This document shows, piece after piece, positions 1 through 59,938 of a DNA stretch of 59,938 nucleotides. The stretch is taken from positions 1 to 59,938 of the forward strand of contig CAINFC010000016.1 of the NCBI GenBank assembly GCA_903847975.1, written 5' to 3'. The translations under genes and the position numbers were made by a program. This DNA comes from an uncultured Acidobacteriota bacterium. Its GTDB lineage: Bacteria > Acidobacteriota > UBA6911 > CAINFC01. Numbering within the stretch: the stretch's first letter is position 1; each line of letters starts with the position of its first letter. A model generated the notes under the pieces. It was not told where the DNA came from and searched no databases. It saw only the letters and a list, made by a program, of their open reading frames with translations.

Positions 1-62
1 GCCTCTATGGAAATCCCCTGCGGGGATTCCCACAGAGGCTTGGAAAAACCTACGGTTTTCCC
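1..62. repeat. Two consecutive hairpin-forming palindromes
   Basis: Bases 1-18 pair with 22-39 (16 of 18 positions complementary, loop of 3), and 42-50 pair with 54-62 (one mismatch, loop of 3). They lie just past the 3' end of the truncated TetR frame. They look like intergenic palindromic repeats rather than a classical terminator, because neither is followed by a T-run on either strand. Confidence 0.6.
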
Positions 63-376
63 ACATTCCCACATGCCCGGCGGCGGAGAGACACTACCTT
101 ATTTAATCTACTTTTCTGTCTTGACAATGGGGTACACCTCAAGGTTTGCCCTTTTGCGCTTGCACGCAACCTGGGCACATGGAGGATTTGTTCCCGGTTC
201 AACTCAAGAATCAGTTCGGCCAAAATATCCATCTTGGATAAGTTCAGACGATAGATTTGGACCGGATGTCGGTGAATCGAGCGGGCAATATCGCGCATTC
301 CAACGGCTTCGTAGCCCTTCTCCATAAACAGCTTTCGAGCTGCCATTAAAACTTTTTCTTTGAGCGATTCATCCAT
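50..376 (-). pseudogene. Truncated TetR-family transcriptional regulator
   Basis: Reading from the ATG at 376, the first 60 or so residues form the standard TetR DNA-binding domain: an amphipathic helix (AARKLFMEKGYEAVGMRDIA) followed by a helix-turn-helix ending near IYRLNLSKMDILAELI. After about residue 70 the sequence becomes a low-quality Arg/Ser-rich tail and stops at about 108 residues. TetR proteins are normally 180-220 residues with an all-helical ligand domain, and that domain is missing here. The frame continues upstream of 376 but the homology begins at this Met. A palindrome suited to a TetR dimer lies 28 bases upstream. Either a truncated gene or a frameshifted C-terminus. Confidence 0.7.
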
Positions 377-403
377 TATGTCATTAGCACAATGTGACGG
401 TAA

Positions 404-419
404 TGTAAACAAGTTTACA
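404..419. promoter_or_regulatory. Operator-like palindrome TGTAAAC-AA-GTTTACA
   Basis: Seven-base arms TGTAAAC and GTTTACA are separated by two bases. The site lies between the divergent TetR remnant (start 376) and the membrane-protein gene (start 525), where TetR proteins usually bind to control themselves and the neighbour. Function is inferred from symmetry and position only. Confidence 0.5.
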
Positions 420-524
420 ATAGGACAAATATTAGAATGCATTTTCGAAAAAGTCAAATAAACCGGAAGTGTCCATAAGGCCTCGAAACATAATATGGTA
501 CTCTCAGCAAAAGGGAGGCATGCC

Positions 525-1192
525 ATGTATGTCGACGACGGTTCACCTCGTAAACCGCGGGAACCGGTAAAAGTAGCCATTACTTTTGTCGTTTTGTTGT
601 TGGGGCTGGCGATGATCGCCTGGCCGTTCCTTTGGGATGACGGTTGGGCGCAAGGAGGCGGTGCATCGCTATTAATCGGTTCAGTTGTATTTGTCTTCGG
701 ATTGCTTCTTTTTCTTTTTTATCGAGGACGCGCCCGGGTAGAACGCCACCCGCTGAAGGGCGAAAATGTTTTGGCTCATTGGCATTATGATCCGCTGACC
801 TGGGAGCAGATCTCTCAAAAAGAGGTAGCGGACTTGGGCATGATCAAGGTGGCTTCCGGTATTCTGGGCGGCCTTTTCGCTTTGATCGGCCTGATCTTTG
901 TGTTCGTAGATCCCAAAAAAATATTCCCATGTTTTTGATTATGGCGGGAATAGGCGCCTTCATTTTTGTAGTTGCCGTTTCGGTCAACACCTGGAGAGTG
1001 AAGCGTATTCGTACGGAACCGGGAGAGGCCATCCTGGCTAAAGACGGAGTGTACTTTAAAGGGACAATCCATAATTGGAACGGCGTCACTTCGATTCTCG
1101 ACTATGTGGACTTCGATCCCATCAATCCCCGCCGTCTGGTATTCGTCCTTCGAGAGAGTATAGTAAAAATAAGTTGCAATTTCAACAACTGA
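525..1192 (+). pseudogene. Four-helix membrane protein broken by a frameshift in an A7 run
   Basis: The start at 525 is favoured by the purine-rich ribosome site at 511-519. The first frame gives two transmembrane helices (residues about 18-36 and 45-65), a cytoplasmic stretch with LAHWHYDPLTWEQ, and a third helix. It then runs out of frame at the A7 tract at 915-921 and stops at 938. The next frame, entered from the same tract, supplies a fourth helix (MAGIGAFIFVVAVSVNTW) and a soluble tail ending at 1192. Removing one A gives a continuous VDPKNIPMFLIMAGIG junction, so this was or is one gene of about 220 codons. I do not recognise the family. It may be a real frameshift, slippage or an assembly error. 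Confidence 0.6.
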
Positions 1193-1386
1193 ATCAGGGA
1201 GAACGGCCTCCCGCTACTCCTTTGTTCTCGTTCGCCCCTCCGCGGAAAGACGATTCTTGTCTGACGCCCCCTTTTTTCTCCTTCTATGCTTGCCTTCGTT
1301 GGTATCGGGTCATATACTTGCGAAGTGGTAAGAAAACGTGGAAAAGCGACTTCCTTTCTATTAATCTTGATTTAGGCCGGCTGGGA

Positions 1387-2037
1387 ATGGAGGGTAAAGT
1401 GTTCATTATTAACTCGCGTTGGATCAGCTTTTGTATTACTGCTCTTTGCCTGGCGACGCTTGCCCCACTGATCAGCGCGCAGGCTCGCCCACCACAGCAG
1501 GATGGGCCAATCATGCAGCGGCAGGATGGGGTGGAGGTGGAGATCTCGCCAAAGTCCGGTATGGCGACTGGCGCGATAGCCGCAGCCACCTCCTACCGTA
1601 CTTACGCGGGTGGGAGTTTCCAACCCACGATTTCGACTCTGGAATATGCCCCGAGCGGTGGAGCGATTTATGCCACTGTTCTGGCCGGGGGTGGGTACAG
1701 CTTTATTATGGAGCTCGATCTGCCCAATGGGGCGCAGGTTTCTCAAGTGGATTTTTACGTGATAGACAACGATGCAACCAACCTGAGCGTGGGTCTATAC
1801 TCATATAATCCAGTCACTAGCAGTTATGTAGTGCTCAAAACTGTATCATCCACCGGCGTGAGCGCGACCGTCCAGACACTGTCCCTGGTATTCAACCCTG
1901 TGGTTACTATTGATAACGCCACGCTCTCCTACCGCTTGCGCTTTGAGCCGGGAGTAGCGTCCAGCGCTCATTTGCTGCGCGGGGCGCGCGTAAGTTATAC
2001 GGTGTCTTCCGTTTATCTACCGGCGGTTAGCAAGTAA
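1387..2037 (+). CDS. Exported protein of unknown function with signal peptide
   Basis: The open frame extends upstream to 1075, but that part is low complexity. The Met at 1387 begins a good signal peptide (basic start, hydrophobic ITALCLATLAPLISAQA, cleavage likely after SAQA). The mature protein of about 185 residues is rich in Gly, Ser, Thr and aromatics and looks like a beta-sandwich. It ends in VYLPAVSK; a terminal (V/I)YLP motif is common on secreted Chloroflexota proteins, which hints at transfer. No enzyme motif is visible. It is followed at once by transporter debris, so its downstream context is not native. About 190 bases before the start carry no convincing promoter. Confidence 0.6.
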   Translation: MEGKVFIINSRWISFCITALCLATLAPLISAQARPPQQDGPIMQRQDGVEVEISPKSGMATGAIAAATSYRTYAGGSFQPTISTLEYAPSGGAIYATVLAGGGYSFIMELDLPNGAQVSQVDFYVIDNDATNLSVGLYSYNPVTSSYVVLKTVSSTGVSATVQTLSLVFNPVVTIDNATLSYRLRFEPGVASSAHLLRGARVSYTVSSVYLPAVSK

Positions 2038-2043
2038 CCCGGG

Positions 2044-2340
2044 AAGGCGGAACTGGAGCATATTCAGAGCGATCCTTCGGATCCGACGGTCCCTATCCCC
2101 TGGGCGCACCTCTTTCCCTATGTCGTGATTTATATGTTTCCGCGCAGCGCGGTGGGATCGGTGGTCGGAATCGGCGGCACGGGCCGAACCGCAGGCGGCA
2201 TGCTGCTTTCCTCCGCCACGGGACATATTCTGGAGTGGACGCACAGCTACGTACCGAACTTCATTCTGGCGGCATCCGTTTATCTGCTGGCCTTTGGGAT
2301 CATCCACCTGATGGTGCCCCGGTTGGAGCCGGTGAAGCTC
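2044..2340 (+). pseudogene. exuT: Remnant of hexuronate (ExuT-type) MFS transporter
   Basis: One continuous frame carries two pieces of an ExuT-like transporter joined by a large internal deletion. The first (AELEHIQSDPSDPTVPIPW, 2047-2110) is the central cytoplasmic loop; the second (FPRSAVGSVVGIGG through HLMVPRLEPVKL, about 2134-2340) is the final two transmembrane helices and C-terminus. In intact ExuT proteins well over 100 residues separate these motifs. There is no start region. Hexuronate transporters import galacturonate or glucuronate by proton symport. Neighbouring xylulokinase and DUF4838 debris suggests a lost sugar-acid locus. Confidence 0.75.
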
Positions 2341-2359
2341 TGCCGCCAAATAACGAAAG

Positions 2360-2710
2360 GGAAACCATGCCGGAGTCGTTTTTGCGGCCACGGATCGCCC
2401 GGCTCTGGACCCGGGAGGACGGGTACACACCTTTTGCCATGCGGTTCCAGGCCGCCGGCATGTCATGGGTGTGACGCAGGCCGCGGGCCTGTCCCTGCGC
2501 TGGTTCCGCAACTGTTTTCCCCACGGACTGGCGGAAGGCCACACGGGATACGACACTCTATTCCAGGAAGCGGCGTAGGCTCCTCCGGGGTCGGACGGTC
2601 TATTCTGGAATCCCTATCTTCTCGGCGGACGAACGCCCCAAAAGGCAGCTTTCTTTCGCCGACCCCGCCGAGCGGATTGCCATTTGGCATTTTACCGGTC
2701 TGGCGGAAGA
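2360..2710 (+). pseudogene. xylB: Remnant of xylulokinase (FGGY family), C-terminal domain
   Basis: In the frame of position 2369 the sequence reads [20 protein letters not shown], then [20 protein letters not shown] and LRWFRN, all hallmark xylulokinase segments of the second actin-like domain. An in-frame TAG at 2576-2578 interrupts it. After the stop the same frame continues APPGSDGLFWNPYLLGGRTP, the usual sugar-kinase motif. The N-terminal ATPase half is absent. Homology fades by about 2650. The enzyme would phosphorylate D-xylulose; this copy cannot be functional. Confidence 0.75.
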
Positions 2711-3740
2711 AAGCCGGGAACGTCCTTCCAGCTCTCCAGTTCAATCACGGAGAGCCGATCCAGGTTTGCAATGCCGGAAAAGGAGACTTTCCGGCGATAG
2801 GCGATCAACCGACTCAATGCCGCGGATCTTGCGGTCGCCTCCGCCCGAGGATTGTTTATGATTGTTGTGGTTTCAACGCATAACCTGGCGTGGGTCAACC
2901 CCTGCTGCAGGAAAGCCACTCGCCGGGCATATTCGGAATCCGGTTTCGCCGCTGCTGCCCTTCGGGCGCGATCCAGAATAATCTGTGCCGGAGCGAATAC
3001 CTCCGTCGGATAAAGCTCATCCGCCACTCGGGCATACAGCGCATACCGCCGGAACAGCCCATTGCTCCGGGATCGAATGGCATCGGCCGCGCGCTCCCGA
3101 TTGCGAAGAGAATAGTCTTCCCAATATCGGTAATAGTCGCCCATCGCATCCGCTGCAGGTCCGAAGGCAGAGCAGAATTCCTTTAAAAGATTCTCCACCG
3201 GCTCGTCCGGTCGAACATGAATGCGGGCCAGCAGGTAGAGGTTCGGACCCTGGGCGGCCCATTGTCCCATCAAGGAATCGAAGTCGGTGCCGACCATGCC
3301 GTGACGAGCATAAAAGTGAAACGCGTCCGCGAACTGATGCGGATAGATATGCGGCATACTCCAGCCGTCGAGAAACCAGTTGGGCCGATAATACACGGAG
3401 GCGCCGCTTTTCTGCCAGCCCAGCCATTGCTGTTTCAGCCATTCGTGCATTTCCACCGAGCGCGGAAACCAGCCTGCCCAGCGGAACCAGGGGACAAAGG
3501 CAATGACGATGTTTTTGTTCAGAAGAATCGTTTCTGCAGGCGCCTAAAAATAATTTTCAAAAGCATAAAAATGCAGTTTTACATTCGGATCGGTCTCTGC
3601 CGCCAGCCTTTGCACTTCCAGGAGAAAACGGGCATAGCGATTCGAAGCCGGTGTCGGCAGGTAAGAACGCTCCAGCCCGGGGGGCAGGCCTATGCGGTCG
3701 GGAATTGGGCCGTCCCAATCGAGACAGCGGGGACAACCGC
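2692..3740 (-). pseudogene. Broken DUF4838 (glycoside-hydrolase-like) protein
   Basis: The downstream 254-codon piece (2692-3456) contains the DUF4838 signature region: a QFADAFHFYARHGMVGTDFD stretch, YLLARIHVRPDEPVENLLKE, and a helical C-terminus. The same frame continues upstream through VPWFRWAGWFPRSVEMHEWL, an in-frame TAG at 3544-3546, and RYARFLLEVQRLAAETDPN up to about 3740, where the AT-rich island cuts it off. The gene has therefore lost its N-terminal half and has a nonsense codon. DUF4838 proteins are usually 600 residues or more and related to polysaccharide-active enzymes; activity is unproven for most. Confidence 0.75.
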
Positions 3741-3834
3741 GAGTATAGAAACTGTGATTTTTTTGTATATAACTAATCGTAAAGTATTAGTTATTAAATC
3801 GTTTTCACCCGATTTTCTTAGGTTGGATGATTTG

Positions 3835-3972
3835 CCTATAACGAAAAACAATATGCGTATGTTGCGGGATTTCAAGGCACTATCGTTTTAAAGTTGCACA
3901 AAGGTTTCTTTCTTGCACAATGTTTCAACCTACCACAAAAGCCCGCAATTATCGCATATTGTATGTTAGCGG
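3835..3972 (-). repeat. attC-like recombination site downstream of the nitroreductase
   Basis: Read on the minus strand the order is core CCGCTAAC (3972-3965), a 20-nt arm (3961-3942), an unpaired centre of about 73 nt, a second arm (3868-3849) complementary to the first at 17 of 20 positions, and a closing core GTTATAGG (3842-3835). The cores are imperfectly complementary. This matches the layout of integron attC sites (RYYYAAC...GTTRRRY with long imperfect stem), though the bases deviate from the strict consensus. It sits right after the stop codon of the gene, as a cassette site should. Confidence 0.5.
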
Positions 3973-3987
3973 TATATTTCATCATTT

Positions 3988-4953
3988 TTATATAACATCT
4001 TTAAGACTTCTTCTGTAAGAATATGGCATTTCCTCAGCATATCCATATCTTATAAGTAATAATGGATGTTTGTTTTCAATTCCCAAATCTTTTGTAAGTT
4101 TTTGTCTTACAGTAATTTCTTCGCATGGCATATTCAAATGAGCGTGACTTACACCAAGACAAGTAGCTGTAAGACCAAAACGTTGAAAGGCTTGTCCAGT
4201 TTTTACCCAGTCTTCGGCATTATTAGTATCACTAATAAATATTGCCAATCCTTGGGTGTGTTCAAGTAAGTCAATAAGACGCTTTTCTTCGCTTTTTGCA
4301 GTGATAAAATTTTTCATCACCAAACTACCAATAAATCTCCCTAAGCCAGGCATACCCATTGTAGCCGACCAAATTCCGTCTTTCATTTTTTCCGCTTCAT
4401 TTTTTGAAAAACGTATCCAATAAACTAATTCATTCAAGAAATCCTTATTTTCAAATTGTAAGTTGTTTGCTTCAATGATAAGTGGAATTATTTTTTCAAA
4501 ATTCTTTTTACTATTCAAAATGTGCAATGACACTCCTTCAAAATTGAAACAAGAACCAAGTTGTTTTAAGACATCATCAGAAAGTGGCTTATCATTATAT
4601 TTACATTTTGTAACCTGCCTTTTAGCAATTTCATTAAACAAAATATCGAATTTGACGTTACTTACATCATCTTTTGTTATGTCAATAATTATACTGTTCG
4701 TTGCGTTCTCAGGATATCTTACCTTACACATATAATCTTTTTGTGTTGCTGCGATAAGCAAATTTTCCAGCGCACAACCCAAGCTGATATAGAGTTCATA
4801 GTTGTCAGAATCAACTACTGGGAGAGCCCTTCTAAAGTCAGGGTGGATGATAATGCCAGTTTCAATATTTTCAAATTTCCAAGGTTGTGTGTTATGTCCT
4901 GACGGTGCTTTTATTGCACATTCAATTAAAAATTTAAAATCATCTGTCCTCAT
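3988..4953 (-). CDS. Nitroreductase-family (Acg-like) protein
   Basis: A 321-residue protein with the nitroreductase FMN-binding opening (IKAPSGHNTQPWKFE, residues about 13-27) and a C-terminal region with LGVSHAHLNMP and LLLIRYGYAEEMPYSYRR, typical of the long Acg/TM-nitroreductase branch. Members bind FMN; some reduce nitro compounds while Acg-type proteins may only sequester flavin, so the reaction is uncertain. The gene is AT-rich with Lys/Asn/Ile-heavy composition unlike its neighbours and is the only intact gene in the island. It has the position of a gene cassette, with recombination-site-like sequences on both sides and no promoter visible in the short leader. Confidence 0.8.
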   Translation of the reverse strand: MRTDDFKFLIECAIKAPSGHNTQPWKFENIETGIIIHPDFRRALPVVDSDNYELYISLGCALENLLIAATQKDYMCKVRYPENATNSIIIDITKDDVSNVKFDILFNEIAKRQVTKCKYNDKPLSDDVLKQLGSCFNFEGVSLHILNSKKNFEKIIPLIIEANNLQFENKDFLNELVYWIRFSKNEAEKMKDGIWSATMGMPGLGRFIGSLVMKNFITAKSEEKRLIDLLEHTQGLAIFISDTNNAEDWVKTGQAFQRFGLTATCLGVSHAHLNMPCEEITVRQKLTKDLGIENKHPLLLIRYGYAEEMPYSYRRSLKDVI

Positions 4954-4996
4954 TTTTATTCCTTTTATTAAGTGACTATCTTGTCTTGTATGCTTG

Positions 4997-5047
4997 CCGC
5001 TAACGTTTCTATACCTACACCTTTTTTTAGGGGAGGTGTAGGTATAG
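4997..5047. repeat. Second recombination-site-like structure: GTTAGCGG core plus 14-bp perfect inverted repeat
   Basis: CCGCTAAC at 4997-5004 is the inverse of the core found at 3965-3972. Next to it, 5009-5022 and 5034-5047 form a perfect 14-bp inverted repeat (CTATACCTACACCT and complement) around an 11-base loop. On the minus strand this hairpin precedes the core and then the nitroreductase gene, so it may be the attI-like site or the tail of a lost cassette site. No matching second core is seen upstream. Confidence 0.5.
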
Positions 5048-5166
5048 CCCCTTATATATTTTATGTCTATACCTGTAATAATTAAATTTTTAATCAGTTT
5101 TTTCTTGTTTTGCTTTTCTGTAAATGTATTACATGTATAGAATGGTTATTTCTATCTTTCGCCTCT

Positions 5167-5553
5167 TTAGGGCGGTTTATTATTACTCAGGTTTAATCCC
5201 AATCTATCAAGTGGATTTATGATGCCCTGCAGTTTTGTTTGTGCAACGTGTGTGTAACGTAATGTTGTTTTTATGTCTTTATGTCCTAACAGCGCTTGTA
5301 TGTATCGCAGGTCTACGCCTTGTTCAAGTAGGTGTGTGGCAAAACTATGCCGCAATGTGTGCATGGGAACGTGTTTGGTTATCCCCCAATGCTTGTTTTG
5401 GCTGTAGGTAATTTCGAGCTGCGACCTTGCCAATACATCCAACGTACAACCTTTTGCATAGTTGTAATGCAACATGAATCGCTCCTTTTTGCGATGTACC
5501 TTATATCTTGCGGTTAAAACAATCATCTGTCTTTTTCGTTTTTGTGTGCTCAA
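5167..5553 (-). pseudogene. C-terminal fragment of a tyrosine recombinase (IntI/Xer-like)
   Basis: The last 60 residues carry the catalytic core of a tyrosine recombinase: [17 protein letters not shown] (His-x-x-Arg), [16 protein letters not shown] (His and the nucleophile Tyr), ending in NPLDRLGLN, which resembles the SPLD ending of integron integrases. The preceding 65 residues do not align with the expected central domain, and the first catalytic Arg and the N-terminal SAM-like domain are missing; intact relatives are about 300-350 residues. It is transcribed toward the cassette, the reverse of class 1 integrons. Predicted inactive. Confidence 0.75.
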
Positions 5554-5798
5554 ATATAAATGATGTTCAACAAAAAACCAAAAAAGTTATACTTAATTTT
5601 AATAAATTTATGCGAATAGATGTTTACCTACCATTCAACCAGCATCCACGCTGACAAAGAGTATTGCAATTTTATTTCAGTCCGGCAGGAAAAACCGGTC
5701 AGATCAACAGTGCACAAATCTTAATCAGAAGCGCTGCACTGTTTGAATATGTTCAGTCTGTTTTTTCTGGATGATCTACTCTGAAAGTATAGTTATGG

Positions 5799-5853
5799 GC
5801 TTACAAAACAGGCTGATTCACTGTAAAAAGATGCTAAAATGCTTACAAAACAG
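5799..5853 (+). repeat. 13-bp direct repeat GCTTACAAAACAG
   Basis: Perfect copies lie at 5799-5811 and 5841-5853, at the junction where AT-rich sequence gives way to the hsdR remnant. They could be scars of insertion or excision; nothing else supports a function. Confidence 0.45.
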
Positions 5854-5890
5854 CATAAATGGAAGTATTTCAATCATTACGACCTTGCAT

Positions 5891-6055
5891 CTGGCGCTTC
5901 GCATCGACGAAACGATAAAGCGGGTCCGCCCGGACAGCTGGCGCGGCGTTCAGCCGCGGGAACAGGTGATCAAAAGAGCGCTGTATGACATCCTGAAAGA
6001 CATTGCCGAGGTGGAGCGCATATTCCCCATCATCAAGGCCCAGAAGGAATACTGA
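5891..6055 (+). pseudogene. hsdR: C-terminal remnant of type I restriction subunit HsdR
   Basis: About 50 codons remain, reading LRIDETIKRVRPDSWRGVQP and then REQVIKRALYDILKD and VERIFPIIKAQKEY, the conserved C-terminal tail of HsdR motor/endonuclease subunits (normally about 1000 residues). The frame is open back to 5771, but that part is AT-rich junction sequence without homology. The stop overlaps the ATG of the next gene by one base, preserving the usual hsdR-ygjP coupling. No hsdM or hsdS is present. Confidence 0.8.
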
Positions 6056-6771
6056 TGGCGACGCAGCTCAAGCTGGGAGAAATTTCCGATGAGGTTGTAA
6101 AGAAGGACATCAAGAATGTCCACTTAAGCGTTTATCCGCCCGATGGCCGGGTCCGCATTGCGGCTCCTTCCCGTATGAGCCTGGATACCATCCGGCTCTT
6201 TGCGATTTCCAGGTTGGGCTGGATCAAACAGCAGCAGAAAGAGCTTCGCGAGCAGGAACGGGAGACAGCCAGGGAAAACCTGGACCGGGAAAGCCACTTT
6301 CTATGGGGAAAGCGCTACCTGCTCCAGGTAATGGAGTCAGAGGAGCCGCCTTCCATCGAATTAAAGCACAGCCGGATATGGTTCCGAATACGCCCGGGAA
6401 CGCCTGCCTGGAGGAAGCAGGAAATCATGGAGGAATGGTATCGGGAGCGGATCAAACAGGCCGCTTCGCCATTGATCGCCCAATGGGAAGCGACGCTGGG
6501 AGTGAAAGTGGAAAAGGTCTTTGTGCAGCGCATGAAGACCCGCTGGGGAAGCTGCAATGCGCAAACAGGCAACGTACGCTTAAATACGGAACTGGCCAAG
6601 AAGCCCCCGGAGTGCCTGGAATACATCATCGTCCATGAAATGACCCATCTCCTGGAGCCGACCCACAAACCCCGTTTTATAGCGCTCCTGGATCGAGTCC
6701 TGCCCAAGTGGCAATTCTACCGGGACCTGCTGAACCGCCTCCCGGTCCGGCACGAGGATTGGGTCTATTGA
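6055..6771 (+). CDS. YgjP-like zinc metallopeptidase (DUF45/SprT-like)
   Basis: A 238-residue protein of the YgjP/DUF45 family. Visible are the substrate-region motif RMKTRWGSCNAQTGNVRLNT (residues about 161-180) and the zinc site IIVHEMTHLLEPTHKPRF (HExxH plus a third His), so the catalytic set is complete. These proteins commonly sit directly downstream of hsdR in type I restriction loci, as here, where the start overlaps the hsdR stop (TGATG). The exact substrate is unknown for most members. The rest of the restriction locus is gone, so the native promoter is probably lost. Confidence 0.85.
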   Translation: MATQLKLGEISDEVVKKDIKNVHLSVYPPDGRVRIAAPSRMSLDTIRLFAISRLGWIKQQQKELREQERETARENLDRESHFLWGKRYLLQVMESEEPPSIELKHSRIWFRIRPGTPAWRKQEIMEEWYRERIKQAASPLIAQWEATLGVKVEKVFVQRMKTRWGSCNAQTGNVRLNTELAKKPPECLEYIIVHEMTHLLEPTHKPRFIALLDRVLPKWQFYRDLLNRLPVRHEDWVY

Positions 6772-7119
6772 TGCCGTTGCCTTCCTATGATTTTCTGCAT
6801 GGTTTGCTGAGAATATTCTTCTGAAGGTTCTGCCCTGAAACGGCGCGTGCGGCAAATCGCAATACTTCGGGCAAGGCGCAAAAAGCCCGGAATCGACCCG
6901 TCACCGGCTCTCCAACGAAATCTGCACGGAATACAAGCTTTCGCTGGCGTGCCACAAGCGGAATCCCGCTCGCAGCGCGCCGCCTGAAGGTGGAGCTCCA
7001 TACGACTTTCTTTTGTCAGTCGGACCCCGATCGACTCGTGAGCATACCCATGCCCCCTCGGCTTTTTGTACTTTCCTCAGGGAAGATGACCCGGTAAAAA
7101 GTCCCACATCTTATTTCCG
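6772..7119. other. Intergenic stretch without a supported gene
   Basis: Short frames exist on both strands but none has a plausible ribosome site with recognisable protein sequence. The stretch lies between the ygjP 3' end and a multi-hairpin repeat. Confidence 0.5.
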
Positions 7120-7232
7120 GAATAGCCAAGGGCCAAAGGCCCGGCACATAATAGCCTGGGGTGAAGCGCAGCGCAGCCCCAGGTATGTGGTTCCGATATA
7201 CATGAGGGCTGAAAGCCCGAGACATTAGCCTT
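7120..7232. repeat. Three-hairpin intergenic repeat, copy 1
   Basis: Three hairpins follow each other: GGGCCAAAGGCCC, a central CCTGGGG...CCCCAGG with a GAAGCGCAGCGCAG loop region, and GGGCTGAAAGCCC. The same architecture (small, large, small hairpin with AA or TTC-type loops) recurs at the right end of the window in inverted order. Such elements are abundant between genes in acidobacterial and some planctomycete genomes; their function is unknown to me. Confidence 0.65.
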
Positions 7233-7295
7233 AAGGCAAACCGACCGCCCTCCGGTTCCCCTGAGCCCTTACCCGGACCGGATCCGCTGGCCGCG

Positions 7296-8339
7296 TCAAT
7301 CCACCGCGTAGACCTGAATCGGCCGGGTCTTCCCTTTGAACAGCTCGGCGCGCAAGGAGGAGGTCTTTATTTCCGGAGGCAGGGCCTCTTGCGTGAATTT
7401 GTCGATCAGAATTTTCCGATTCACCGCCTTGGTGTGTTCCTCCAGCCGGGCCGCCAGGTTGACGGTGTCCCCCAGACAGGTAAAGAACGCCCGATCGCGG
7501 GTGCCGACATAGCCGGCCACCATTTTGCCGGTGGCGATGCCGATCCCGATCGTGATCGGCGGATAGCCGCTGCCGTCCTCCCGGGCGGTCCGGTTAAACT
7601 CTTCCAGGTCGGCAAGGATCTCCCTTGCGGCCCGGACCGCCTGTTCGGCATGATCGGGCTGGCGAAGAGGGGCGCCGAAAAAAGAAAGCACCCCATCCCC
7701 CTGAATCTGGTTGATCATGCCCCCATGCCGGCCGACGGCAGAGAAAATCAGGGCAAAAAGCCCGTTCAGCAGTTCGATGGTCTCGCGCGGATCGCTCGAT
7801 TCGGCCAGCGTAGTGAAGTTGCGCACATCGCAGAACATGGCGGAAGCCCGAACATGTTCTCCTCCTAGCTCGAATCCTTTGGCCAGCAACTGGTCGGCAA
7901 TTTCATGGGTGGTGAAGGTACCAAACAGCTTTCTCTGCTGGTCCCGCAAGCGCTTTTTTTCCAGGCAGGCATTGACCCGGGCCTGGAGGAGAACCGGATT
8001 GGGAGGCTTGGTCAGGTAGTCCTCCGCTCCCATTTCGATACAGCGGACAACCGAATCCAGCTCTTCTCCGGCCGATACGACCAGGACCGGAATATCCCGG
8101 AGGAGAGGATCCTGCACCATAATTTCCAGGACGGCAAAACCGTCCATTTCAGGCATGATTATGTCGAGCAGGACCAGGTCGAAGGACTCGCGGCGCAACA
8201 GTTCCACGGCCCTGCTTCCGTTTTCCGCAGAAAGAACCTGATGCCCATGGGCCTGCAGGGCTTTCACCAGGAACATGCGGTTCAATGGATTATCCTCCAC
8301 GACCAGAAGGCGGGCGGGAGGACTCGGCGGATTAAACAT
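7296..8339 (-). CDS. Response regulator fused to class III nucleotidyl cyclase
   Basis: The start at 8339 (MFNPPSPPARLLVVEDN) is preferred; an upstream extension to 8408 lacks homology. Residues about 10-125 form a complete receiver: acidic pair VEDN, phospho-acceptor in LVLLDIIMPEMDG, and Lys in YLTKPPN. A coiled linker leads to a class III cyclase domain (about 155-345) with metal Asp residues in MFCDVRNFT and QGDGVLSFFG and the transition-state Asn/Arg in GDTVNLAARLE. The usual adenine-selecting Lys before GDG is Gln (INQIQGDG), so cAMP versus cGMP cannot be called. It is divergent from the chemosensory operon across about 300 bases and is a plausible output for CheA phosphorylation. Confidence 0.88.
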   Translation of the reverse strand: MFNPPSPPARLLVVEDNPLNRMFLVKALQAHGHQVLSAENGSRAVELLRRESFDLVLLDIIMPEMDGFAVLEIMVQDPLLRDIPVLVVSAGEELDSVVRCIEMGAEDYLTKPPNPVLLQARVNACLEKKRLRDQQRKLFGTFTTHEIADQLLAKGFELGGEHVRASAMFCDVRNFTTLAESSDPRETIELLNGLFALIFSAVGRHGGMINQIQGDGVLSFFGAPLRQPDHAEQAVRAAREILADLEEFNRTAREDGSGYPPITIGIGIATGKMVAGYVGTRDRAFFTCLGDTVNLAARLEEHTKAVNRKILIDKFTQEALPPEIKTSSLRAELFKGKTRPIQVYAVD

Positions 8340-8639
8340 GGGCTCACATTGCTTTCCGGTCGCTTTTTGAAGGATGATTAGTGGGAGGGTACAACCACCC
8401 AGGGACACTAAAACGGCACTTGCAGCTCACCTTCAACCAGGGAATATAGCGGTTCACAGGGGTACAGTCAATTGCTTTTTGTCACTTTTTAGCCGGAAAA
8501 AAGGGAGCCCGAAGCACTTCTCCCAGCACAAAGGCTTTCGCTTGTCCATCACATGCGATCCGTGACGCAGATTACAGAAAGTCTTTGCTTCTTCCTTTAT
8601 TTTCATTAATTTATTATTTTTCCGAAGACGGGCGTCATT
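8340..8639. promoter_or_regulatory. Divergent intergenic region between cyclase and chemosensory operon
   Basis: About 300 bases separate the two divergent starts and must hold both promoters. The right part (8580-8635) is T-rich and AT-rich compared with the surroundings. I see no convincing sigma-70, sigma-28 or sigma-54 match. Confidence 0.35.
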
Positions 8640-9197
8640 TTGAAAACCGAACAGGCCATCCAGGATTCTCCCTCCCAAACGATCTGCGTGATCACCTTCC
8701 GCCTCCACCGGCAGGTTTATGCGCTTAGAGTTGAAACCATAAAGAAAATCATCGACATGGTCAAAATCACGCCCGTTCCCCAGCTGCAGGGAGTGATAGA
8801 GGGGGTGATCAACTTTCACGGCACCGCCATCCCGGTCCTCCACCTCGCCCAATATCTTTCTCTGCCGGTGCAGCCGCCGCGGCTGAACACGCCGATTCTG
8901 ATCATGACCATCGCCGAACGAACCATCGGGTTGATCGTTGACGAAATTCTGGATGTAATCCACCTGCCGGCCGGCGAGCTGATTCCTCCCGGCCGCTTTT
9001 TGCCGGATGGGCTCAGCCAGGTACCTTCCCTGCTTGGGTTGCTGCATACACCGCAGGGAACCATTCTTCTGCTGGATCTGAACTGCCTTTTCGTTCCCCA
9101 GCAGATCCGCCTGGTCCAGTCGGCCATCCACTCCTTTTCCAAATCCGGCAGAGAGCTCGAGCTGGAAATTTCCGAAATAGCGGAGACCGGGCCGTGA
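8640..9197 (+). CDS. cheW: CheW-like coupling protein
   Basis: A single CheW domain (residues about 14-165) with the expected strand pattern: ICVITFRLHRQVYALRVETI, VIEGVINFHGTAIPVLHLAQ and IGLIVDEILDVIHLPAGELI. CheW proteins tether the kinase CheA to receptors at the membrane. The start is a TTG at 8640 after a GA-rich stretch; there is no nearby ATG. First gene of a tightly packed operon: its stop overlaps the GTG of cheR. It would correspond to WspB if the locus is Wsp-like. Confidence 0.9.
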   Translation: MKTEQAIQDSPSQTICVITFRLHRQVYALRVETIKKIIDMVKITPVPQLQGVIEGVINFHGTAIPVLHLAQYLSLPVQPPRLNTPILIMTIAERTIGLIVDEILDVIHLPAGELIPPGRFLPDGLSQVPSLLGLLHTPQGTILLLDLNCLFVPQQIRLVQSAIHSFSKSGRELELEISEIAETGP

Positions 9198-10765
9198 GCA
9201 GCCGCTTCTCCCAGGAGCCCCTGCGTGACTGCCAGAGCCATGATCCGCGTCCGCTGCGGCTGGAAGACCGCGACTATCTGCGGTTTCGCCAGCTGCTGCT
9301 GGACCGCTGCGGTCTTTACTTTCCCGAAAACCGGCGCGCCGAACTGGAATACCGCCTGCACCTGGCATTCGCCTCCTCCCCCTGCGCCGGTCTGAATGAA
9401 TTTTATTCCCTGCTGAAAGACGGCGGGTCCGGGGGGGTGGAAATGGACTCGCTGATCAACGCCGTAACCATCAGCGAGACTCATTTTTTTCGCGACACCC
9501 CGCAAATGGATGCGCTCTGCAACGAAGTGCTGCCGGAAATCATTGAGCGCAGGCGGCCGCAGCGCACCCTGCGCATCTGGAGTGCCGGCTGCGCCAGCGG
9601 CGAGGAGCCCTACAGCCTGGTCATGCTTCTGCGGGAATATCTGCCGGACTTTGACCAGTGGTCCATTCTGGTCTTGGGAACCGACATCAGCAGCGCCTCC
9701 CTGAGCCGCGCCCGGAACGCAACCTACGGCTCCTGGGCCTTTCGGGAAGACCGCGCCCTGCAGATGCGCCCGCGGTACTTTCGAAAAAACGGCAACCGCT
9801 ATGAGCTGCAGCCGGAAATCCGGAACCGCGTCTTTCTCAAGCCGCTGAACCTGGTGGACAGCAATTACCCGTCCGTGGAAACCAATACCCACGCCATGGA
9901 TCTGATTCTGTGCCGCAATGTAACCATCTATTTCAGCGAAGCCGTCACCCGCTGGGTGGCCGACCGTTTTTACGATGCCCTGGTGGACGGCGGCTGGCTG
10001 GTAGTCGGGCACTCCGAGCCCTGCCTGGATATATACCGGCGCTTCCAGGTTCGCAATTTTCCCAATACCGTCCTGTACCAGCGGCCCTCCGAAAAAAGCG
10101 GCCTGGCAGAAAGCCCTGCCAGATCTTTTCCCGCGCCTTCGGCCCAGGGAATCCCTCCGATTCCTGTCTCCCCTCCGCGGCCGACTCCCCGGCTGGATAC
10201 CGGCACAGACCTGAAGTGCAACGCGGACAACCTGATCCTGCAGGCCCCGGACGGTTGCGCGGAAAATCCGATGGACCAGATTCAGGAGCTGATCGAATAT
10301 GGCCGCAGCGAGGAAGCCCGGGCCCTGCTGCAGAGGAGGGTCGCGGAGCAGCCGCGCGATTCCCAGGCCTGCTCCCTTCTGGGAAGAGTGTACGCCAATT
10401 TGGGAAACTGGGAAGAAGCCAGCCGCTGGTGCCTTCGCGCTATTGAGCGGAATGCCCTGTCCCTGGATGCCTATTACACGCTGGCCCTCGTTTTCCAGCA
10501 CGAAGCCAGGATCGATAAGGCCATCGAAGCCATGAAGAAGGTGGTATACATCGACCGCAACAGCATCCTGGGCCACTACAGCCTGGCCCATCTTTACCGG
10601 GAAAGCCGGCAACCGGCTCAGGCTCAAAAGTCGCTTTCCAATGCCCTGCGGCTTTTGGCCGGCCGGTCTGAAAACGAGGTTATCGCCGCTTCCAGCGGGA
10701 TTACCATTGGACGTCTGCGGGAAGCGATACTTGGGCAGCAGAAGAACTGGAGCTCCACCGGATGA
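9194..10765 (+). CDS. cheR: CheR methyltransferase with C-terminal TPR repeats
   Basis: Residues about 20-290 are a CheR methyltransferase: N-terminal helical domain, ISETHFFRDTPQMDAL, the SAM-binding IWSAGCASGEEPYSLVMLL, and DLILCRNVTIYFSEAVTRW. It would methylate receptor glutamates using S-adenosylmethionine. A Pro-rich linker (about 300-345) leads to TPR repeats from about 360 to 490 (LIEYGRSEEARALLQR, LLGRVYANLGNWEEASRWCL, YYTLALVFQHEARIDKAIEA). CheR-TPR fusions are typical of Wsp- and Frz-type systems rather than flagellar chemotaxis. The start is GTG at 9194, overlapping the cheW stop. Confidence 0.93.
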   Translation: MSSRFSQEPLRDCQSHDPRPLRLEDRDYLRFRQLLLDRCGLYFPENRRAELEYRLHLAFASSPCAGLNEFYSLLKDGGSGGVEMDSLINAVTISETHFFRDTPQMDALCNEVLPEIIERRRPQRTLRIWSAGCASGEEPYSLVMLLREYLPDFDQWSILVLGTDISSASLSRARNATYGSWAFREDRALQMRPRYFRKNGNRYELQPEIRNRVFLKPLNLVDSNYPSVETNTHAMDLILCRNVTIYFSEAVTRWVADRFYDALVDGGWLVVGHSEPCLDIYRRFQVRNFPNTVLYQRPSEKSGLAESPARSFPAPSAQGIPPIPVSPPRPTPRLDTGTDLKCNADNLILQAPDGCAENPMDQIQELIEYGRSEEARALLQRRVAEQPRDSQACSLLGRVYANLGNWEEASRWCLRAIERNALSLDAYYTLALVFQHEARIDKAIEAMKKVVYIDRNSILGHYSLAHLYRESRQPAQAQKSLSNALRLLAGRSENEVIAASSGITIGRLREAILGQQKNWSSTG

Positions 10766-11490
10766 AAGCATCGGATCCGTTTCTCCAAGACAAACAGAGC
10801 CATCCCGCCCCGGGCCATCCGGCCAAGGATTCTCTTCCCCTGCCGTCCCGGAAAGGAACCGTGGCCCGCCTGAACGAAAGCCTTCGTCGCCACTGGAAGG
10901 AGGAGCTGACTCCCGAGGAGGAAGAGAAGATCCTCGAACAAAGGGCCGCTGAGCTGGCCCGGGAGCGGCAGGAGGAAGAGCCGGGGGAGCAGATCGACCT
11001 GGTCCAAATCCGGCTCGGCAGGGAAATCTATGGGTTGGAAGTCAACTATATCTGCGATATTTACCCCGCCGCACTGATCACCCGCGTGCCGCGAGTTCCC
11101 TCCTGGGTGGCCGGAGTCGCCAATCTGCGCGGAAAGATCCAGTCTGTCGTGCGGCTGCAGGGCTTCCTGAACCTTCCGGAGCCGGAGACGCCCACGGCCA
11201 GTCCGCACCTAGTGGTCGTGGAAATCCCGGCGATGGAGCTGGCGCTGCTGGTGGACGAAGTCCTGGCAGTGGAAGCGATACCGGCAGGGCGGCTGCAGGA
11301 AGCGGCAGGAGCGATACGAGGTATTCCTGCGGAGTATGTTCGCGGAGTTGTCGCGCAGCGGGGAGAGAGAACGGAGAACGGATCGGCGGTTGAGGAAAAA
11401 GCCGAGGAAAGCGCGTCTCTCATGGTGGTTTTAAACGTAGCGGCTTTGCTGGCGGACCAGCGCCTGATCGTTCATGAAGAAGTAGGTTAA
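10762..11490 (+). CDS. cheW: CheW-like protein with charged N-terminal extension
   Basis: 242 residues. The first 75 are a Pro/Arg/Glu-rich, partly helical extension (EELTPEEEEKILEQRAAELA); the rest is a CheW domain with IDLVQIRLGREIYGLEVNYI, WVAGVANLRGKIQSVVRLQG and LALLVDEVLAVEAIPAGRLQ. An ATGA overlap couples it to cheR. The long, charged N-terminus and the position after CheR-TPR match WspD-like proteins, which form a second adaptor in the same array. An acidic insert (about 200-215) interrupts the last strands. Confidence 0.9.
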   Translation: MKASDPFLQDKQSHPAPGHPAKDSLPLPSRKGTVARLNESLRRHWKEELTPEEEEKILEQRAAELARERQEEEPGEQIDLVQIRLGREIYGLEVNYICDIYPAALITRVPRVPSWVAGVANLRGKIQSVVRLQGFLNLPEPETPTASPHLVVVEIPAMELALLVDEVLAVEAIPAGRLQEAAGAIRGIPAEYVRGVVAQRGERTENGSAVEEKAEESASLMVVLNVAALLADQRLIVHEEVG

Positions 11491-11502
11491 CAGGAGGTTC
11501 GG

Positions 11503-13527
11503 ATGAATTCATTCAACAACATCAAGGTGGGCACCAAGCTGATCGGCGGTTATATCCTGATCGCCCTGATCATTCTGGGAGTGGCCCAGATCGGCTACTC
11601 CAGCATGCAGCGGATGAACCGGGCGCTGGACGGCATATACGACGACAACCTGCTGCCGATGCAGGCCCTGGGAGAGCTGGACCGTACCGTGTTCCGCCTG
11701 CGGGGGGACCTGTACAAATTTGTCGGACTTCCCGATGAGCGCTCCGCGACCGCGGAGGAACTCAGCAACGATATCGCCAAGGTCAATGACGCCCTCACCC
11801 GGCTGAACAGCATGAACCTGAGCGCCGATCAAAAGAACAAGCTGGCGGCCATCGCCACCCGCTGGGAGGCTTACCAGAAGGATGTCTTCGACATCAAGGC
11901 CTCGATCCAGGGCGGGCAGGACAAAGAAGGGATCGCCAGCCTTCTGGCCGGCGGCAAAACTTCCCAGGACCGGAACGCCCTGGCCGCCGCGATCGACGCT
12001 CTGAGCCAGACCACCGCAGAAGCCGCCAAGGCAGCCAGCCTGGGGAACGAGGAGCTTTTTTCCTCCTCCACCAACTCTCTTCTGCTGGCCGGAAGCCTCG
12101 GGTTGCTGCTCGCCGTGCTGGCCGGCATTTTCACCTCCCTCAGCATCACCCGACCTCTGAACCGGGGGGTAACCATGATGCAGGAAATGAGGCTGGGGCA
12201 CCTGGGCAGCCGCCTGCGGCTGGACCGCAGGGACGAAGTGGGGCTGCTGGGGCGGGCCATGGACCAGTTCGCGGACGACCTGCAGGACATGGTGATCAAG
12301 ACCATGAAGAAAATTTCCCAGGGCGATCTGAGCTCCGAAATTCAGGCCAAGGACAGTCGGGATGAAATTGCACCCGCCCTGCGTCAAACCACGGAGGCCC
12401 TGCGCGGACTGATGGACGAGGTCACCATGCTCAACCGGGCCGCCGCAGAAGGACGGCTGTCCACCCGCGGCGATGAAGCCCGCTTCCAGGGAGCCTTCCG
12501 GGATATTATCCGCGGGATGAACACCACTCTGGAAGGAGTGGTGGATCCTATCAACGTCGCCGCCAACTACGTGGACCGCATCAGTCGGGGGGAAATTCCC
12601 GAACAGATCACCCAGAGCTACCGGGGGGACTTCGACCTCCTGAAAAACAACCTCAACCGCCTGAGCCGGCGGCTGCGCGACATGCTCGCCTCCATCTCCA
12701 CGAACGCCACCAACCTGAGCTCGGCGGCGGCGGAAATTCTGTCGACCACCACCCACCAGGCTTCCGGCGCCAGCCAGCAGTCGGCGGCCATCTCCGAGAC
12801 GACGGCTACCGTGCAGGAGGTGAGGACCATCTCGGAGCACGCTTCCAGTCAGGCCCAGGAAGTAGCCACCGCCTCGCAGCGCACCGTCGAGGTGGCCCGC
12901 TCCGGGCAGCGCGCGGTGCAGGACACCATCGATAGCATGTCGCAGATCAAGGAGCGGGTGGAAAGCATCGCAGAGAACATTCTGGCCCTTTCCGACCAGA
13001 CCCAGCAGATCGGGGAAATCATTTCTTCGGTCAACGAAATTGCCTCCCGCTCGAATATGCTGGCCCTGAACGCCTCCGTGGAAGCGGCCCGCGCCGGAGA
13101 GCACGGCAAGGGCTTTGCCGTGGTGGCCATGGAGGTGCGCAGCCTCGCCGAACAGTCCAAGCAAGCCACTTCCCAGATCAAGTCCATTCTTTCCGAGATT
13201 CAGAAGGCCACCAACACCACCGTGATGGCCACCGAGGAGGGCACCAAGGGAGTGGAAAAGGGGGTCCAGCTGGCCGCCCAGGCCCGGGAGGCCATCGATG
13301 CCCTGGCCACAGTCATTCACGAATCGGCGCAGATCGCCACCCAGGTCGTCGCCGGAGGGCAGCAGCAGCTGACCGGAATTGAGCAGATCGCCCTGGCCAT
13401 GCAAAACATCAACCAGGTCACGGTGCAAAGCCTGGCCAGCACGCGCCAGGCGGAAAAAGCGGCACAGAACCTGAACGAGCTGGCGCATTCGATGATGGAC
13501 AGCGTGTCCCAGTACCGGTTCAACTAG
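11503..13527 (+). CDS. Methyl-accepting chemoreceptor with multiple HAMP domains
   Basis: 674 residues. TM1 (about 14-34) and TM2 (about 192-212) enclose a four-helix-bundle periplasmic sensor of about 155 residues. After TM2 come a canonical HAMP ([16 protein letters not shown] onward) and further HAMP-like units around residues 265-300 and 305-385. The signalling tip is [20 protein letters not shown], followed by [20 protein letters not shown], the CheA/CheW contact region. No C-terminal CheR-tethering pentapeptide is present. A good ribosome site (AGGAGGTTC) precedes the ATG. In this operon it is the only receptor and so the likely input. Confidence 0.93.
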
Positions 13528-13546
13528 AGGTGCCCGAGGAGGACCC

Positions 13547-16051
13547 ATGTCCATCAGCTCCAAGATCCGCGAGCAGATCATTCAGACCTTTCGAGCCGAA
13601 TTGCTGGAGCACGTCCAGACTCTGAATCACGGGCTGCTGCGGATCGAGCAGAACAAGGTGGCCGGTCCGGAGCGGGAAGAAGTCCTGGCCGACCTGTTTC
13701 GGGCCGCCCATAGCCTGAAGGGCTCCGCCCGGGCTATTGGGGTTAGCGCCGTGGAGCAGCTGGCGCATGCCTTGGAGGATATCCTGGGGCTGATGCGGCT
13801 CCACAGCGTGAATCTGAGCTCCGAGCTGTTCACGGCCTGCTATCAGGCGGCGGACGCGATTCAGACCACCCAGAACGCCTATGAAGCCGGAGAATTGGCC
13901 CCGCCGGTCCAGGCGCTTCTGGCCCTTGCGGAATTGAGCAAATTCCGGAATCCCCCCAAGACGGGAAGCAACGCAAAAGCGGTTCCGAATCCCCTCCTGG
14001 CCCCACCCCCGCCGGCACGCCGCCCCGCGTCTGTTCCTTCAGAGCCGGAACCGTATCCCACAGCCGAAAGGCCAGACAACAGCAGGGAGCAGAAGGCGCC
14101 GGCTCCGGACAGCTCCTCTTTCGCTTCGAAGCCGGAGGAAAAAGCGCTGAAGCCGGCACCGGATTATGGCCCGCCGCCCCGGACCGCCGAAGCCGCCGTG
14201 GCAAGACCTCCCTCCGCCACTCCCTCCGCACCGGAGCCTCCGCCGCCACCCGGGAAAGGCGCAACGGAAGAGACGGTCCGCGTCAGCGTGTCGAAACTGG
14301 ACGCCCTGATGTCCCAGCTCAGCGAACTGCTCAGCGCCAAAATCCGGGCGGAGCAGCGCCTCGCCCAGATGCGCCGCGACCAGGATTATCTGAGCGACTG
14401 GCAAAAAGACTGGATGACGGAGCGGCGGATCCACACCCGCCTGACGCGGCATGGGGCGGCCAAAGGGGGAGGAGCAGGGCCGGTTCCGTTTCTGGCCGAT
14501 TTCCAGCGGCTGCTGAAATATGTAGATTCCAGCCAGCACCGGCTGCGCGAAATGAATCTGCGGATCAGCCAGCTGGTTCGCGAATTCAGCAGCGATGTGA
14601 TGCAGATTTCCCTGATCATCGACCGGCTGGAAGAAGAGATCAAGCGGGTTCGGATGCTCCCTCTTTCCAACAGCACCGGATCTCTGCACCGGATGGTTCG
14701 GGACCTGGCTCTGAACTCCGGCAAGGAAGTGGAACTGGAAATCCGCGGCAGCGAGCTGGAACTGGACAAACTGATACTGGAACAGGTGAAGGATCCCATC
14801 ATTCACCTGCTCCGTAATGCCGTAGACCATGGAATCGAGCCGGCCGCCCAGCGAAGAGCGGCCGGCAAGCCGGCCGTCGGGAAGATCGTTTTGTCCGCCG
14901 CCCATCAGGGCAGCGACATAGCGATTTCTGTCTCCGATGACGGCGCCGGTCTGAACATCGAAGCCCTTCGCCAGGCAGCCGTCCGGCGGGGCCTGCCGAA
15001 CGCCGGGGGGCTGACCGACTTTGAACTGGCCGAGTTGATCTATCACAGCGGCTTCTCCACCAGCCCCATCATCACCGACCTTTCCGGACGAGGAGTGGGC
15101 CTGGATGTCGTCCGGCGAAACATCGAGTACTTACATGGTAGAATCAGCGTGGAATGGAAACCGAGATGCGGTACCTGTTTCACGCTGACGGTCCCCTCCT
15201 CGCTGACCAGTTCCCGCGGGCTGATGGTTTGGGTATCGGGTCAGCTTTTTGCCATACCGCTCCATTCCATCGAGCGGATCAAGCTGATTGCCGCAGAGGA
15301 GATTGAAACGGTCGGAGGGAGCGATACGCTGCCCTATAACGGCCGGCCCCTGCCGCTGGCTCATCTGAGCGATGTTCTGCAGCTTCCACGGCTGGAATCC
15401 GCCCAGGGGAAAAAGATGCTTCCCGTGGTCATTCTGGCTGCCGCGGAGCGCCTGGTGGCCTTTGCGGTAGACGATCTGGCCTATGAGCAGGAGATTGTGA
15501 TCAAGGGGTTGGGCCGGCAGCTGACGCGCGTGGCCGGCATTGCCGGGGCCAGCGTTCTCGGAAACGGAGAAGTAGTTTTGATTCTGCATGCCGCGGATCT
15601 GGTCAAGCTGACCAGCCGGGGAGCGCATGGCTCCGTTCTTGGTCCGAGGGCCGCCGGGGAGCTTCCTCCCGGCAGGGTTTCATCGAAAAAATATATTCTG
15701 GTTGTCGACGATTCGATCACTACCCGCACACTGGAAAAGAGCATCCTGGAGGGGGCCGGTTACAGGGTTCAGGTGGCCATGGACGGCCTGGAGGCCTGGA
15801 ACGCGGTGCGCAGCGGAGAGCTTCCCGACCTGATCGTTTCGGATGTTGCCATGCCCAATCTGGACGGATTCGGATTGACCCAGCGGGTGAAAACAGAGGA
15901 GCGAACCTCGAACATTCCGGTCATCCTGGTAACCTCGCTAGACTCGCAGGAGGATAAAGCGCGGGGAATCGAATGCGGCGCCGATGCCTACATTCTCAAG
16001 GGCCGCTTCGATCAGAACAACCTGCTGGAAACCATTGAGCAGCTCATTTGA
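13547..16051 (+). CDS. cheA: Hybrid CheA histidine kinase with C-terminal receiver
   Basis: 834 residues. Domains: HPt with phosphorylatable His55 in FRAAHSLKGSARAIG; Pro-rich disordered linker (about 140-240); dimerisation helices; HATPase with HLLRNAVDHGIEP and SGRGVGLDVVRRNI; CheW-like regulatory domain (about 545-690); receiver (about 705-834) with VVDDSIT, LIVSDVAMPNLDG and YILKG. All catalytic residues are visible. The fused receiver is usual in WspE/FrzE-type CheA and may act as phosphate sink or regulator. It follows the receptor gene by 19 bases with a GAGGAGGA ribosome site. Confidence 0.94.
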   Translation: MSISSKIREQIIQTFRAELLEHVQTLNHGLLRIEQNKVAGPEREEVLADLFRAAHSLKGSARAIGVSAVEQLAHALEDILGLMRLHSVNLSSELFTACYQAADAIQTTQNAYEAGELAPPVQALLALAELSKFRNPPKTGSNAKAVPNPLLAPPPPARRPASVPSEPEPYPTAERPDNSREQKAPAPDSSSFASKPEEKALKPAPDYGPPPRTAEAAVARPPSATPSAPEPPPPPGKGATEETVRVSVSKLDALMSQLSELLSAKIRAEQRLAQMRRDQDYLSDWQKDWMTERRIHTRLTRHGAAKGGGAGPVPFLADFQRLLKYVDSSQHRLREMNLRISQLVREFSSDVMQISLIIDRLEEEIKRVRMLPLSNSTGSLHRMVRDLALNSGKEVELEIRGSELELDKLILEQVKDPIIHLLRNAVDHGIEPAAQRRAAGKPAVGKIVLSAAHQGSDIAISVSDDGAGLNIEALRQAAVRRGLPNAGGLTDFELAELIYHSGFSTSPIITDLSGRGVGLDVVRRNIEYLHGRISVEWKPRCGTCFTLTVPSSLTSSRGLMVWVSGQLFAIPLHSIERIKLIAAEEIETVGGSDTLPYNGRPLPLAHLSDVLQLPRLESAQGKKMLPVVILAAAERLVAFAVDDLAYEQEIVIKGLGRQLTRVAGIAGASVLGNGEVVLILHAADLVKLTSRGAHGSVLGPRAAGELPPGRVSSKKYILVVDDSITTRTLEKSILEGAGYRVQVAMDGLEAWNAVRSGELPDLIVSDVAMPNLDGFGLTQRVKTEERTSNIPVILVTSLDSQEDKARGIECGADAYILKGRFDQNNLLETIEQLI

Positions 16052-16060
16052 CGAGGAGTT

Positions 16061-16483
16061 ATGCCGACAAGTACGACAAGACTTTCTTCCCGGCCTAAAA
16101 CGGTTCTGATCGTGGAAGACAGTCCGGTTCAGGCCCTGGCGCTTGCTGCCCTGCTGCAATCGAAGGGGCTTCAGGTAATCTCCGCCTCCAACGGGCTGGA
16201 GGGACTGGAAAAAGCTCGCGAGCAGATGCCGGACATCATCCTTCTCGACTTCCAGATGCCGGAAATGGATGGCCTGGAAGCCTGCAAGCATCTGAAGCTG
16301 GATTCCCGTACGACGGCCATTCCGGTCATCCTGCTCACCTCCACCACCCAGGATAATATTTTTACCACCAGCTTCGAGGAGGGAGCGGTGGAGTTCATAC
16401 CCAAGGACGCCTTTTCGAATATGGTTTTACTGGAAACATTGCGACAGCTGAAGATCCTGCCCTTTACCGACGGTGGCTGGTAA
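16061..16483 (+). CDS. Single-domain response regulator
   Basis: 140 residues consisting of one receiver domain. The acidic pocket (VEDS), acceptor Asp in IILLDFQMPEMDG, switch Thr/Ser (ILLTSTTQ) and Lys (EFIPKDAF) are present, so it can be phosphorylated. There is no output domain. It lies 9 bases after cheA and before cheB. It may be a CheY-like messenger or a phosphate relay; in Wsp systems the equivalent slot is a diguanylate cyclase regulator, absent here. Confidence 0.9.
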   Translation: MPTSTTRLSSRPKTVLIVEDSPVQALALAALLQSKGLQVISASNGLEGLEKAREQMPDIILLDFQMPEMDGLEACKHLKLDSRTTAIPVILLTSTTQDNIFTTSFEEGAVEFIPKDAFSNMVLLETLRQLKILPFTDGGW

Positions 16484-16527
16484 GACAGGAAATCCCGGGA
16501 TTCTGCCCACCAGACCAGGCGGCAAGA

Positions 16528-17616
16528 ATGGTAATCAGGAATCACTCTCCCATCCGCATTCTCGTGATCGACGACTCGCCGACCATCCGCGAGTTGTTTA
16601 CCGCACTCTTCCAGGAGGCAGGCGATATCGTTGTCGTCGGTACCGGCGCCACCGGAGAGGATGCAGTGCGTCTGACCAAGCTGCTCAAGCCCGATCTGGT
16701 TTCCATGGATATTCGAATGCCGCTCATGAACGGCCTGGAAGCAACCCGCCGGATCATGTCGGAGTGCCCGGTTCCCATCGTTCTGATCAGTACCGAGGCG
16801 GAAAAAACCCATTTGAACTATGCCTTCCAGGCGCTGCAGGCCGGCGCTTTGACGGTAATCGGCAAGCCCAGCTTGAGCGACCCGGCTTCCGCGGACAAAG
16901 TCATTCAGACCATCCGGGCCATGGCCCGGGTGCCGGTGATCCGCCACTGGAACAGGAAGGAACCGGAAAAAATGGACTGGGGCCTGGCGGGTGGCTCTCC
17001 GAAGGGGTGGGGGGATCTTCCCGATAAAAATCCGATCGCCCAGCGGCTCCGGGAAGCGTCTGTCCTGGGCGTGGCCTCCTCCACGGGCGGACCCGGCGCT
17101 TTAGCTTCTCTTTTTCAAAAACTGCCCTCCGGTTTTCCCCTGCCTGTTCTGGTGGTCCAGCACATTTCTTTTGGATTCACCGCCGGCCTGGTGGACTGGC
17201 TGGGAACCCAGACAAAGTTGAGCGTGGAGATCGCCGCACAGGGCGGCAGATTGAAGCCGGGAACCGTTTTGTTCGCCCCGGACGACTTCCATTTCCAGAT
17301 CGGCGAAAGTCGCCAGGTGGAATTAACCAAAGCGCCGCGCTTCAAGGGATTGCGCCCCAGCGCCAACTATCTGTTCGAATCCCTGGCCCGTCAATTCGGA
17401 TCCCGGGCTGCGGGGATGGTCCTGACCGGCATGGGAGACGACGGAGCCCAGGGTCTGAAGTTGCTCCATCAGGCTGGCGGGCTCACTTTTGCCCAGGATG
17501 AAGCCAGCTCGGTCGTCTTCGGTATGCCTCGCGAAGCGGTCCTCCAGGAAGCCGTAGACCATGTCATGAGCCTGGATCAGCTTTCCTCCCTGCTGGAAAA
17601 AATTCAGCAGCTCTGA
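16528..17616 (+). CDS. cheB: CheB methylesterase response regulator
   Basis: 362 residues. An N-terminal receiver (IRILVIDDSPTIRELF, acceptor in DLVSMDIRMPLMNG, Lys in VIGKPS) is joined by a linker to the methylesterase domain. The catalytic triad is seen in GVASSTGGPGA (Ser), LVVQHISFGFTAG (His) and LTGMGDDGAQGLK (Asp). It would remove methyl groups from the receptor, opposing CheR and giving adaptation. It ends 10 bases before the next kinase gene and is part of the same transcription unit. Confidence 0.94.
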   Translation: MVIRNHSPIRILVIDDSPTIRELFTALFQEAGDIVVVGTGATGEDAVRLTKLLKPDLVSMDIRMPLMNGLEATRRIMSECPVPIVLISTEAEKTHLNYAFQALQAGALTVIGKPSLSDPASADKVIQTIRAMARVPVIRHWNRKEPEKMDWGLAGGSPKGWGDLPDKNPIAQRLREASVLGVASSTGGPGALASLFQKLPSGFPLPVLVVQHISFGFTAGLVDWLGTQTKLSVEIAAQGGRLKPGTVLFAPDDFHFQIGESRQVELTKAPRFKGLRPSANYLFESLARQFGSRAAGMVLTGMGDDGAQGLKLLHQAGGLTFAQDEASSVVFGMPREAVLQEAVDHVMSLDQLSSLLEKIQQL

Positions 17617-17626
17617 ATCACGGCCC

Positions 17627-20599
17627 ATGAGCCCGCAAACGAAATTGTCCCCCATCCGATTGCCTCTGCAGGCCACTCTGGTTTCCCTGGTATTGTTTCT
17701 GGCGACACGAAGCATTTTTCTTTCCTTTGAAAGGCACCTGGCCGGATGGGTCGGTTTCTGGGTTGGAGGAATGCCGGTTATCCTCTTCCTGGCTCTCCTG
17801 TACAGCCGACAGAAAAAGGAAGCTTTATACCGCGACCACGATTATTCCCTGACAGGGATATTGAAGGTCCACCACAGCGGGAAAATCGCATACGCCAACC
17901 GGTCGGCGGCCCAGATCGTCGACCTGGGCGCGCCGGAGGATCTGGTAAAGAGCAATTGGAAATCGTACCTTCTCCGGGCCGATTCGCTGCAGGAATGGAT
18001 CGGCAAGCTGGCGTCGGAAGGAGAAATCCGCGCCCAGGAAATGGAAATCCGGACCGCCCGGGGGCGGGTGCGGAATGTGCTCTGCTCCGCCTTCCCGACG
18101 CAGGGAATGATAAACCTGAACCTGGTGGACATCACCGATCGGATCCAGATGGGCGTCGAGTTCCGCAAGCTCTCCCGGATCGTGGCCCAAATGCCGGATA
18201 TGGTGGTGATCACCGATATCGACGGTCGAATCGAGTATGTCAATCCCGCCTTCGAGCAGATGACCGGGTACAGCCGGGAAGAGGCCCTCGGGCAGACGCC
18301 AAGAATCCTTAAATCCGGCGTGCATCCGCAGGAATTCTATGCCAAGTTATGGGATACCATCCGGGCCGGCGGTGTTTTCCGGGAGGAAATTACCAACCGG
18401 AAAAAAACCGGCGAGCTTTACTACCAGACCCAGACCATCACCCCCATCCGCAACGCGCAGCGAAAAATCACCAATTTCGTGGTTACCGGCAAGGATAACA
18501 CGGTGGGCAAGCTTGCCATGGGAATGCTCCAGAAGAGCCAGGCGAACCTGGAAATGGCTCAGTCGATCGCCCGGCTGGGAAGCTGGGAAATCGATTACGC
18601 AAACAACAGCAGGTACTGGTCCAGGGAAATGATCCGCCTTTTTCACCTGGAGCCGGATGTCGATCCTCCCGGGCCTTCCGAGTTCCTGAAACTGGTGCAT
18701 GCAGACGACCGCCGGCTGGTCTCGGAAAGCTACCAGCATGCCGTCGAATCGGGCCGGCTCACCACCGTGGAATACCGGGCCAATCCATCCGGTGCCGAGT
18801 GGCAGGACTTTCAGGCCACCTTCCAGGCAGCCAGGGATTCCCTGGGAAACCTGCAGAGCGTCTCCGGAACCGTATTGAACATCACCGATATCAAAACCGC
18901 GCAGCGCAAGCTGGAGGCCCTGAATTCCGAACTGGAAAAACGGGTGGAAGAGCGCACAGCGGAAGTGCGCCAGAATGAAGCCGTCTTTCAGGTGCTGTTC
19001 GAAAACTCCAACGACGGCATCTTTTTGATTTCGCCCCGGGGGCAGGTGCTGCGGGCCAACCGCCGGGCGCACGATCTCCTGCGCCGTCCCGCGGAGGAAG
19101 CACGGGGCGCCGAAGCGGGGCACAAGCGCGGGGAGAGCCTTCCGGAACTTCTGCGGGACGTGGATGCCATGCTGCAGGCGGTCTCCCGCGGCGAGCCGGT
19201 CCCCAGCTACGAGCGATCGTTTCTTCACCCGGACGGAAGGCGGATTGCGGTGGAAATCAGCCTTTCCGCGGTCCGAAACGCTCCGGGGGACATCCACCTG
19301 GTTCAAAGCGTGGTGCGCGATATTACCGAGAGGAAAAAAGCCGAAGAGATCCTGCGGGAAAGCCACGACCGGCTTCATGCCGCCAATCTGGCCCTGGAAA
19401 AGGCTTCGAAGCTGAAAGATGAATTTCTGGCCAGCATGAGTCATGAGCTCCGAACGCCGCTGACCAGCATTCTGGGCATCGCCGAATCCCTGGAGATGCA
19501 GGTCCATGGCCCCCTGAACGAGAAGCAGTTTCAATCGCTGAAGGCCATCGAAACCAGCGGGTGGCACCTGCTGGACCTGATAAATGATATTCTTGACCTG
19601 TCCAAAATCGAGGCCGGCAAGCTGGAACTGCACACCGAAGAGGTCGAGATCGAGGAAGTCTGCCTGGCAAGCCAGCAGCTGGTCAAAGGGATGGCCCGGC
19701 AGAAAAAGCAGAATATCCAATTCGAAATGCAGCCGGAATCGATCTCCATGGTTGTGGATGCGCGCCGATTGAAGCAGATGCTGGTCAACCTGCTCGGCAA
19801 CGCAGTCAATTTTACCCCGGAAGGGGGTGCCGTCGGATTGCAGGTACGGGGCGACCCGGAAGGCTGCGCGGTTCATTTTACGGTCTGGGATAAAGGAATC
19901 GGCATCCAGCTGGAAAAGATCGGCGAGCTGTTCAAGCCTTTTGTGCAGCTGGACAGCAGCTTGTCCAGGCAGTACTCCGGCACGGGCCTGGGGCTGTCGC
20001 TGGTGCGGCGGATGGCGGAGCTGCACGGGGGGAGCATCCAGGTGGAAAGCGCCCCGGGCCAGGGAAGCCGGTTTACCATCCTTTTGCCCTGGCTGCCGCC
20101 GGGAGCGACCGGCGCACCGGATCTCAAGCCACGACGAAGTCCGGCTTCTTCGCGCAGCGCCGTCCTGCCGGCGGAAAGGAACAAGGAAGCTGGTATAAAA
20201 CCTCTATTGCTGGTCACGGATGACAACGAGCAGATCCTGGCCATGCTGTCCGATTTTCTGGAAGCCAACAACTACCGGGTCGTCACCGCCCGCAGCGGAT
20301 ACGAACTGCTGATCCGCGCCCCCGAGCTGCGCCCCGACGTGATCCTGGTCGACGTGCAGATGCCGGGCATGGACGGACTGGAGGCGATTCGTCGCCTGCG
20401 GGCCCAGCCCGATTCCGGCGTGGCCGCCACACCGATGATCGCCGTAACGGCTCAGGCGATGCCCGAAGACCGCGAGAACTGCTACCTTGCCGGAGCCAAT
20501 GACTACTTGAGCAAACCGGTGCATCTGAATGCACTCCTGGAGACCATCGGCCTTCAGCTTCGGCCGGCTAGGCCGCCTGAGGTCGCACCCAACCCTTAA
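17627..20599 (+). CDS. Membrane hybrid histidine kinase with multiple PAS domains
   Basis: 990 residues. Two N-terminal transmembrane helices (about 12-32 and 38-60) with almost no periplasmic loop, then about four PAS domains (about 70-165, 180-300, 305-430, 455-570; the second reads MVVITDIDGRIEYVNPAFEQ), a coiled coil, HisKA with FLASMSHELRTPLTSILGI, HATPase with NLLGNAVNFTPEGG and GTGLGLSLV, and a C-terminal receiver (LVTDDNEQ, ILVDVQMPGMDG, YLSKPV). All catalytic residues are intact. It senses something in the cytoplasm or membrane through PAS domains. Its place after cheB suggests cross-talk with the chemosensory array, perhaps through the free response regulator. Confidence 0.92.
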   Translation: MSPQTKLSPIRLPLQATLVSLVLFLATRSIFLSFERHLAGWVGFWVGGMPVILFLALLYSRQKKEALYRDHDYSLTGILKVHHSGKIAYANRSAAQIVDLGAPEDLVKSNWKSYLLRADSLQEWIGKLASEGEIRAQEMEIRTARGRVRNVLCSAFPTQGMINLNLVDITDRIQMGVEFRKLSRIVAQMPDMVVITDIDGRIEYVNPAFEQMTGYSREEALGQTPRILKSGVHPQEFYAKLWDTIRAGGVFREEITNRKKTGELYYQTQTITPIRNAQRKITNFVVTGKDNTVGKLAMGMLQKSQANLEMAQSIARLGSWEIDYANNSRYWSREMIRLFHLEPDVDPPGPSEFLKLVHADDRRLVSESYQHAVESGRLTTVEYRANPSGAEWQDFQATFQAARDSLGNLQSVSGTVLNITDIKTAQRKLEALNSELEKRVEERTAEVRQNEAVFQVLFENSNDGIFLISPRGQVLRANRRAHDLLRRPAEEARGAEAGHKRGESLPELLRDVDAMLQAVSRGEPVPSYERSFLHPDGRRIAVEISLSAVRNAPGDIHLVQSVVRDITERKKAEEILRESHDRLHAANLALEKASKLKDEFLASMSHELRTPLTSILGIAESLEMQVHGPLNEKQFQSLKAIETSGWHLLDLINDILDLSKIEAGKLELHTEEVEIEEVCLASQQLVKGMARQKKQNIQFEMQPESISMVVDARRLKQMLVNLLGNAVNFTPEGGAVGLQVRGDPEGCAVHFTVWDKGIGIQLEKIGELFKPFVQLDSSLSRQYSGTGLGLSLVRRMAELHGGSIQVESAPGQGSRFTILLPWLPPGATGAPDLKPRRSPASSRSAVLPAERNKEAGIKPLLLVTDDNEQILAMLSDFLEANNYRVVTARSGYELLIRAPELRPDVILVDVQMPGMDGLEAIRRLRAQPDSGVAATPMIAVTAQAMPEDRENCYLAGANDYLSKPVHLNALLETIGLQLRPARPPEVAPNP

Positions 20600-20639
20600 C
20601 CGTTCCAACCATCTTCAACCTTACACTCCCCCTATTTCT

Positions 20640-22958
20640 ATGGATCAAACTCCGAAGATTGATGTCGTCATCGTGGATGACAATCCGATTCAAAGCCGCA
20701 TCCTGTCGCGCCTGCTGACCCGGGAGGGGTATGGCGTCCGCGCCTTTCGGGGCGCCAAAGAAGCCCTGGACACCATGGAGAGGAGCTGTCCGCCGGACCT
20801 GGTCATCACCGATGTCTACATGCCGGTGATTGACGGGTGGCGTTTCTGCCTGATGCTGCGCTCCAAGGAGTATGATGCCTTCAACCAGGTACCCATCCTG
20901 GTGATCTCTTCCATTTTTGCAGGAGAGGAGGCCTACCGGGTTACCTCCGACCTCGGCGCCAACGCTTTTCTGGCCTCGCCGGTCGATCCCAGGCTGTTTC
21001 TGGAGCAGGTCCGGAGGCTGTTGAGCAACCGCCAGGAAAAGACTTTTTTTCAGGTGCTGATCGTCGAAGACGACCTGACCCAGGCGCTCTACCTGCGATA
21101 CTCCCTGGAAGGCATGGGCTATCAGGTGGACACCGCGGAGAATGCCGGCGAGGCAGCCGGTCTCTTCACCAGGAAGCACTATGACCTGGTGCTGCTCGAT
21201 TACCACCTGACCGACCGGGACGGCGACCAGCTGCTGGTCGAATTTCAAAAAAGAAGGCCGGACTGCATTTACATCATGATGACCGCGGATCCGCGCACCG
21301 ACTTGTCCATGGAATGGCTGCGCAGCGGGGCCACCGCTTGCGTTTCCAAGCCCATCCATCCGAACGACCTGCTGGACCTGTGCACCCGCAGCCGCCGGGA
21401 CCGGGCCCTGGTGCGGATGGAAAACCTGCTGGGAGAGCGGTTCCGCAGGCTGCAGATGACCGAGGAGCGGTACCGTACTTTTTTCGACCAGGGCCCGGAC
21501 GGCATCCTGGTTCTGGATCCGGATACCGGCGGCTTTATCGAATTCAACGATCAGGCCTGCCGCCAGCTGGGCTATTCGCGGAAAGAGTTTGCCGGATTGC
21601 TTTTGCAGGACATTGAAACGCAGACCTCCGCCGAGGAGAGAGACGGGAGAATCGGGCGCGTGACCCACGGCCATCGAGTGGACTTCGACACGCTGCACCG
21701 CACCCAGGATGGGGAAATCAGGAATGTGAACGTTACGGAGCAGATCATCGACCTCGGCGACCGGCCCATCTATCAGTGCATCTGGCGAGACATCACCCAG
21801 CGGGTGCGCACGGAAGAAGCTCTTCGCCATTCGCAAAAAGTGGAAGCGGTCGGCCGGCTGGCCTCCGGAATCGCCCACGACATGAACAACCTCCTGGTCC
21901 CCATTCTCGCTTACGGGGAAACCCTGCTGGACGAGTTTCCCGCTCAGGACTCACGCCGGCAGGCGCTGGAGGAAATCATTCACGCGGGATTTTGCGCCCG
22001 GGACCTGGTCCGTCAGCTGCTGGCCTTCGGCCGCAAGCAGGCACTGGAATATCAGCCGGTCAACATCAACGAAGCCCTGTCGGGGTTCGAAAAACTGCTG
22101 CGCCGGACCATCCGGGAGGACATTGAGCTGAGCATCGTTCTGCGCCCCTTGACGGGAAGCGTCTGGGCCGATATCGGCCAGATCGAGCAGGTCATAATGA
22201 ACCTGGCCATCAATGCCCAGGATGCCATGCCGGCCGGAGGGCGGCTGCTTTTCGAAACGGACATGGCAGAAATTTCCGAAAGGAACCGGGAACAGGTAAG
22301 GGGAGTCGAGCCGGGATCCTATGTGAGAATGACCATCAGCGATACCGGAAACGGAATGAGCAAAGAAATCCAGGAGCATATTTTCGAACCCTTCTTTTCC
22401 ACCAAGGGACTGCAGGGAAGCGGCCTGGGGCTTGCCACAGTGCAAGGGATCGTCCAGCAGCATAACGGCCAGATCTTCGTGCAAAGCAGTCCCGGCAAAG
22501 GCACCACGTTCCAGATTTTCCTCCCCGTTCGGGAGGCGGCCAGGACGGAGAAACAGGAGGAGGCCCCGGAAGAGAAGACCCTGCAGGGCTCCGGAACGAT
22601 TTTCCTGGTGGAAGACAGCGACCAGGTTCGGTTTCTGACCCAAACCATACTTCGCCGTTTCGGATACACCGTGCATTCCGCGCGGAATGGGAGCGAAGCG
22701 CTCCAAGGCATGCAGGCGCTGGCCGGGTCGGTGGACCTCCTTCTGACCGACGTGATCATGCCGGAAATGAACGGGCTCCAGCTGGCGCAGCAGATCCGGG
22801 AATCCCAGGTCGGAACGAAAGTCCTGTATATGACAGGCTACAGCGATGAAATGCTGGCCCGGGCGGGCGTGCCTTTCCAGGACATCCCCTTAATCCATAA
22901 GCCCTTTACGGCCCATACGCTGGCGGAAAAAATAAAAACTGTTCTGTCCGCCGGCTAG
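20640..22958 (+). CDS. Soluble hybrid kinase: two receivers, PAS, kinase, third receiver
   Basis: 772 residues from the ATG at 20640; the open frame begins earlier, inside the previous gene. Order: receiver 1 (VIVDDNPIQ, LVITDVYMPVIDG; the usual Lys lies in a SPVD sequence, so it may be atypical), receiver 2 (IVEDDLTQ, LVLLDYHLTDRDG, CVSKPIH), PAS (about 290-390), HisKA with SGIAHDMNNLLVPILAYGE, HATPase with NLAINAQDAMPAGG and GSGLGLATV, receiver 3 (LVEDSDQ, LLLTDVIMPEMNG, IHKPFT). No membrane segment. The HxxN-type HisKA with a terminal receiver is a common soluble hybrid design. It converges with the next gene, stop codons overlapping. Confidence 0.92.
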   Translation: MDQTPKIDVVIVDDNPIQSRILSRLLTREGYGVRAFRGAKEALDTMERSCPPDLVITDVYMPVIDGWRFCLMLRSKEYDAFNQVPILVISSIFAGEEAYRVTSDLGANAFLASPVDPRLFLEQVRRLLSNRQEKTFFQVLIVEDDLTQALYLRYSLEGMGYQVDTAENAGEAAGLFTRKHYDLVLLDYHLTDRDGDQLLVEFQKRRPDCIYIMMTADPRTDLSMEWLRSGATACVSKPIHPNDLLDLCTRSRRDRALVRMENLLGERFRRLQMTEERYRTFFDQGPDGILVLDPDTGGFIEFNDQACRQLGYSRKEFAGLLLQDIETQTSAEERDGRIGRVTHGHRVDFDTLHRTQDGEIRNVNVTEQIIDLGDRPIYQCIWRDITQRVRTEEALRHSQKVEAVGRLASGIAHDMNNLLVPILAYGETLLDEFPAQDSRRQALEEIIHAGFCARDLVRQLLAFGRKQALEYQPVNINEALSGFEKLLRRTIREDIELSIVLRPLTGSVWADIGQIEQVIMNLAINAQDAMPAGGRLLFETDMAEISERNREQVRGVEPGSYVRMTISDTGNGMSKEIQEHIFEPFFSTKGLQGSGLGLATVQGIVQQHNGQIFVQSSPGKGTTFQIFLPVREAARTEKQEEAPEEKTLQGSGTIFLVEDSDQVRFLTQTILRRFGYTVHSARNGSEALQGMQALAGSVDLLLTDVIMPEMNGLQLAQQIRESQVGTKVLYMTGYSDEMLARAGVPFQDIPLIHKPFTAHTLAEKIKTVLSAG

Positions 22959-24088
22959 TTCCCCGGCGGCAACCGCCGGAGAACCATGCGGATTTCCATG
23001 CCGGTGTCCGTGCTGCACAGCTGAACCGTGCCCTTCATGGCACGAATTACATAGGCGGCCAGCGGAATCGCCAGGCCCAGATCCTGGACGTAGGAGCCGC
23101 AGCGGTCCGCGGAAAAAGTGTCAAAAAAGGTGCGCTGCAGTTTTTCCGGTATGGGCATCCCCAGAAAGCCGATGTGCAGGACGGTTTCCGCCTCCTCCTC
23201 GCGGAACGCCACAGTTACCGAACTCCCCCGGGAGGCCATTCGCAGAGCGGTCTTGAAGAGAGTGCTCACGCTCTGGCGCAGGAGTTCCTCCTTGGCGGAC
23301 ACCATGCCCGGCTTGGCCTCCGGCAGGACCAGGACGACACCCCGGTCGGAAAAAGCTTCCTGCAGGGCGTCGCAGGTTTCCACGACGATTTTCCCGAGAG
23401 GCACGGGACCGGTATCGATGGGGGAATCTCCCGACTGGAGCTTGGCCAGGAGCAGCGCACCGTCGACCGCCATGAGCAACCGGGTCCGGGATCGAACGTA
23501 CATTTCCGTATAGCGCTTGCGCTGTTCTTCCTCCAGGGTACCCAGGGCCAGTTCCGTAATCCCCAGAACGCCGCACATCGGGGTATGCAATTCGTGGGAG
23601 ATGGCGTACAGGTAGTCCCGCTGCGCCTCATCCAGCGCTTTCAGCCGCTGATGGGCTTCGGCCAGCTCATGGGTTCTCTGCTGGACCAGAAACTCCAGTT
23701 CCTCCTGGTGTTTTTTCAACTCCAGATGATTCCGCACCCGGGCCTTGACGATGACCGGGTTAAAGGGCTTGGTAATGTAGTCGACCGCTCCCAGCTCAAG
23801 GCCCCGGGACTCATTGGCGACCTCATTCAGCGCGGTCAGAAACAGAACCGGGATATCGCGCGTGGCGGGATCCTCCTTCAGACGGCGGCACACTTCAAAG
23901 CCGTCCATGCCCGGCATCATGACGTCCAGAAGGATCAGATCGGGAAGGTCCCTTTTGGCGCTTTCCAGCGCCGAAGGTCCGTCCGTGGCAACGTGCAGCG
24001 TGTATTCTTCACCCAGCACCTTGAGGAGAATAGCAATACTGATGCTGGAATCCTCGGCAATCAGCAGACTTCGTTTCCTCTCGTTCAT
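22955..24088 (-). CDS. Receiver-histidine kinase with degenerate ATP-binding domain
   Basis: 377 residues. The receiver (about 6-125) is intact: IAEDSSIS, LILLDVMMPGMDG, YITKPFN. A coiled coil leads to a HisKA-like domain with YLYAISHELHTPMCGVLGI, so the His is retained. The C-terminal HATPase fold has lost its ATP ligands: the N-box is SVSTLFKTALRMA without Asn, the DxGxG motif is FLGMPIP, and the last Gly box is QDLGLAIPLA. It is therefore probably a pseudokinase that acts as a phosphorylation-controlled partner. It converges on the kinase gene at 20640-22958. Confidence 0.85.
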   Translation of the reverse strand: MNERKRSLLIAEDSSISIAILLKVLGEEYTLHVATDGPSALESAKRDLPDLILLDVMMPGMDGFEVCRRLKEDPATRDIPVLFLTALNEVANESRGLELGAVDYITKPFNPVIVKARVRNHLELKKHQEELEFLVQQRTHELAEAHQRLKALDEAQRDYLYAISHELHTPMCGVLGITELALGTLEEEQRKRYTEMYVRSRTRLLMAVDGALLLAKLQSGDSPIDTGPVPLGKIVVETCDALQEAFSDRGVVLVLPEAKPGMVSAKEELLRQSVSTLFKTALRMASRGSSVTVAFREEEAETVLHIGFLGMPIPEKLQRTFFDTFSADRCGSYVQDLGLAIPLAAYVIRAMKGTVQLCSTDTGMEIRMVLRRLPPGN

Positions 24089-24259
24089 GGAAGAGCATTC
24101 TCCTTAAAGCATTCGTCCAACCACATACGCAGGGACACAACCGCCCGGCGGCACCCGGATAAATCTGAATCTATAATAAAATGGATCGTCTTTTATCTGC
24201 AATAGCAGGAGAACATCATACCGTCAAATGGTGTCTTTCGTCACTAATTACCGATTTTA

Positions 24260-24356
24260 AACCCGGGGGCCCGCCGCCCGGAAAAGGCGGCTTGTTGCCG
24301 GGGCATAATCTTGTCGCCCCTTACGGGGCTTTGGCTCGGAAGCCCTGGCCGATTGC
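24260..24356. repeat. Multi-hairpin intergenic repeat, degenerate copy
   Basis: Dense GC-rich inverted repeats (CCCGGGGGC, GCCGCCC/GGCGGC, CGCCCCTTACGGGGC) immediately follow the enolase-superfamily stop codon. The arrangement recalls the three-hairpin elements at 7120 and 59805, but similarity is looser. It may also serve as the 3' end of the enolase transcript. The remaining bases 24089-24259 show no gene. Confidence 0.45.
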
Positions 24357-25787
24357 TCAAACCGCGCCCAGGCCGGGACCGTTGATCTCCCCGGTGTGCA
24401 TACGCCCGTTTTTGACCTGGAAGATTCCCGGAAACCTGCTCTCCCAGGGCTTATTGGCGGCAGGAACGAACTGGCGCGCATTGGCCTCGATGGCCGCCAC
24501 CCCCGGGATATGGGCCGCCAGCCCGGCGGAATGGATCAGCGAAGCCCCCGGACAGGTCAAGTCCTGCACGCAAAGAAACATCTTGAGCTTCCGGGCCATG
24601 GCGGCCATCAACAGAGCCTGCCCCTGCCCTTTGCAGGCCTTCAGGGCTACACCGGTGTAGCCCATCTCGCGAGCCAGGAGCAGGCTTTCCCGGTCGGTCA
24701 GGGATTCATCGATGACGATCGGGCGGAGCTTGGCCGCCTGGTGCATGGTGTTGGCCGGATTGGACTTCAAATCCCGGGCCGTGGGTTGCTCGATGTATTG
24801 GGTGCGCTCAAAGGCCGCCGGCCGTTTCTCCTTGACCTGACGCAGAAACTCGAGAAGGTAGTCCACGTTCCGGCATTTTTCGTTAAAGTCCAGGGAATAC
24901 CACCATTGCGATACGCCGCGTCCCTGCTGCGCTTCCTGCGCCGCACGATCCACCCGAAGAACCCTGTCCACATCCCAGTTGAGATCATCGCCGTTCAGCT
25001 TGATTTTGATATGCGTGAGGCCGTTGTAGCGGATCCACTCCGGAAGGGTTTCCGGCAGCCCGTCTCCGATGCGCTTCGAAATGTCCTCGGCAAAGATAGG
25101 GTCCACGGCACCGACAAGGTGGTAAAGCGGCATGTTTTCTTTCGGCTTGGGGAGGATATAGCGGCCCAGGTATTCCCCCCGGAACTCCGGCCCCAGATAG
25201 AAACTGAGATCCCGGGACATGAATTCCGGACCATAGGTCTGGTAGCTGCTCAGCCCGTGAACCTTGCCGAACGCGTCGTTCAGGGCGGCGTCAAACGGAC
25301 TGACGACCACCAGGGCGCTGAGCTTGGGTATGCTTTCCTTCAGCGAGAGCTTCCGGGAAATTTCTGCCGACGCCTGCAGGTACTCCGGTTCCAGAACCCA
25401 GTGGAGGTCGACCGGGTGGCCGAACTCCCGGCAGCGGCCGGTGACGGCCGCTACCTGCTCCGCCAGGGCTTTCATGGCCCCCAGCGTGGTCTCGTAGGGC
25501 ATCGTCTTGGAAGGAAAGGACCAGATGTTGCCCAACGGCATGGAGCCAAAACCTTTGGCCGTCTTGCCGGAGCGCGTAGCGACCGTGCAGTTCACGTTCA
25601 GCAGCGTGACGCGGTCCAGCACCGTTCCCCCGAATTTGATCGGGGTACGATAGATGAAATCCTCGTATTGAAAGCCGACCTCCTGAATCTGGATGTCGGT
25701 CGGCTTGGGCGTTGCCGCATATAAAAATCCCGTTCCCGCGGAAAGCAGGGAGCTTTTCAGAAAGGATCTTCGATTCTTTTCGGTCAT
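24357..25787 (-). CDS. Tat-exported enolase-superfamily (mandelate racemase-like) enzyme
   Basis: 476 residues with a Tat signal (RRSFLKSSLLSAGTGFLYA). The barrel domain shows the enolase-superfamily active site: KxK on strand two (THIKIKLNG), metal ligands in YSLDFNEKC, YIEQPTARDL and IVIDESL, and a final Lys in GVALKACKGQGQ. These enzymes abstract a proton alpha to a carboxylate (racemases, dehydratases, cycloisomerases); the substrate cannot be told. It sits alone, divergent from mscS, and an extracytoplasmic location is unusual for the superfamily but known in acidobacteria and planctomycetes as predicted proteins. Confidence 0.85.
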   Translation of the reverse strand: MTEKNRRSFLKSSLLSAGTGFLYAATPKPTDIQIQEVGFQYEDFIYRTPIKFGGTVLDRVTLLNVNCTVATRSGKTAKGFGSMPLGNIWSFPSKTMPYETTLGAMKALAEQVAAVTGRCREFGHPVDLHWVLEPEYLQASAEISRKLSLKESIPKLSALVVVSPFDAALNDAFGKVHGLSSYQTYGPEFMSRDLSFYLGPEFRGEYLGRYILPKPKENMPLYHLVGAVDPIFAEDISKRIGDGLPETLPEWIRYNGLTHIKIKLNGDDLNWDVDRVLRVDRAAQEAQQGRGVSQWWYSLDFNEKCRNVDYLLEFLRQVKEKRPAAFERTQYIEQPTARDLKSNPANTMHQAAKLRPIVIDESLTDRESLLLAREMGYTGVALKACKGQGQALLMAAMARKLKMFLCVQDLTCPGASLIHSAGLAAHIPGVAAIEANARQFVPAANKPWESRFPGIFQVKNGRMHTGEINGPGLGAV

Positions 25788-25938
25788 TTCTTTTTCTCCA
25801 GGAATCCTGACGCGCCGAATAATTTTAGGCTGGATAACCCGCCCGGATCGCAGTCATAATATATTGGTACTGATTCCAACTAACTATATCTTGATCCCGG
25901 GAGCGAAGGGAAGGAGCTTCCGGCAAGCAGGGACAGCC

Positions 25939-27009
25939 ATGGAAAGCCTATTGGAAAAAACCCTTTGGAACAATACCCTTTACGACTACGGACAGTTCGC
26001 TATCCTGCTTCTGCTGGGGTGCCTTCTGGTCCGGCTGGTCAAACAGCTGGTCCTGATACGTCTGCAGGCCTGGCGGGAAAAATCTCATACCCTGTTCGAC
26101 CTGGCCACTCAGAAGCGGCTGGAGCAGTCGCTGGGGCCCTTGCTTTATTTCGGTATCTTTGATCTGAGCATCCGCAAACTGGAGCTGCACCCTTTCCTGG
26201 ACCGCTCGCTCCACTTTTTCGGCCTGGCGCTGGCTACAGTGCTCGGGGTCCGGCTGCTGAATACGGCGATGGAATTCGTCATACGCTACCACTGGCTGCA
26301 GCGGACGGTAGATGAATCCCGGGAAAAAACGATTCGGGCCATTTTGCCGGCCCTCAAGGTGGTCATCGGGGGAATGGGCCTGGCCTTTTTCCTGGACAAC
26401 CTGGGCGTGTCGGTCACCGCGGTCATAACCGGGTTCGGAGTGACCGGCGTCGCCGTAGCCCTGGGGGCCCAGGCGATCCTGGGTGACCTGTTCAGCTATT
26501 TCGCCATCATTTTTGACCGCCCCTTCGAGGTGGGCGACAACATTGCCATCGACAACATCCAGGGTTCGGTGGAAAGGATCGGGATCAAGACCACCCGGAT
26601 CCGCAGCCAGACCGGAGAGGAGATCATCCTGGCCAACAAGGACCTTACCAACTCCCGACTGAGAAACTACCGGCGGATGGAAAGGCGCAATATACAATAT
26701 CGCTTTGGGGTGTCCTATGACACACCGCGGGAGCAGGTGGCCCGCATTCCTTCCCTGGTCCGGGAAATTCTGGAGGCCATCGCCGTGGCCCGCGTCCGCG
26801 TGGATCGGGTGCACTTTGTGGCTTACGGAGATTTCAGCTTCATCTTCGAGGCCTTTTTCCAGGTGGAGGACGGACGGAACGAGGTCGCCCTGGATGTACA
26901 GCAGGAGCTGAATCTGAGACTCCTGCAGGCCTTTGAAGAAAAAGGAATCCGTATCGCCTACCCGACCCAGGCCGTCCATCTTTACCGTAAATCGGGGGAA
27001 GCCGGCTGA
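25939..27009 (+). CDS. MscS-family mechanosensitive ion channel
   Basis: 356 residues from the ATG at 25939; the open frame runs upstream to 25693 but is antisense to the enolase gene there. Transmembrane helices lie at about 15-32, 60-80 and 88-108, then the pore helix in VTAVITGFGVTGVAVALGAQ and ILGDLFSYFAIIFDRPFEVGD, the TM3b-beta junction typical of MscS. The cytoplasmic vestibule follows (RSQTGEEIILANKDL). It would gate under membrane tension and release solutes on osmotic downshock. Tail-to-tail with the glycosyltransferase gene, stop codons adjacent. Confidence 0.9.
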   Translation: MESLLEKTLWNNTLYDYGQFAILLLLGCLLVRLVKQLVLIRLQAWREKSHTLFDLATQKRLEQSLGPLLYFGIFDLSIRKLELHPFLDRSLHFFGLALATVLGVRLLNTAMEFVIRYHWLQRTVDESREKTIRAILPALKVVIGGMGLAFFLDNLGVSVTAVITGFGVTGVAVALGAQAILGDLFSYFAIIFDRPFEVGDNIAIDNIQGSVERIGIKTTRIRSQTGEEIILANKDLTNSRLRNYRRMERRNIQYRFGVSYDTPREQVARIPSLVREILEAIAVARVRVDRVHFVAYGDFSFIFEAFFQVEDGRNEVALDVQQELNLRLLQAFEEKGIRIAYPTQAVHLYRKSGEAG

Positions 27010-28881
27010 TCAGGAGGCGTCCGGCGGCCGCGCCTGCAGCTCCCGGCAGAAGGTTTTCAGCCGGGGCAATATCCGGTCCGCGGCCTCGTCCATGGCCCGC
27101 AGATAATCCCGGCAGCGGCGAATTTCCTTTTCCGCATCTCCCCGGGCCTCTTCTTCCGCCGTGCAAAAATGATACAGACTCTTTTGTACGAAAATTTCCA
27201 GAAAGGCCCATGTTTCCTGGAACCGGGCGGCATGCGACAGCAGTTTTTCGAACCTCTGCCGGACCAGGCTGAAGGAAAGGTCCGCGCCGGTTGAACCCTT
27301 ATCGGCCCATTGCTGGAGCCTGCGAAGTGCCGGCCGGAGCTCGGCCCGTATGGCCTCGGCATCCAGGAATATCTTCTCCAGGAAACGGACCAGCTTCCGG
27401 GGCGAGGTGGGAGGCGAAAGGCTCCCCCCGGGGATGCGCGCCCACAGGTCCTGCTCCTGGCCGGCAAATCGAAACAGGGCTTCCCGGAGGCTCATTTGCT
27501 GCACCCCGGCCTGGAAAACGCCGCCTTCCGTGGCGTTGATGCAGGGCGTATGACCGTCCTCACAGACCGCCCGGGTGAGGTACTGGCCATAAGCCTGCAG
27601 CCTCTGGGTGCTCCGAATGGGACGTCCGAAAATATCCATGATATGGATCAGGTCCTCGCTGTGCCGGCACATCTGCTCATAGCGATCCAGGAGCTCTTCT
27701 TCCGTCCGCGACTCCGCCAGGCGGTCCCTCTGAAACTGGACCCCGTCGGCAAAAGCCCGTCCGGCGGTAAACGCCAGGTCCTGTCCCACAAAGATGACCG
27801 GGCGGCAGCCCAGCGTTCGGGCCAGATCAAAAGCCATGGTGGAAACCGAACCCCAACCCTTGAGGCTTCCCTTCTTCCCCAGATGTTCCCATAAAAAGGC
27901 GAAGGTGGTGTCCTCCAGCAATGCGGCAAACCGGCGCCCGGCGAAAAGAGGCAGGTTCGAAGGATTCGAGCTCATTTCATAGACCAGAGAGGACCGGGTG
28001 AAATCCGTGCCGGCCAGGTGGCAATGGCAAACGGCCTGCGGATCCACGGTGGCGATAAAGTGCGGCTCCACTCCGGCATCCCGCAGCGGTTTGGCGGCCG
28101 CATCCGTGGTGATGATCACCGCCCGGCGCGAAGCATCGCGCAGCAGATGCACGTTTTTGCTCAGGGAGGGCCCGGCGCCGACCAGAATGGCGGGAATGCC
28201 GGAAAACAATCCCTGCAACTCTCCCACGCCGCGATCTCCCAGGGAAGGTCCGGCGTTCTGCAGAAAGTTTTCGAAAAACAGAGGAGCCCCGACGGCCAGA
28301 TTATGAATCTGCCAGGCCAGGCGCTTGAACTCCTCGCTCAGCACCTGCATGACCTGTCGATAGAAATCCGCCCATATCCTGGCACTGGCGAAGTTGGGGA
28401 CGGCCTGCGGCGGCTTCAGGCATTTCTCGCGGGGGAGCCGGCCCATATCTTTCAGATCGGTCAGATCGGCACCGACCAGAAAGTGCACATGGGCAAGACC
28501 CAGAATCCTGTGAAGGTCCCGGAGACGCAGGGCCTCCCGGAACACCGACGGATTGGGCTCCACGACCAGGAAGCAGGAATGGGAGGCACCCGGCAGCTTC
28601 AGCAGCTCCTCCAGAAGGTATCCGGCACCCAGCCCGAAGACCAGGCATACCGCCTGGGGGTCCAATACCAGCGTCCGGACACGCTCTTCCGCCTCCCGGA
28701 CCGGATCATATTTGCTGTGCAGCGGCTGCCAGTTTCCCGCTGCATCCCGCTCCAGAAGGTTGGGAAGGCCCGAGCGTGCGGGGGCGGATTGAACTCCCCG
28801 GGAATCGGCTCCGGCAACAGCCTGAGCCAGAGCGGGATGCCGAATCGACAACGCCTCCAGATTCCTGGAAAGGAAATCCAA
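27010..28881 (-). CDS. Motility-associated (Maf-like) flagellin glycosyltransferase, DUF115
   Basis: About 620 residues. I place the start at the TTG 28881-28879, preceded by AAGGAAAGGA and 13 bases after the previous stop; the frame is open to 28950 but would overlap that gene. Features of the Maf/DUF115 family: VFGLGAGYLLEEL, the central IPAILVGAGPSLSKNVHLL, VIITTDAAAKPL, and FVGQDLAFTAGRAFADG. Maf proteins transfer nonulosonic acids such as pseudaminic or legionaminic acid to flagellin Ser/Thr before export. Its place directly behind fliC, fliD and fliS fits this. No sugar biosynthesis genes are in the window. Confidence 0.85.
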   Translation of the reverse strand: MDFLSRNLEALSIRHPALAQAVAGADSRGVQSAPARSGLPNLLERDAAGNWQPLHSKYDPVREAEERVRTLVLDPQAVCLVFGLGAGYLLEELLKLPGASHSCFLVVEPNPSVFREALRLRDLHRILGLAHVHFLVGADLTDLKDMGRLPREKCLKPPQAVPNFASARIWADFYRQVMQVLSEEFKRLAWQIHNLAVGAPLFFENFLQNAGPSLGDRGVGELQGLFSGIPAILVGAGPSLSKNVHLLRDASRRAVIITTDAAAKPLRDAGVEPHFIATVDPQAVCHCHLAGTDFTRSSLVYEMSSNPSNLPLFAGRRFAALLEDTTFAFLWEHLGKKGSLKGWGSVSTMAFDLARTLGCRPVIFVGQDLAFTAGRAFADGVQFQRDRLAESRTEEELLDRYEQMCRHSEDLIHIMDIFGRPIRSTQRLQAYGQYLTRAVCEDGHTPCINATEGGVFQAGVQQMSLREALFRFAGQEQDLWARIPGGSLSPPTSPRKLVRFLEKIFLDAEAIRAELRPALRRLQQWADKGSTGADLSFSLVRQRFEKLLSHAARFQETWAFLEIFVQKSLYHFCTAEEEARGDAEKEIRRCRDYLRAMDEAADRILPRLKTFCRELQARPPDAS

Positions 28882-28894
28882 GCCGGTCCTTTCC

Positions 28895-29113
28895 TTAGCT
28901 CTTGGCGTTAAACTGTGTTCCGCCCGCCGGCGTCGCGGGCGGATGGGCACGGCGGAGCTGCCGGAGGCGATTTCGGGTCTGCTGCAGCTGCCGCAGCTCG
29001 GCAGCCAGCTGCTCCCGGCGGGTAAGAAGGACTTCGTAATCCAGCTGCAACCGCTCCAGCTCCGAAGTGATTTCCGTGATTCTTTTTTGTTTTTCTTCGT
29101 GGGTCATTTCCAT
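28895..29113 (-). CDS. Small coiled-coil protein in the flagellar operon
   Basis: 72 residues, almost wholly helical with heptad-like Leu/Ile spacing (ITSELERLQLDYEVLLTRRE) and a flexible Pro/Ala/Thr tail. I do not recognise a family. Its slot between fliS and the Maf-type transferase, where small chaperones such as FliT often sit, suggests a flagellar export chaperone or Maf partner, but there is no sequence proof. The start could be the ATG at 29113 or 29107. Confidence 0.6.
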   Translation of the reverse strand: MEMTHEEKQKRITEITSELERLQLDYEVLLTRREQLAAELRQLQQTRNRLRQLRRAHPPATPAGGTQFNAKS

Positions 29114-29206
29114 GGAGCCATCCGCATCGGAAAAAGCCGGATCATACAGGGCAAAATGCGCGGATCCGTGCCGGAAGCAGAGGACCGGGACATCCGCCGG
29201 TCCGGA

Positions 29207-29650
29207 TTAAACCCGGAAGGTGGTCGTGGAGGATCCTTGGGAGGGCAGCGGGCTTTCGGTCTCCTTGGATGCATTGCGGGAAGCTGCCTGGTCCCAGGCG
29301 GACCAGAGCTCGGTGACCAGATGCTTGATTTCCTCCAGCGGCGCGGCATCGCTGTTCACGTTGGCTTCGACCAGGCGGCGGCGCCAGTATGTATAAAGGC
29401 GGTCCAGGTTGGCGGCAATTTCTCCGCCCTTTTCATGATTCAGCGTAGCCTGAAGCTCGGCGATCATCGCCAGGGCGCGGTTAATGTGGTTTACCCGGGC
29501 TTCGATATTCTTGTTTTCCACGGACAGAATAGCCCTGCCGATATGCCGTAGAATTCCTTCATACAGCAGCACGACCAGGCGCAGAGGATCGGGTGCGGTG
29601 GTGATATCCGTTTTCTGGTAGGCGCTTTTTGAGCCGGAATAGGGTTGCAT
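29207..29650 (-). CDS. fliS: FliS flagellin export chaperone
   Basis: 147 residues from the ATG at 29650 (an in-frame TTG one codon upstream is less likely). The FliS core is clear: MQPYSGSKSAYQKTDI, PLRLVVLLYEGILRHIGRAI, VNHINRALAMIAELQATLNH, EIAANLDRLYTYWRRRLVEAN. FliS binds the disordered flagellin C-terminus in the cytoplasm and prevents early polymerisation. The C-terminal 30 residues are Ser/Thr-rich and extend beyond the usual fold. Same strand as fliD, separated by 59 bases containing a palindrome (GCCGGTT/AACCGGC). Confidence 0.92.
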   Translation of the reverse strand: MQPYSGSKSAYQKTDITTAPDPLRLVVLLYEGILRHIGRAILSVENKNIEARVNHINRALAMIAELQATLNHEKGGEIAANLDRLYTYWRRRLVEANVNSDAAPLEEIKHLVTELWSAWDQAASRNASKETESPLPSQGSSTTTFRV

Positions 29651-29709
29651 CAAGATTGTCCTGTATCCATTTCAGATCTTATCATACCCCCGCAGCCGGT
29701 TCAACCGGC

Positions 29710-31260
29710 CTAACCAAGTGCGCTCAACTGGGAGCTCAGGGAAGAAATTTTAGACTGCATCTCCTTCAGGGCGGTATCTGCGTCGATCATCTGCTTGGTG
29801 AGCAACAGCTCTTTTTGCGCCAGCCGCTCTTCCATGGCGGTGATACTGCTGCGGATGTCCTTGGTCGATTCGTCGAGCGAGAGCAGCGCCTGGTCGATCG
29901 AACCTGTCTGAAAATAGGTGGCATTGCTGGTGATGCGGCGGAACATTTCTCCGAATCCGACGGAGACGGTGGCGGTCCCAAGGTCTCCCGTTGCGCCCGA
30001 CATGATTTCGAGCATCAGTCCCTCGGCACCCGACCCGGAAGCTCCGGTCAGATAGCCGCCGCTTCCGGTGGCGGCAATTCCGCCCAGCAGCCCGGAGACA
30101 TTACCCCCGGACCAGGAGACTCCGCTCACGGCATAGGTGCCCGATTGGGTATTGTCGTTGGAATAGACGTAGGATACCCGCGAATCCGAAAAAGTGGTGG
30201 ATACGCCAAACAGCCGGGCGACGCCGTCGGCATCCGCATCCAGGGCCTCTCTCAGTTTGGTGGAGTCAAGCGACAGCGTGCCGTCTTTATTGTAAGTGAC
30301 ACCGATGGAAGCCAGGTTGTTCATGGAATCGGGAAGGCCGTGAACCGTCCGAGTAACGGCCGTCTGCAACTCATCCTGAATGTTCCGGACCACGAAATCC
30401 CCGGACAGCACCCCGGCGGTTTTGGTTTCCGCATTATACTCGTATTGCGCGGAGAAAAAGGAATTGAGCCCGTTGTAGGCGCTGATAAAGGATTCGATGG
30501 CCGAGGCGATCTTGGCGCTGTCCGCGCTGACGGTGACTTCCGAAGTGCCCACCTTGGAAAGATTGATGGATAGCCCCTGAACGGCGGTAAGTGCCGTGTT
30601 GGAGGAGCTGCTGACGGCAATCCCGTTCAGCTCCACGATGGCATTCTGCGCCGCGGCCTTTTGTTCGAAGCTGATGCTGCCCAGGTTTTCGGTAATGGTA
30701 ATGGCCCCCTCGGTGCCGGATTCCTCTGCGATCAGGGCCAGCTTGTACTGATCTCCGCTCTGAATCAGTGTCGCGGTAATGCCCATATCTTCCTGATTGA
30801 TGGCATCGCGCAAACCTACCAGGCTCCGGTTCCCTTCCGTCAGGGTGATGGTTTTTTCCGTCCCGTCGCCCACCTTCAGGGTAATCGTCTGCCCCACTTC
30901 GCCCACATTGTCGGTAGTGCTGCTGAACGCCCCGGAAGCCCAGGTGTTGGTGGAAGCAAGCTGAGTTACCTTGATGGTGTACCTCCCCGCAACGGCTTCC
31001 CCGGTTGCCGTGGCGGAAAGGACGCTGCTATCCGAGCTGACCGCCGATTTGGCCGACGCCGTATCGATACTGGTCAGGCTGGTGGCAGCCGTCTCCAGGG
31101 CCGAAAGTTTGCTCTCCAGCTCGCGATAGGCCGCCACTTTCTCGTTATTGGTGGTGATCCGGCTTTCCATGGTCCTCACCGGCGTCCGCTCGACGTACAT
31201 CAGCTGGGAAACGATGGACTGAACGTCCAGGCCTCCTCCGAATCCCTGTATCGCTACCAT
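29710..31260 (-). CDS. fliD: FliD flagellar filament cap (hook-associated protein 2)
   Basis: 516 residues. The N-terminal D0 region (GFGGGLDVQSIVSQLMYVE and coiled coil) and the C-terminal coiled coil ending MQSKISSLSSQLSALG are characteristic. The central part is a Ser/Thr/Gly-rich beta domain with a Flagellin-IN-like motif near LVGLRDAINQEDMGITATLI. FliD caps the growing filament and helps flagellin fold at the tip. A clear AAAGGAG ribosome site precedes the ATG at 31260. Transcribed in the same direction as fliC, downstream of its terminator. Confidence 0.93.
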   Translation of the reverse strand: MVAIQGFGGGLDVQSIVSQLMYVERTPVRTMESRITTNNEKVAAYRELESKLSALETAATSLTSIDTASAKSAVSSDSSVLSATATGEAVAGRYTIKVTQLASTNTWASGAFSSTTDNVGEVGQTITLKVGDGTEKTITLTEGNRSLVGLRDAINQEDMGITATLIQSGDQYKLALIAEESGTEGAITITENLGSISFEQKAAAQNAIVELNGIAVSSSSNTALTAVQGLSINLSKVGTSEVTVSADSAKIASAIESFISAYNGLNSFFSAQYEYNAETKTAGVLSGDFVVRNIQDELQTAVTRTVHGLPDSMNNLASIGVTYNKDGTLSLDSTKLREALDADADGVARLFGVSTTFSDSRVSYVYSNDNTQSGTYAVSGVSWSGGNVSGLLGGIAATGSGGYLTGASGSGAEGLMLEIMSGATGDLGTATVSVGFGEMFRRITSNATYFQTGSIDQALLSLDESTKDIRSSITAMEERLAQKELLLTKQMIDADTALKEMQSKISSLSSQLSALG

Positions 31261-31302
31261 ATCCGACTCCTTTAAACTGATTCTATCCGAATCCTGTCAA
31301 GC

Positions 31303-31366
31303 AAAAAAGGGTCCAAGGTCCGGCGGCATCCCCCCCGGAGGGGGAGCCGCCAGACCCAAGGACCCT
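31303..31366 (-). terminator. Rho-independent terminator after fliC
   Basis: A long GC-rich stem (outer arms 31309-31314 and 31360-31365, with inner pairs GGCGGC/GCCGCC) is followed on the minus strand by six T residues (31308-31303). It would end most fliC transcripts and let a minority read into fliD, matching the far greater need for flagellin. Confidence 0.8.
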
Positions 31367-31408
31367 AATGAACTGTAAAGCTTGCGGGTATTATAAAATT
31401 ACCGCTGC

Positions 31409-32218
31409 CTACCGGAACAGGGACAGGAGGGACTGTGCCGCCTGGTTGGCCTGGGCCAATCCGGCAATGCCTGTCTGCGTCAGGATCTGGTACTTGACCA
31501 TGCTGCTGACTTCCTCCGCCATGTTGGCGTCGCGAATCTGCGATTCGGCGGCCGTCAGGTTCTGGGACTGAACGGAAATGACCGCGGATGCGGTTCGCAG
31601 ACGGTTGCTGTAGGCGCCCAGGATCCCCCGGCGGCTGGAAACCGAGGAGACCGCATTCTTGAGGGCGGTAATTTCCGTCTTGGCTGCCGACGAGGTCTTC
31701 AAATCTCCGGTCAGGCCCAGCGTGGTGTAGCTTAGAGTAGAAACGGTGACAGTAATATAAGAATTGGCCGTCGTGTCGCCCAAGGCAACTCCCACCGTGG
31801 CACCAAATACCGTGGTTCCGTTGAAGGTCGTGGCGTCCTTGATCCGATCGATTTCCTCCTTGATTTGCGCGTACTCGGTATTAATGGCAACCCTCTGCTT
31901 GCTTCCTACGGTTCCGGACTCGGCCTGCTGGGCCAAGGTAACCGCACGGGTCAGCAGCTTGTTCATCTGATCCAAAGCACCGTCGGCCACCTGGATGAAA
32001 GCTATGCCGTCATTGGCGTTCCGTGTCGATTGAGTCAGCGCGGTGATCTGCGCCTTGACTCCGTCCGCAATCTGCAGTCCCGCGGCATCGTCTCCGCCCT
32101 CCGTGATACGCAATCCGCTGGAAAGCCGGAATAGCGTCTTTTGCATGTAATAGCTGGTAACGGTCAGCTGATTTTGCCCCTGTAGGGCGGGTACATTGTT
32201 TAATACGCTTAGACTCAT
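31409..32218 (-). CDS. fliC: Flagellin, short form
   Basis: 269 residues. The N-terminal D0/D1 helices (LFRLSSGLRITEGGDDAAGL and RNANDGIAFIQVADGALDQM) and C-terminal helices (ending QTGIAGLAQANQAAQSLLSL) are well conserved. The variable middle is only about 50 residues, so the outer D2/D3 domains are absent and the filament would be thin-surfaced. Ser/Thr residues in this middle could be glycosylated by the Maf-like enzyme downstream. It is preceded by a sigma-28 promoter and followed by a strong terminator. Confidence 0.95.
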   Translation of the reverse strand: MSLSVLNNVPALQGQNQLTVTSYYMQKTLFRLSSGLRITEGGDDAAGLQIADGVKAQITALTQSTRNANDGIAFIQVADGALDQMNKLLTRAVTLAQQAESGTVGSKQRVAINTEYAQIKEEIDRIKDATTFNGTTVFGATVGVALGDTTANSYITVTVSTLSYTTLGLTGDLKTSSAAKTEITALKNAVSSVSSRRGILGAYSNRLRTASAVISVQSQNLTAAESQIRDANMAEEVSSMVKYQILTQTGIAGLAQANQAAQSLLSLFR

Positions 32219-32320
32219 AAATCCTCCGTGAATTGTTTTTGATCTCGGTTTGGCTTCCTTGCCTTCCCGTTTTTGTTAATTCGATCCTTTTATTTAGTTA
32301 ATTTTTCAACGACACCCATA

Positions 32321-32347
32321 TTATCGGAGCGGGTCCACAAAACTTTA
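32321..32347 (-). promoter_or_regulatory. Sigma-28 (FliA) promoter of fliC
   Basis: On the minus strand: -35 TAAAGTTT (32347-32340), 11-base spacer, -10 TCCGATAA (32328-32321), one mismatch from the consensus TAAAGTTT-N11-GCCGATAA. The predicted leader is about 95 bases. Confidence 0.88.
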
Positions 32348-32402
32348 AGCAATTGGTGTATTTTTTGAGAAATAATTCGGGTGAAAAGCCGAAAGCCTGA
32401 AA

Positions 32403-32420
32403 TTGGAACAATGTTTGCTT
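32403..32420 (+). promoter_or_regulatory. Sigma-54-type promoter before the 32446 gene
   Basis: TTGGAACAATGTTTGCTT has GG at 32405-32406 and GC at 32417-32418 with exactly 10 bases between, close to the TGGCAC-N5-TTGC consensus. It lies about 26 bases before the ATG. It would need an enhancer-binding activator, none of which is encoded in the window. Confidence 0.55.
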
Positions 32421-32445
32421 ACAAAAGGAATCAGAGGAAGATCTC

Positions 32446-33084
32446 ATGATTGAGGTGTTATTGAATTCAAGGAAGATGGACTGGTTCATTTCCAGTACCG
32501 GCGAATTGCCCGGGGTTTTGGAGCGCATAGAGAAGGAGTTCCTTTCGGCGGACGATTTTATCAAGGACGTGCAACTGGACGGCGTCTCACTGATTATGGA
32601 AGGCAATTTGAACCTGGACGCCATCCCTGAGGAACAGAGGACGGGAGCGCAGATTCTGAACATCCAGTCCTGCACCATGATGCAGCTGACCCTGGATGCC
32701 ATCGACGGCGCGGCGCAGTACCTGGCCCAGCTGTCGGCGCCCGTCTCCCAGGTGGCTCAGCAGTTCAGCACCGGACAGTTCGACAAGGCCCCCAAAAACC
32801 TGTCCATACTGATGGACGGGTTCAACAGCCTCATTTCCCTGCTGGCCAGCCTGGACTCCAATCATCCGGACGAGTTCCAGCAGATACGCACCGCCGGCTG
32901 CTCCATACGCGAACACCTCGGAAACTTCCGAAAGCTGGTGCAGGAGATGCTGCGAGCGCAGGAGCACGCAGACAACATCTCGCTGGCCGACATTCTGGAG
33001 TACGAAATCCGTCCCCAGCTGCAGATCTGGACCGAAATCCTCCGGATGCTGCGAAGCAAAATCGGAGAGTCTTCCCGTGAATAA
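32446..33084 (+). CDS. Unrecognised soluble protein beside the flagellin gene
   Basis: 212 residues, no signal peptide or membrane segment. The first 85 residues look alpha/beta (VLLNSRKMDWFISSTGELPG); from about 90 on it is mostly helical with two helical repeats (LSAPVSQVAQQFSTGQFDKA and DEFQQIRTAGCSIREHLGNF). I do not recognise the family. Divergent from fliC, with a sigma-54-like promoter and an AGGAAG ribosome site, so a flagellar or motility-related role is possible by context only. Confidence 0.75.
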   Translation: MIEVLLNSRKMDWFISSTGELPGVLERIEKEFLSADDFIKDVQLDGVSLIMEGNLNLDAIPEEQRTGAQILNIQSCTMMQLTLDAIDGAAQYLAQLSAPVSQVAQQFSTGQFDKAPKNLSILMDGFNSLISLLASLDSNHPDEFQQIRTAGCSIREHLGNFRKLVQEMLRAQEHADNISLADILEYEIRPQLQIWTEILRMLRSKIGESSRE

Positions 33085-33181
33085 GTATTTTTGCTCCTGT
33101 CAGGAATCCGAACCCCGTGTCAAAGGGTTGACTTCGGTTTTTTATTCAATGCCTGTCCATTTTGCCGATTAGGATAACGCT

Positions 33182-34192
33182 ATGATGCCCCTGGAATTTC
33201 CATCGCCCTATTTGCCGCAAAGGGAAACCGGCCTCGCGGAGCCGCAAAATACCAAGACGCTCCACCTTAAGCTGCGCCATTCGCCGCCGCTGGGACCGCC
33301 CTTTTCCATTCTTTCCCTGGAAGACGGCTCGTACCTTCTCAGCGACGAATTCAATCACCGGATATTGCGATTCGATCCGCAAGGCGAATTGATCTGGCAG
33401 CTGGGCGGAAAAGGAAATGCCCTGGGCAAGTTCTGGTACCCGCGGGGAATGACCCGGATCGGCAGCGAGCTTTACATCTGCGACTCCTGGAACCACCGCA
33501 TCCAGGTCATCGATCTCGGCGCGCACGCCGTACGCTCTCTCGGCGGAGAAGAATCCGGCGAAATCCGATTCGATGAATGCTCCGACCTCATGGTGGACTC
33601 TGCGGACCGGTTGTGGGTGGCCGATACCGGCAACCATTGTCTGAAAATCATTTCCCCCGAAGGAAACCTGCTGCAGACCATCGGAAGGCGTTTATCGAAA
33701 GCCGAGGAAAGCACCCTTCTGCAGAACCCGGCATGCGGTCTGGACCTGCACCACCGGCCGGGATTCTGCTATCCGCGCCGTTTTCTGAGCCGCTACCCCT
33801 TCGGCTTCTGCCTGGAGGACCGGGGCAACGACCGGTTGCTGTTCCTGAGCGACCAGGGAAATCTCTACGGAGAGATCCACACGGAAACCGGACAGATCCT
33901 GCTGCAGCCGTCCGGATTCTCCCCGCAATGGGCGCAGGCGGCGTTTCTGCCGGTCCCTTTCATGAAGGGACACCATCTGAAGGTGATCAACTGGCACGGA
34001 GCGCCCTATCTGGAGGCGGAGGTGGCCCGGTTTTCCGAAATCCAAGGTCAGCTGCAGCAGGAGGAAAACGGCAGAATGGCTTTTGTGATGTACACCTTCG
34101 ACTGGTCCACCCAGGATATTTTTCAATACCGGATCTTCCTGCCGGATCAAGACGGCAGCTACTCGCCCTCCCGGTACCTGGCGGAGCAGTGA
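33182..34192 (+). CDS. NHL-repeat beta-propeller protein
   Basis: 336 residues without a signal peptide. NHL-type blades are visible from residue 40: SLEDGSYLLSDEFNHRILRF, ELYICDSWNHRIQVIDLGAH, RLWVADTGNHCLKIISPEGN, each with the D-x-x-N-H-R/C pattern. The second half is more divergent (GFCLEDRGNDRLLFLSDQGN) and ends in a non-repeat tail. Such propellers bind protein, RNA or ligands; no partner is evident. It lies 97 bases after the unknown gene at 32446 and may share its transcript. Confidence 0.8.
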   Translation: MMPLEFPSPYLPQRETGLAEPQNTKTLHLKLRHSPPLGPPFSILSLEDGSYLLSDEFNHRILRFDPQGELIWQLGGKGNALGKFWYPRGMTRIGSELYICDSWNHRIQVIDLGAHAVRSLGGEESGEIRFDECSDLMVDSADRLWVADTGNHCLKIISPEGNLLQTIGRRLSKAEESTLLQNPACGLDLHHRPGFCYPRRFLSRYPFGFCLEDRGNDRLLFLSDQGNLYGEIHTETGQILLQPSGFSPQWAQAAFLPVPFMKGHHLKVINWHGAPYLEAEVARFSEIQGQLQQEENGRMAFVMYTFDWSTQDIFQYRIFLPDQDGSYSPSRYLAEQ

Positions 34193-34234
34193 CCCGGCTT
34201 TAAACGACGAAAGAAAACAATTCTCTCTTAGGCC

Positions 34235-34350
34235 TGCCCTTCCTGTGAGCTCTTTTTTCACAGGAAGATGGGAAGATCGGGAAAGAAGAAGAAGCCGGAT
34301 GCCTTGCCGTCAGGGAAGCGAAGGCTTTTTTCGCGGCCTCCCATAAAGGC
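34235..34350. repeat. Intergenic imperfect repeat, copy A
   Basis: CTTCCTGTGA and TCACAGGAAG form a hairpin around a T-run, followed by GGGAAGATCGGGAAAGAAG and a distal T6. A related segment occurs at 48430-48530 (copy B) with the same order of CTTCCTGT, GGGAAGATC(A/G)GG and AAGAAGCCG. It lies between the convergent NHL and M24-like genes. Confidence 0.55.
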
Positions 34351-35718
34351 TTACTGCAGGATGGGGACAACCTGATCCTGAACCGGCCATGTGGTAATTG
34401 CCAGCTCACCGGAGAGAAGCAGGACGCTGACGGCACTGCGCACTCCGAAATCCGCGGCGTATATTCCCGGCTCCACGGAAAAAGCGGTATCGGACAACAG
34501 CGGCCTGGCATCGGGCAGGAGGAGGGCATCCAGATTGGCTCCCGGACCGAATAGGGTCCTGCCCAGTGAGAAACCCACAGGATGAGGGCAGGCATTCTCC
34601 ATTCCCTTGCGGGCCAGGAAACCGCCGGCTGCCTGTTGGGCCTCCTGCCCCGTCATGGTCCGTTTTTCCTTGACGGCTGCGCGGATGGCCTGCAGGACGG
34701 CATCCCGCGTGCCGGCGCAGACCGAAAACCTCTGCTCCACTTCCGGAGGTACCGAACGGCCCACAAAGCCAGTCCAGGCTGCCTTGGCATATACGGAGCC
34801 GGGTTCGTCCATCCTGGCGGCAACCTCCAGGACGATCACGTCCCCCGGCTGGATCAGAGTATTGTCGAGATAGGTTGGAGAAAAATAAGGCGTAGCCGTT
34901 GCCCTGCCGGTACTGACCAGGGGTATCGATTCGGTACGCAAGGCCACCCGGTCGATCTGCACCAGCAGAAATTTTTTAAGCTGCCCGACGGTGATTGGCT
35001 GGCTTGCCTCCACATGGCCTTTTATCTCGTTGAAGGCCAGCGGAATAAGCTCGCTCAGATGCCTTGCGGCTCTTCGGTGCTGTTCCGCCTGAACCGAGGA
35101 CAACCGGGCCAGAAAAAGCGGAGCCAGCTCGCTGGAAGAGACGATCTCAACGCCGGTTCCGTCCAGGGGCGCGGCAACCCAGGAATCATGCGGGTCATCC
35201 GCCGCCACCCTGTGAACGCCGGACAGGCTTTTTTTAAGCACCCGATCCCAATCCTGCCGGTTCAGGTAAAAACTCTCCAGTCCCGGCAATCCTTGCATCA
35301 GGCCGGCATCGATCGGGTGGACCAGCTTGAAGGGATTGCCAGCCGAGGGAATGTAATAAAGGAAGGGCTGCAAAAACTCGCGCTGCCCCTCCTGGGGAAC
35401 CGCCGATTTCGAAAAGGAATCCCGATCCACGAATAAAGGGAGCAATTCATAAACCCAGGTACGGCTGCGTCGGTTGTCCCACAGAATCCATCCGTCCAGA
35501 TTCCTCTGGTTCAGTGCTTCCTGCATGGCCGGCAGGACACTGCCCCGGAAGGACTGAAATCGCAGGACCGTTTCGTTTTCCGCGGCCCAGAGCCAGCGCC
35601 TTTGCATGGCTTCCCGAAAGGCCGAGACGCTGCCGTACTCGATCCGCAGGTAAAGGTACCCGGTGAGCAGGCCGGAGGCCGCCAGGATCAACCAGGCCCA
35701 TAGGAGTCCTCGCTTCAA
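34351..35718 (-). CDS. Membrane-anchored M24-fold protein lacking metal ligands
   Basis: 455 residues with an N-terminal transmembrane anchor (about 5-25). The N-terminal half resembles the creatinase/prolidase N-domain; the C-terminal half follows the M24 pita-bread order (TPYFSPTYLDNTLIQPGDVI, CPHPVGFSLGRTLFGPG, AFSVEPGIYAADFGVRSAVS). The five metal ligands are largely lost: the first Asp is Glu in IVLEVAARMD, the second Asp position reads YAKAAWTGF, the last Glu lies in RSAVS, and only the Glu of SVEPG and perhaps one His remain. A non-catalytic or altered enzyme is likely. It lies 9 bases after the Nudix gene, so co-transcribed. Confidence 0.75.
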   Translation of the reverse strand: MKRGLLWAWLILAASGLLTGYLYLRIEYGSVSAFREAMQRRWLWAAENETVLRFQSFRGSVLPAMQEALNQRNLDGWILWDNRRSRTWVYELLPLFVDRDSFSKSAVPQEGQREFLQPFLYYIPSAGNPFKLVHPIDAGLMQGLPGLESFYLNRQDWDRVLKKSLSGVHRVAADDPHDSWVAAPLDGTGVEIVSSSELAPLFLARLSSVQAEQHRRAARHLSELIPLAFNEIKGHVEASQPITVGQLKKFLLVQIDRVALRTESIPLVSTGRATATPYFSPTYLDNTLIQPGDVIVLEVAARMDEPGSVYAKAAWTGFVGRSVPPEVEQRFSVCAGTRDAVLQAIRAAVKEKRTMTGQEAQQAAGGFLARKGMENACPHPVGFSLGRTLFGPGANLDALLLPDARPLLSDTAFSVEPGIYAADFGVRSAVSVLLLSGELAITTWPVQDQVVPILQ

Positions 35719-35727
35719 GGGTACCCT

Positions 35728-36264
35728 CTAAAAGACGGCATAGGCCCGGGCCCAGAGAATGCCCAGAATCGTTTTGGCGTCCTGGATCTCGCCGCGGCGC
35801 ACCAGATCCAGGGATTCTTCCAGCGTGTAGCTCTCCACCGTGATCATCTCATCATGTTCCGGCTTTATCGAGCCCGGCCTCAGCCCTTCGGCCAGGTACA
35901 AATGCAGAAGCTCCGTGCAAAACCCCGGGGAGCTGTAAAAGGAGGAAAGGTGCGTCCACCGCTCGGCCACATAGCCGGTTTCCTCCTCCAGTTCCCGCCG
36001 GACCGCCTCGGCGGGATCCTCTCCCCCATCCAGCTTGCCCGCAGGCAGCTCCAGGAGCTGCCGGTCCAACGGATAGCGGGGTTGCCGGACGAACAGAATT
36101 TTCCCTTCGGGGCTTCGGGCCAGAGCAACGGCCCCCCCGGGGTGGTGGACCACTTCGCGAAGAGTCCGAAATCCGCTCTCCATTTCCACCTGATCCACTC
36201 CAACGCGAATGATCCTGCCGGAATAAACTTCCCGGCGGTCCAACAGTTGACGTATCCCCTGCAT
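35728..36264 (-). CDS. Nudix hydrolase, ADP-ribose pyrophosphatase type
   Basis: 178 residues. The full Nudix box GKLDGGEDPAEAVRRELEEE followed by TGY fits G-x5-E-x7-REUxEExGU, with all Mg ligands. Flanking features (GGAVALARSPEGKILFVRQP, a Pro 15-16 residues after the box in YSSPGFCTELLHLYLAEGL) match the NudF/ADP-ribose group, which cleaves ADP-ribose to AMP and ribose 5-phosphate. Cytoplasmic. It is first in a two-gene operon with the M24-like protein and divergent from rdgB, another nucleotide-pool sanitiser. Confidence 0.9.
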   Translation of the reverse strand: MQGIRQLLDRREVYSGRIIRVGVDQVEMESGFRTLREVVHHPGGAVALARSPEGKILFVRQPRYPLDRQLLELPAGKLDGGEDPAEAVRRELEEETGYVAERWTHLSSFYSSPGFCTELLHLYLAEGLRPGSIKPEHDEMITVESYTLEESLDLVRRGEIQDAKTILGILWARAYAVF

Positions 36265-36409
36265 GGCTTGACTCTCCCGACTTTATAGTACGGTTGTTTT
36301 CCGCGGATGGGTTTCTTTTCCCCTATCCAGCCTAAAACTACTTTATGAAATCGGTTAAATCAAGGGATAATGTCGTCTTTCTCAAGACCGTTGGCAGAGG
36401 AAGCAGCCT

Positions 36410-37066
36410 ATGAAAAGAATAGAATCACCCGTCCTGCTGGTGGCCACAAAAAACCGTGGCAAGGTAAAGGAGATTCTGGCCTATCTGGCCGGACTGCCCT
36501 TTGCGGTGAAAGCGCTCGATGACCTTGCACCGCTGCCCGATTGCGAGGAGGATGGGCAAACCTTCCTGGAAAACTCCCGGAAAAAGTGCGCCTTCTATTA
36601 TCAGCGCACGGGGCTCCCCACTCTGGCGGATGACTCCGGCCTGTGCGTCGATGCCCTGCAGGGTCTGCCCGGAGTCTTTTCCGCCCGGTATGCCGGACCG
36701 GATGCCTCGGATCGGGAAAGGATCGAAAAGCTGCTGGCGGAAATGGCCGATGTTCCCGACCCCCGGCGCACTGCCTCTTTCGTCTGTGCTCTGACGTTTC
36801 AGTGGGGAAAGGAGCAGGTTTTCAGCTGCCAGAAGCAGGCCAGCGGCTATATTCTGCGCGAGCCCCGGGGGCAGAAAGGATTTGGATACGATCCGATATT
36901 TCTCTACCCGGAGGCGCACGCCTCCTTTGCCGAGCTGGCCCCGGAATTGAAAAACAGGGTCAGCCATCGGGGGCAGGCGCTGGCCTGTTTTCGGCAATTT
37001 CTGATGGAAATGACCTCCGGCACGGCCGAGAGCCTGGAAAACAGCCGGGACTTGGGGCACAATTAA
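36410..37066 (+). CDS. rdgB: RdgB/HAM1 dITP/XTP pyrophosphatase
   Basis: 218 residues. Family motifs run in order: LLVATKNRGKVKEILAYL, TFLENSRKKCAFYY, TLADDSGLCVDALQGLPGVF followed by SARYAG, GFGYDPIFLY, and RVSHRGQALACFRQF. It hydrolyses non-canonical purine triphosphates (dITP, XTP) to monophosphates, preventing their incorporation. Length is normal with a short extra C-terminal tail. The tRNA-Pro gene starts 6 bases after its stop. Confidence 0.94.
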   Translation: MKRIESPVLLVATKNRGKVKEILAYLAGLPFAVKALDDLAPLPDCEEDGQTFLENSRKKCAFYYQRTGLPTLADDSGLCVDALQGLPGVFSARYAGPDASDRERIEKLLAEMADVPDPRRTASFVCALTFQWGKEQVFSCQKQASGYILREPRGQKGFGYDPIFLYPEAHASFAELAPELKNRVSHRGQALACFRQFLMEMTSGTAESLENSRDLGHN

Positions 37067-37072
37067 TGCCGT

Positions 37073-37150
37073 CGGGGCGTAGCGCAGCCCGGTCAGCGCG
37101 CCTGCCTTGGGCGCAGGAGGCCGGCGGTTCAAATCCGCCCGCCCCGACCA
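37073..37150 (+). tRNA. tRNA-Pro (anticodon UGG)
   Basis: A complete cloverleaf: acceptor CGGGGCG (37073-37079) pairs with CGCCCCG (37140-37146); anticodon stem CCTGC/GCAGG encloses loop CTTGGGC with anticodon TGG; T-arm GGCGG-TTCAAAT-CCGCC. Discriminator A and an encoded CCA end the gene. TRNA genes are frequent integration sites, but no integrase or duplicated 3' end is seen next to it. Confidence 0.95.
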
Positions 37151-37168
37151 TTTAAACCATCCCTGGAA

Positions 37169-38227
37169 TCAGCAGATCCGGGGAAGCTGTTCCCCGCTGA
37201 GCATATCCAGGATCCGCTCGACCCCTATGGTATTGCGTAGGATTACCCGGGGGGAGGGATGCCCGGCGTTTTCCTCGCAGACCTCCCCGATCCATGCCGC
37301 ACCGGAGGTGCCGGGATTTGCCCGGAGAACCGAAAGAGCCCGGTCCGCTTCTTCCGGAGGCAGAAAAGCCACGAACCGGCCTTCGCAGGCCACGTAGAAA
37401 GGATCATACCCCAGAATTTCACAAGCCGACCGCACCTCTTCGCTGACCGGAACGGCCGGTTCCCGGATGCGCAGGGACAGGCCGGAAGCCTGGGCGATTT
37501 CGTTCAGGGCGCTCGATAATCCCCCGCGGGTGAGATCCCGAAGGCAGTGCGCCTGAATGCCGGCCGAAAGAAGCGATGACACCGGGCCCCAAAGGGCGGA
37601 GACATCGCTCTCGAGGTCGGTTTCAAACATCAGCCCGGTGCGGACCGACAGGACAGCCATGCCGTGACGCCCGATATCTCCGCTGACCAGAATGCGGTCT
37701 CCGGGCCGGACCTGCCGGGGATTCCAGACCTGGCCGTGCTCCCGGAGCCCGATGCCGGAGGTGTTGATATAGATGCCGTCGCCCTTGCCGCGGTCTACGA
37801 CCTTGGTGTCGCCGGTGACAACGGAGATCCCACAGGAAGCCAGGGCGCGCTTCATGGTGTCCAGGATGCGGGCCAGGTCCCGGATGGGAAACCCCTCCTC
37901 CAGGATGAAGCCCGCGCTGAGGCAGATGGGACGGGCCCCGCACATCGCCAGATCGTTGACCGTGCCGTAAACCGCCAGGGAACCGATGTCCCCTCCCGGA
38001 AAAAAGGGAGGGCGGACCACATAGGAATCGGTAGTAAAGGCCAGGCGGGCCTGAGCGAGGTCCAGCAAGGCTCCGTCATGTGCCGCAGCTTCCCCGGAAG
38101 GGCTCAGGCAGGGGAGAAAAAAATCGCGAATCAGCTGCTGCATCAGGCGGCCTCCGCCGCCATGGGCCATCTGGATCGATTCGCCCGGCGGCTCGGGCAG
38201 CGGACATTGGAAGGAAAAATCGGGCAT
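37169..38227 (-). CDS. hypE: Hydrogenase maturation protein HypE
   Basis: 352 residues. It has the HypE N-terminus (CPLPEPPGE, then MAHGGGGRLMQQLIRDFFLP), the AIRS/PurM ATP-binding fold (TTDSYVVRPPFFPGGDIGSL, VVTGDTKVVDRGKGDGIYIN, DLTRGGLSSALNEIA) and the essential terminal Cys in LPRIC. HypE receives a carbamoyl group from HypF on that Cys and dehydrates it to thiocyanate, the source of the CN ligands of [NiFe] hydrogenase. No other hyp or hydrogenase genes are in the window. A hairpin with T5 directly before its start leaves little room for a ribosome site. Confidence 0.94.
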   Translation of the reverse strand: MPDFSFQCPLPEPPGESIQMAHGGGGRLMQQLIRDFFLPCLSPSGEAAAHDGALLDLAQARLAFTTDSYVVRPPFFPGGDIGSLAVYGTVNDLAMCGARPICLSAGFILEEGFPIRDLARILDTMKRALASCGISVVTGDTKVVDRGKGDGIYINTSGIGLREHGQVWNPRQVRPGDRILVSGDIGRHGMAVLSVRTGLMFETDLESDVSALWGPVSSLLSAGIQAHCLRDLTRGGLSSALNEIAQASGLSLRIREPAVPVSEEVRSACEILGYDPFYVACEGRFVAFLPPEEADRALSVLRANPGTSGAAWIGEVCEENAGHPSPRVILRNTIGVERILDMLSGEQLPRIC

Positions 38228-38230
38228 GGC

Positions 38231-38254
38231 AAAAAGGTGGCGCCCTGCAGCGCC
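38231..38254 (-). terminator. Possible terminator between the hybrid kinase and hypE
   Basis: GGCGC/GCGCC (38239-38243 and 38250-38254) form a short stem followed on the minus strand by ACC and T5 (38235-38231). It follows the kinase stop and ends 4 bases before the hypE ATG, so it could also limit hypE translation. Confidence 0.4.
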
Positions 38255-38266
38255 GGAAAAAAATCC

Positions 38267-40774
38267 CTAGAAAGTGAGCCTGGCCCAGGGCAGGATCTGG
38301 TTTTTTAGCTGGTTCAGCTCCAGTTCCAGGCTGGCCAGCATCTCCTCCAGGCTCTTTTCATCGAGCTTGTCCGCAAAACGCTCCATCCGCCGGGCGGCAT
38401 CCAGGGCGCTTGATTCTCCGAACTTTTTCAGCAGCCGGGAAAGCTTTTCCGAACGGGCCACAATGCTCTTGCTATCCCCCAGGCGCACGTCTTTGTTCAG
38501 ATCCAGGAGAAACTGCGGGTATTCGCGTAGAAACACCTGGATCATTTCCGCCAGAAGCTCCGAATTTCCGCCGTTTTCCGCCAGAGCCGCACTGAAATCC
38601 AGTCCGGTGGACTGCACGCCGTCCTCAGGGGACCAGGCGGTGCCCTCCGCATGAGCGCAGAACAGATATTCGACCGCTTCGATGAAATATTCGAAGGGGA
38701 TAGGCTGCACCACCATGGCGTCAATCATCGACATGGTTTCCGGGGGCAGCGGCTCCGAGGACTGGCTGTCCTGAATGCCAATGACCGGGAATGGCCTGTT
38801 CCCCACGCGCGTACTCCGGAAGTTCCGGTAGCTGGTTTGATATTCCTCGGAAATAACCAGAGTAATGTCGATCATTAAAAAGTCGAACCACTGGCTGTTC
38901 AACTTTTCCGTCATTTCTTCCACGCTGCCGGCGGTATTGACCAGAAAACCCCATTTTTCCAGGCGGCGCTGGTTGATCAGTCGCTGCAGCCGGTCCTGCT
39001 GCACCAGGAGCAGGGGCCCGCGGGTGCTCTGCAGCATGACCTCCAGCAGGCGGCTGCGCCGAATGGGCTTGGTTAGACGAAAGACCCGGTCCTTGATGGC
39101 ATCCTGAACATGCTGCAGTCCGCGGCCGCTGGGCACATCCAGAAGGATGACCTTGGCGACGGGAAAATCGATAGACTCCATCGAACTCCAGAGCTCCTGG
39201 ATGCCCTGCTTCTGAAAAGCCTGGAGATCGACCACCATCACGTGGTAGAAGCCCTCCTTCTTCCTGCTGGCCATGGCCGGGAGAACCTGCTCCCAGTCGC
39301 CGGCTCCATCGCTGGGCATACCCCATGCCGCCAGCTGCCGCTGCAGAGCCTGGCGGTGCCCCTGGCTGGGAATCAGCATGAAGACCCGCTTGCCGGAAAG
39401 CAGCGGATGGGCCGCCAGGCTGTTGAATGCTGCCTTCTCTCCGCCCGGCAGAGTGAAAGGAAGAGTGACATGAAAATGGCTTCCCCCTCCGGAAGTGCTG
39501 TCGAAGGAGAAGGTCCCACCGATGGAATTGACCAGCTTTCGGCAGACGGTCAGACCCAGCCCGAGCCCCTGGTATTTGCGCGTCAAGGTATTGTCCAGCT
39601 GGGAAAAGGGCTGAAAAAGCTTATCGTAATCCTCCTCCGGAATGCCGATTCCGGAGTCGTGCACCGAAAAGCGCAGGAAATAGCCTTGCTTTCCTGAAAA
39701 GACCATGGCCTGATCCAGCGGCATCATCGGGGCGGACGGCTCGGCTTCGGTCACCTCCACGAAGACTTCACCCTTTTCCGTAAACTTGATGGCATTGCCG
39801 ATCAGCTTGATCAGAATCCGGCAGATCATCCCGGGATCGCCAAGCAGCACCGCAGGAATGGTCGGATCCACAAAGCTGTAGAAATCGATCCCTTTCTGGA
39901 AGGCGGAAGGGGCAAACATGGCCACCACTTCTTCGATCAACCGGAAAGGAGTCCATTCCACTTCCTGGGTGCTGTAACCGTTCGATTCCATTTTGGAAAA
40001 TTCGAGGATATCGTCCAGGATGCGCATCAGGCCGCGAGCCGAGGTCTGGATGGTCTCCAGCTGCTCCCGCTGTTCCGGCTGCAGGGGGGTATCCAGCAGC
40101 AACTCGGTCATTCCCAGGACCCCGTTCATAGGGGTGCGGATTTCATGGCCGATGTTGGAAAGGAACTCGTACTTGGCACGGTTTCCTGCTTCGGCTTTTT
40201 CCAGGGCGGTCCGCAGCTCTTCCTTCTGGTTCCGGACCGCTTCCTCCAGCTCCTCTTTCCTCTGCTTCAAACCGGATAGCCAGGAGGAGGACTCCAGCGC
40301 ATAGGCAGTGTGGGCCAACAGGACGGAGATCAGCCCTACTTTCGCCCAAACCGCCTCGGAGGCTTCCTCTTGGAGGCTTCCCAGAAACATGCCCACCAGT
40401 CCTGCCTGGGTGGCCGCCGGGTGCAGCAGCACTTTTTCCTCGGGGCGAAAAGAGGCCACCATCTGCGGGCTTCCCTCGCGCAGCACGGTTCCGAATACGC
40501 CCTGGTCCACCTGATAGGCCATTTCTTTCTTAGCCCAGTCAAAATCCTCCGCGGGGAAGCAGCCGGCCAGAAAAAAATCCTTTTCTTCCTTGTGGACCAG
40601 GAAAAAAGCCATGGCCGTGAATCCGAACCATTTCTGCAGCGGGGCATGGAGCGCCAGCAGGATCCTTCCCGGCTGGCCTTCCGTTTCATGGGGATTGCTT
40701 TGGGCCATCCAGAATGCCGCCTCGTCAAGCAGCACAGATAGCGGCTCGGCTGTCTTCTTGTTTCTTTTCGCCAT
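38267..40774 (-). CDS. Hybrid histidine kinase with degenerate receivers and HPt
   Basis: 835 residues. An N-terminal GAF-like sensor (about 20-170) and coiled coil lead to an intact kinase core: HisKA with [19 protein letters not shown], HATPase with [21 protein letters not shown] and GLGLGLTV. Two receiver-like domains follow (about 455-580 and 590-710), but the acidic pocket is lost (MLIPSQGH and LVQQDRLQ instead of the Asp pair). The C-terminal HPt-like bundle reads [17 protein letters not shown] where AHxLKG is expected, so the phospho-His is missing. It may signal without an internal relay. It follows the HDOD gene by 8 bases. Confidence 0.88.
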
Positions 40775-40782
40775 AACCTGAA

Positions 40783-41622
40783 TTACTGAAAAATGGTTTC
40801 TACCAGGTCGTCATATTGCAGGGCAACCTGTGCCATGATCGGCCGGAGGTCTTCCCGGCTGAATTCGTTACACTTCCAGGCAATATCCTCTATAGCCGGG
40901 ACAAACCGCTCCCCGCTGTTGCCGAGTTGCATGGCGTGCACCAGAATGTCGGCCAGGTGAATCAGGGAAGACTCGTGCAAACCTCTCTGCGCCTTATTGG
41001 GATCATGGTGACAGGAAACCATTTCCACCAGGTTGTTGGGTATTTTCCATCGCTCCAGCAGCAGGCCGCCCACTTCCGCATGGTCAAATCCGAGTATTTC
41101 CTTTTCGGTTTCGAATAAATGCTTGCCCTCCCTGCGGCTCTTTTCCAGAATGAGGCGGGCTTCCTCCCCGCAGGTCTGAAAAATGACCAGCCGGCCGATA
41201 TCGTGAAGCACCCCCGCCAGGAAGAACCTCTCCAGGGCGTGCTCCTGATGGAAAGCCCCCATCGTTTTCGCTGCCACGCCACAGGCAATGGAGTGGCACC
41301 AGAAATGTTCCATATGCACCAGGTCGGCAGGAATATTCTTGAAAATGGTGAGCACCGAGGTGGCCAGCGCCAGATCCCGCAGCTGCTCGGTGCCGATCAC
41401 CGTGGCGGCCACGGCAATATTGTCGATCCGCGCCGGGTATTGGTATAAAGCGCTGTTGGCAATATGCAGCAGCCGCGCGGAAAGACCCGCATCTTCGCTG
41501 ATAATCCTGGCAATCTGGTTGACCGAACTCAGAGGGTTGTTGACTGCCTCGTTGAGCCGGATAAAAACGGCGGGAAGGGAGGCAAGCGTAGAGGATTTCT
41601 TGGCAAGATCGATGGCTTTCAT
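40783..41622 (-). CDS. HDOD-domain signalling protein
   Basis: About 279 residues from the ATG at 41622, whose ATGA overlaps the stop of the upstream gene; an ATG two codons earlier is also possible. HDOD features: [59 protein letters not shown], and a pseudo or true HD pair in [12 protein letters not shown] with [21 protein letters not shown] proteins regulate motility, biofilm and c-di-GMP pathways, usually without proven phosphodiesterase activity. In this three-gene unit it would link the small upstream protein and the hybrid kinase. Confidence 0.9.
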
Positions 41623-41972
41623 TTGCATAAGGGAGTCCCGGTCCTTTTTACCTTTCTCTTTGCGCGAAACCAAACGGACTGCCGGAAAAGCTCCTCCATG
41701 GCCGGATATTCCAGATTGGCTTTTTCAAACAGGGGCGTCAACTCCTCCTGGCAAACCTTCATGGTTTCCGGATCCAGCTTTTCCTCCAGGGGATCGTCGG
41801 CGGGGCGGGGCTCCACAATGTTCACCTCGATAATGCCCCAGGTTTTCAGGAGCCGCAAATGCTTTTCCGCCAGCTCCGATCCCTGGGCAATGAGCGTGTT
41901 CCCGTAGACGTCCACCACCGGAGACGCCAACTTCAATCCTACTTGCAAATTCTGTACCGAAACCTTACCCAT
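41619..41972 (-). CDS. Small protein resembling the N-terminal domain of HD-GYP/HDOD proteins
   Basis: 117 residues. The first 55 (VSVQNLQVGLKLASPVVDVY, LIAQGSELAEKHLRLLKTWG) resemble the beta-rich domain found before HD-GYP phosphodiesterase domains, with the G-x-x-L-x-x-x-V-x-D...G-x-x-L pattern. The rest is charged and helical with no HD motif. It is translationally coupled to the HDOD gene (ATGA), so the pair may be a split form of one larger protein. No signal peptide. Confidence 0.75.
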   Translation of the reverse strand: MGKVSVQNLQVGLKLASPVVDVYGNTLIAQGSELAEKHLRLLKTWGIIEVNIVEPRPADDPLEEKLDPETMKVCQEELTPLFEKANLEYPAMEELFRQSVWFRAKRKVKRTGTPLCK

Positions 41973-42081
41973 CGAACCTCCCGGATATTGCCGCTGCGGA
42001 AATCTGCTTTGATTTCCGGGTCGGACTATTCGGAATCAGGCCTGCGGACCTTGGCCATCGACTCTTTTGCCGGCGCGCAAT

Positions 42082-42669
42082 CTATTTTTTGCTCTTGCGA
42101 TACAGGTCGGCGTAGATGCGACGCAAGGGCGTCAGGCAATAATTCTCCACACCCGTCTTCAGCTGAGTCGAATCTCCTAATAAAGCGGAAACCTTCTGCG
42201 CATCGACCTGGAAGCAGATGCGAACGATATCCGCCTTCCCTTCGGAACGGGTCACCGAGAAGGCGTTGTGCATATCGGAGGAAAGCAGGAAAATTTCGGC
42301 GTAATGAGGACCATCTGCTTTCTTCGCGGTGGCCTGATAGTGTTTTTGCAGCCGATCCAGAAACTCTTCGTAATCGATGGACTTGACTTTGTTGTTGACG
42401 CTGACCTCAATGCTGTTGCCTTTTTCTTCTTCGACAACTTTCAGGCCGTAGGTGCACTGCAGATCGTCCTTGGCGAATTTGATCCGGTGACCGAGTTCGT
42501 CATGGAAAATCTTTAATTCCGGCTCAAACTCATCTACCTCGTTGATGTTTTCGGTGTGGTAGTAACCGGAAATGTTTCGATACCAGTCATCGATCATTTC
42601 GGTCAGAGCTTTGTCCAGAAGTTTAAATATGCGAGCAGGAGTAAATGGCGATTTGGAAAGATCTTTCAT
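42082..42669 (-). CDS. Unrecognised conserved-looking soluble protein
   Basis: 195 residues, acidic N-terminal helical part (ARIFKLLDKALTEMIDDWYR) and a mixed alpha/beta part with regular strands (CTYGLKVVEEEKGNSIEVSV, DIVRICFQVDAQKVSALLGD). Ends in a Lys-rich tail. No signal peptide, membrane helix or catalytic motif that I recognise. It stands alone on the minus strand, 109 bases upstream of the HDOD unit, and could be its first gene. Confidence 0.7.
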   Translation of the reverse strand: MKDLSKSPFTPARIFKLLDKALTEMIDDWYRNISGYYHTENINEVDEFEPELKIFHDELGHRIKFAKDDLQCTYGLKVVEEEKGNSIEVSVNNKVKSIDYEEFLDRLQKHYQATAKKADGPHYAEIFLLSSDMHNAFSVTRSEGKADIVRICFQVDAQKVSALLGDSTQLKTGVENYCLTPLRRIYADLYRKSKK

Positions 42670-42761
42670 AATAGTCTAAATATATCACAAGTGGATCCCG
42701 CGGAATGAAAATTGCGAGCTGTCAAGACCGGCGGGCTTCCTGGCGGTCGGACCAAATCAAT

Positions 42762-44414
42762 TCAATTCCCGGCACCCCGCGGAGAGGGGGAAACCGACAC
42801 GCTTTTCTGTTTTTGAAGCCGCACCAGACCGGGAGGCCCTCCCTTCACCTTGCTGACAAAACGCTTCTCGGTGTAGTGCACTTCGGCCCTGGGCTGCGAC
42901 CGTGCGGAACTGTAAAAGGCAGCCAGGCGGGCGGCCTCCAGCAGGGTCTCCGGCGGAACGGGCTTCCGCGAGGGATTGCGGACCACCACATGGGATCCGG
43001 CATAATCGGCGGTGTGCAGCCACAGGTCGAACTCTCCGGCCACCCGAAAGGTAAGGTAGTCGTTGCCTTGCGCGGACTGCCCGACCAGAATCACGTAGCC
43101 GTCCCGGGAAACAAACCGACGGCACCCCGGTATTTTCTTTTCCCGCTTCTCGACGGCCTTTCCGGGACTCTTTTCTTTTGGGGCGGAAGCAGAGGCGACC
43201 GCCTTTTTTCCGGTACCCGGAAGCTCCGCGAGACGGCAGGCCTCCTGCCAGAGCTTTTCTTCGGCGCGCAGTACGTCCAGGCTTTTGCCCAGGCCGTCCA
43301 TCCTGCTTCGAATCCGCTCCCTGCCCCGCTCGGCCTTACGCGCTTTCTGGAAATAGGCCTCGGCGTTGGCGGAAACATTTTTCGAGGGTTGCACGGCAAT
43401 GAAAACGGGAGGATGGCCTTCCGCATACAGATCCGGAACCGGCACCACGGCCTCCTCCCCGGACCCTGCCGGAAAAACCCACCGCTTTTTCAGCTCTCCG
43501 ATATGGGCCAGCAGGAGCTCTCCCTGCCGGCGCAATCCCGCCGGATCGGAAACGGCCCGCTCGTCTTCTGCCGCGGCGGCCAGCGCTCTCTGCTGCTTGC
43601 GAATTTCCCGGCCAATCCGGTTCAGGGCTTCCTTGCGGCGCTCCTGGTACAGCAGGTACTCTTCGGCGATCCGGGCAAAAAAGCACAGCAGCCCGTTGAC
43701 GGTCGGGAAGGCAGTGGCTGTCCCTCCGGCGCCTTCCCCGGTGGAATGAAGCGCAAGCCGCAAGTCCCGCCAGGGATCCCGCCGGCGCCAGTCCAGGCGA
43801 TTGAGAGGTTCCGGCGAAAGCAGCGTCGGCTGCACCGGCAGGAGCTCCGTGGCTGCGTCCGCCAATATCCCGTCAGGATTGCCTGCCGGAGAATCCGGCT
43901 CCCGGAGGGCGATGTCTTGGGCCTCCGAAGGATCGGGCCTCCGGCCCGGCAGCTCATACAATTGCCCCGGGGCGAGCGAACGCCGTCCGGCCTGAAACAT
44001 TTTGAAAAGTCCCGTGACTGTCTCGTTCTCGTCCAGAAGAAGGCAGTTGGGGAAAGCGGGAATGAGCTCCCATACCAGGTGCCGGCACTGGTCCCGGCGG
44101 CGAAAGGTCATCCGCAGGATCCGGTCCTGCGCCGCCTGGCCGACCGCCTCCAGGCGTGCCCCCTGCAGTTCCCTTTCCAGCAGCTGGCAAAAAACCCGGA
44201 GCCCCCCCTGGGCATCGGCCGGCACTCTGGATGCCGGCCGCCAGGCGGCAAAGAGGCACCAGGGCTTCAGGCAGAAGTCGAGGTTTCCCAGGGAAGAGTT
44301 CCATTGCAGCGAAACGGTATGCAGGTTCAGGGAGCAGGCGCGCTGCAGCGTTGCTTTCCCCGCCAATTCCGCGGAAAGCTCCTCGACCCAGGCACTCAGA
44401 ATCCGCTCATCCAT
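42762..44414 (-). CDS. rqcH: RqcH/NFACT ribosome quality-control protein
   Basis: 550 residues from the ATG at 44414; the frame is open to 44666 but that part is antisense-like and inside the GH92 gene. NFACT-N carries Asp97-Arg98 in AAQDRILRMTF, the same positions needed for tRNA binding in Bacillus RqcH. Two coiled-coil segments (about 250-300 and 365-400) form the M domain. The NFACT-R domain is clear: RRFVSRDGYVILVGQSAQGN, DLWLHTADYAGSHVVVRNPS. RqcH recruits tRNA-Ala to split large subunits and adds alanine tails to stalled peptides. Same strand as GH92, 43 bases after it. Confidence 0.9.
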   Translation of the reverse strand: MDERILSAWVEELSAELAGKATLQRACSLNLHTVSLQWNSSLGNLDFCLKPWCLFAAWRPASRVPADAQGGLRVFCQLLERELQGARLEAVGQAAQDRILRMTFRRRDQCRHLVWELIPAFPNCLLLDENETVTGLFKMFQAGRRSLAPGQLYELPGRRPDPSEAQDIALREPDSPAGNPDGILADAATELLPVQPTLLSPEPLNRLDWRRRDPWRDLRLALHSTGEGAGGTATAFPTVNGLLCFFARIAEEYLLYQERRKEALNRIGREIRKQQRALAAAAEDERAVSDPAGLRRQGELLLAHIGELKKRWVFPAGSGEEAVVPVPDLYAEGHPPVFIAVQPSKNVSANAEAYFQKARKAERGRERIRSRMDGLGKSLDVLRAEEKLWQEACRLAELPGTGKKAVASASAPKEKSPGKAVEKREKKIPGCRRFVSRDGYVILVGQSAQGNDYLTFRVAGEFDLWLHTADYAGSHVVVRNPSRKPVPPETLLEAARLAAFYSSARSQPRAEVHYTEKRFVSKVKGGPPGLVRLQKQKSVSVSPSPRGAGN

Positions 44415-44457
44415 ATGGTCCGCCGCCTGCTCCGGCAACGCGCCCGCTTCCCCCGCC

Positions 44458-46668
44458 CTACCTTTCCGGCTGGCGGAAAGCCGCTTCGTTGGAAAAGGAG
44501 GGCGGCGCCGCTTCGGGTGAGCTGCCCCAGCTCTTGTTCGGCCCGGGTCCCATTTCCAGGGCCAGAACCCCCCCGCGCTCCAGCCTGGAATTCTCGAGCC
44601 ACGGCTTGTCTTGCACCGCCCCGTTGAAGCGGGCCGATTGAATGTATTTGTTCCGGGCCGAAGCATTCCTGGCTTCCACCGTCAGCACCTCCCCCCCGGG
44701 CAGGCGCAACCTGGTCTTTTCGAAAAGCGGGCTGGTGATCAGCCAGACCGGGTAATTGGGCAGAACGATGAAACTGGGATAGAGCCCCGTGGCGCTGCAG
44801 ACGTACCAGAGGGACATCAGCCCGCTGTCTTCGTCGCCGCAGATGCCCAGCGGACCGGTTCCATACCAGAGAGCGAGTATTTCCCTCACCTTTCGCTGGG
44901 TTTTCCAGGGCGCGCCCGCATAGACGTACAGGTAGGGAATGTGCCGGGAGAACTCGTTGCCGTGAGCATACTGGCCGATGAGGCCGGTTTCGTCGGGAAA
45001 CTGACCCAGAAATTGATATTTGGCGTCCGGCCGGTCATACTGCTCCACAAAGACGGCGTCCAGTCTCTGCTGAAAATTCTCCCGGCCGCCCATCAGCCGG
45101 ATCAGCCCCTCGACATCGTGAGGAACATACCAGGTGTAGGTCCAGCTGTTCATCTCCGAAAAGTAGTCGCGGCCGCCGAGGCCCCCGGACCACTTGGGAT
45201 CGAAGGGCTCCACCCACTTTCCGTCCGCCGTTTTGGGAGCCATGAATCCGGTGGCGGCATGGAATACATTGCGGTAGTCGAAAGCATGCCTGCGGAATTC
45301 CTGAAAATCCTCCTCCCGGCCCAGGTCCCTGGCCATCCGGGCCAGACACCAGCTTTCGTAGGCGGCCTGCAGGGTGATGGTCACGCACTGTCTTTTTTCG
45401 AAGCTGTGCACCTCCGGCACCCATTCCTTTTGGCCGGGGGGCAAAGCGGGAAAGAACCCGTTGACCAGGTAAAAACGATCCAGTTCCGTGACCGGGCCGC
45501 GGGCCCAGGGAATCTTGGTGGATTCCATGAATTCGGCCTTCATGTTGGCGTAGGCGGCAGGGACATCAAAGTCCCTCAGGCCGCGGCGATAGGCATCGGA
45601 AATCGCCACTAGCCGGCCGTGCTGAAACATCACCCCCGGAGCGTGCGAGGAGGGAATAAGCTCGTCCCGCCTCCGTGCCGCATAACGCCTGGCCTCCTGC
45701 AGGAGGTGATCCTTCTGAAAGCCCATCCGGCGCAGCAGCTCCTCTCCGCCGCCGACGCGGTAAAGAGCCGTGTAGAACTTGATGCGCTCCGGCTCCGTTC
45801 CACCCTCGACCTCCAGGATGCGCAGCGATCGGTTCCAGGCTTCCCGGGCCTGGAGCTTGGCAGACTCAAAATCCCATTGGGGAATTTCCTGGCGCAGGAA
45901 GGCCAGCGCCTGCTCCCGGCTTTCCGTGGAAACGCCGATTTTCACTTCGATGGCCTCCCCCTCCGCGGTCGAATAGGAGGCAAAGGCGCCGATGGCGTCG
46001 CCCTTCTGACTTGGAGAGCCTGGAAAAACGCGGGTTCCCTGCCAGGTGCCGAAAGCGGCAAAGGGTTTGCTGAATTCCGCATGAAAAAAAGCCCTTCCGG
46101 ATCTGGCCGGTTCCTCGCCTTCCACGGACCGGTCGCCCGCCACCCGGATGGCGGAATCCTTTTCCAGGCGCAGCAGCAGATTGGATGCCTGTCCCGCGGG
46201 GAAGGTAAAACGATAGTAGGCGGCGTGCGCGGTAACGGTGAGCTCCGCCCGAATTCCGCTGTCCTCCAGGTTTACGGCGTAATAATAGGGGGTTGCCGTC
46301 TCGAAATCGTGGTCGAACCGCGAGGCGCACGCTTCCGCTTCCGCCTGTACTTTGCCGGTAGTGGCCATCAGCAGAGCCGTAACCCGGCTCCTGCGATGTG
46401 AGGATTCCCGCACCGGAAAGCCGAAAATCCGGTCCGCCAGGTACTTGTCGGTAATCCCCGGGGTGGTGTAGGGAGCCAGCCGGACGGCTCCCTCCGGCAG
46501 GAACACATCCGGAGAGGTGGCCACCAGCAGATGGCCGATGGTGCCGATGTTCGGATTCACGTAATCCACCGGCTCCCTGTCCGGCAGCGCTTTCCCGGCA
46601 CAGCCGGCCACTGCCGCTGCCATGGAAATCAGGCAACGCCACTTCCTTTTCTTCCAGGATGCTTTCAT
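44458..46668 (-). CDS. GH92 family glycosidase-like lipoprotein
   Basis: 736 residues from the ATG at 46668. A lipoprotein signal ends at AAAVAGC, so it is probably membrane-anchored outside the cytoplasm. GH92 landmarks: VDYVNPNIGTIGH at the mature N-terminus, RIKFYTALYRV, ISDAYRRGLRDFDVPAAYAN, YTWYVPHDVEGLIRLMGG, QYAHGNEFSRHIPYLYVYAG and GDEDSGLMSLWYVCSATGLY. GH92 enzymes are calcium-dependent exo-alpha-mannosidases. The segment after FYTALY is about 60 residues shorter than usual and lacks the WDT(F/Y)R motif, and NDDcGQ is DEDSGL, so activity or specificity may be altered. Confidence 0.85.
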   Translation of the reverse strand: MKASWKKRKWRCLISMAAAVAGCAGKALPDREPVDYVNPNIGTIGHLLVATSPDVFLPEGAVRLAPYTTPGITDKYLADRIFGFPVRESSHRRSRVTALLMATTGKVQAEAEACASRFDHDFETATPYYYAVNLEDSGIRAELTVTAHAAYYRFTFPAGQASNLLLRLEKDSAIRVAGDRSVEGEEPARSGRAFFHAEFSKPFAAFGTWQGTRVFPGSPSQKGDAIGAFASYSTAEGEAIEVKIGVSTESREQALAFLRQEIPQWDFESAKLQAREAWNRSLRILEVEGGTEPERIKFYTALYRVGGGEELLRRMGFQKDHLLQEARRYAARRRDELIPSSHAPGVMFQHGRLVAISDAYRRGLRDFDVPAAYANMKAEFMESTKIPWARGPVTELDRFYLVNGFFPALPPGQKEWVPEVHSFEKRQCVTITLQAAYESWCLARMARDLGREEDFQEFRRHAFDYRNVFHAATGFMAPKTADGKWVEPFDPKWSGGLGGRDYFSEMNSWTYTWYVPHDVEGLIRLMGGRENFQQRLDAVFVEQYDRPDAKYQFLGQFPDETGLIGQYAHGNEFSRHIPYLYVYAGAPWKTQRKVREILALWYGTGPLGICGDEDSGLMSLWYVCSATGLYPSFIVLPNYPVWLITSPLFEKTRLRLPGGEVLTVEARNASARNKYIQSARFNGAVQDKPWLENSRLERGGVLALEMGPGPNKSWGSSPEAAPPSFSNEAAFRQPER

Positions 46669-46786
46669 TCTCAACGCTCCCCTTGTTCTTTGGAGAATTT
46701 CTTTTCCGCTATTGCTTCTTTTTCCCCTGGTATGATACGACATACACGCGGAAATAAATACAACTTATCTTTGGGGAGATTATTGC

Positions 46787-48322
46787 GTGAGGAAACCGTT
46801 CCCTGTCTGCTTTTTTGCAGCCCTCCTGCTTCTGCTGGCCGGAGGCTGGGCAGCGGCACAGCAAGCCGCCTTGACCATTCTGCATACCAACGACGCGCAC
46901 AGCCACCTGCTGCCTTTCAGCTACCCGGCCGTGGCTCCGCCGGGATCCCCGCTGGAAGGCCTGACCGTCCGCCAGAACATCGGCGGCATCGCCCGGCGGA
47001 GTACCCTGGTGAAGCGGATCCGCGAGGAACAGAGCCGGCGCGGCATACCGGTCTGGGTGGTCGACGCCGGCGACACGACGGACGGCACGCCCTTTTCGAC
47101 GGAATATCGTGGCCAGGCCGACGCGGAGGCGATGAACGCCCTGGGCTACGACTTCGGCACGCTGGGCAATCATGAATTCAATATGCCGCTGGAGCCGTTC
47201 AAAAAGTATCTGGGCCTGGTCCGGTTTCCTCTGCTCGGCGCCAACGTCAAAGAGATTTCCGGCGGGAAAGGGCTGCTGGCCGATTCCCTCATCCGCCCGC
47301 TCGGCCGGCTGAAAATAGGGCTTTTCGGGATCATCACCCGGGAGACCAGGGATTACCCGGCGGCCAAGGGGAACTTTCTTTTTGAAGACGAGATCGAAAC
47401 GGCCGGCAGAATGGTAAAAGCCCTGCGCCCCAAGGCGGATATCGTGGTGGCCGTTTCCCACGCCGGCGAAGAGCTGGATCAGGCCATTGCCCGGAAAGTC
47501 GAAGGCATCGATGTGATCATCGGCGGCCACTCCCACTCGCGCATGCCGATCGGGGAATTTGTCTGGAGGTCCGAAGAGCTGATTGCCGATCAGGTCAATG
47601 GAACCGTGATCGTACAGGCCCATCAGTGGGGCGGCGAGCTGGGCCGGCTGGACCTTCTTTTCTCCCGCGATAAAAAGCGGACCTGGCACGTGGACCGCTT
47701 CCGGGCAAGGCTTATTCCCGTCACCCCGGATATTGAGGAGGATGCGGCCGTGGCCGCGGTGGTGGACCGCTACTGGAAACCGATCGCCGGGCGCTACGGA
47801 GAGGTGGTCGGGCAGGCTTTGGATGATTTTGCCGTTCGCGGGCAGGACTTGGCCAATTACAACCTGTTTGCCGACCTGGTGCGGGAAGCCGTGGGAACGG
47901 AGATCGATTTTGAGAACCTGGGCGGTATCCGCGCCCCGCTCATCAAAGGCAGCATCACCATGGCCGACATCATCAACGCGGATCCTTTCGACAACGAGGT
48001 GGTTACCTTTACCGTAACCGGGCGCCAGATCCGGGAAATCCTGCGCCGCACGCGCCCTGCCGTATCGGGTATCCGCTACCGGATGGAAAACCGGGAGGTC
48101 GTCGAACTGACCATCAACGGCCAGCCGGTCGACGAGACCCGGGTCTACACCGGATCGACCAACTCTTACTTTGCCGGCCGCTCGATGAAGGGGATCGAGG
48201 TTCAATCCACCGGGAAGATGCGCCGGGAGACGGTCAAAGAGATGATCCGTAAAAAAGGGAAGGTCAAGCCGGTCTACGACGATCGCCGGGTCATCCTGGA
48301 TCCCGGAAACAGCAACTACTGA
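46787..48322 (+). CDS. Exported 5'-nucleotidase/UshA-family phosphoesterase
   Basis: 511 residues starting at GTG 46787 behind TTGGGGAGA. Signal peptide (FFAALLLLLAGGWAAAQQA). The metallophosphoesterase domain has ILHTNDAHSHLLPF, WVVDAGDTTDG, FGTLGNHEFNM, AVSHAGEELD and IGGHSHSRMP, a complete dimetal site. The C-terminal 5'-nucleotidase domain has YNLFADLVREAVGTEIDFEN and LGGIRAPLIKG for nucleotide binding. It would dephosphorylate nucleotides outside the cytoplasmic membrane, releasing nucleoside and phosphate. Divergent from the GH92 gene. Confidence 0.92.
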   Translation: MRKPFPVCFFAALLLLLAGGWAAAQQAALTILHTNDAHSHLLPFSYPAVAPPGSPLEGLTVRQNIGGIARRSTLVKRIREEQSRRGIPVWVVDAGDTTDGTPFSTEYRGQADAEAMNALGYDFGTLGNHEFNMPLEPFKKYLGLVRFPLLGANVKEISGGKGLLADSLIRPLGRLKIGLFGIITRETRDYPAAKGNFLFEDEIETAGRMVKALRPKADIVVAVSHAGEELDQAIARKVEGIDVIIGGHSHSRMPIGEFVWRSEELIADQVNGTVIVQAHQWGGELGRLDLLFSRDKKRTWHVDRFRARLIPVTPDIEEDAAVAAVVDRYWKPIAGRYGEVVGQALDDFAVRGQDLANYNLFADLVREAVGTEIDFENLGGIRAPLIKGSITMADIINADPFDNEVVTFTVTGRQIREILRRTRPAVSGIRYRMENREVVELTINGQPVDETRVYTGSTNSYFAGRSMKGIEVQSTGKMRRETVKEMIRKKGKVKPVYDDRRVILDPGNSNY

Positions 48323-48429
48323 TGAGGCGGAAGAAACAATCCCCCCATTTCGGATGGGGAGAGGGGCTTATCTTATTGCCGGACCGGCTTACCTGACAGC
48401 CCGGCAAAAAGTAACCATCTTCTTTCGAC

Positions 48430-48530
48430 CTGTCCTTTCGCCTTTCTTCCCGCTCTTCCTTTCTTCCTGTAAGCCCTTTCTTTTCAAAGAAAGACGGGAA
48501 GATCAGGAAGGAAGAAAGAAGCCGTCCGTA
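48430..48530. repeat. Intergenic imperfect repeat, copy B
   Basis: CTTTCTT and AAAGAAAG form a hairpin; the element then has GGGAAGATCAGGAAGGAAG and AAGAAGCCG, matching copy A at 34235 in order and much of the sequence. It lies between the convergent nucleotidase and YdeI genes. The flanking bases 48323-48568 hold no gene. Confidence 0.55.
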
Positions 48531-48568
48531 TATTTCGAAAGGGAAGAGGGACTTTTTACCGGACCGGG

Positions 48569-49150
48569 TTACTTGAGACCCAGGGTTTTTCCCTGCTCGA
48601 GAACGGAAAGCAGCTCTTTCCAGCGCCGTTCCCTGGTCTCCTCTTTTTTAGCGCTGATCACCCAGCCCGCATACCGGCGCTGCAGCGAAGGAGCCAGGCG
48701 CTGAAATTCCCCGAAGGCCTGATCGTTTTTCCGGAGACGGTCGATCACCTCCTCGGGAATCGGCCGACTTTTCTGAAGGATCTGGCGGATTTCCGGGTCC
48801 GGTTCGGAAACAGGAGCACGGGGGTCGTACTTTGCCAACCCGGCCTTCGTCATGCGCCCCTCCCGGATCAGCTTTTCGGCACGCTTTCGATTGGAGGGTG
48901 ACCAGCGGCTGCCCGCCCGGCGGGGATTGAATTTACGGATATATCTTTGTTCGTCCAGCTTCTGGATGATGCTGTCAATCCAGCCAAAGCAGAGCGCTTC
49001 CTCCAGGGATTCCTCGTAGCGAATGCCCGCCTGTCCGGCAGCCCGTTTGAAGTAAACCACCCAGATCACCTTTTCCCTGGCGTGATTCCGCTCCAGCCAG
49101 GAATGCCAATCCTCGCGGCTGTGCGGCGTAAACATGGGTTTGTCTTTCAT
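48569..49150 (-). CDS. YdeI/OmpD-associated family protein
   Basis: 193 residues from the ATG at 49150, with ribosome site GGGGAGA; the frame continues upstream without homology. Typical YdeI-like motifs: FTPHSREDWHSWLERNHARE, VIWVVYFKRAAG, YEESLEEALCFGWIDSIIQK, RYIRKFNPRRAGSRWSPSNR, and the C-terminal SLQRRYAGWVISAKKEETRE. Members are cytoplasmic proteins implicated in peptide or antibiotic stress in some bacteria; the biochemical function is not established. It is convergent with the nucleotidase. Confidence 0.88.
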   Translation of the reverse strand: MKDKPMFTPHSREDWHSWLERNHAREKVIWVVYFKRAAGQAGIRYEESLEEALCFGWIDSIIQKLDEQRYIRKFNPRRAGSRWSPSNRKRAEKLIREGRMTKAGLAKYDPRAPVSEPDPEIRQILQKSRPIPEEVIDRLRKNDQAFGEFQRLAPSLQRRYAGWVISAKKEETRERRWKELLSVLEQGKTLGLK

Positions 49151-49339
49151 CGCTTTTCTCCCCGTTCGCCCCAAGGCGCCTGTCCATGCTGCGGCATCGA
49201 TAATATCCTGCCCCGACCGGAAACTCCAAAGGGAAAGTAAGGAACAAAAAATTGAAACCTCCAAGCCCATGGGAGCATACTGTATTCGAACTGGTTCGAC
49301 CATTTTTACCATTAACTGTTTTCTCAAAGGAGAAACGCG

Positions 49340-49717
49340 ATGAAATTGAGAATTGCTTTTTGCATGTTGGGCGTCCTTATGGTGATGGCCGCTGTGGCCG
49401 CCGCCGCCGACGTGACCGGCAAATGGATTGCACAGATGCCTGGACGCGACGGGCAAACCCGGGAAGTTCCGTTTACCTTCAAGGTGGAAGGGGACAAGCT
49501 GACCGGAACGACCGCCGGCCGCGATGCCGAAACGCCGATTGCCGACGGCAAGATCAATGGAGATGAAATTTCTTTCTCGATCACCCGGAACTTCAACGGC
49601 AACTCCATGAAGATGCTCTACAAAGGAAAAGTGTCCGGCGACGAAATCAAATTCAGCATGACCCGGGAAGGCGGCGATCAGCCCCCGCGCGAATTCACCG
49701 CCAAAAGAGCCAAGTAG
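49340..49717 (+). CDS. Small secreted beta-rich protein
   Basis: 125 residues with a signal peptide ending VAAAADV. The mature part alternates short strands with repeats of the pattern DGKINGDEISFSITRNFNG and KGKVSGDEIKFSMTREGGD, suggesting a small antiparallel barrel. Proteins of this appearance are common and often multicopy in acidobacteria; function unknown. AAAGGAGAAACG is a good ribosome site, and a strong terminator follows the stop, so it is transcribed alone. Confidence 0.85.
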   Translation: MKLRIAFCMLGVLMVMAAVAAAADVTGKWIAQMPGRDGQTREVPFTFKVEGDKLTGTTAGRDAETPIADGKINGDEISFSITRNFNGNSMKMLYKGKVSGDEIKFSMTREGGDQPPREFTAKRAK

Positions 49718-49747
49718 ATTGCTTTATTATTTCTTGGTTTCGACGGG

Positions 49748-49778
49748 AAAAGGCGTGGTGTTATCCACGCCTTTTTTT
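49748..49778 (+). terminator. Rho-independent terminator
   Basis: AAAAGGCGTGG and CCACGCCTTTT form a perfect stem with a 6-base loop, continuing into a T7 run. It ends the transcript of the small secreted protein. Confidence 0.9.
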
Positions 49779-49819
49779 GTTTTCGGATCGGTTGAAAACA
49801 GATTATTTGGCTGTTCCCT

Positions 49820-49849
49820 TTGACTCTTTGACCCATCCATGCTTACAAT
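49820..49849 (+). promoter_or_regulatory. Possible sigma-70 promoter of the DUF4956-CotH cluster
   Basis: TTGACT (49820-49825) and TACAAT (49844-49849) are 18 bases apart. The first gene starts at 49966, leaving a leader of about 110 bases. No PHO-box pattern is recognised. Confidence 0.45.
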
Positions 49850-49965
49850 CAATGGCAGCATTAAGGGGCCGGAGATACGTAATTCTTCGCGATCTTGAAG
49901 CCAAAGCTACCGAAAAGCAGGAATGAATCTTCTTCCGGGCATCGGCCGGGGAGGTATAGGGAATC

Positions 49966-50796
49966 ATGGAGCTTAGAGATAAACCTTGGGAAAAATTGCA
50001 GCGCCTCATGGGAATCCGCTCGCAGTCCAGCCTGCAGCTCGCCGGGTGCGCCGCCGCCGTTTACCTGCTTCTGATGTGGGCCATCTGGCGCTGGCCCGGC
50101 ATTCTGACCTCCCAGGCGATTCCCGTCTTTCAGGCCCTTCCCTGGAATACGTCCGGCCATCCTTCCGTCTATCCTCTATTTGAGATCACCAAGCTGGTAA
50201 TGGCCTCCCTCCTGGGCATGGTCACCACCCTGATCCATAAGCACCTGCACCGCGAGAAGCTGCTCAGCCGCTCCCTGGAGCAGGCCCAGATACTGCTCTG
50301 CATTTCCGGAGCGATGATGATGGTCATTATCGGCGACTCCCTACCGAGAGCCTTCGGGATTGCCGGCGCGGCGGCCATCATCCGTTTCCGGACGCCGGTG
50401 GAGGACCCCAAGGACACCACGCTGCTCTTCCTGGTCCTCGGCCTGGGAATGGCTTGCGGCCTGGGTGCTTTCAGCGTGGCCGGACTGGCCTGCTTTTTTC
50501 TCTGTACCATTCTTTTTCTTCTGGACCATATCGGAGAGCAGAAGCCCCGCCCGATGGTTCTGGAACTGGTAGCCAACGGCTCCGAGTTCCCGAGCACCCA
50601 CGTGCATAATATTTTTTCCGCTTACGGGACGGTGTTCGAACCTCGCGAAATGACGCACGGGGAAGAAGCCATGATAACCTACAACGTTGTACTAGCTCCC
50701 AACACACCATTGGATCACATGAGCGACCAGCTGATCAGCGGTGGCTTTTCCGGCATCAAATCCGTGGTCTGGCATGCCCCGAAAAAGAGCGGATAG
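49966..50796 (+). CDS. DUF4956 membrane protein
   Basis: 276 residues. Hydrophobic helices at about 24-42, 68-88, 105-122 and 150-185, then a cytoplasmic domain of about 90 residues. The DUF4956 signature is clear: GDSLPRAFGIAGAAAIIRFR, TPVEDPKDTTLLFLVLGLGM. These proteins often neighbour CotH-fold proteins and VTC-type polyphosphate polymerases; their function is not known. Here it heads a cluster with PLD-like, porin, CotH and phosphatase genes, the next start 4 bases after its stop. Ribosome site GGGGAGG. Confidence 0.88.
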   Translation: MELRDKPWEKLQRLMGIRSQSSLQLAGCAAAVYLLLMWAIWRWPGILTSQAIPVFQALPWNTSGHPSVYPLFEITKLVMASLLGMVTTLIHKHLHREKLLSRSLEQAQILLCISGAMMMVIIGDSLPRAFGIAGAAAIIRFRTPVEDPKDTTLLFLVLGLGMACGLGAFSVAGLACFFLCTILFLLDHIGEQKPRPMVLELVANGSEFPSTHVHNIFSAYGTVFEPREMTHGEEAMITYNVVLAPNTPLDHMSDQLISGGFSGIKSVVWHAPKKSG

Positions 50797-50800
50797 GCCG

Positions 50801-51769
50801 ATGGCGGATTGCAGCAAGCCCGAAAAGAAAAAGAAAGCCGGCCCCATCCCGCAGGAACAGGTGGTACTGGAGCCCCCGGAGCGGCTGAAGGCGGTTATCC
50901 GTCTGATCCGCATGGCACAGCGGCGGCTGCTGATTTCCATGTTCCGCTGCAAAGAAAAAGCCGTCCTGGAGGAGCTGGCCGCCGCCTTGCGGCGCAAGGT
51001 GCAGGTGCACGCTCTGGTTACCCCGCGCGCCAAGGGCGGTAAGCTGCGCCTGAACGAGCTCGGCGCCCTGCTGGAAGGGATGGGCGCCAAGGTGATGCGC
51101 TATCCCGACCAGGTGGTCAAATACCACGCCAAGTACATGGTGGTCGACGACGGGCCCGGCATGGTTGCCTCCCTGAATTTCACCAAGAAATGTTTTCGCC
51201 GGACCAGCGACTTCCTGCAGATCACCTACGACCCGGCGGTGGTTTCCGGGCTGATCCGCCTTTTCGAATCCGACTGCAGCCGGGTGCAAACCCTGCTGCC
51301 GCCCGACCTCAGCGAGCGTCTGATTGTCGGCCCGGATCGCGCCCGGGTGCAGATTACCGACTTCCTGCAATCGGCACGACGCCGCATCCGCATCCTGGAT
51401 CCGAAAGTCACCGATGCCGACGTGCTGATGCTGCTGGAGGCCAAAAGGGCCGACGGCGTTGAGGTGCAGATCAATCAAAAACGGGAGCTGGGCAGCCTGA
51501 CCAGCCACGGCAAGCTGATCCTGGTGGATGATTCCGCCGCCCTTTTCGGCAGCATCTCCCTGTGCACCCTGAGCCTGGATTTTCGCCGGGAGCTGGCCAT
51601 AAAAGTGCAAGATCCCTATTGCGTCGAGCAGCTGGTCGGCTATTTCGATTTCCTGGCCAACGGCGGTCCCCCTGCGCCCGAAGGGCCGGCGCAGGAAGTC
51701 GAGCCGCAGGATTCCCGAAAAAAGACGATACGTAAGGATGTCGGGAAGAAAAAGGAGAAACGCTCTTGA
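50801..51769 (+). CDS. Phospholipase-D-like protein
   Basis: 322 residues, cytoplasmic by sequence. Two HKD-type motifs: VKYHAKYMVVDD...ASLNF (about 106-128) and TSHGKLILVDD...GSISL (about 235-257). Both His and Lys pairs are present, so a phosphodiesterase site can form across the pseudo-dimer. PLD-fold proteins act on phospholipids or nucleic acids or make phosphatidyl transfers; the lack of a signal peptide and of neighbours in lipid synthesis leaves the substrate open. The C-terminus is Lys-rich. Its stop overlaps the TTG start of the porin. Confidence 0.85.
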   Translation: MADCSKPEKKKKAGPIPQEQVVLEPPERLKAVIRLIRMAQRRLLISMFRCKEKAVLEELAAALRRKVQVHALVTPRAKGGKLRLNELGALLEGMGAKVMRYPDQVVKYHAKYMVVDDGPGMVASLNFTKKCFRRTSDFLQITYDPAVVSGLIRLFESDCSRVQTLLPPDLSERLIVGPDRARVQITDFLQSARRRIRILDPKVTDADVLMLLEAKRADGVEVQINQKRELGSLTSHGKLILVDDSAALFGSISLCTLSLDFRRELAIKVQDPYCVEQLVGYFDFLANGGPPAPEGPAQEVEPQDSRKKTIRKDVGKKKEKRS

Positions 51770-53109
51770 AGACCGCCCCTGACACGGAAGACGCCCATCC
51801 GGGCCGTAGGATGCCCGGCAGGCGCGCGCGCTCGATCCGATGGTTCCTGGCTCTTTTTCTCCTTACCCTTTCCGGGCCGATCCTGGCAGAAGACAGCTCC
51901 GAGGCGGAAAAGCAACCGCAGGCCCAAAAGGATGCCAACGAATTCCGCTTTCTGCTGCGCAAGCCTCCTTCCCTGCGGTTCGGAAAACTTTTTCGTATCG
52001 ATTTCCGGGCCAAATTCCAGGGAGTGTTCCGGGGCTTTTCGCCACCGGTGACCACCGACGAGGGCCTGTTCGAATTCCGCAGGAAGCGAGTCAGCATCGA
52101 GGGGACCTTCCTGAAGCATTTCGAATACGAGGTGGAATCGGAGCTGCGCAGGGAGGATCACTGGAAGGATGTCAATCTGAACTTCCGGTATTTTCGGAAT
52201 TTCCAGATCAAGGCCGGGAAGTTCAAGCTGCCGTTCGGCATGGAGCAGACCACCGGCACCATGAGTCTCGATTTTGCCTACCGCTCCCTGCTCAGCGACA
52301 ACCTGACCCCATCCCGTGATCGCGGCATCATGGCCCACGGGCGGTTTTGGGAGCGCGGGCTGAATTATGAAGGAGGTATTTTTGTCCGGGACGGGGACAA
52401 TTCTCTTTCCAAGCGCAGCACCGGTGCGGAAAGAACTTTTGCCGGCCGTGTCTCCGGAACGCCGCTGCGGCTGGTTGCGGCACCGGATTATCTGCGGGCC
52501 ATGGAATTCGGTCTGGCCATGACTTCCGGAACAGTACCGGAGGGGCTCAAAGGGCTGCGCGGGCAGACCATCGTCACCAGCGAGGCCTTCTTTCCGGAGT
52601 TCTATGTCCACGGCCAGCGGCGAAGGCTGGGCCTGCAGTGGGACTGGAGCCCGGGCCCCTTTTCCCTGAAAAGCGAGTGGGTCCAATATAACGACCAGCG
52701 CCGCGGCCAGAGCATCCGCGGCACGGATCTGTGCGACCTGATCTCCCGCGGCTGGTATGCCGCCGGCACCTGGGTGATTACCGGCGAGTCCAAAGCCGGC
52801 GGCGTGGAGCCCAAAAAGCCGTTCCTGGAAAAGGGAGGGCTGGGCGCCGTGGAACTGGCCGCCCGGTTCGAGGTGCTACGCTTCGGCAGTTCGGAGCACA
52901 TCGGCCTGGCCTCCCGCAGCCCCCGGGCCGCCAATATACTGGAAAACAGCAACCGCGCCTGGACGGTGGGAATCAACTGGTACCTGAACCGCTGGGTCAA
53001 AATTCAAACCAACGGAATCCGGGAAAAACTGGAAGACCCCCAGCGCAGCCCGATTCCGGGCAAAACCCTTTTTTATACCTGGCTCTGTCATCTGCAGTTC
53101 GTCATGTAA
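51766..53109 (+). CDS. Phosphate-selective porin O/P family outer-membrane protein
   Basis: 447 residues starting at TTG 51766. After a long basic N-terminus there is a signal peptide (IRWFLALFLLTLSGPILAED). The mature part is a beta barrel with alternating strands and Arg/Lys-rich constrictions; FEFRRKRVSIEGTFLKHFEY, IKAGKFKLPFGMEQ and ALYRSLLSD-like FAYRSLLSDNLTPSRDRGIM match the OprO/OprP family. It ends in an aromatic-rich strand but the last residue is Met. OprP-type channels pass phosphate or polyphosphate, though many relatives have other cargo. It is between PLD-like and CotH genes in one operon. Confidence 0.87.
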   Translation: MKTAPDTEDAHPGRRMPGRRARSIRWFLALFLLTLSGPILAEDSSEAEKQPQAQKDANEFRFLLRKPPSLRFGKLFRIDFRAKFQGVFRGFSPPVTTDEGLFEFRRKRVSIEGTFLKHFEYEVESELRREDHWKDVNLNFRYFRNFQIKAGKFKLPFGMEQTTGTMSLDFAYRSLLSDNLTPSRDRGIMAHGRFWERGLNYEGGIFVRDGDNSLSKRSTGAERTFAGRVSGTPLRLVAAPDYLRAMEFGLAMTSGTVPEGLKGLRGQTIVTSEAFFPEFYVHGQRRRLGLQWDWSPGPFSLKSEWVQYNDQRRGQSIRGTDLCDLISRGWYAAGTWVITGESKAGGVEPKKPFLEKGGLGAVELAARFEVLRFGSSEHIGLASRSPRAANILENSNRAWTVGINWYLNRWVKIQTNGIREKLEDPQRSPIPGKTLFYTWLCHLQFVM

Positions 53110-53133
53110 CCGATCCGATTGCGAGGGGTGAGC

Positions 53134-55821
53134 ATGCGTCTTATCGGCAAACTTGTTCCGATTTGTTTTTTGGCCCTTCTGGCCGCCGGGGGCTCCCTCC
53201 GGGCCCAGACCACCGACGATTTTTTCAATCCCGGCGCCCTGCAGGAAATCCGCCTGGAAATCTTTCCGGCCGACTGGCAGAAGCTGAAGGCCAATTTCCT
53301 GGACAATACTTATTACCCCTGCAATCTGCAGTGGAAATACCAGGGAAAATACAAGATCATCGAGAATGTCGGTATCCGCTCCCGGGGAACGGGCAGCCGG
53401 AGCGGAGTCAAGCCGGGCCTGCGGGTCGACTTCAACCGCTACGAAGCGGGCCAGCTGTTCCTGGGCCTGAAATCCTTCGTGCTGCGCAACAACATCCAGG
53501 ACCCTTCCATGCTTCGCGAGCGGATTGCCATGCGCTTTTTCCAGTGGATGGAAATTCCCGGCTCGCGGGAAGCTCACACCCGGCTCTACGTCAACGACGA
53601 GTACATCGGCCTATACTCCATGGTGGAATCCGTGGACAAGGATTTTTTGTCTCGAAATTACGGGGAGAATGACGGCTACCTTTACAAATACGACTACCCG
53701 GTCGACGCCCAGCCTTACTATTTCGGCTACCGCGGCAGCGACCCCGCTCTTTATTCTCCCCTGCCCTTTCAGCCGGAAACCCACGAAACCGATCCGGACC
53801 CCAAGCCGCTGGAGGCGATGATCCGCGTCATCAACCAGGCCACCGACAGCGAATTCCCCACCCGCATCGCCGAATACCTGGATCTGAAATACCTCATGAC
53901 CTATATCGCCATCGAGAACTTCCTGGCCGAGCTGGACGGCTTCCTGGGGGAATGGGGCATGAACAATTACTACCTGTATCGGTTCGAAAAGAAAAACCTG
54001 TCCACGCTCATTCCCTGGGACCGCAGCCTGTCGTTTTCCAACTATTTCACCCACGGCATCTGGCATAATATCAGCAACGTCTCCGCCGACAAGCAGAATG
54101 TTCTGGTCCGCCGCGCCCTGGCCATTCCCGAGTTGCGCAATACGTACCTGGAAACCTTGAACCGCTGCACCCGCATCGCCGGAAAATCGGGACAGTACCT
54201 GGAACAGGAGCTGAACTTCGAATTTAATCAGGTTCGCCAGGCGGCTTATGAGGATCCCAACAAACAGTGCTACGATTCGCAAGGAAATATGAAACCTTGC
54301 ACCAACGCGGATTTTGACGCCTCCATCGAGACCCTCCGGAACTTCATGCGCAACCGCCCGAACTACATCCTGTCGGCGGTTCCCAAGGAGATTACGGCCG
54401 TCAGCCAGCGTCCTTATTCCTTTCCGGACCGCGGCGGGATCTCCATGGAAACCGCCGGCCTGGGTTCCGGGACCACCGTGGGCTACGCGCGAATCCTGCC
54501 GGCCAACGGATCCACCACCCCCGGCGGCCTGGCAATTTTCGGTCTTCGCCAGAACAGCGTACTGGTAACGGAAGCGGGCGTTCCCGCCTCCCCCCTGGTC
54601 CGCGAAGGCCGGATCTATGTGGAAGTGGGCGGGGGCGTAAATACCGGCGTGGCCATCGCCAATCCGAACGCCCAGGCAGCTTCCATTTCCTTCCTGTTCG
54701 TCGACAGCAGTGGAAAAGAAGCGGGATCGGGCACCGTGACGGTACCCGCCAACGGGCAGCTGGCTCGCTTTGTCAACGAGGCCCCCTTCGGCGGCGGGAA
54801 CCTGTCGACCGGCACCCTGACGCTCCGCTCCAGCCTGCCGGTGGGAATCCGCTCGCTGCGCGGGCTGCTCAACGAACGGTCCGAATTCCTGATCACCACC
54901 CTGCCGGTGGCCGAATTGACTGCCTCCGTCGGGGAGATGGTGATCCTGCCGCATTTTGCGGATGGGGGCGGATGGAAAACCCAGGTCATCCTGGTCAATC
55001 CTTCCGAGACGACCATCAGCGGCACCGTTCAGTTCGTAGGCCAGGGGAGCGCATCCGCTGCAGGACGGCCGGTAACCGTGACCATCGGCGGGCAAACGGC
55101 CGACACCTTCAACTACTCCATTCCCCCGGGCAGCTCCCGCGCCCTGCAGACCGCGGGCAGCGCGTCCGAGGTTCTGTCCGGATCGGTCCGGGTGCAACCT
55201 TTCTCGGCCCAGGCTACTCCATCGGTGATGGAAGTTTTTTCCTTCCGCCGCAGCGGCATTACCGTCAGCGAAGCGGGAGTGTCTGCCACCAAAGCCGGGG
55301 CTGCTTTTCGCCTCTATGCCGAGGTTTCCGGGAATCTCCTCGGCGGAGAGGCCGGCGCCATCCAGACCGGATTGGCCATCGCCAATCCGTCGGGCAGCTC
55401 CGCGAACGTCAGCCTGGACCTCACCTATCTTTCCGGTAAATCCACCGGGCTGAAGGCGAGCGTAACCGTCCCGGCCAACGGGCAGGTCGCCCAGTTCCTG
55501 GGGCAGCTTCCCGGCTTCAGTAGCCTTCCGAACTCGTTCCAGGGTATACTTAGAGTGTCGGCTGCCGCCGGTTCCGGGGTTTCCGTGGTTGGTCTCCGGG
55601 GCAGGCAGAACGAACGAGGAGATTTTCTGATTACCACCACGCCGCCAAGCGAGGAAGGGGTCAAAGCCGGCAATAGCGAAATGCTTTTCCCCCAGCTGGC
55701 AGACGGAGGTGGTTATACGACCCAATTGATTCTGTTCAGCGGATCATCCGGTCAATCGGCCGCCGGGGATCTTCGATTTCTTTCACAGGGAGGCCAGCCT
55801 CTGGGTTTGGTATTATGGTAA
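53134..55821 (+). CDS. Secreted CotH-kinase-fold protein with tandem acidobacterial repeat domains
   Basis: 895 residues from the ATG at 53134 (ribosome site GAGGGGTGA). Signal peptide to about residue 24. The CotH kinase-like region spans about 30-410: LEIFPADWQKLKANFLDN, GIRSRGTGSR, ELDGFLGEWGMNNYYLYRFE and LIPWDRSLSFSNYF. The usual WDxD metal motif is WDRS, so one acidic ligand may be missing. The C-terminal half has two copies of a repeat (about 440-650 and 690-890), each with TGVAIANP, VTVPANGQ, NER..FLITT and LPHFADGGG or FPQLADGGG. CotH enzymes phosphorylate secreted proteins on Ser. The stop overlaps the phosphatase start. Confidence 0.9.
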   Translation: MRLIGKLVPICFLALLAAGGSLRAQTTDDFFNPGALQEIRLEIFPADWQKLKANFLDNTYYPCNLQWKYQGKYKIIENVGIRSRGTGSRSGVKPGLRVDFNRYEAGQLFLGLKSFVLRNNIQDPSMLRERIAMRFFQWMEIPGSREAHTRLYVNDEYIGLYSMVESVDKDFLSRNYGENDGYLYKYDYPVDAQPYYFGYRGSDPALYSPLPFQPETHETDPDPKPLEAMIRVINQATDSEFPTRIAEYLDLKYLMTYIAIENFLAELDGFLGEWGMNNYYLYRFEKKNLSTLIPWDRSLSFSNYFTHGIWHNISNVSADKQNVLVRRALAIPELRNTYLETLNRCTRIAGKSGQYLEQELNFEFNQVRQAAYEDPNKQCYDSQGNMKPCTNADFDASIETLRNFMRNRPNYILSAVPKEITAVSQRPYSFPDRGGISMETAGLGSGTTVGYARILPANGSTTPGGLAIFGLRQNSVLVTEAGVPASPLVREGRIYVEVGGGVNTGVAIANPNAQAASISFLFVDSSGKEAGSGTVTVPANGQLARFVNEAPFGGGNLSTGTLTLRSSLPVGIRSLRGLLNERSEFLITTLPVAELTASVGEMVILPHFADGGGWKTQVILVNPSETTISGTVQFVGQGSASAAGRPVTVTIGGQTADTFNYSIPPGSSRALQTAGSASEVLSGSVRVQPFSAQATPSVMEVFSFRRSGITVSEAGVSATKAGAAFRLYAEVSGNLLGGEAGAIQTGLAIANPSGSSANVSLDLTYLSGKSTGLKASVTVPANGQVAQFLGQLPGFSSLPNSFQGILRVSAAAGSGVSVVGLRGRQNERGDFLITTTPPSEEGVKAGNSEMLFPQLADGGGYTTQLILFSGSSGQSAAGDLRFLSQGGQPLGLVLW

Positions 55822-57359
55822 ACAGAAGAGGCTTTCTGAAGAACCTGAGTGCCGGAGGAGCGGGAGCGATTCTTCCTTCCCGCCTGTTCGCGAGTTCGCC
55901 TTCCCGGACCCTGCTGCGTTATCCCTACATTCAGGACGTGCGCGGCACCAGTGCCGTCATCCTTTGGACCACGCTGGAGGATGGTGCCGGCCTGGTCGTA
56001 TTTACGCGGGACGGCAAGGAATATTTCTATGCGCCCGCCAAAAAGCGCTATTTCCCGACGGACGAGACCCGCCTGCCCAATCCTTTCTACCAGTATCGGG
56101 CCGACCTGACCAACCTGTTGCCGGACAGCAACTACCAATGCCAGGTTTTGATGGATGATCTGAACCTGGTCGAAAAGGACGCGGTTTATTTTCATACCAG
56201 GCCGGCCGGACCCTTCCGATTCCTGGCCTACGGGGATTCCGGCATGGGAACCGACGGCCAACTGGAGGTCGCCCGGCTCATGGGCCGCGAGGCGGTGGAC
56301 CTGGTGATTCACACCGGGGATATAGCCTACATGAACGGCACCTATGAGGAGTTTGAAACCCGGCACTTCAAGTACTACTGGGATCAGATGCGCCATGTGC
56401 CCTATTACCCCAGCTTCGGAAATCATGAGTACTACACGGATGGAGGCAATCCGTGTCTGGCAGTGCATGCCGTCCCCTGGGAACTGGTTCCGGAGGAAGA
56501 CCGCGGACGCTACTACTCCTTCGACTGGGGCAACGTTCATTTCATCGCCCTGGATACGAATTTACCTCTGGAAAAGGCCACCACCGACATTCGCACGGGC
56601 AAAATGCTCGACTGGCTGGAAAGCGACCTGCAGAGCACGAGCCAGTTCTGGCGCATCCCGTTTTTTCACCACCCGCCTTTTGCCACCGGGCCGAATGTCA
56701 ACGACCCGCACTCCATCCTGGTCCGGCGCTCCGTTGTTCCCATCCTGGACCGGCATGAGGTGGAAGCGGTTTTCGACGGACACGAGCACAGCTACCAGCG
56801 CAGCCGGCCGATCCGCAACAATTCCTTGGCCGATGCCGGGGTCGGAACCGTCTATATCACCACCGGGGGCGGAGGCGCCTGGCTTTACCGTGTGGATCCC
56901 TCTGCCCTGCTGGCCACAGGAGAGTCCTGTTACCACTATGTGCGAGCCGAAGTCAACGGCTATTGCATGACCCTGGAGACCATCCGCTCTGACGGCAAAA
57001 TCATCGACCGCGCGGTTCTGGAACCCAAGCCCACCCTTTCTTCAATCACCCGTCTCTCTTCCCTTTCCTCCGAGCCCAATGCCGCCTCGGAACTCGGCGA
57101 CCCGATCCGCATCCACGGCAGACACCTGGCTGCCATGGAATCCGCAGCTACGGCCGCTCCTCTTCCAACCCGGCTCTCGGAGGTGGTGGTGGATAGGAAG
57201 GGACAGGCCTTGGGCCTGTGGAAGGTATCCAGCCGGGAAATCATCGCCGTTCTGCCTTTCGGCACCACCGGAGATGTGGAAATCCGGGTGACCACACCGA
57301 ACGGATCCGCCACAGCGGTTGTGGAAATTCCTCGAAGACCCGGGACCCGGCGCCGCTAA
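55815..57359 (+). CDS. Tat-exported purple-acid-type metallophosphatase with TIG-like C-terminus
   Basis: 514 residues. Tat signal NRRGFLKNLSAGGAGAILPS. An N-terminal fibronectin-like domain (about 35-130) is followed by a metallophosphoesterase: FLAYGDSGMG, VIHTGDIAYMNG, PSFGNHEYYTD, FFHHPPFATG, DGHEHSYQRSRP, all metal ligands present. Residues about 430-505 form a TIG/IPT-like domain (DPIRIHGRHLA, IIAVLPFGTTGDVEIRVTTP). Purple acid phosphatases hydrolyse phosphomonoesters. The ATG overlaps the CotH stop, so the two are coupled and could act as opposing kinase and phosphatase outside the cell. Confidence 0.9.
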   Translation: MVNRRGFLKNLSAGGAGAILPSRLFASSPSRTLLRYPYIQDVRGTSAVILWTTLEDGAGLVVFTRDGKEYFYAPAKKRYFPTDETRLPNPFYQYRADLTNLLPDSNYQCQVLMDDLNLVEKDAVYFHTRPAGPFRFLAYGDSGMGTDGQLEVARLMGREAVDLVIHTGDIAYMNGTYEEFETRHFKYYWDQMRHVPYYPSFGNHEYYTDGGNPCLAVHAVPWELVPEEDRGRYYSFDWGNVHFIALDTNLPLEKATTDIRTGKMLDWLESDLQSTSQFWRIPFFHHPPFATGPNVNDPHSILVRRSVVPILDRHEVEAVFDGHEHSYQRSRPIRNNSLADAGVGTVYITTGGGGAWLYRVDPSALLATGESCYHYVRAEVNGYCMTLETIRSDGKIIDRAVLEPKPTLSSITRLSSLSSEPNAASELGDPIRIHGRHLAAMESAATAAPLPTRLSEVVVDRKGQALGLWKVSSREIIAVLPFGTTGDVEIRVTTPNGSATAVVEIPRRPGTRRR

Positions 57360-57382
57360 TCCCGCCGCTCCCTATCTCCGGA

Positions 57383-57988
57383 TCAGGCAGGCAACCGGGC
57401 CGGAAGCCGCGACGGAATCTTTCGGCAGACCCCTTGCGCCTCCTTTTCCACCAGGTAGGAAATAACTTTTTGCTGCAGATCTTTGCGGGTTCCGCTGCAG
57501 GAGTTCTTGCCAACCATCAGGCCGCCAAACTCCACGAATCCGTCCATGACCTTGATCTTGATCTTGGCGGCGGTGTCCCGGGACTCACGAATGCGGTAGG
57601 TGCGGGCGGCGGCAGGAGCGAAGCGGAACAGCGATTTCAGCCAGGGTGCCGGCAGGCCGGCGGCTTGCCCGAACGCCATGGCCGTTTCGATATAAGGCGC
57701 AGCAATGACAAATTGGCCCTCGCTGAGCGCCGGCCGGATCTGCCACTGCAGCCGAAAGGAGAGGTCGGCGGCATAAAGGAGCAGCAGCGTGCGGGGGGAG
57801 GGAGCCTGCAGGGGATCGGCCCCCAGGCTCAGCTCGTAAAAAAGGCTGGAGGCATCCCAGGCGCTGATCCCGCCGCCGGCCTTGCGGCAAAAGTGATTTT
57901 TCAGCCGCTCGGCGCTTTCCTGCAAAGCGCGGCCGGAGCAGCCTTCCACAGCGATCAGTTGGCCGGCCGGAAGAAGATCAGCGGGCAC
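57383..57988 (-). CDS. Degenerate thymidylate-kinase-like protein
   Basis: About 201 residues from the GTG at 57988 (GGAGAAG ribosome site); an ATG at 58006 is possible. The fold follows thymidylate kinase: IAVEGCSGRALQESAERL where the P-loop FEGxDGSGKST should be, LLLLYAADLSFRLQWQIRPA for the TMP-site helix, and FVIAAPYIETAMAFGQAAGL where the DRY motif should be. P-loop Lys and catalytic Asp-Arg are gone. It overlaps the intact kinase-like gene and is probably its non-catalytic partner. Confidence 0.7.
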   Translation of the reverse strand: MPADLLPAGQLIAVEGCSGRALQESAERLKNHFCRKAGGGISAWDASSLFYELSLGADPLQAPSPRTLLLLYAADLSFRLQWQIRPALSEGQFVIAAPYIETAMAFGQAAGLPAPWLKSLFRFAPAAARTYRIRESRDTAAKIKIKVMDGFVEFGGLMVGKNSCSGTRKDLQQKVISYLVEKEAQGVCRKIPSRLPARLPA

Positions 57989-58778
57989 GGGGCTTCTCCA
58001 GGACATGCGGATTGTTGCGCAGCCAATCGGAAACCGCCTCTTCGTTCCACTCCGCCCAGGGCCGGCGCTGGCATTGGCGGAAAAGCAACCGGATGCTCTG
58101 GTGCTGCTCGTAGATGGTTTTTTCGGCGTTCACCGAAACGAACTGGAAAATAGTGTTCAGCGCCTCGTATTCCCGGAGAACCCGCTGGATGAAGTGGGTA
58201 TAGCTGGTGATGGGATCCTCCAGATTGGTGATGTCCTGGCCGGCTTCGTAAAACTTGGGAGAGCGGGTGGCAAACATCCGCTTGGTGGATGTTTCCGCGG
58301 AAACCGAAAAATAAAAGACCAGGTCCGGCCACAGAATCGGCGAATAGGTATTCAGCAGCCAGTTCAGAGGCATGCCGCGGGCCCCGTCGCGGGCCAGGGC
58401 GGTAAAAAACCAGCGGTCGGCAATGACCGTCTTTCCGGCCCAGAGGGCCGGAAGCACCACGGTTTCCATGCGGTGGCGCAAATCGGCGGCATGCAGCAGG
58501 GAAAACTCCTCCGGGCGCAGGGAGTGGGCGGCCTTGCGCGCTTTGATCAGCGGCTTGATCAGCGGAGAGGAGTTCCACTTGGTGGAAACCACTGGGTAGC
58601 CGGCGGCTTTCAGCCATTCGCGGAACAGCTTGCGCTGCGTGGATTTTCCGGATCCGTCCAGCCCTTCGAAGGTGATCAGCAGTCCACGCCTGGCTTCCTG
58701 CCGGCGTATCACCTCCAGCATGGCTTCCGAACAGCCCGTGCTCCGGGCTTTCTTCTTCTTTTTTTCTTTGCCCTTCAA
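57978..58778 (-). CDS. Thymidylate-kinase-like nucleotide kinase
   Basis: About 266 residues from the TTG at 58778, which has a GGAGAGG ribosome site; the frame runs to 58814. After a Lys-rich tail come the P-loop LLITFEGLDGSGKSTQRKLF, helix FSLLHAADLRHRMETVVLPA, and DRW in KTVIADRWFFTALARDG (DRY in classical Tmk). A LID-like region (RSPKFYEAGQDITNLE) and a 60-residue C-terminal extension follow. Classical Tmk makes dTDP from dTMP and is about 210 residues, so this longer form may use another substrate or act with the degenerate paralogue whose gene overlaps its 3' end. Confidence 0.82.
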   Translation of the reverse strand: MKGKEKKKKKARSTGCSEAMLEVIRRQEARRGLLITFEGLDGSGKSTQRKLFREWLKAAGYPVVSTKWNSSPLIKPLIKARKAAHSLRPEEFSLLHAADLRHRMETVVLPALWAGKTVIADRWFFTALARDGARGMPLNWLLNTYSPILWPDLVFYFSVSAETSTKRMFATRSPKFYEAGQDITNLEDPITSYTHFIQRVLREYEALNTIFQFVSVNAEKTIYEQHQSIRLLFRQCQRRPWAEWNEEAVSDWLRNNPHVLEKPRAR

Positions 58779-58880
58779 GACCTCTCCTGCCTGATTCGTG
58801 CAATTGTAGCACATCTTCCTTTATGAAAAAGAAATCGGAAGGGCCCGCCCAAACGACAGGACCGCTCTGCTCCCCGTTTT

Positions 58881-59759
58881 TTACCGGAGGGGGACGGCAT
58901 GTTCCTGAATATACCGGCTGCGATCCGGATGTCCATCGGGTATACGGTGATCAAGGTAGGTGAAGGGCTCCGCCCAGGCCAGACCGAAGTTTTGCCCCAG
59001 GCTACGGTATTCCTCCAGCAGGAAAAGGCGGATGTAGGCCCGGTTGGCGGTTTCCTCGTCCTCTCCCAGGATCGGCAGGCGCTTTCCTTCCGCGGCCAGC
59101 GAGGCTTTGAACCTGGCTCCTTCGTTTCCGCCCCCTTGCGACTTGCATTCCGCCAGGGAGTCGATCTTCTGCTCCAGGGTGGAGGAGATGTCCACCACCC
59201 GGTTGAAGGGCTGGCCGCGGCGCCCCACAAAATAGTACCTCTCCTGAACGGCATGGGGCGCCAGCCCGGCTTCCGTGTGCTCCGGGTAGTCGTTGCTCAT
59301 GCCGGACATCCAGCAGGCTTCCTCCACCGCCCGCCCCGTGGCCCAGTGGTCCGGATTTTCCTCGCCGTGGCCCCAGGGATTGAAGGTCAGGACGGTGTCC
59401 ACCCGCAGCAGGCGGAAAAGAAACACCAGCCGGGCGCGCAGTTCCTGGGAGGAGATGTTGTTCATCCGGTGGTTGCGGTAATAAAAATCGAAAACCTCGG
59501 AGGCGCCCAGCGTCCGGGCCATGCGGAGGTGTTCCTTTTCGTTGCTGCGGATATTCTCCGCCGGCGTGCCGCCTCCGCACTTTTCGTCATTGGTGGTGCG
59601 GATGATGTATCCGGTATACCCCTCGCGGATCAGCTTGGCGAACGTCCCGCCGCAATAATAAGGAATGTCGTCGAGGTGTGCATGGACCGCCGCCAGAACC
59701 TTTCCCTGGTGCGGCTTCCCCGGCAAATCCCGCTCGATAACCACCTGTTCTTCCGCCAT
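58881..59759 (-). CDS. PIG-L/LmbE-type deacetylase
   Basis: 292 residues, no signal peptide. The zinc-site motif is AAVHAHLDDIPYYCGGTFAK (AHxDD, with Leu for the usual Pro), and the second motif is LTFNPWGHGEENPDHWATGR with the metal His. Members remove acetyl groups from N-acetylglucosamine conjugates and related sugars; the large C-terminal extension (about 190-292) is characteristic of a subset of unknown substrate. It stands alone, with a multi-hairpin repeat upstream. Confidence 0.88.
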   Translation of the reverse strand: MAEEQVVIERDLPGKPHQGKVLAAVHAHLDDIPYYCGGTFAKLIREGYTGYIIRTTNDEKCGGGTPAENIRSNEKEHLRMARTLGASEVFDFYYRNHRMNNISSQELRARLVFLFRLLRVDTVLTFNPWGHGEENPDHWATGRAVEEACWMSGMSNDYPEHTEAGLAPHAVQERYYFVGRRGQPFNRVVDISSTLEQKIDSLAECKSQGGGNEGARFKASLAAEGKRLPILGEDEETANRAYIRLFLLEEYRSLGQNFGLAWAEPFTYLDHRIPDGHPDRSRYIQEHAVPLR

Positions 59760-59804
59760 CTTCTCCCCCTCTGTCGATGAACCGCCGTCAATAACCGCAT
59801 CTCC

Positions 59805-59938
59805 TGCGCAACCCTTTCAGGGTTGGTCCTTGAAAAACCTGCCTACCCGGGGTAGCGCCTGCGGCGCAACCCCGGGCTGTGTTCCGAAGCCCCTTCAGGG
59901 CTTCCCGGAAAGGATTCCCGATCGCAGCCCGGTCGCCC
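59805..59938. repeat. Three-hairpin intergenic repeat, copy 2 (runs to window end)
   Basis: Hairpins CAACCCTTTCAGGGTTG, CCCGGGGT...ACCCCGGG around GCGCCTGCGGCGC, and GAAGCCCCTTCAGGGCTTC follow each other. The layout is that of the element at 7120-7232 in reverse orientation. It lies upstream of the PIG-L gene and continues to the edge. Confidence 0.65.

Follow-up and report, generated by a model that had tools for sequence, protein, structure and literature searches.

The stretch of DNA analysed here (59,938 nucleotides, hereafter the window) carries a chemosensory array of the alternative-cellular-function (ACF) class, probably acquired long ago from a Chloroflexota-like lineage, and a receiver-class III cyclase gene divergent from it. 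The reading that we favour, with a probability of roughly 0.4, is that in this array of Chloroflexota-like origin CheA phosphorylates several receivers and that the cyclase serves as an extra output. The genes concerned are the following.

7296-8408, - strand: REC-class III nucleotide cyclase (REC-CHD); Pfam Response_reg 3.1e-27, Guanylate_cyc 5.2e-19
8409-8639, no strand: divergent intergenic region between cyclase and operon, with possible shared control (promoter-motif scan)
8640-9197, + strand: CheW (WspB position); Pfam CheW 2.6e-25; closest match Chloroflexota cluster L197, 43%
9194-10765, + strand: CheR methyltransferase with C-terminal TPR repeats (WspC-like); Pfam CheR 1.9e-47 and TPR
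10762-11490, + strand: CheW with charged N-terminal extension (WspD-like); Pfam CheW 2.3e-25 at 80-232
11503-13527, + strand: receptor, 4HB_MCP-HAMP-HAMP_2-MCPsignal (Pfam)
13547-16051, + strand: CheA with P1 (Hpt, His55), P3-P5 and C-terminal REC; Pfam Hpt, HATPase_c, CheW, Response_reg; trees
16061-16483, + strand: single stand-alone REC (Pfam), a conserved part of the Chloroflexota-type cluster
16528-17616, + strand: CheB (REC-methylesterase); Pfam CheB_methylest 5.5e-57
17627-20599, + strand: hk1, PAS-HK-REC hybrid kinase (Pfam)
20640-22958, + strand: hk2, REC-REC-PAS-HK-REC hybrid kinase with an architecture like that of Rhodospirillum centenum CheS3 (Pfam)
22955-24088, - strand: convergent REC-HK whose end overlaps hk2 by 4 bp (Pfam)

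A profile search of the window returned strong Pfam matches for every gene of the array named in a preliminary description of this DNA, the two hybrid kinases included, and for the divergent receiver-cyclase; an NCBIfam search gave just generic receiver and CheA models beyond these. The convergent REC-HK was absent from that earlier gene list. From 8640 to 22958 on the + strand neighbouring genes overlap or are separated by gaps of at most about 44 bp, so they likely form one operon. As previously proposed, the array lacks its own diguanylate cyclase: the operon is without a GGDEF gene, the domain scan found no GGDEF in the window, and those listed for the genome, whose 8.13 Mb encode 15 GGDEF and 4 class III cyclase domains, lie on other contigs. 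The CheY acidic pair and the phospho-acceptor Asp57 are kept in all nine receivers of the locus, and the equivalent of Lys109 is missing (Ser) only in the first receiver of hk2.

CheA-REC, CheR-TPR, two CheW and a receptor of the 40H class (20 heptads, or 140 residues, past the hairpin tip) occur here together, features of the ACF class, for which CheR-TPR and multidomain response regulators, both found in the cluster, are given as a criterion in a published survey (PMC3447774). In a tree of the CheA core, in which F7, Tfp and Wsp are represented by single anchors, the window protein groups with ACF rows, separate from both E. coli F7 and the CheA of C53 in its own genome. The name 'Wsp-like' given earlier is apt for gene content but weakened by the tree: CheA falls in a Chloroflexota ACF group, and the Wsp CheA of Cupriavidus lies outside it, on a long branch with moderate support.

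Within this group CheA nests among Anaerolineae (46-60% identity, bootstrap 99/94), whereas identity to its own phylum reaches about 41% at most, relatives of the window's genome in the comparisons being class-level only. Placing the window protein strictly outside the Chloroflexota CheA clade narrowly escapes rejection in the AU test (p 0.06), so the direction of transfer is something we infer. The neighbouring proteins have Chloroflexota counterparts too: CheR-TPR at 51-53%, the second CheW, with its charged N-terminus of ~75 residues, at 41-50%, the receptor signalling domain at 65-68%, and the stand-alone receiver at 53-59% to receivers in the same position of L110, L107, L114 and L115. 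The composition of the operon is native to the genome which, taken with the nested CheA, makes an old transfer likely. Contamination or misbinning as the source of the Chloroflexota affinity was rejected on the tetranucleotide profile, the correlation with other contigs of the genome being 0.989 for the rest of the window and 0.948 for the operon, against 0.76-0.78 with Chloroflexota.

The cyclase, a maximal ORF of 370 aa with an alternative ATG start near 8339, is transcribed divergently from the operon and outside it. Region 8409-8639 contains three promoter-like sites where 1.2 are expected, which is not strong evidence; one weak sigma-70-like match is on the - strand (8471-8443). Alignment places D, D, Q, T, N and R in the active site: the two metal Asp and the transition-state Asn and Arg of class III enzymes are retained. 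The base-selecting pair is Gln/Thr, as in L193 and L194, Gln replacing Lys. It corresponds neither to the adenylate cyclase pair (Lys and Asp/Thr) nor to the Glu/Cys pair used as criterion for guanylate cyclase specificity (PMC2576301); the product may be cAMP or cGMP. A literature search on the specificity of Gln-type cyclases gave nothing usable; an AlphaFold model built on three aligned rows was of poor quality (mean pLDDT 57) and was not used.

Conserved linkage of the cyclase to che genes in relatives had been named as a check on its role, and the outcome is divided. The class-wide Chloroflexota search covered 200 genomes. The four nearest cyclase orthologues (L198, L199, L200 and L201; 52-58% identity) are from Chloroflexota; orthologues occur in three of the Chloroflexota genomes related through CheA, and two genomes (G397 and G400) hold the nearest CheA as well as cyclase orthologues. 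All four adjoin hybrid kinases and none adjoins che genes, and a free Hpt gene lies beside three (L198, L199, L200). Conserved orthologous linkage is therefore rejected. On the other hand, three other Chloroflexota genomes have non-orthologous REC-cyclases inside related che clusters, between cheR-TPR and cheW2 and co-directional in L109 and L197, after cheB in L111. A REC-CHD is present in 4/12 Chloroflexota-type clusters against 0/101 other ACF clusters, and a REC-GGDEF in 0/12 against 24/101, only four of the 12 having at least 4 kb on both sides of cheA; no REC-CHD is present in L107 and L114, both complete Chloroflexota clusters. A single clade of che-linked cyclases is rejected (AU p 7e-8). 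With the pair in the window, these non-orthologous che-linked genes indicate that REC-cyclases were recruited independently, at least twice, to this ACF subtype.

The analysis establishes gene content, operon layout, tree positions and the intact phospho-acceptor and catalytic residues; the cyclase is a plausible output of the array. CheA would phosphorylate its own REC as a sink, and also CheB, the stand-alone receiver and the N-terminal receivers of hk2; the receiver-cyclase, phosphorylated by the same CheA, would be the extra output, phosphorylation switching on the cyclase dimer and raising a cyclic nucleotide. In Chloroflexota the neighbours of the cyclase family are hybrid kinases and, in most cases, a free Hpt protein, so its receiver was probably built for phosphate from an Hpt. 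No free Hpt protein was found near the locus, nor could one of such size be recognised genome-wide; P1 of CheA is the only Hpt at the locus and could have assumed the missing role. That the array thus captured a phosphorelay cyclase, P1 replacing the lost free Hpt and directly driving the receiver-cyclase, and that such captures arose twice or more within one ACF subtype, is a tentative proposal. Counting against a cyclase output are its divergent position outside the operon, the nearest orthologues without che linkage and the complete clusters without a REC-CHD.

These same observations fit a cyclase that is an independent response regulator, still served, as in its ancestral phosphorelay, by an unlinked hybrid kinase that has an Hpt domain, and whose place is accidental or reflects shared transcription control. 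Besides the opposite strand, the hybrid kinases beside all four nearest orthologues and the free Hpt genes beside three, about 20 other Hpt domains exist in the genome, in multidomain proteins or long frames. Yet of only four class III cyclase domains in the 8.13 Mb genome one lies divergent to the sole array of this type, three further genomes have REC-CHDs within the same subtype of array, and cyclase and array have their closest genomes in common. We regard this explanation as possible, though doubtful.

Alternatively, the true output would be hk2, together with the stand-alone receiver, CheA tuning the hk2 kinase in the manner of CheA3-CheS3 and the cyclase being affected only via hk1 or hk2. 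As outputs, hk2 and the single receiver are better conserved than the cyclase. hk2 (three REC, PAS, HisKA, HATPase) is in the operon, its closest matches are the REC-HK-REC kinases that ordinary ACF clusters (L230, L233, L223, L225) encode downstream of cheB, a REC-HK kinase occurs in 55/101 ACF clusters, and CheS3 shows the REC-REC-PAS-HK design (PMC3868531). HK-REC kinases likewise follow cheB in L106, L109, L114 and L115. However, hk2 carries an additional C-terminal REC and a HisKA, not HWE, kinase core, its REC1 has lost the conserved Lys, and the recurrent REC-CHD is left unexplained. As a full account this seems unlikely; it and phosphotransfer from CheA to the cyclase are not mutually exclusive. 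A flagellar chemotaxis system, with the single receiver acting on the motor, is very improbable despite flagellin and fliD 7-9 kb downstream (window 29710-32218) and FliM in the genome: as already expected, the array is not of the flagellar F class, its CheA standing among the ACF sequences of the tree, far from that of E. coli F7, 9/11 Chloroflexota genomes with the array have no FliM, and further che loci of the genome lie on C53 and C103.

ACF arrays are known to act mainly through c-di-GMP (Wsp), transcription or hybrid kinases. A subtype repeatedly paired with receiver-cyclases would add a direct cyclic mononucleotide output, and the Hpt-linked orthologues offer, by comparison, a clean test of CheA taking over a phosphorelay receiver. 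As a class, the output is not the new type first supposed: REC-mononucleotidyl cyclases in cheR-TPR clusters are listed in the 2012 survey (PMC3447774), and Pil-Chp of P. aeruginosa controls cAMP through CyaB (PMC12632253).

Among known systems, the Anaerolineae ACF clusters (L107, L109, L110, L114) share with the window the order cheW-cheR_TPR-cheW-mcp-cheA_REC-receiver-cheB, but often have a second receiver, a second CheB and partner-switch genes between cheR and cheW2; the embedded cyclases (L109, L111, L197) are of another subfamily, with a Lys/Asp base-selecting pair instead of Gln/Thr. Wsp (WspA-F, WspR) has the same parts, 40H receptor, two CheW, CheR-TPR, CheA-REC and CheB, whereas the window lacks the REC-GGDEF output (WspR), does not begin with the receptor, and has an extra stand-alone receiver and hybrid kinases. 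In cyanobacterial CyaC a receiver also controls a class III cyclase domain, reportedly through activation by phosphotransfer (Kasahara and Ohmori, in 1999); there kinase and cyclase form one polypeptide, while the window receiver-cyclase is separate from any kinase. Pil-Chp resembles our array in controlling a class III cyclase and cAMP, but belongs to the Tfp class; activation of CyaB runs through PilG, and the enzyme is not a receiver-cyclase encoded in the cluster (PMC12632253). The R. centenum Che3 cluster shares CheA-REC, MCP, two CheW, CheR, CheB and a single CheY, and a hybrid kinase in which two N-terminal receivers precede PAS and the kinase core, as in hk2, which differs from CheS3 by its C-terminal receiver and HisKA core. 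CheA3 phosphorylates REC1 of CheS3 and does not phosphorylate CheY3 (PMC3868531), so proximity is no proof of transfer. Che3 has no cyclase gene, yet cGMP plays a part in the same developmental programme; R. centenum, where a link between array and cGMP signalling is a standing question (PMC3868531), provides an experimental system in which to ask it.

The chemosensory genes of the window form a tightly packed operon in the order CheW, CheR-TPR, CheW with a charged N-terminus, one receptor, CheA-REC, a single receiver, CheB and two hybrid kinases, hk1 and hk2, with strong domain matches throughout. The gene set of the preliminary description, including the divergent receiver-class III cyclase protein (REC-CHD), is thus entirely present:

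7296-8408, divergent from the operon across a gap of ~230-310 bp: REC-class III cyclase
8640-22958, + strand: the chemosensory operon
17627-20599, within the operon: hk1, PAS-HK-REC
20640-22958, within the operon: hk2, REC-REC-PAS-HK-REC
22955-24088, convergent with the operon end: REC-HK

The phospho-acceptor Asp is kept in all receivers of the locus, and the conserved Lys is absent from the first receiver of hk2. Upstream, positions 1-7200 have a lower GC content (0.485) than the rest of the window, match the genome tetranucleotide profile less well, contain a short tyrosine-recombinase-like ORF (5167-5553) and are probably a mobile island. Downstream, at a distance of a few kb, lie flagellar genes (27010-32218: Maf-like, FliD, flagellin), the FliM gene of this genome being on a different contig, and, on the minus strand, a hybrid kinase (38267-40774) adjoining an HDOD-like protein (40783-41673).

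A primarily flagellar role is very unlikely, because FliM is missing from 9 of the 11 Chloroflexota genomes carrying this array. The window receptor extends 140 residues beyond its hairpin tip (136-140 in Chloroflexota counterparts), that is twenty heptads, and therefore belongs to class 40H. Together with CheA-REC, CheR-TPR and two CheW, this fits the alternative cellular functions (ACF) class, whose criteria in PMC3447774 are CheR-TPR and multidomain regulators. A CheA core tree was anchored with public records of E. coli CheA (F7), Cupriavidus Wsp, a ChpA-like CheA and two Azospirillum ACF loci; the Wsp cluster is ordered MCP-CheW-CheR-CheW-CheA-CheB-REC-GGDEF. Window CheA groups with ACF rows, apart from F7 and from the Wsp and ChpA-like rows, which are long branches. 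The label ‘Wsp-like’ hence holds for the domain designs and the 40H receptor but not for the position of CheA relative to that long Wsp branch, and the F class is set aside.

Among 40 genomes related to that of the window, none nearer than class level, the best CheA match reaches 41% identity, whereas the best 11 matches in named genomes are all Chloroflexota (Anaerolineae, Thermoflexales), and the nine of them that were aligned with the window are 46-60% identical over the full protein. The order cheW-cheR_TPR-cheW-mcp-cheA_REC-receiver-cheB is common to the window and the Chloroflexota clusters as far as contigs extend. In maximum-likelihood trees window CheA is nested in the Chloroflexota clade (support 100/100 with 12 rows, 99/94 with 7 rows), and in the core tree the Chloroflexota loci L110 and L107 are its sister and next branch (96/92, 99/97); when the Chloroflexota rows are constrained as a group that leaves out the window, the AU test returns p 0.06. 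In the window's phylum, 19 of 396 genomes have CheA relatives with an E-value of 1e-150 or lower, all those retrieved being other ACF groups. Composition places the contig in its genome and shows an operon adapted to that genome. The simplest reading would be that a Chloroflexota-like donor passed on the operon long ago. Judged by its neighbours in the CheA tree, the genome may be that of an acidobacterium.

Three of the 12 Chloroflexota-type clusters (the window, L109 and L111) have a REC-CHD no more than 10 kb from cheA and on its contig, and a fourth REC-CHD, L197, lies between cheR-TPR and cheW2 on a separate contig of the genome carrying cluster L113. Other ACF clusters have none (0/101); REC-GGDEF is present in 24 of these 101 and REC-HK in 55. 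The difference, 4/12 against 0/100, gives a Fisher p of 8e-5, a rough value as clusters are related and many contigs cut. With ~13 full-length REC-CHDs in 11 Chloroflexota genomes, and a che neighbourhood of ~35 kb in ~5 Mb, a hand estimate expects ~0.09 in a che cluster by chance, against three seen. This recurrent pairing supports, at the level of gene neighbourhoods, a functional link in general.

A single clade of che-linked cyclases was rejected (AU p 7e-8): the window cyclase falls in an Hpt-linked subfamily, whereas L109, L111 and L197 carry members of a different one. Receiver-cyclases and this array therefore joined at least twice, and on these trees the separate origins mean that orthologous conservation can no longer be argued for the window.

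Several ACF clusters show further features. In L109 (2596-7445) and L114 (3960-6037), both of the Chloroflexota type, genes for STAS, small HATPase-like and SpoIIE-type phosphatase proteins stand between cheR-TPR and cheW2, as if these arrays were coupled to a partner-switching module. A second ACF cluster of the window's genome (L041, G000:C6:58000-77900) ends with a receiver fused to a C-terminal part with two CxxC motifs (14122-14883). REC-GGDEF proteins occur in several ACF clusters of the phylum (L222, L229, L231), up to four in L222.

The class III set of two metal Asp, one Asn and one Arg is complete in the window cyclase, which has Gln at the base-selecting Lys position and Thr at its partner; its substrate may be either ATP or GTP. 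Decay was ruled out as the meaning of the Gln, which is a subfamily trait since three of four orthologues share it. These orthologues (52-58% identity, support 96/93) are found in three genomes (G397, with two copies, G400 and G402), each of which also has the array. Their loci have the following genes, none of them che:

L198: Hpt ORF, cyclase, GAF-like protein
L199: GAF-rich HK-REC-REC kinase, Hpt protein (Pfam 1.4e-16), cyclase
L200: HK-REC-REC kinase, short Hpt-like ORF, cyclase
L201: kinase, receiver, cyclase

Conserved linkage of the cyclase thus fails for the orthologues of the window but is seen for non-orthologous REC-CHDs in L109, L111 and L197. In the window's genome 22 Hpt domains were found, every one in an open frame of at least 278 aa, and therefore no free Hpt of ~110 aa was recognised in it. 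At the window locus the Hpt is the P1 domain of CheA, which, we suggest, may now serve the receiver-cyclase in place of a free Hpt. CyaC is reportedly a class III cyclase under phosphotransfer control, according to a work cited in PMC1183210.

In the literature searched, of limited coverage, we found no study that directly tests whether an ACF array acts on a receiver-cyclase. The combination can no longer be presented as a new chemosensory output type: PMC3447774 already lists REC-mononucleotidyl cyclases with the response regulators found in cheR-TPR clusters, and cAMP is under the control of Pil-Chp (PMC12632253). The stand-alone receiver keeps its position in Chloroflexota clusters, the best matches of hk2 are REC-HK-REC kinases after cheB in ordinary ACF clusters, and hk2 resembles CheS3 of R. 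centenum in design. From these positions and analogies, hk2 and the single receiver are therefore better supported as outputs, and the cyclase would be an added one. In R. centenum, CheA3 phosphorylates the first receiver of CheS3, and CheS3 in turn phosphorylates CheY3 (PMC3868531).

Follow-up and report, generated by a model that had tools for sequence, protein, structure and literature searches.

A gene group of VTC, DUF4956 and CotH has been noted beside Pel clusters (PMC7112168), and a text search returned a single paper naming both CotH and DUF4956, in the context of VTC. The yeast VTC complex is reported to couple polyphosphate synthesis to translocation (PMC9911596). For the Bacillus subtilis spore-coat kinase CotH, the D228 and D251 mutants were inactive, and the source of its ATP was stated to be an unanswered question (PMC7821199). 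In published papers PPK1 is described as PLD-like and PPK2 as thymidylate-kinase-like, and a PPK1 H435A/H592A double mutant served as catalytically inactive enzyme (PMC6537752). Our search of the non-subscription literature returned no paper testing a bacterial DUF4956 protein and no description of PLD or PPK1 versions of the locus or of the thymidylate-kinase-like (TMK-like) pair.

Here, a gene cluster was analysed in the window, which is the whole stretch of 59,938 nucleotides from an uncultured Acidobacteriota bacterium. As in the VTC-DUF4956-CotH group, DUF4956 and CotH are kept in one cluster, and in a relative (L037) the porin is present as well. However, VTC is absent here, a PPK1-like PLD protein stands in its slot, a phosphatase and a TMK-like pair are added, and the conserved set contains no Pel genes. 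The likeness to the yeast complex (PMC9911596), which combines a cytosolic polymerase with a membrane part, would be an analogy only; no VTC domain is found here, and translocation is presumed. Our main reading, to which we give a probability of about 0.55, is that we see here the Acidobacteriota version of a bacterial polyphosphate polymerase-DUF4956-secreted kinase locus, in which a polyphosphate-type chain made by the PLD protein feeds a secreted kinase/phosphatase pair.

Organization of the locus

Five nearly gapless genes on the plus strand at 49966-57359 encode members of the Pfam families DUF4956, PLDc_2, Porin_O_P, CotH and Metallophos, all above their cut-offs. The cluster of these five families, proposed in an earlier note on this DNA, proved to be real. 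Its extent had been drawn too short, as two further conserved genes were missed: a convergent TMK-like pair (57383-58814) lies on the minus strand beyond the phosphatase gene, and with this pair counted the cluster reaches 58814. The features are as follows.

49820..49849, plus strand: candidate sigma-70-like promoter TTGACT-18-TACAAT (consensus match only; 5 in the region against 3.0 expected)
49966..50796, plus strand: DUF4956 membrane protein, 276 aa (Pfam PF16316, 36.4 bits, cut-off 30.6)
50801..51769, plus strand: PLD-fold protein, PPK1-like, with two HKD motifs, 322 aa (Pfam PLDc_2, 90.9 bits; co-linear PPK1 match; signature residues)
51811..53109, plus strand: Porin_O_P-family outer-membrane porin carrying a signal peptide (Pfam PF07396, 112.6 bits; PDB relatives)
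53134..55821, plus strand: secreted CotH-family kinase with C-terminal repeat region (Pfam PF08757, 181.7 bits; 5jd9 alignment; invariant columns)
55815..57359, plus strand: Tat-exported metallophosphatase of the purple-acid-phosphatase type (Pfam PF00149, 47.2 bits; TAT signal model; motifs; PDB relatives)
57383..58006, minus strand: TMKB, thymidylate-kinase-like pseudo-enzyme (alignment: P-loop Lys lost, AP in place of DR)
57978..58814, minus strand: TMKA, thymidylate-kinase-like P-loop enzyme (NCBIfam TIGR00041, 91.8 bits; GxxGxGK[ST] and DR)

The DUF4956 stop codon (50794-50796) is followed by the PLD ATG at 50801, and the PLD gene ends with TGA at 51767-51769. The porin gene, for which an alternative TTG start at 51766 is possible, stops at 53107-53109, ahead of the CotH ATG at 53134 with its Shine-Dalgarno sequence GAGGGG. 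A terminator-like hairpin (49757-49771) precedes the candidate promoter. Upstream of the cluster, on the same strand, the window encodes a UshA-like secreted 5'-nucleotidase (46787-48322); its membership in the system was unsupported, with no relative in the DUF4956-survey loci L036-L071, the sole loci tested. An Acido-Lenti-1 RNA (7129-7183; 40.5 bits, at the gathering score) and a tRNA-Pro (37073-37150) were also seen in the window.

The host genome (8.13 Mb, 326 contigs, 99% complete) carries one CotH and one DUF4956 gene in a genome-wide search, as well as a separate full PPK1 adjoining a gene that reads as Ppx. The VTC domain (PF09359) was absent from the whole of it, as the earlier note had claimed for the cluster.

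The gene set is conserved in Acidobacteriota

GTDB genomes were searched with a census profile (A1) built from nine PLD proteins, which gave 80 loci, nearly all in Acidobacteriota. Thirty of these, termed type A, encode a PLD protein with ∼41-52% identity to that of the window. Here DUF4956 was found in 22, porin in 24, CotH in 18, the TMK-like pair in 19-20 and phosphatase in 17 loci; when only the 18 long-flanked loci of this type are considered, the corresponding counts were 12, 14, 13, 14 and 10. By comparison, among 25 survey loci with DUF4956/CotH that lack PLD, none had TMK and two had the phosphatase. The five genes form a conserved system of Acidobacteriota and not a chance neighbourhood.

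In type B (47 loci, PLD ∼30% identical to the window protein) a related PLD and a phosphatase are paired with a different secreted kinase-like family, C10 (35 loci with C10, 33 with phosphatase, 9 with DUF4956). One type B locus, L118, belongs to the cultivable Terriglobus albidus. Porin, CotH and TMK were found in none of the 47 type B census loci; at two survey loci (L055 and L064) a TMK pair does accompany a type B PLD and C10. Three survey loci duplicate census loci (L053 = L090, L056 = L096, L058 = L137). C10 was seen in L045, L055, L064, L105, L111 and about 40 other loci, beside PLD, PPK1 or DUF4956. Residues K116, E120, D201, D228 and G230 are invariant in C10, and its motif order K-E-NNWD-DxG is the order expected of a kinase. 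The idea that C10 is a remote CotH was rejected: hhalign, Pfam and PDB sequences gave no support, neither Pfam nor the PDB yielded any relative, and only the order K-E-D-DxG suggests a kinase. A secreted protein of ∼190 aa without Pfam match was observed between PLD and phosphatase in L101 (1524-2075), L105 (10074-10652) and some 26 further loci of type B.

The PLD protein is related to PPK1

No signal peptide was seen on the window PLD protein, which contains two HxK(x)4D motifs (H109/K111/D116 and H236/K238/D243). E. coli PPK1 was matched with an E value of 1.4e-13 at residues 350 to 636, through both PLD-fold domains in the same order, and comparison of the PLD family with PPK1 by hhalign gave 98.5% over 260 columns. 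The family profile scored PPK1 proteins of related genomes with up to 57.7 bits, co-linearly across both domains and the linker, whereas other PLD proteins of the same genomes reached at most 38.3 bits, in one domain only. In this ranking PPK1 stood above the other PLD proteins, apart from two exceptions close to the low end of the PPK1 scores.

Eight residues (R49, H109, N126, P178, R182, H236, R262 and E264) do not vary across 85 PLD proteins and recur in nearly every aligned PPK1, including the Pro and Arg of the linker. In the alignment R49, H109, H236, R262 and E264 are equivalent to R375, H435, H592, R621 and E623 of E. coli PPK1 (chain index plus one). We take R375, R621 and E623 to be residues with roles in PPK1. 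In type B proteins the second motif is HxR, as in PPK1.

Unlike PPK1, the 322-aa window protein has no match to the N-terminal and middle domains (PF13089 and PF02503). The HKD aspartates, lost in PPK1, are intact in the PLD proteins, and PPK1 R405 and Y468 are not conserved in them. On its own, the window protein scores 16.6 bits against Pfam PP_kinase_C_1, under the cut-off of 25.7, while a distant relative (L206) passes this PPK1 C-terminal domain with 34.4 bits; the PP_kinase_C_1 match was trusted only after profile, residue and synteny tests agreed.

Because the additional PPK1 domains are missing, the Pfam score is below the cut-off and the aspartates are kept, the PLD protein could be hydrolytic. 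It would then be a hydrolase of the nuclease or phospholipase type that acts with the secreted kinase in some unrelated process, of the envelope or of nucleic acids, and its likeness to PPK1 would reflect the PLD superfamily only, which we consider unlikely. Both HKD motifs are indeed complete, the top PDB matches were the two-HKD phospholipase 7e0m and the Nuc endonuclease 1byr, which scored at least as high as PPK1, and NCBIfam DrmC and NucT matched weakly, far under cut-off. However, neither of the two structures aligned co-linearly across both domains, and PPK1 was the one PDB match that did so through both domains and the linker. A cardiolipin-synthase-like protein lacks three Arg common to PLD and PPK1, and full-length PPK1 and VTC fill the same slot at other DUF4956 loci.

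Exchange of polymerase-type genes at DUF4956 loci

An even sample of 199 genomes from the phylum yielded 33 DUF4956 loci for comparison. The polymerase-type neighbour was VTC in 13, PLD in 8 and full-length PPK1 in 3 loci, and 9 had none; two of these genes never occurred together at any of the 33 loci. L037 has the order CotH-porin-VTC-DUF4956, which is the window set with VTC where PLD stands. Since VTC is, in addition, absent from the host genome, the earlier statement that PLD replaces VTC holds directly. The accompanying view that a polyphosphate-type polymerase is lacking was not supported: the PLD protein is itself PPK1-like, and full-length PPK1 (PF13089 and PF02503 present) occupies the PLD slot in L045, L046 and L049. 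In L045 and L049 a single compact operon is made up of PPK1, C10 and DUF4956, with abutting genes in L045. L046 has C10, PPK1 and DUF4956, and a small metallophosphatase-like gene (5959-6603, recognized by eye) is located between C10 and PPK1. As judged from alignments and gene order, the PLD protein is a PPK1 homologue that occupies the VTC slot.

The DUF4956 protein of the window has hydrophobic segments at residues 22-41, 104-127 and 150-191 and does not contain the N-terminal STAS domain of relatives; such a domain was seen on DUF4956 in L056 (Pfam) and, by eye, in L053 and L058. In a DUF4956 tree all type A proteins, including that of the window, fall in one group (100/99 support). Type A, PPK1 and type B rows cluster together (99/97) to the exclusion of every VTC row, and the deeper order is unsure because of long branches among the VTC rows. 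VTC and DUF4956 matched in the same three of 14 control genomes.

A thymidylate-kinase-like pair

The P-loop GxxGxGK[ST] and the DR motif of TMKA are invariant in 20/20 sequences. In type A loci TMKB is a conserved neighbour of CotH; its P-loop lysine is gone, and in these loci AP stands where DR is expected. By its motifs TMKA is apparently active, and TMKB is a conserved pseudo-enzyme. TMKA was rejected as the housekeeping dTMP kinase; a canonical Tmk with TREPGGT is located on contig C82. A restriction of the pair to PLD was rejected as well, as pairs were found in many genomes without PLD, and it was through these that the link to Ppx and CHAD, a polyphosphate-binding module (PMC6537752), was found. 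Of 15 fetched TMK-pair loci without PLD, 10 contain Ppx-GppA and 9 contain CHAD. Tandem TMK-like pairs were seen adjoining Ppx-GppA and CHAD genes in L187, L189, L191-L194 and L198-L201. The TMK/pseudo-TMK pair beside Ppx-GppA/CHAD is probably a polyphosphate-linked module outside this system.

PPK1 reactions are reversible, and the PLD/TMK part might consume polyphosphate for nucleotide phosphorylation, with porin and phosphatase bringing phosphate and the nucleotides being charged for other uses. The company of TMK pairs with Ppx and CHAD would fit this explanation, as would the resemblance of PPK2 to thymidylate kinase (PMC3680246). However, TMKA matches thymidylate kinases and gave no PPK2 match, and VTC, a synthetic enzyme, swaps with PLD in the same slot; we therefore regard consumption as improbable.

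Secreted kinase, phosphatase and porin

The CotH protein matches the Bacillus CotH sequence of 5jd9. Its catalytic Asp273 and Asp301 (with the TTG at 53119 counted as residue 1) do not vary within the set. In the alignment they fall on two Asp of the Bacillus chain 23 positions apart, a spacing shared by D228 and D251 of B. subtilis. With both equivalents kept, the domain does not appear inactive, which agrees with the kinase role proposed earlier. Unlike Bacillus CotH, the protein is predicted to be secreted, belongs to a lineage not known to sporulate and has a long C-terminal repeat region. The motif reads IPWDRS (54009-54035), with Ser in place of the second Asp of WDxD, as also in L053, L073, L081 and L087; most other relatives have Asp. 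For the C-terminal repeat region (54400-55818), 36 further matching stretches were seen in the host genome. The region is, by its sequence matches, a widely reused domain. The last repeat looked cut, and a truncation of CotH by the phosphatase gene was considered; it was rejected, as paralogues in the same genome stop at the same point (three stretches compared).

All metallophosphatase motifs (GDSG, GDIAY, GNHE, HHP and GHEH) are present in the phosphatase, and its PDB relatives are purple acid phosphatases. The CotH and phosphatase genes overlap in ATGGTAA (55815-55821), from which a coupling of kinase and phosphatase had been proposed. This overlap is not conserved, and the coupling is not general because most relatives have the phosphatase gene in another place: upstream in divergent orientation, inserted between the porin and CotH genes, or downstream after a gap.

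The porin belongs to the same Pfam family as Pseudomonas OprO and OprP, and its C-terminal third matches both (E values of 5.6e-10 and 4.2e-9, respectively). It is, however, distant from them, and its selectivity is presumed from the family.

The earlier note had proposed an envelope system that pairs a kinase for secreted proteins with an exported phosphatase and that imports phosphate. The conserved set and the kept motifs bear out the first part. Phosphate import, suggested by the porin family only, was not borne out: no PhoB box was found in the window with up to three mismatches allowed, a search for which Acidobacteriota boxes may differ. That phosphate import through the porin and reversible phosphorylation of secreted proteins account for the cluster with no phosphate polymer at all is very improbable. 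CotH, phosphatase and the OprO/P-type porin are conserved together, as such a system would have it, but the conserved set includes no inner-membrane phosphate transporter, and the PPK1-like PLD, DUF4956 and the polyphosphate-linked TMK pair would be left unexplained. A chance packing of unrelated genes, for which only the variable phosphatase position speaks, is already refuted by the synteny counts, with the set recurring in about 30 Acidobacteriota loci, and TMK in 14/18 long-flank type A loci against 0/25 DUF4956/CotH loci without PLD.

Discussion

The variant of a polyphosphate polymerase-DUF4956-secreted kinase locus that we favour would work as follows. A cytoplasmic PLD-fold enzyme, kin to the catalytic half of PPK1, stands in for the VTC polymerase and would transfer phosphate via H109 and H236, most likely building a polyphosphate-type chain. 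By analogy with yeast VTC, where synthesis is coupled to membrane passage, it may act together with the DUF4956 membrane protein, so that the chain would supply phosphate at the outer side of the inner membrane. There, the secreted CotH kinase would use it as donor and phosphorylate envelope proteins, and the Tat-exported phosphatase would undo this phosphorylation or recover phosphate. Passage of phosphate or short polyphosphate across the outer membrane may be provided by the OprO/OprP-type porin. TMKA and TMKB would probably supply or recycle nucleotide, a role that we infer, like the preceding steps, in this case from the presence of Ppx and CHAD beside such pairs at other loci.

Further points count against this reading: the host already has a full PPK1, DUF4956 is missing at 6/18 long-flank type A loci, and 9/33 DUF4956 loci have no polymerase-type neighbour. 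Conversely, VTC, PPK1 and the PPK1-like PLD exchange at DUF4956 loci while a secreted kinase or kinase-like partner is often kept, and therefore polyphosphate is pointed to as the shared element. This pattern of genes suggests that polyphosphate may feed phosphorylation outside the cell. A wider proposal, which we put forward as tentative and rather doubtful, is that a stripped-down PPK1 of two PLD domains only constitutes a third kind of bacterial polyphosphate polymerase and, with DUF4956, exports polyphosphate as donor for the secreted kinases CotH or C10.

Where secreted kinases get their phosphate is an open question, and this locus makes it testable with few genes. For DUF4956 a concrete hypothesis is at hand, namely that it is a partner or channel for polyphosphate. 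The analysis also brings to light a polyphosphate enzyme that may be new, a TMK/pseudo-TMK pair with links to polyphosphate, and a secreted, kinase-like family that has no name yet.
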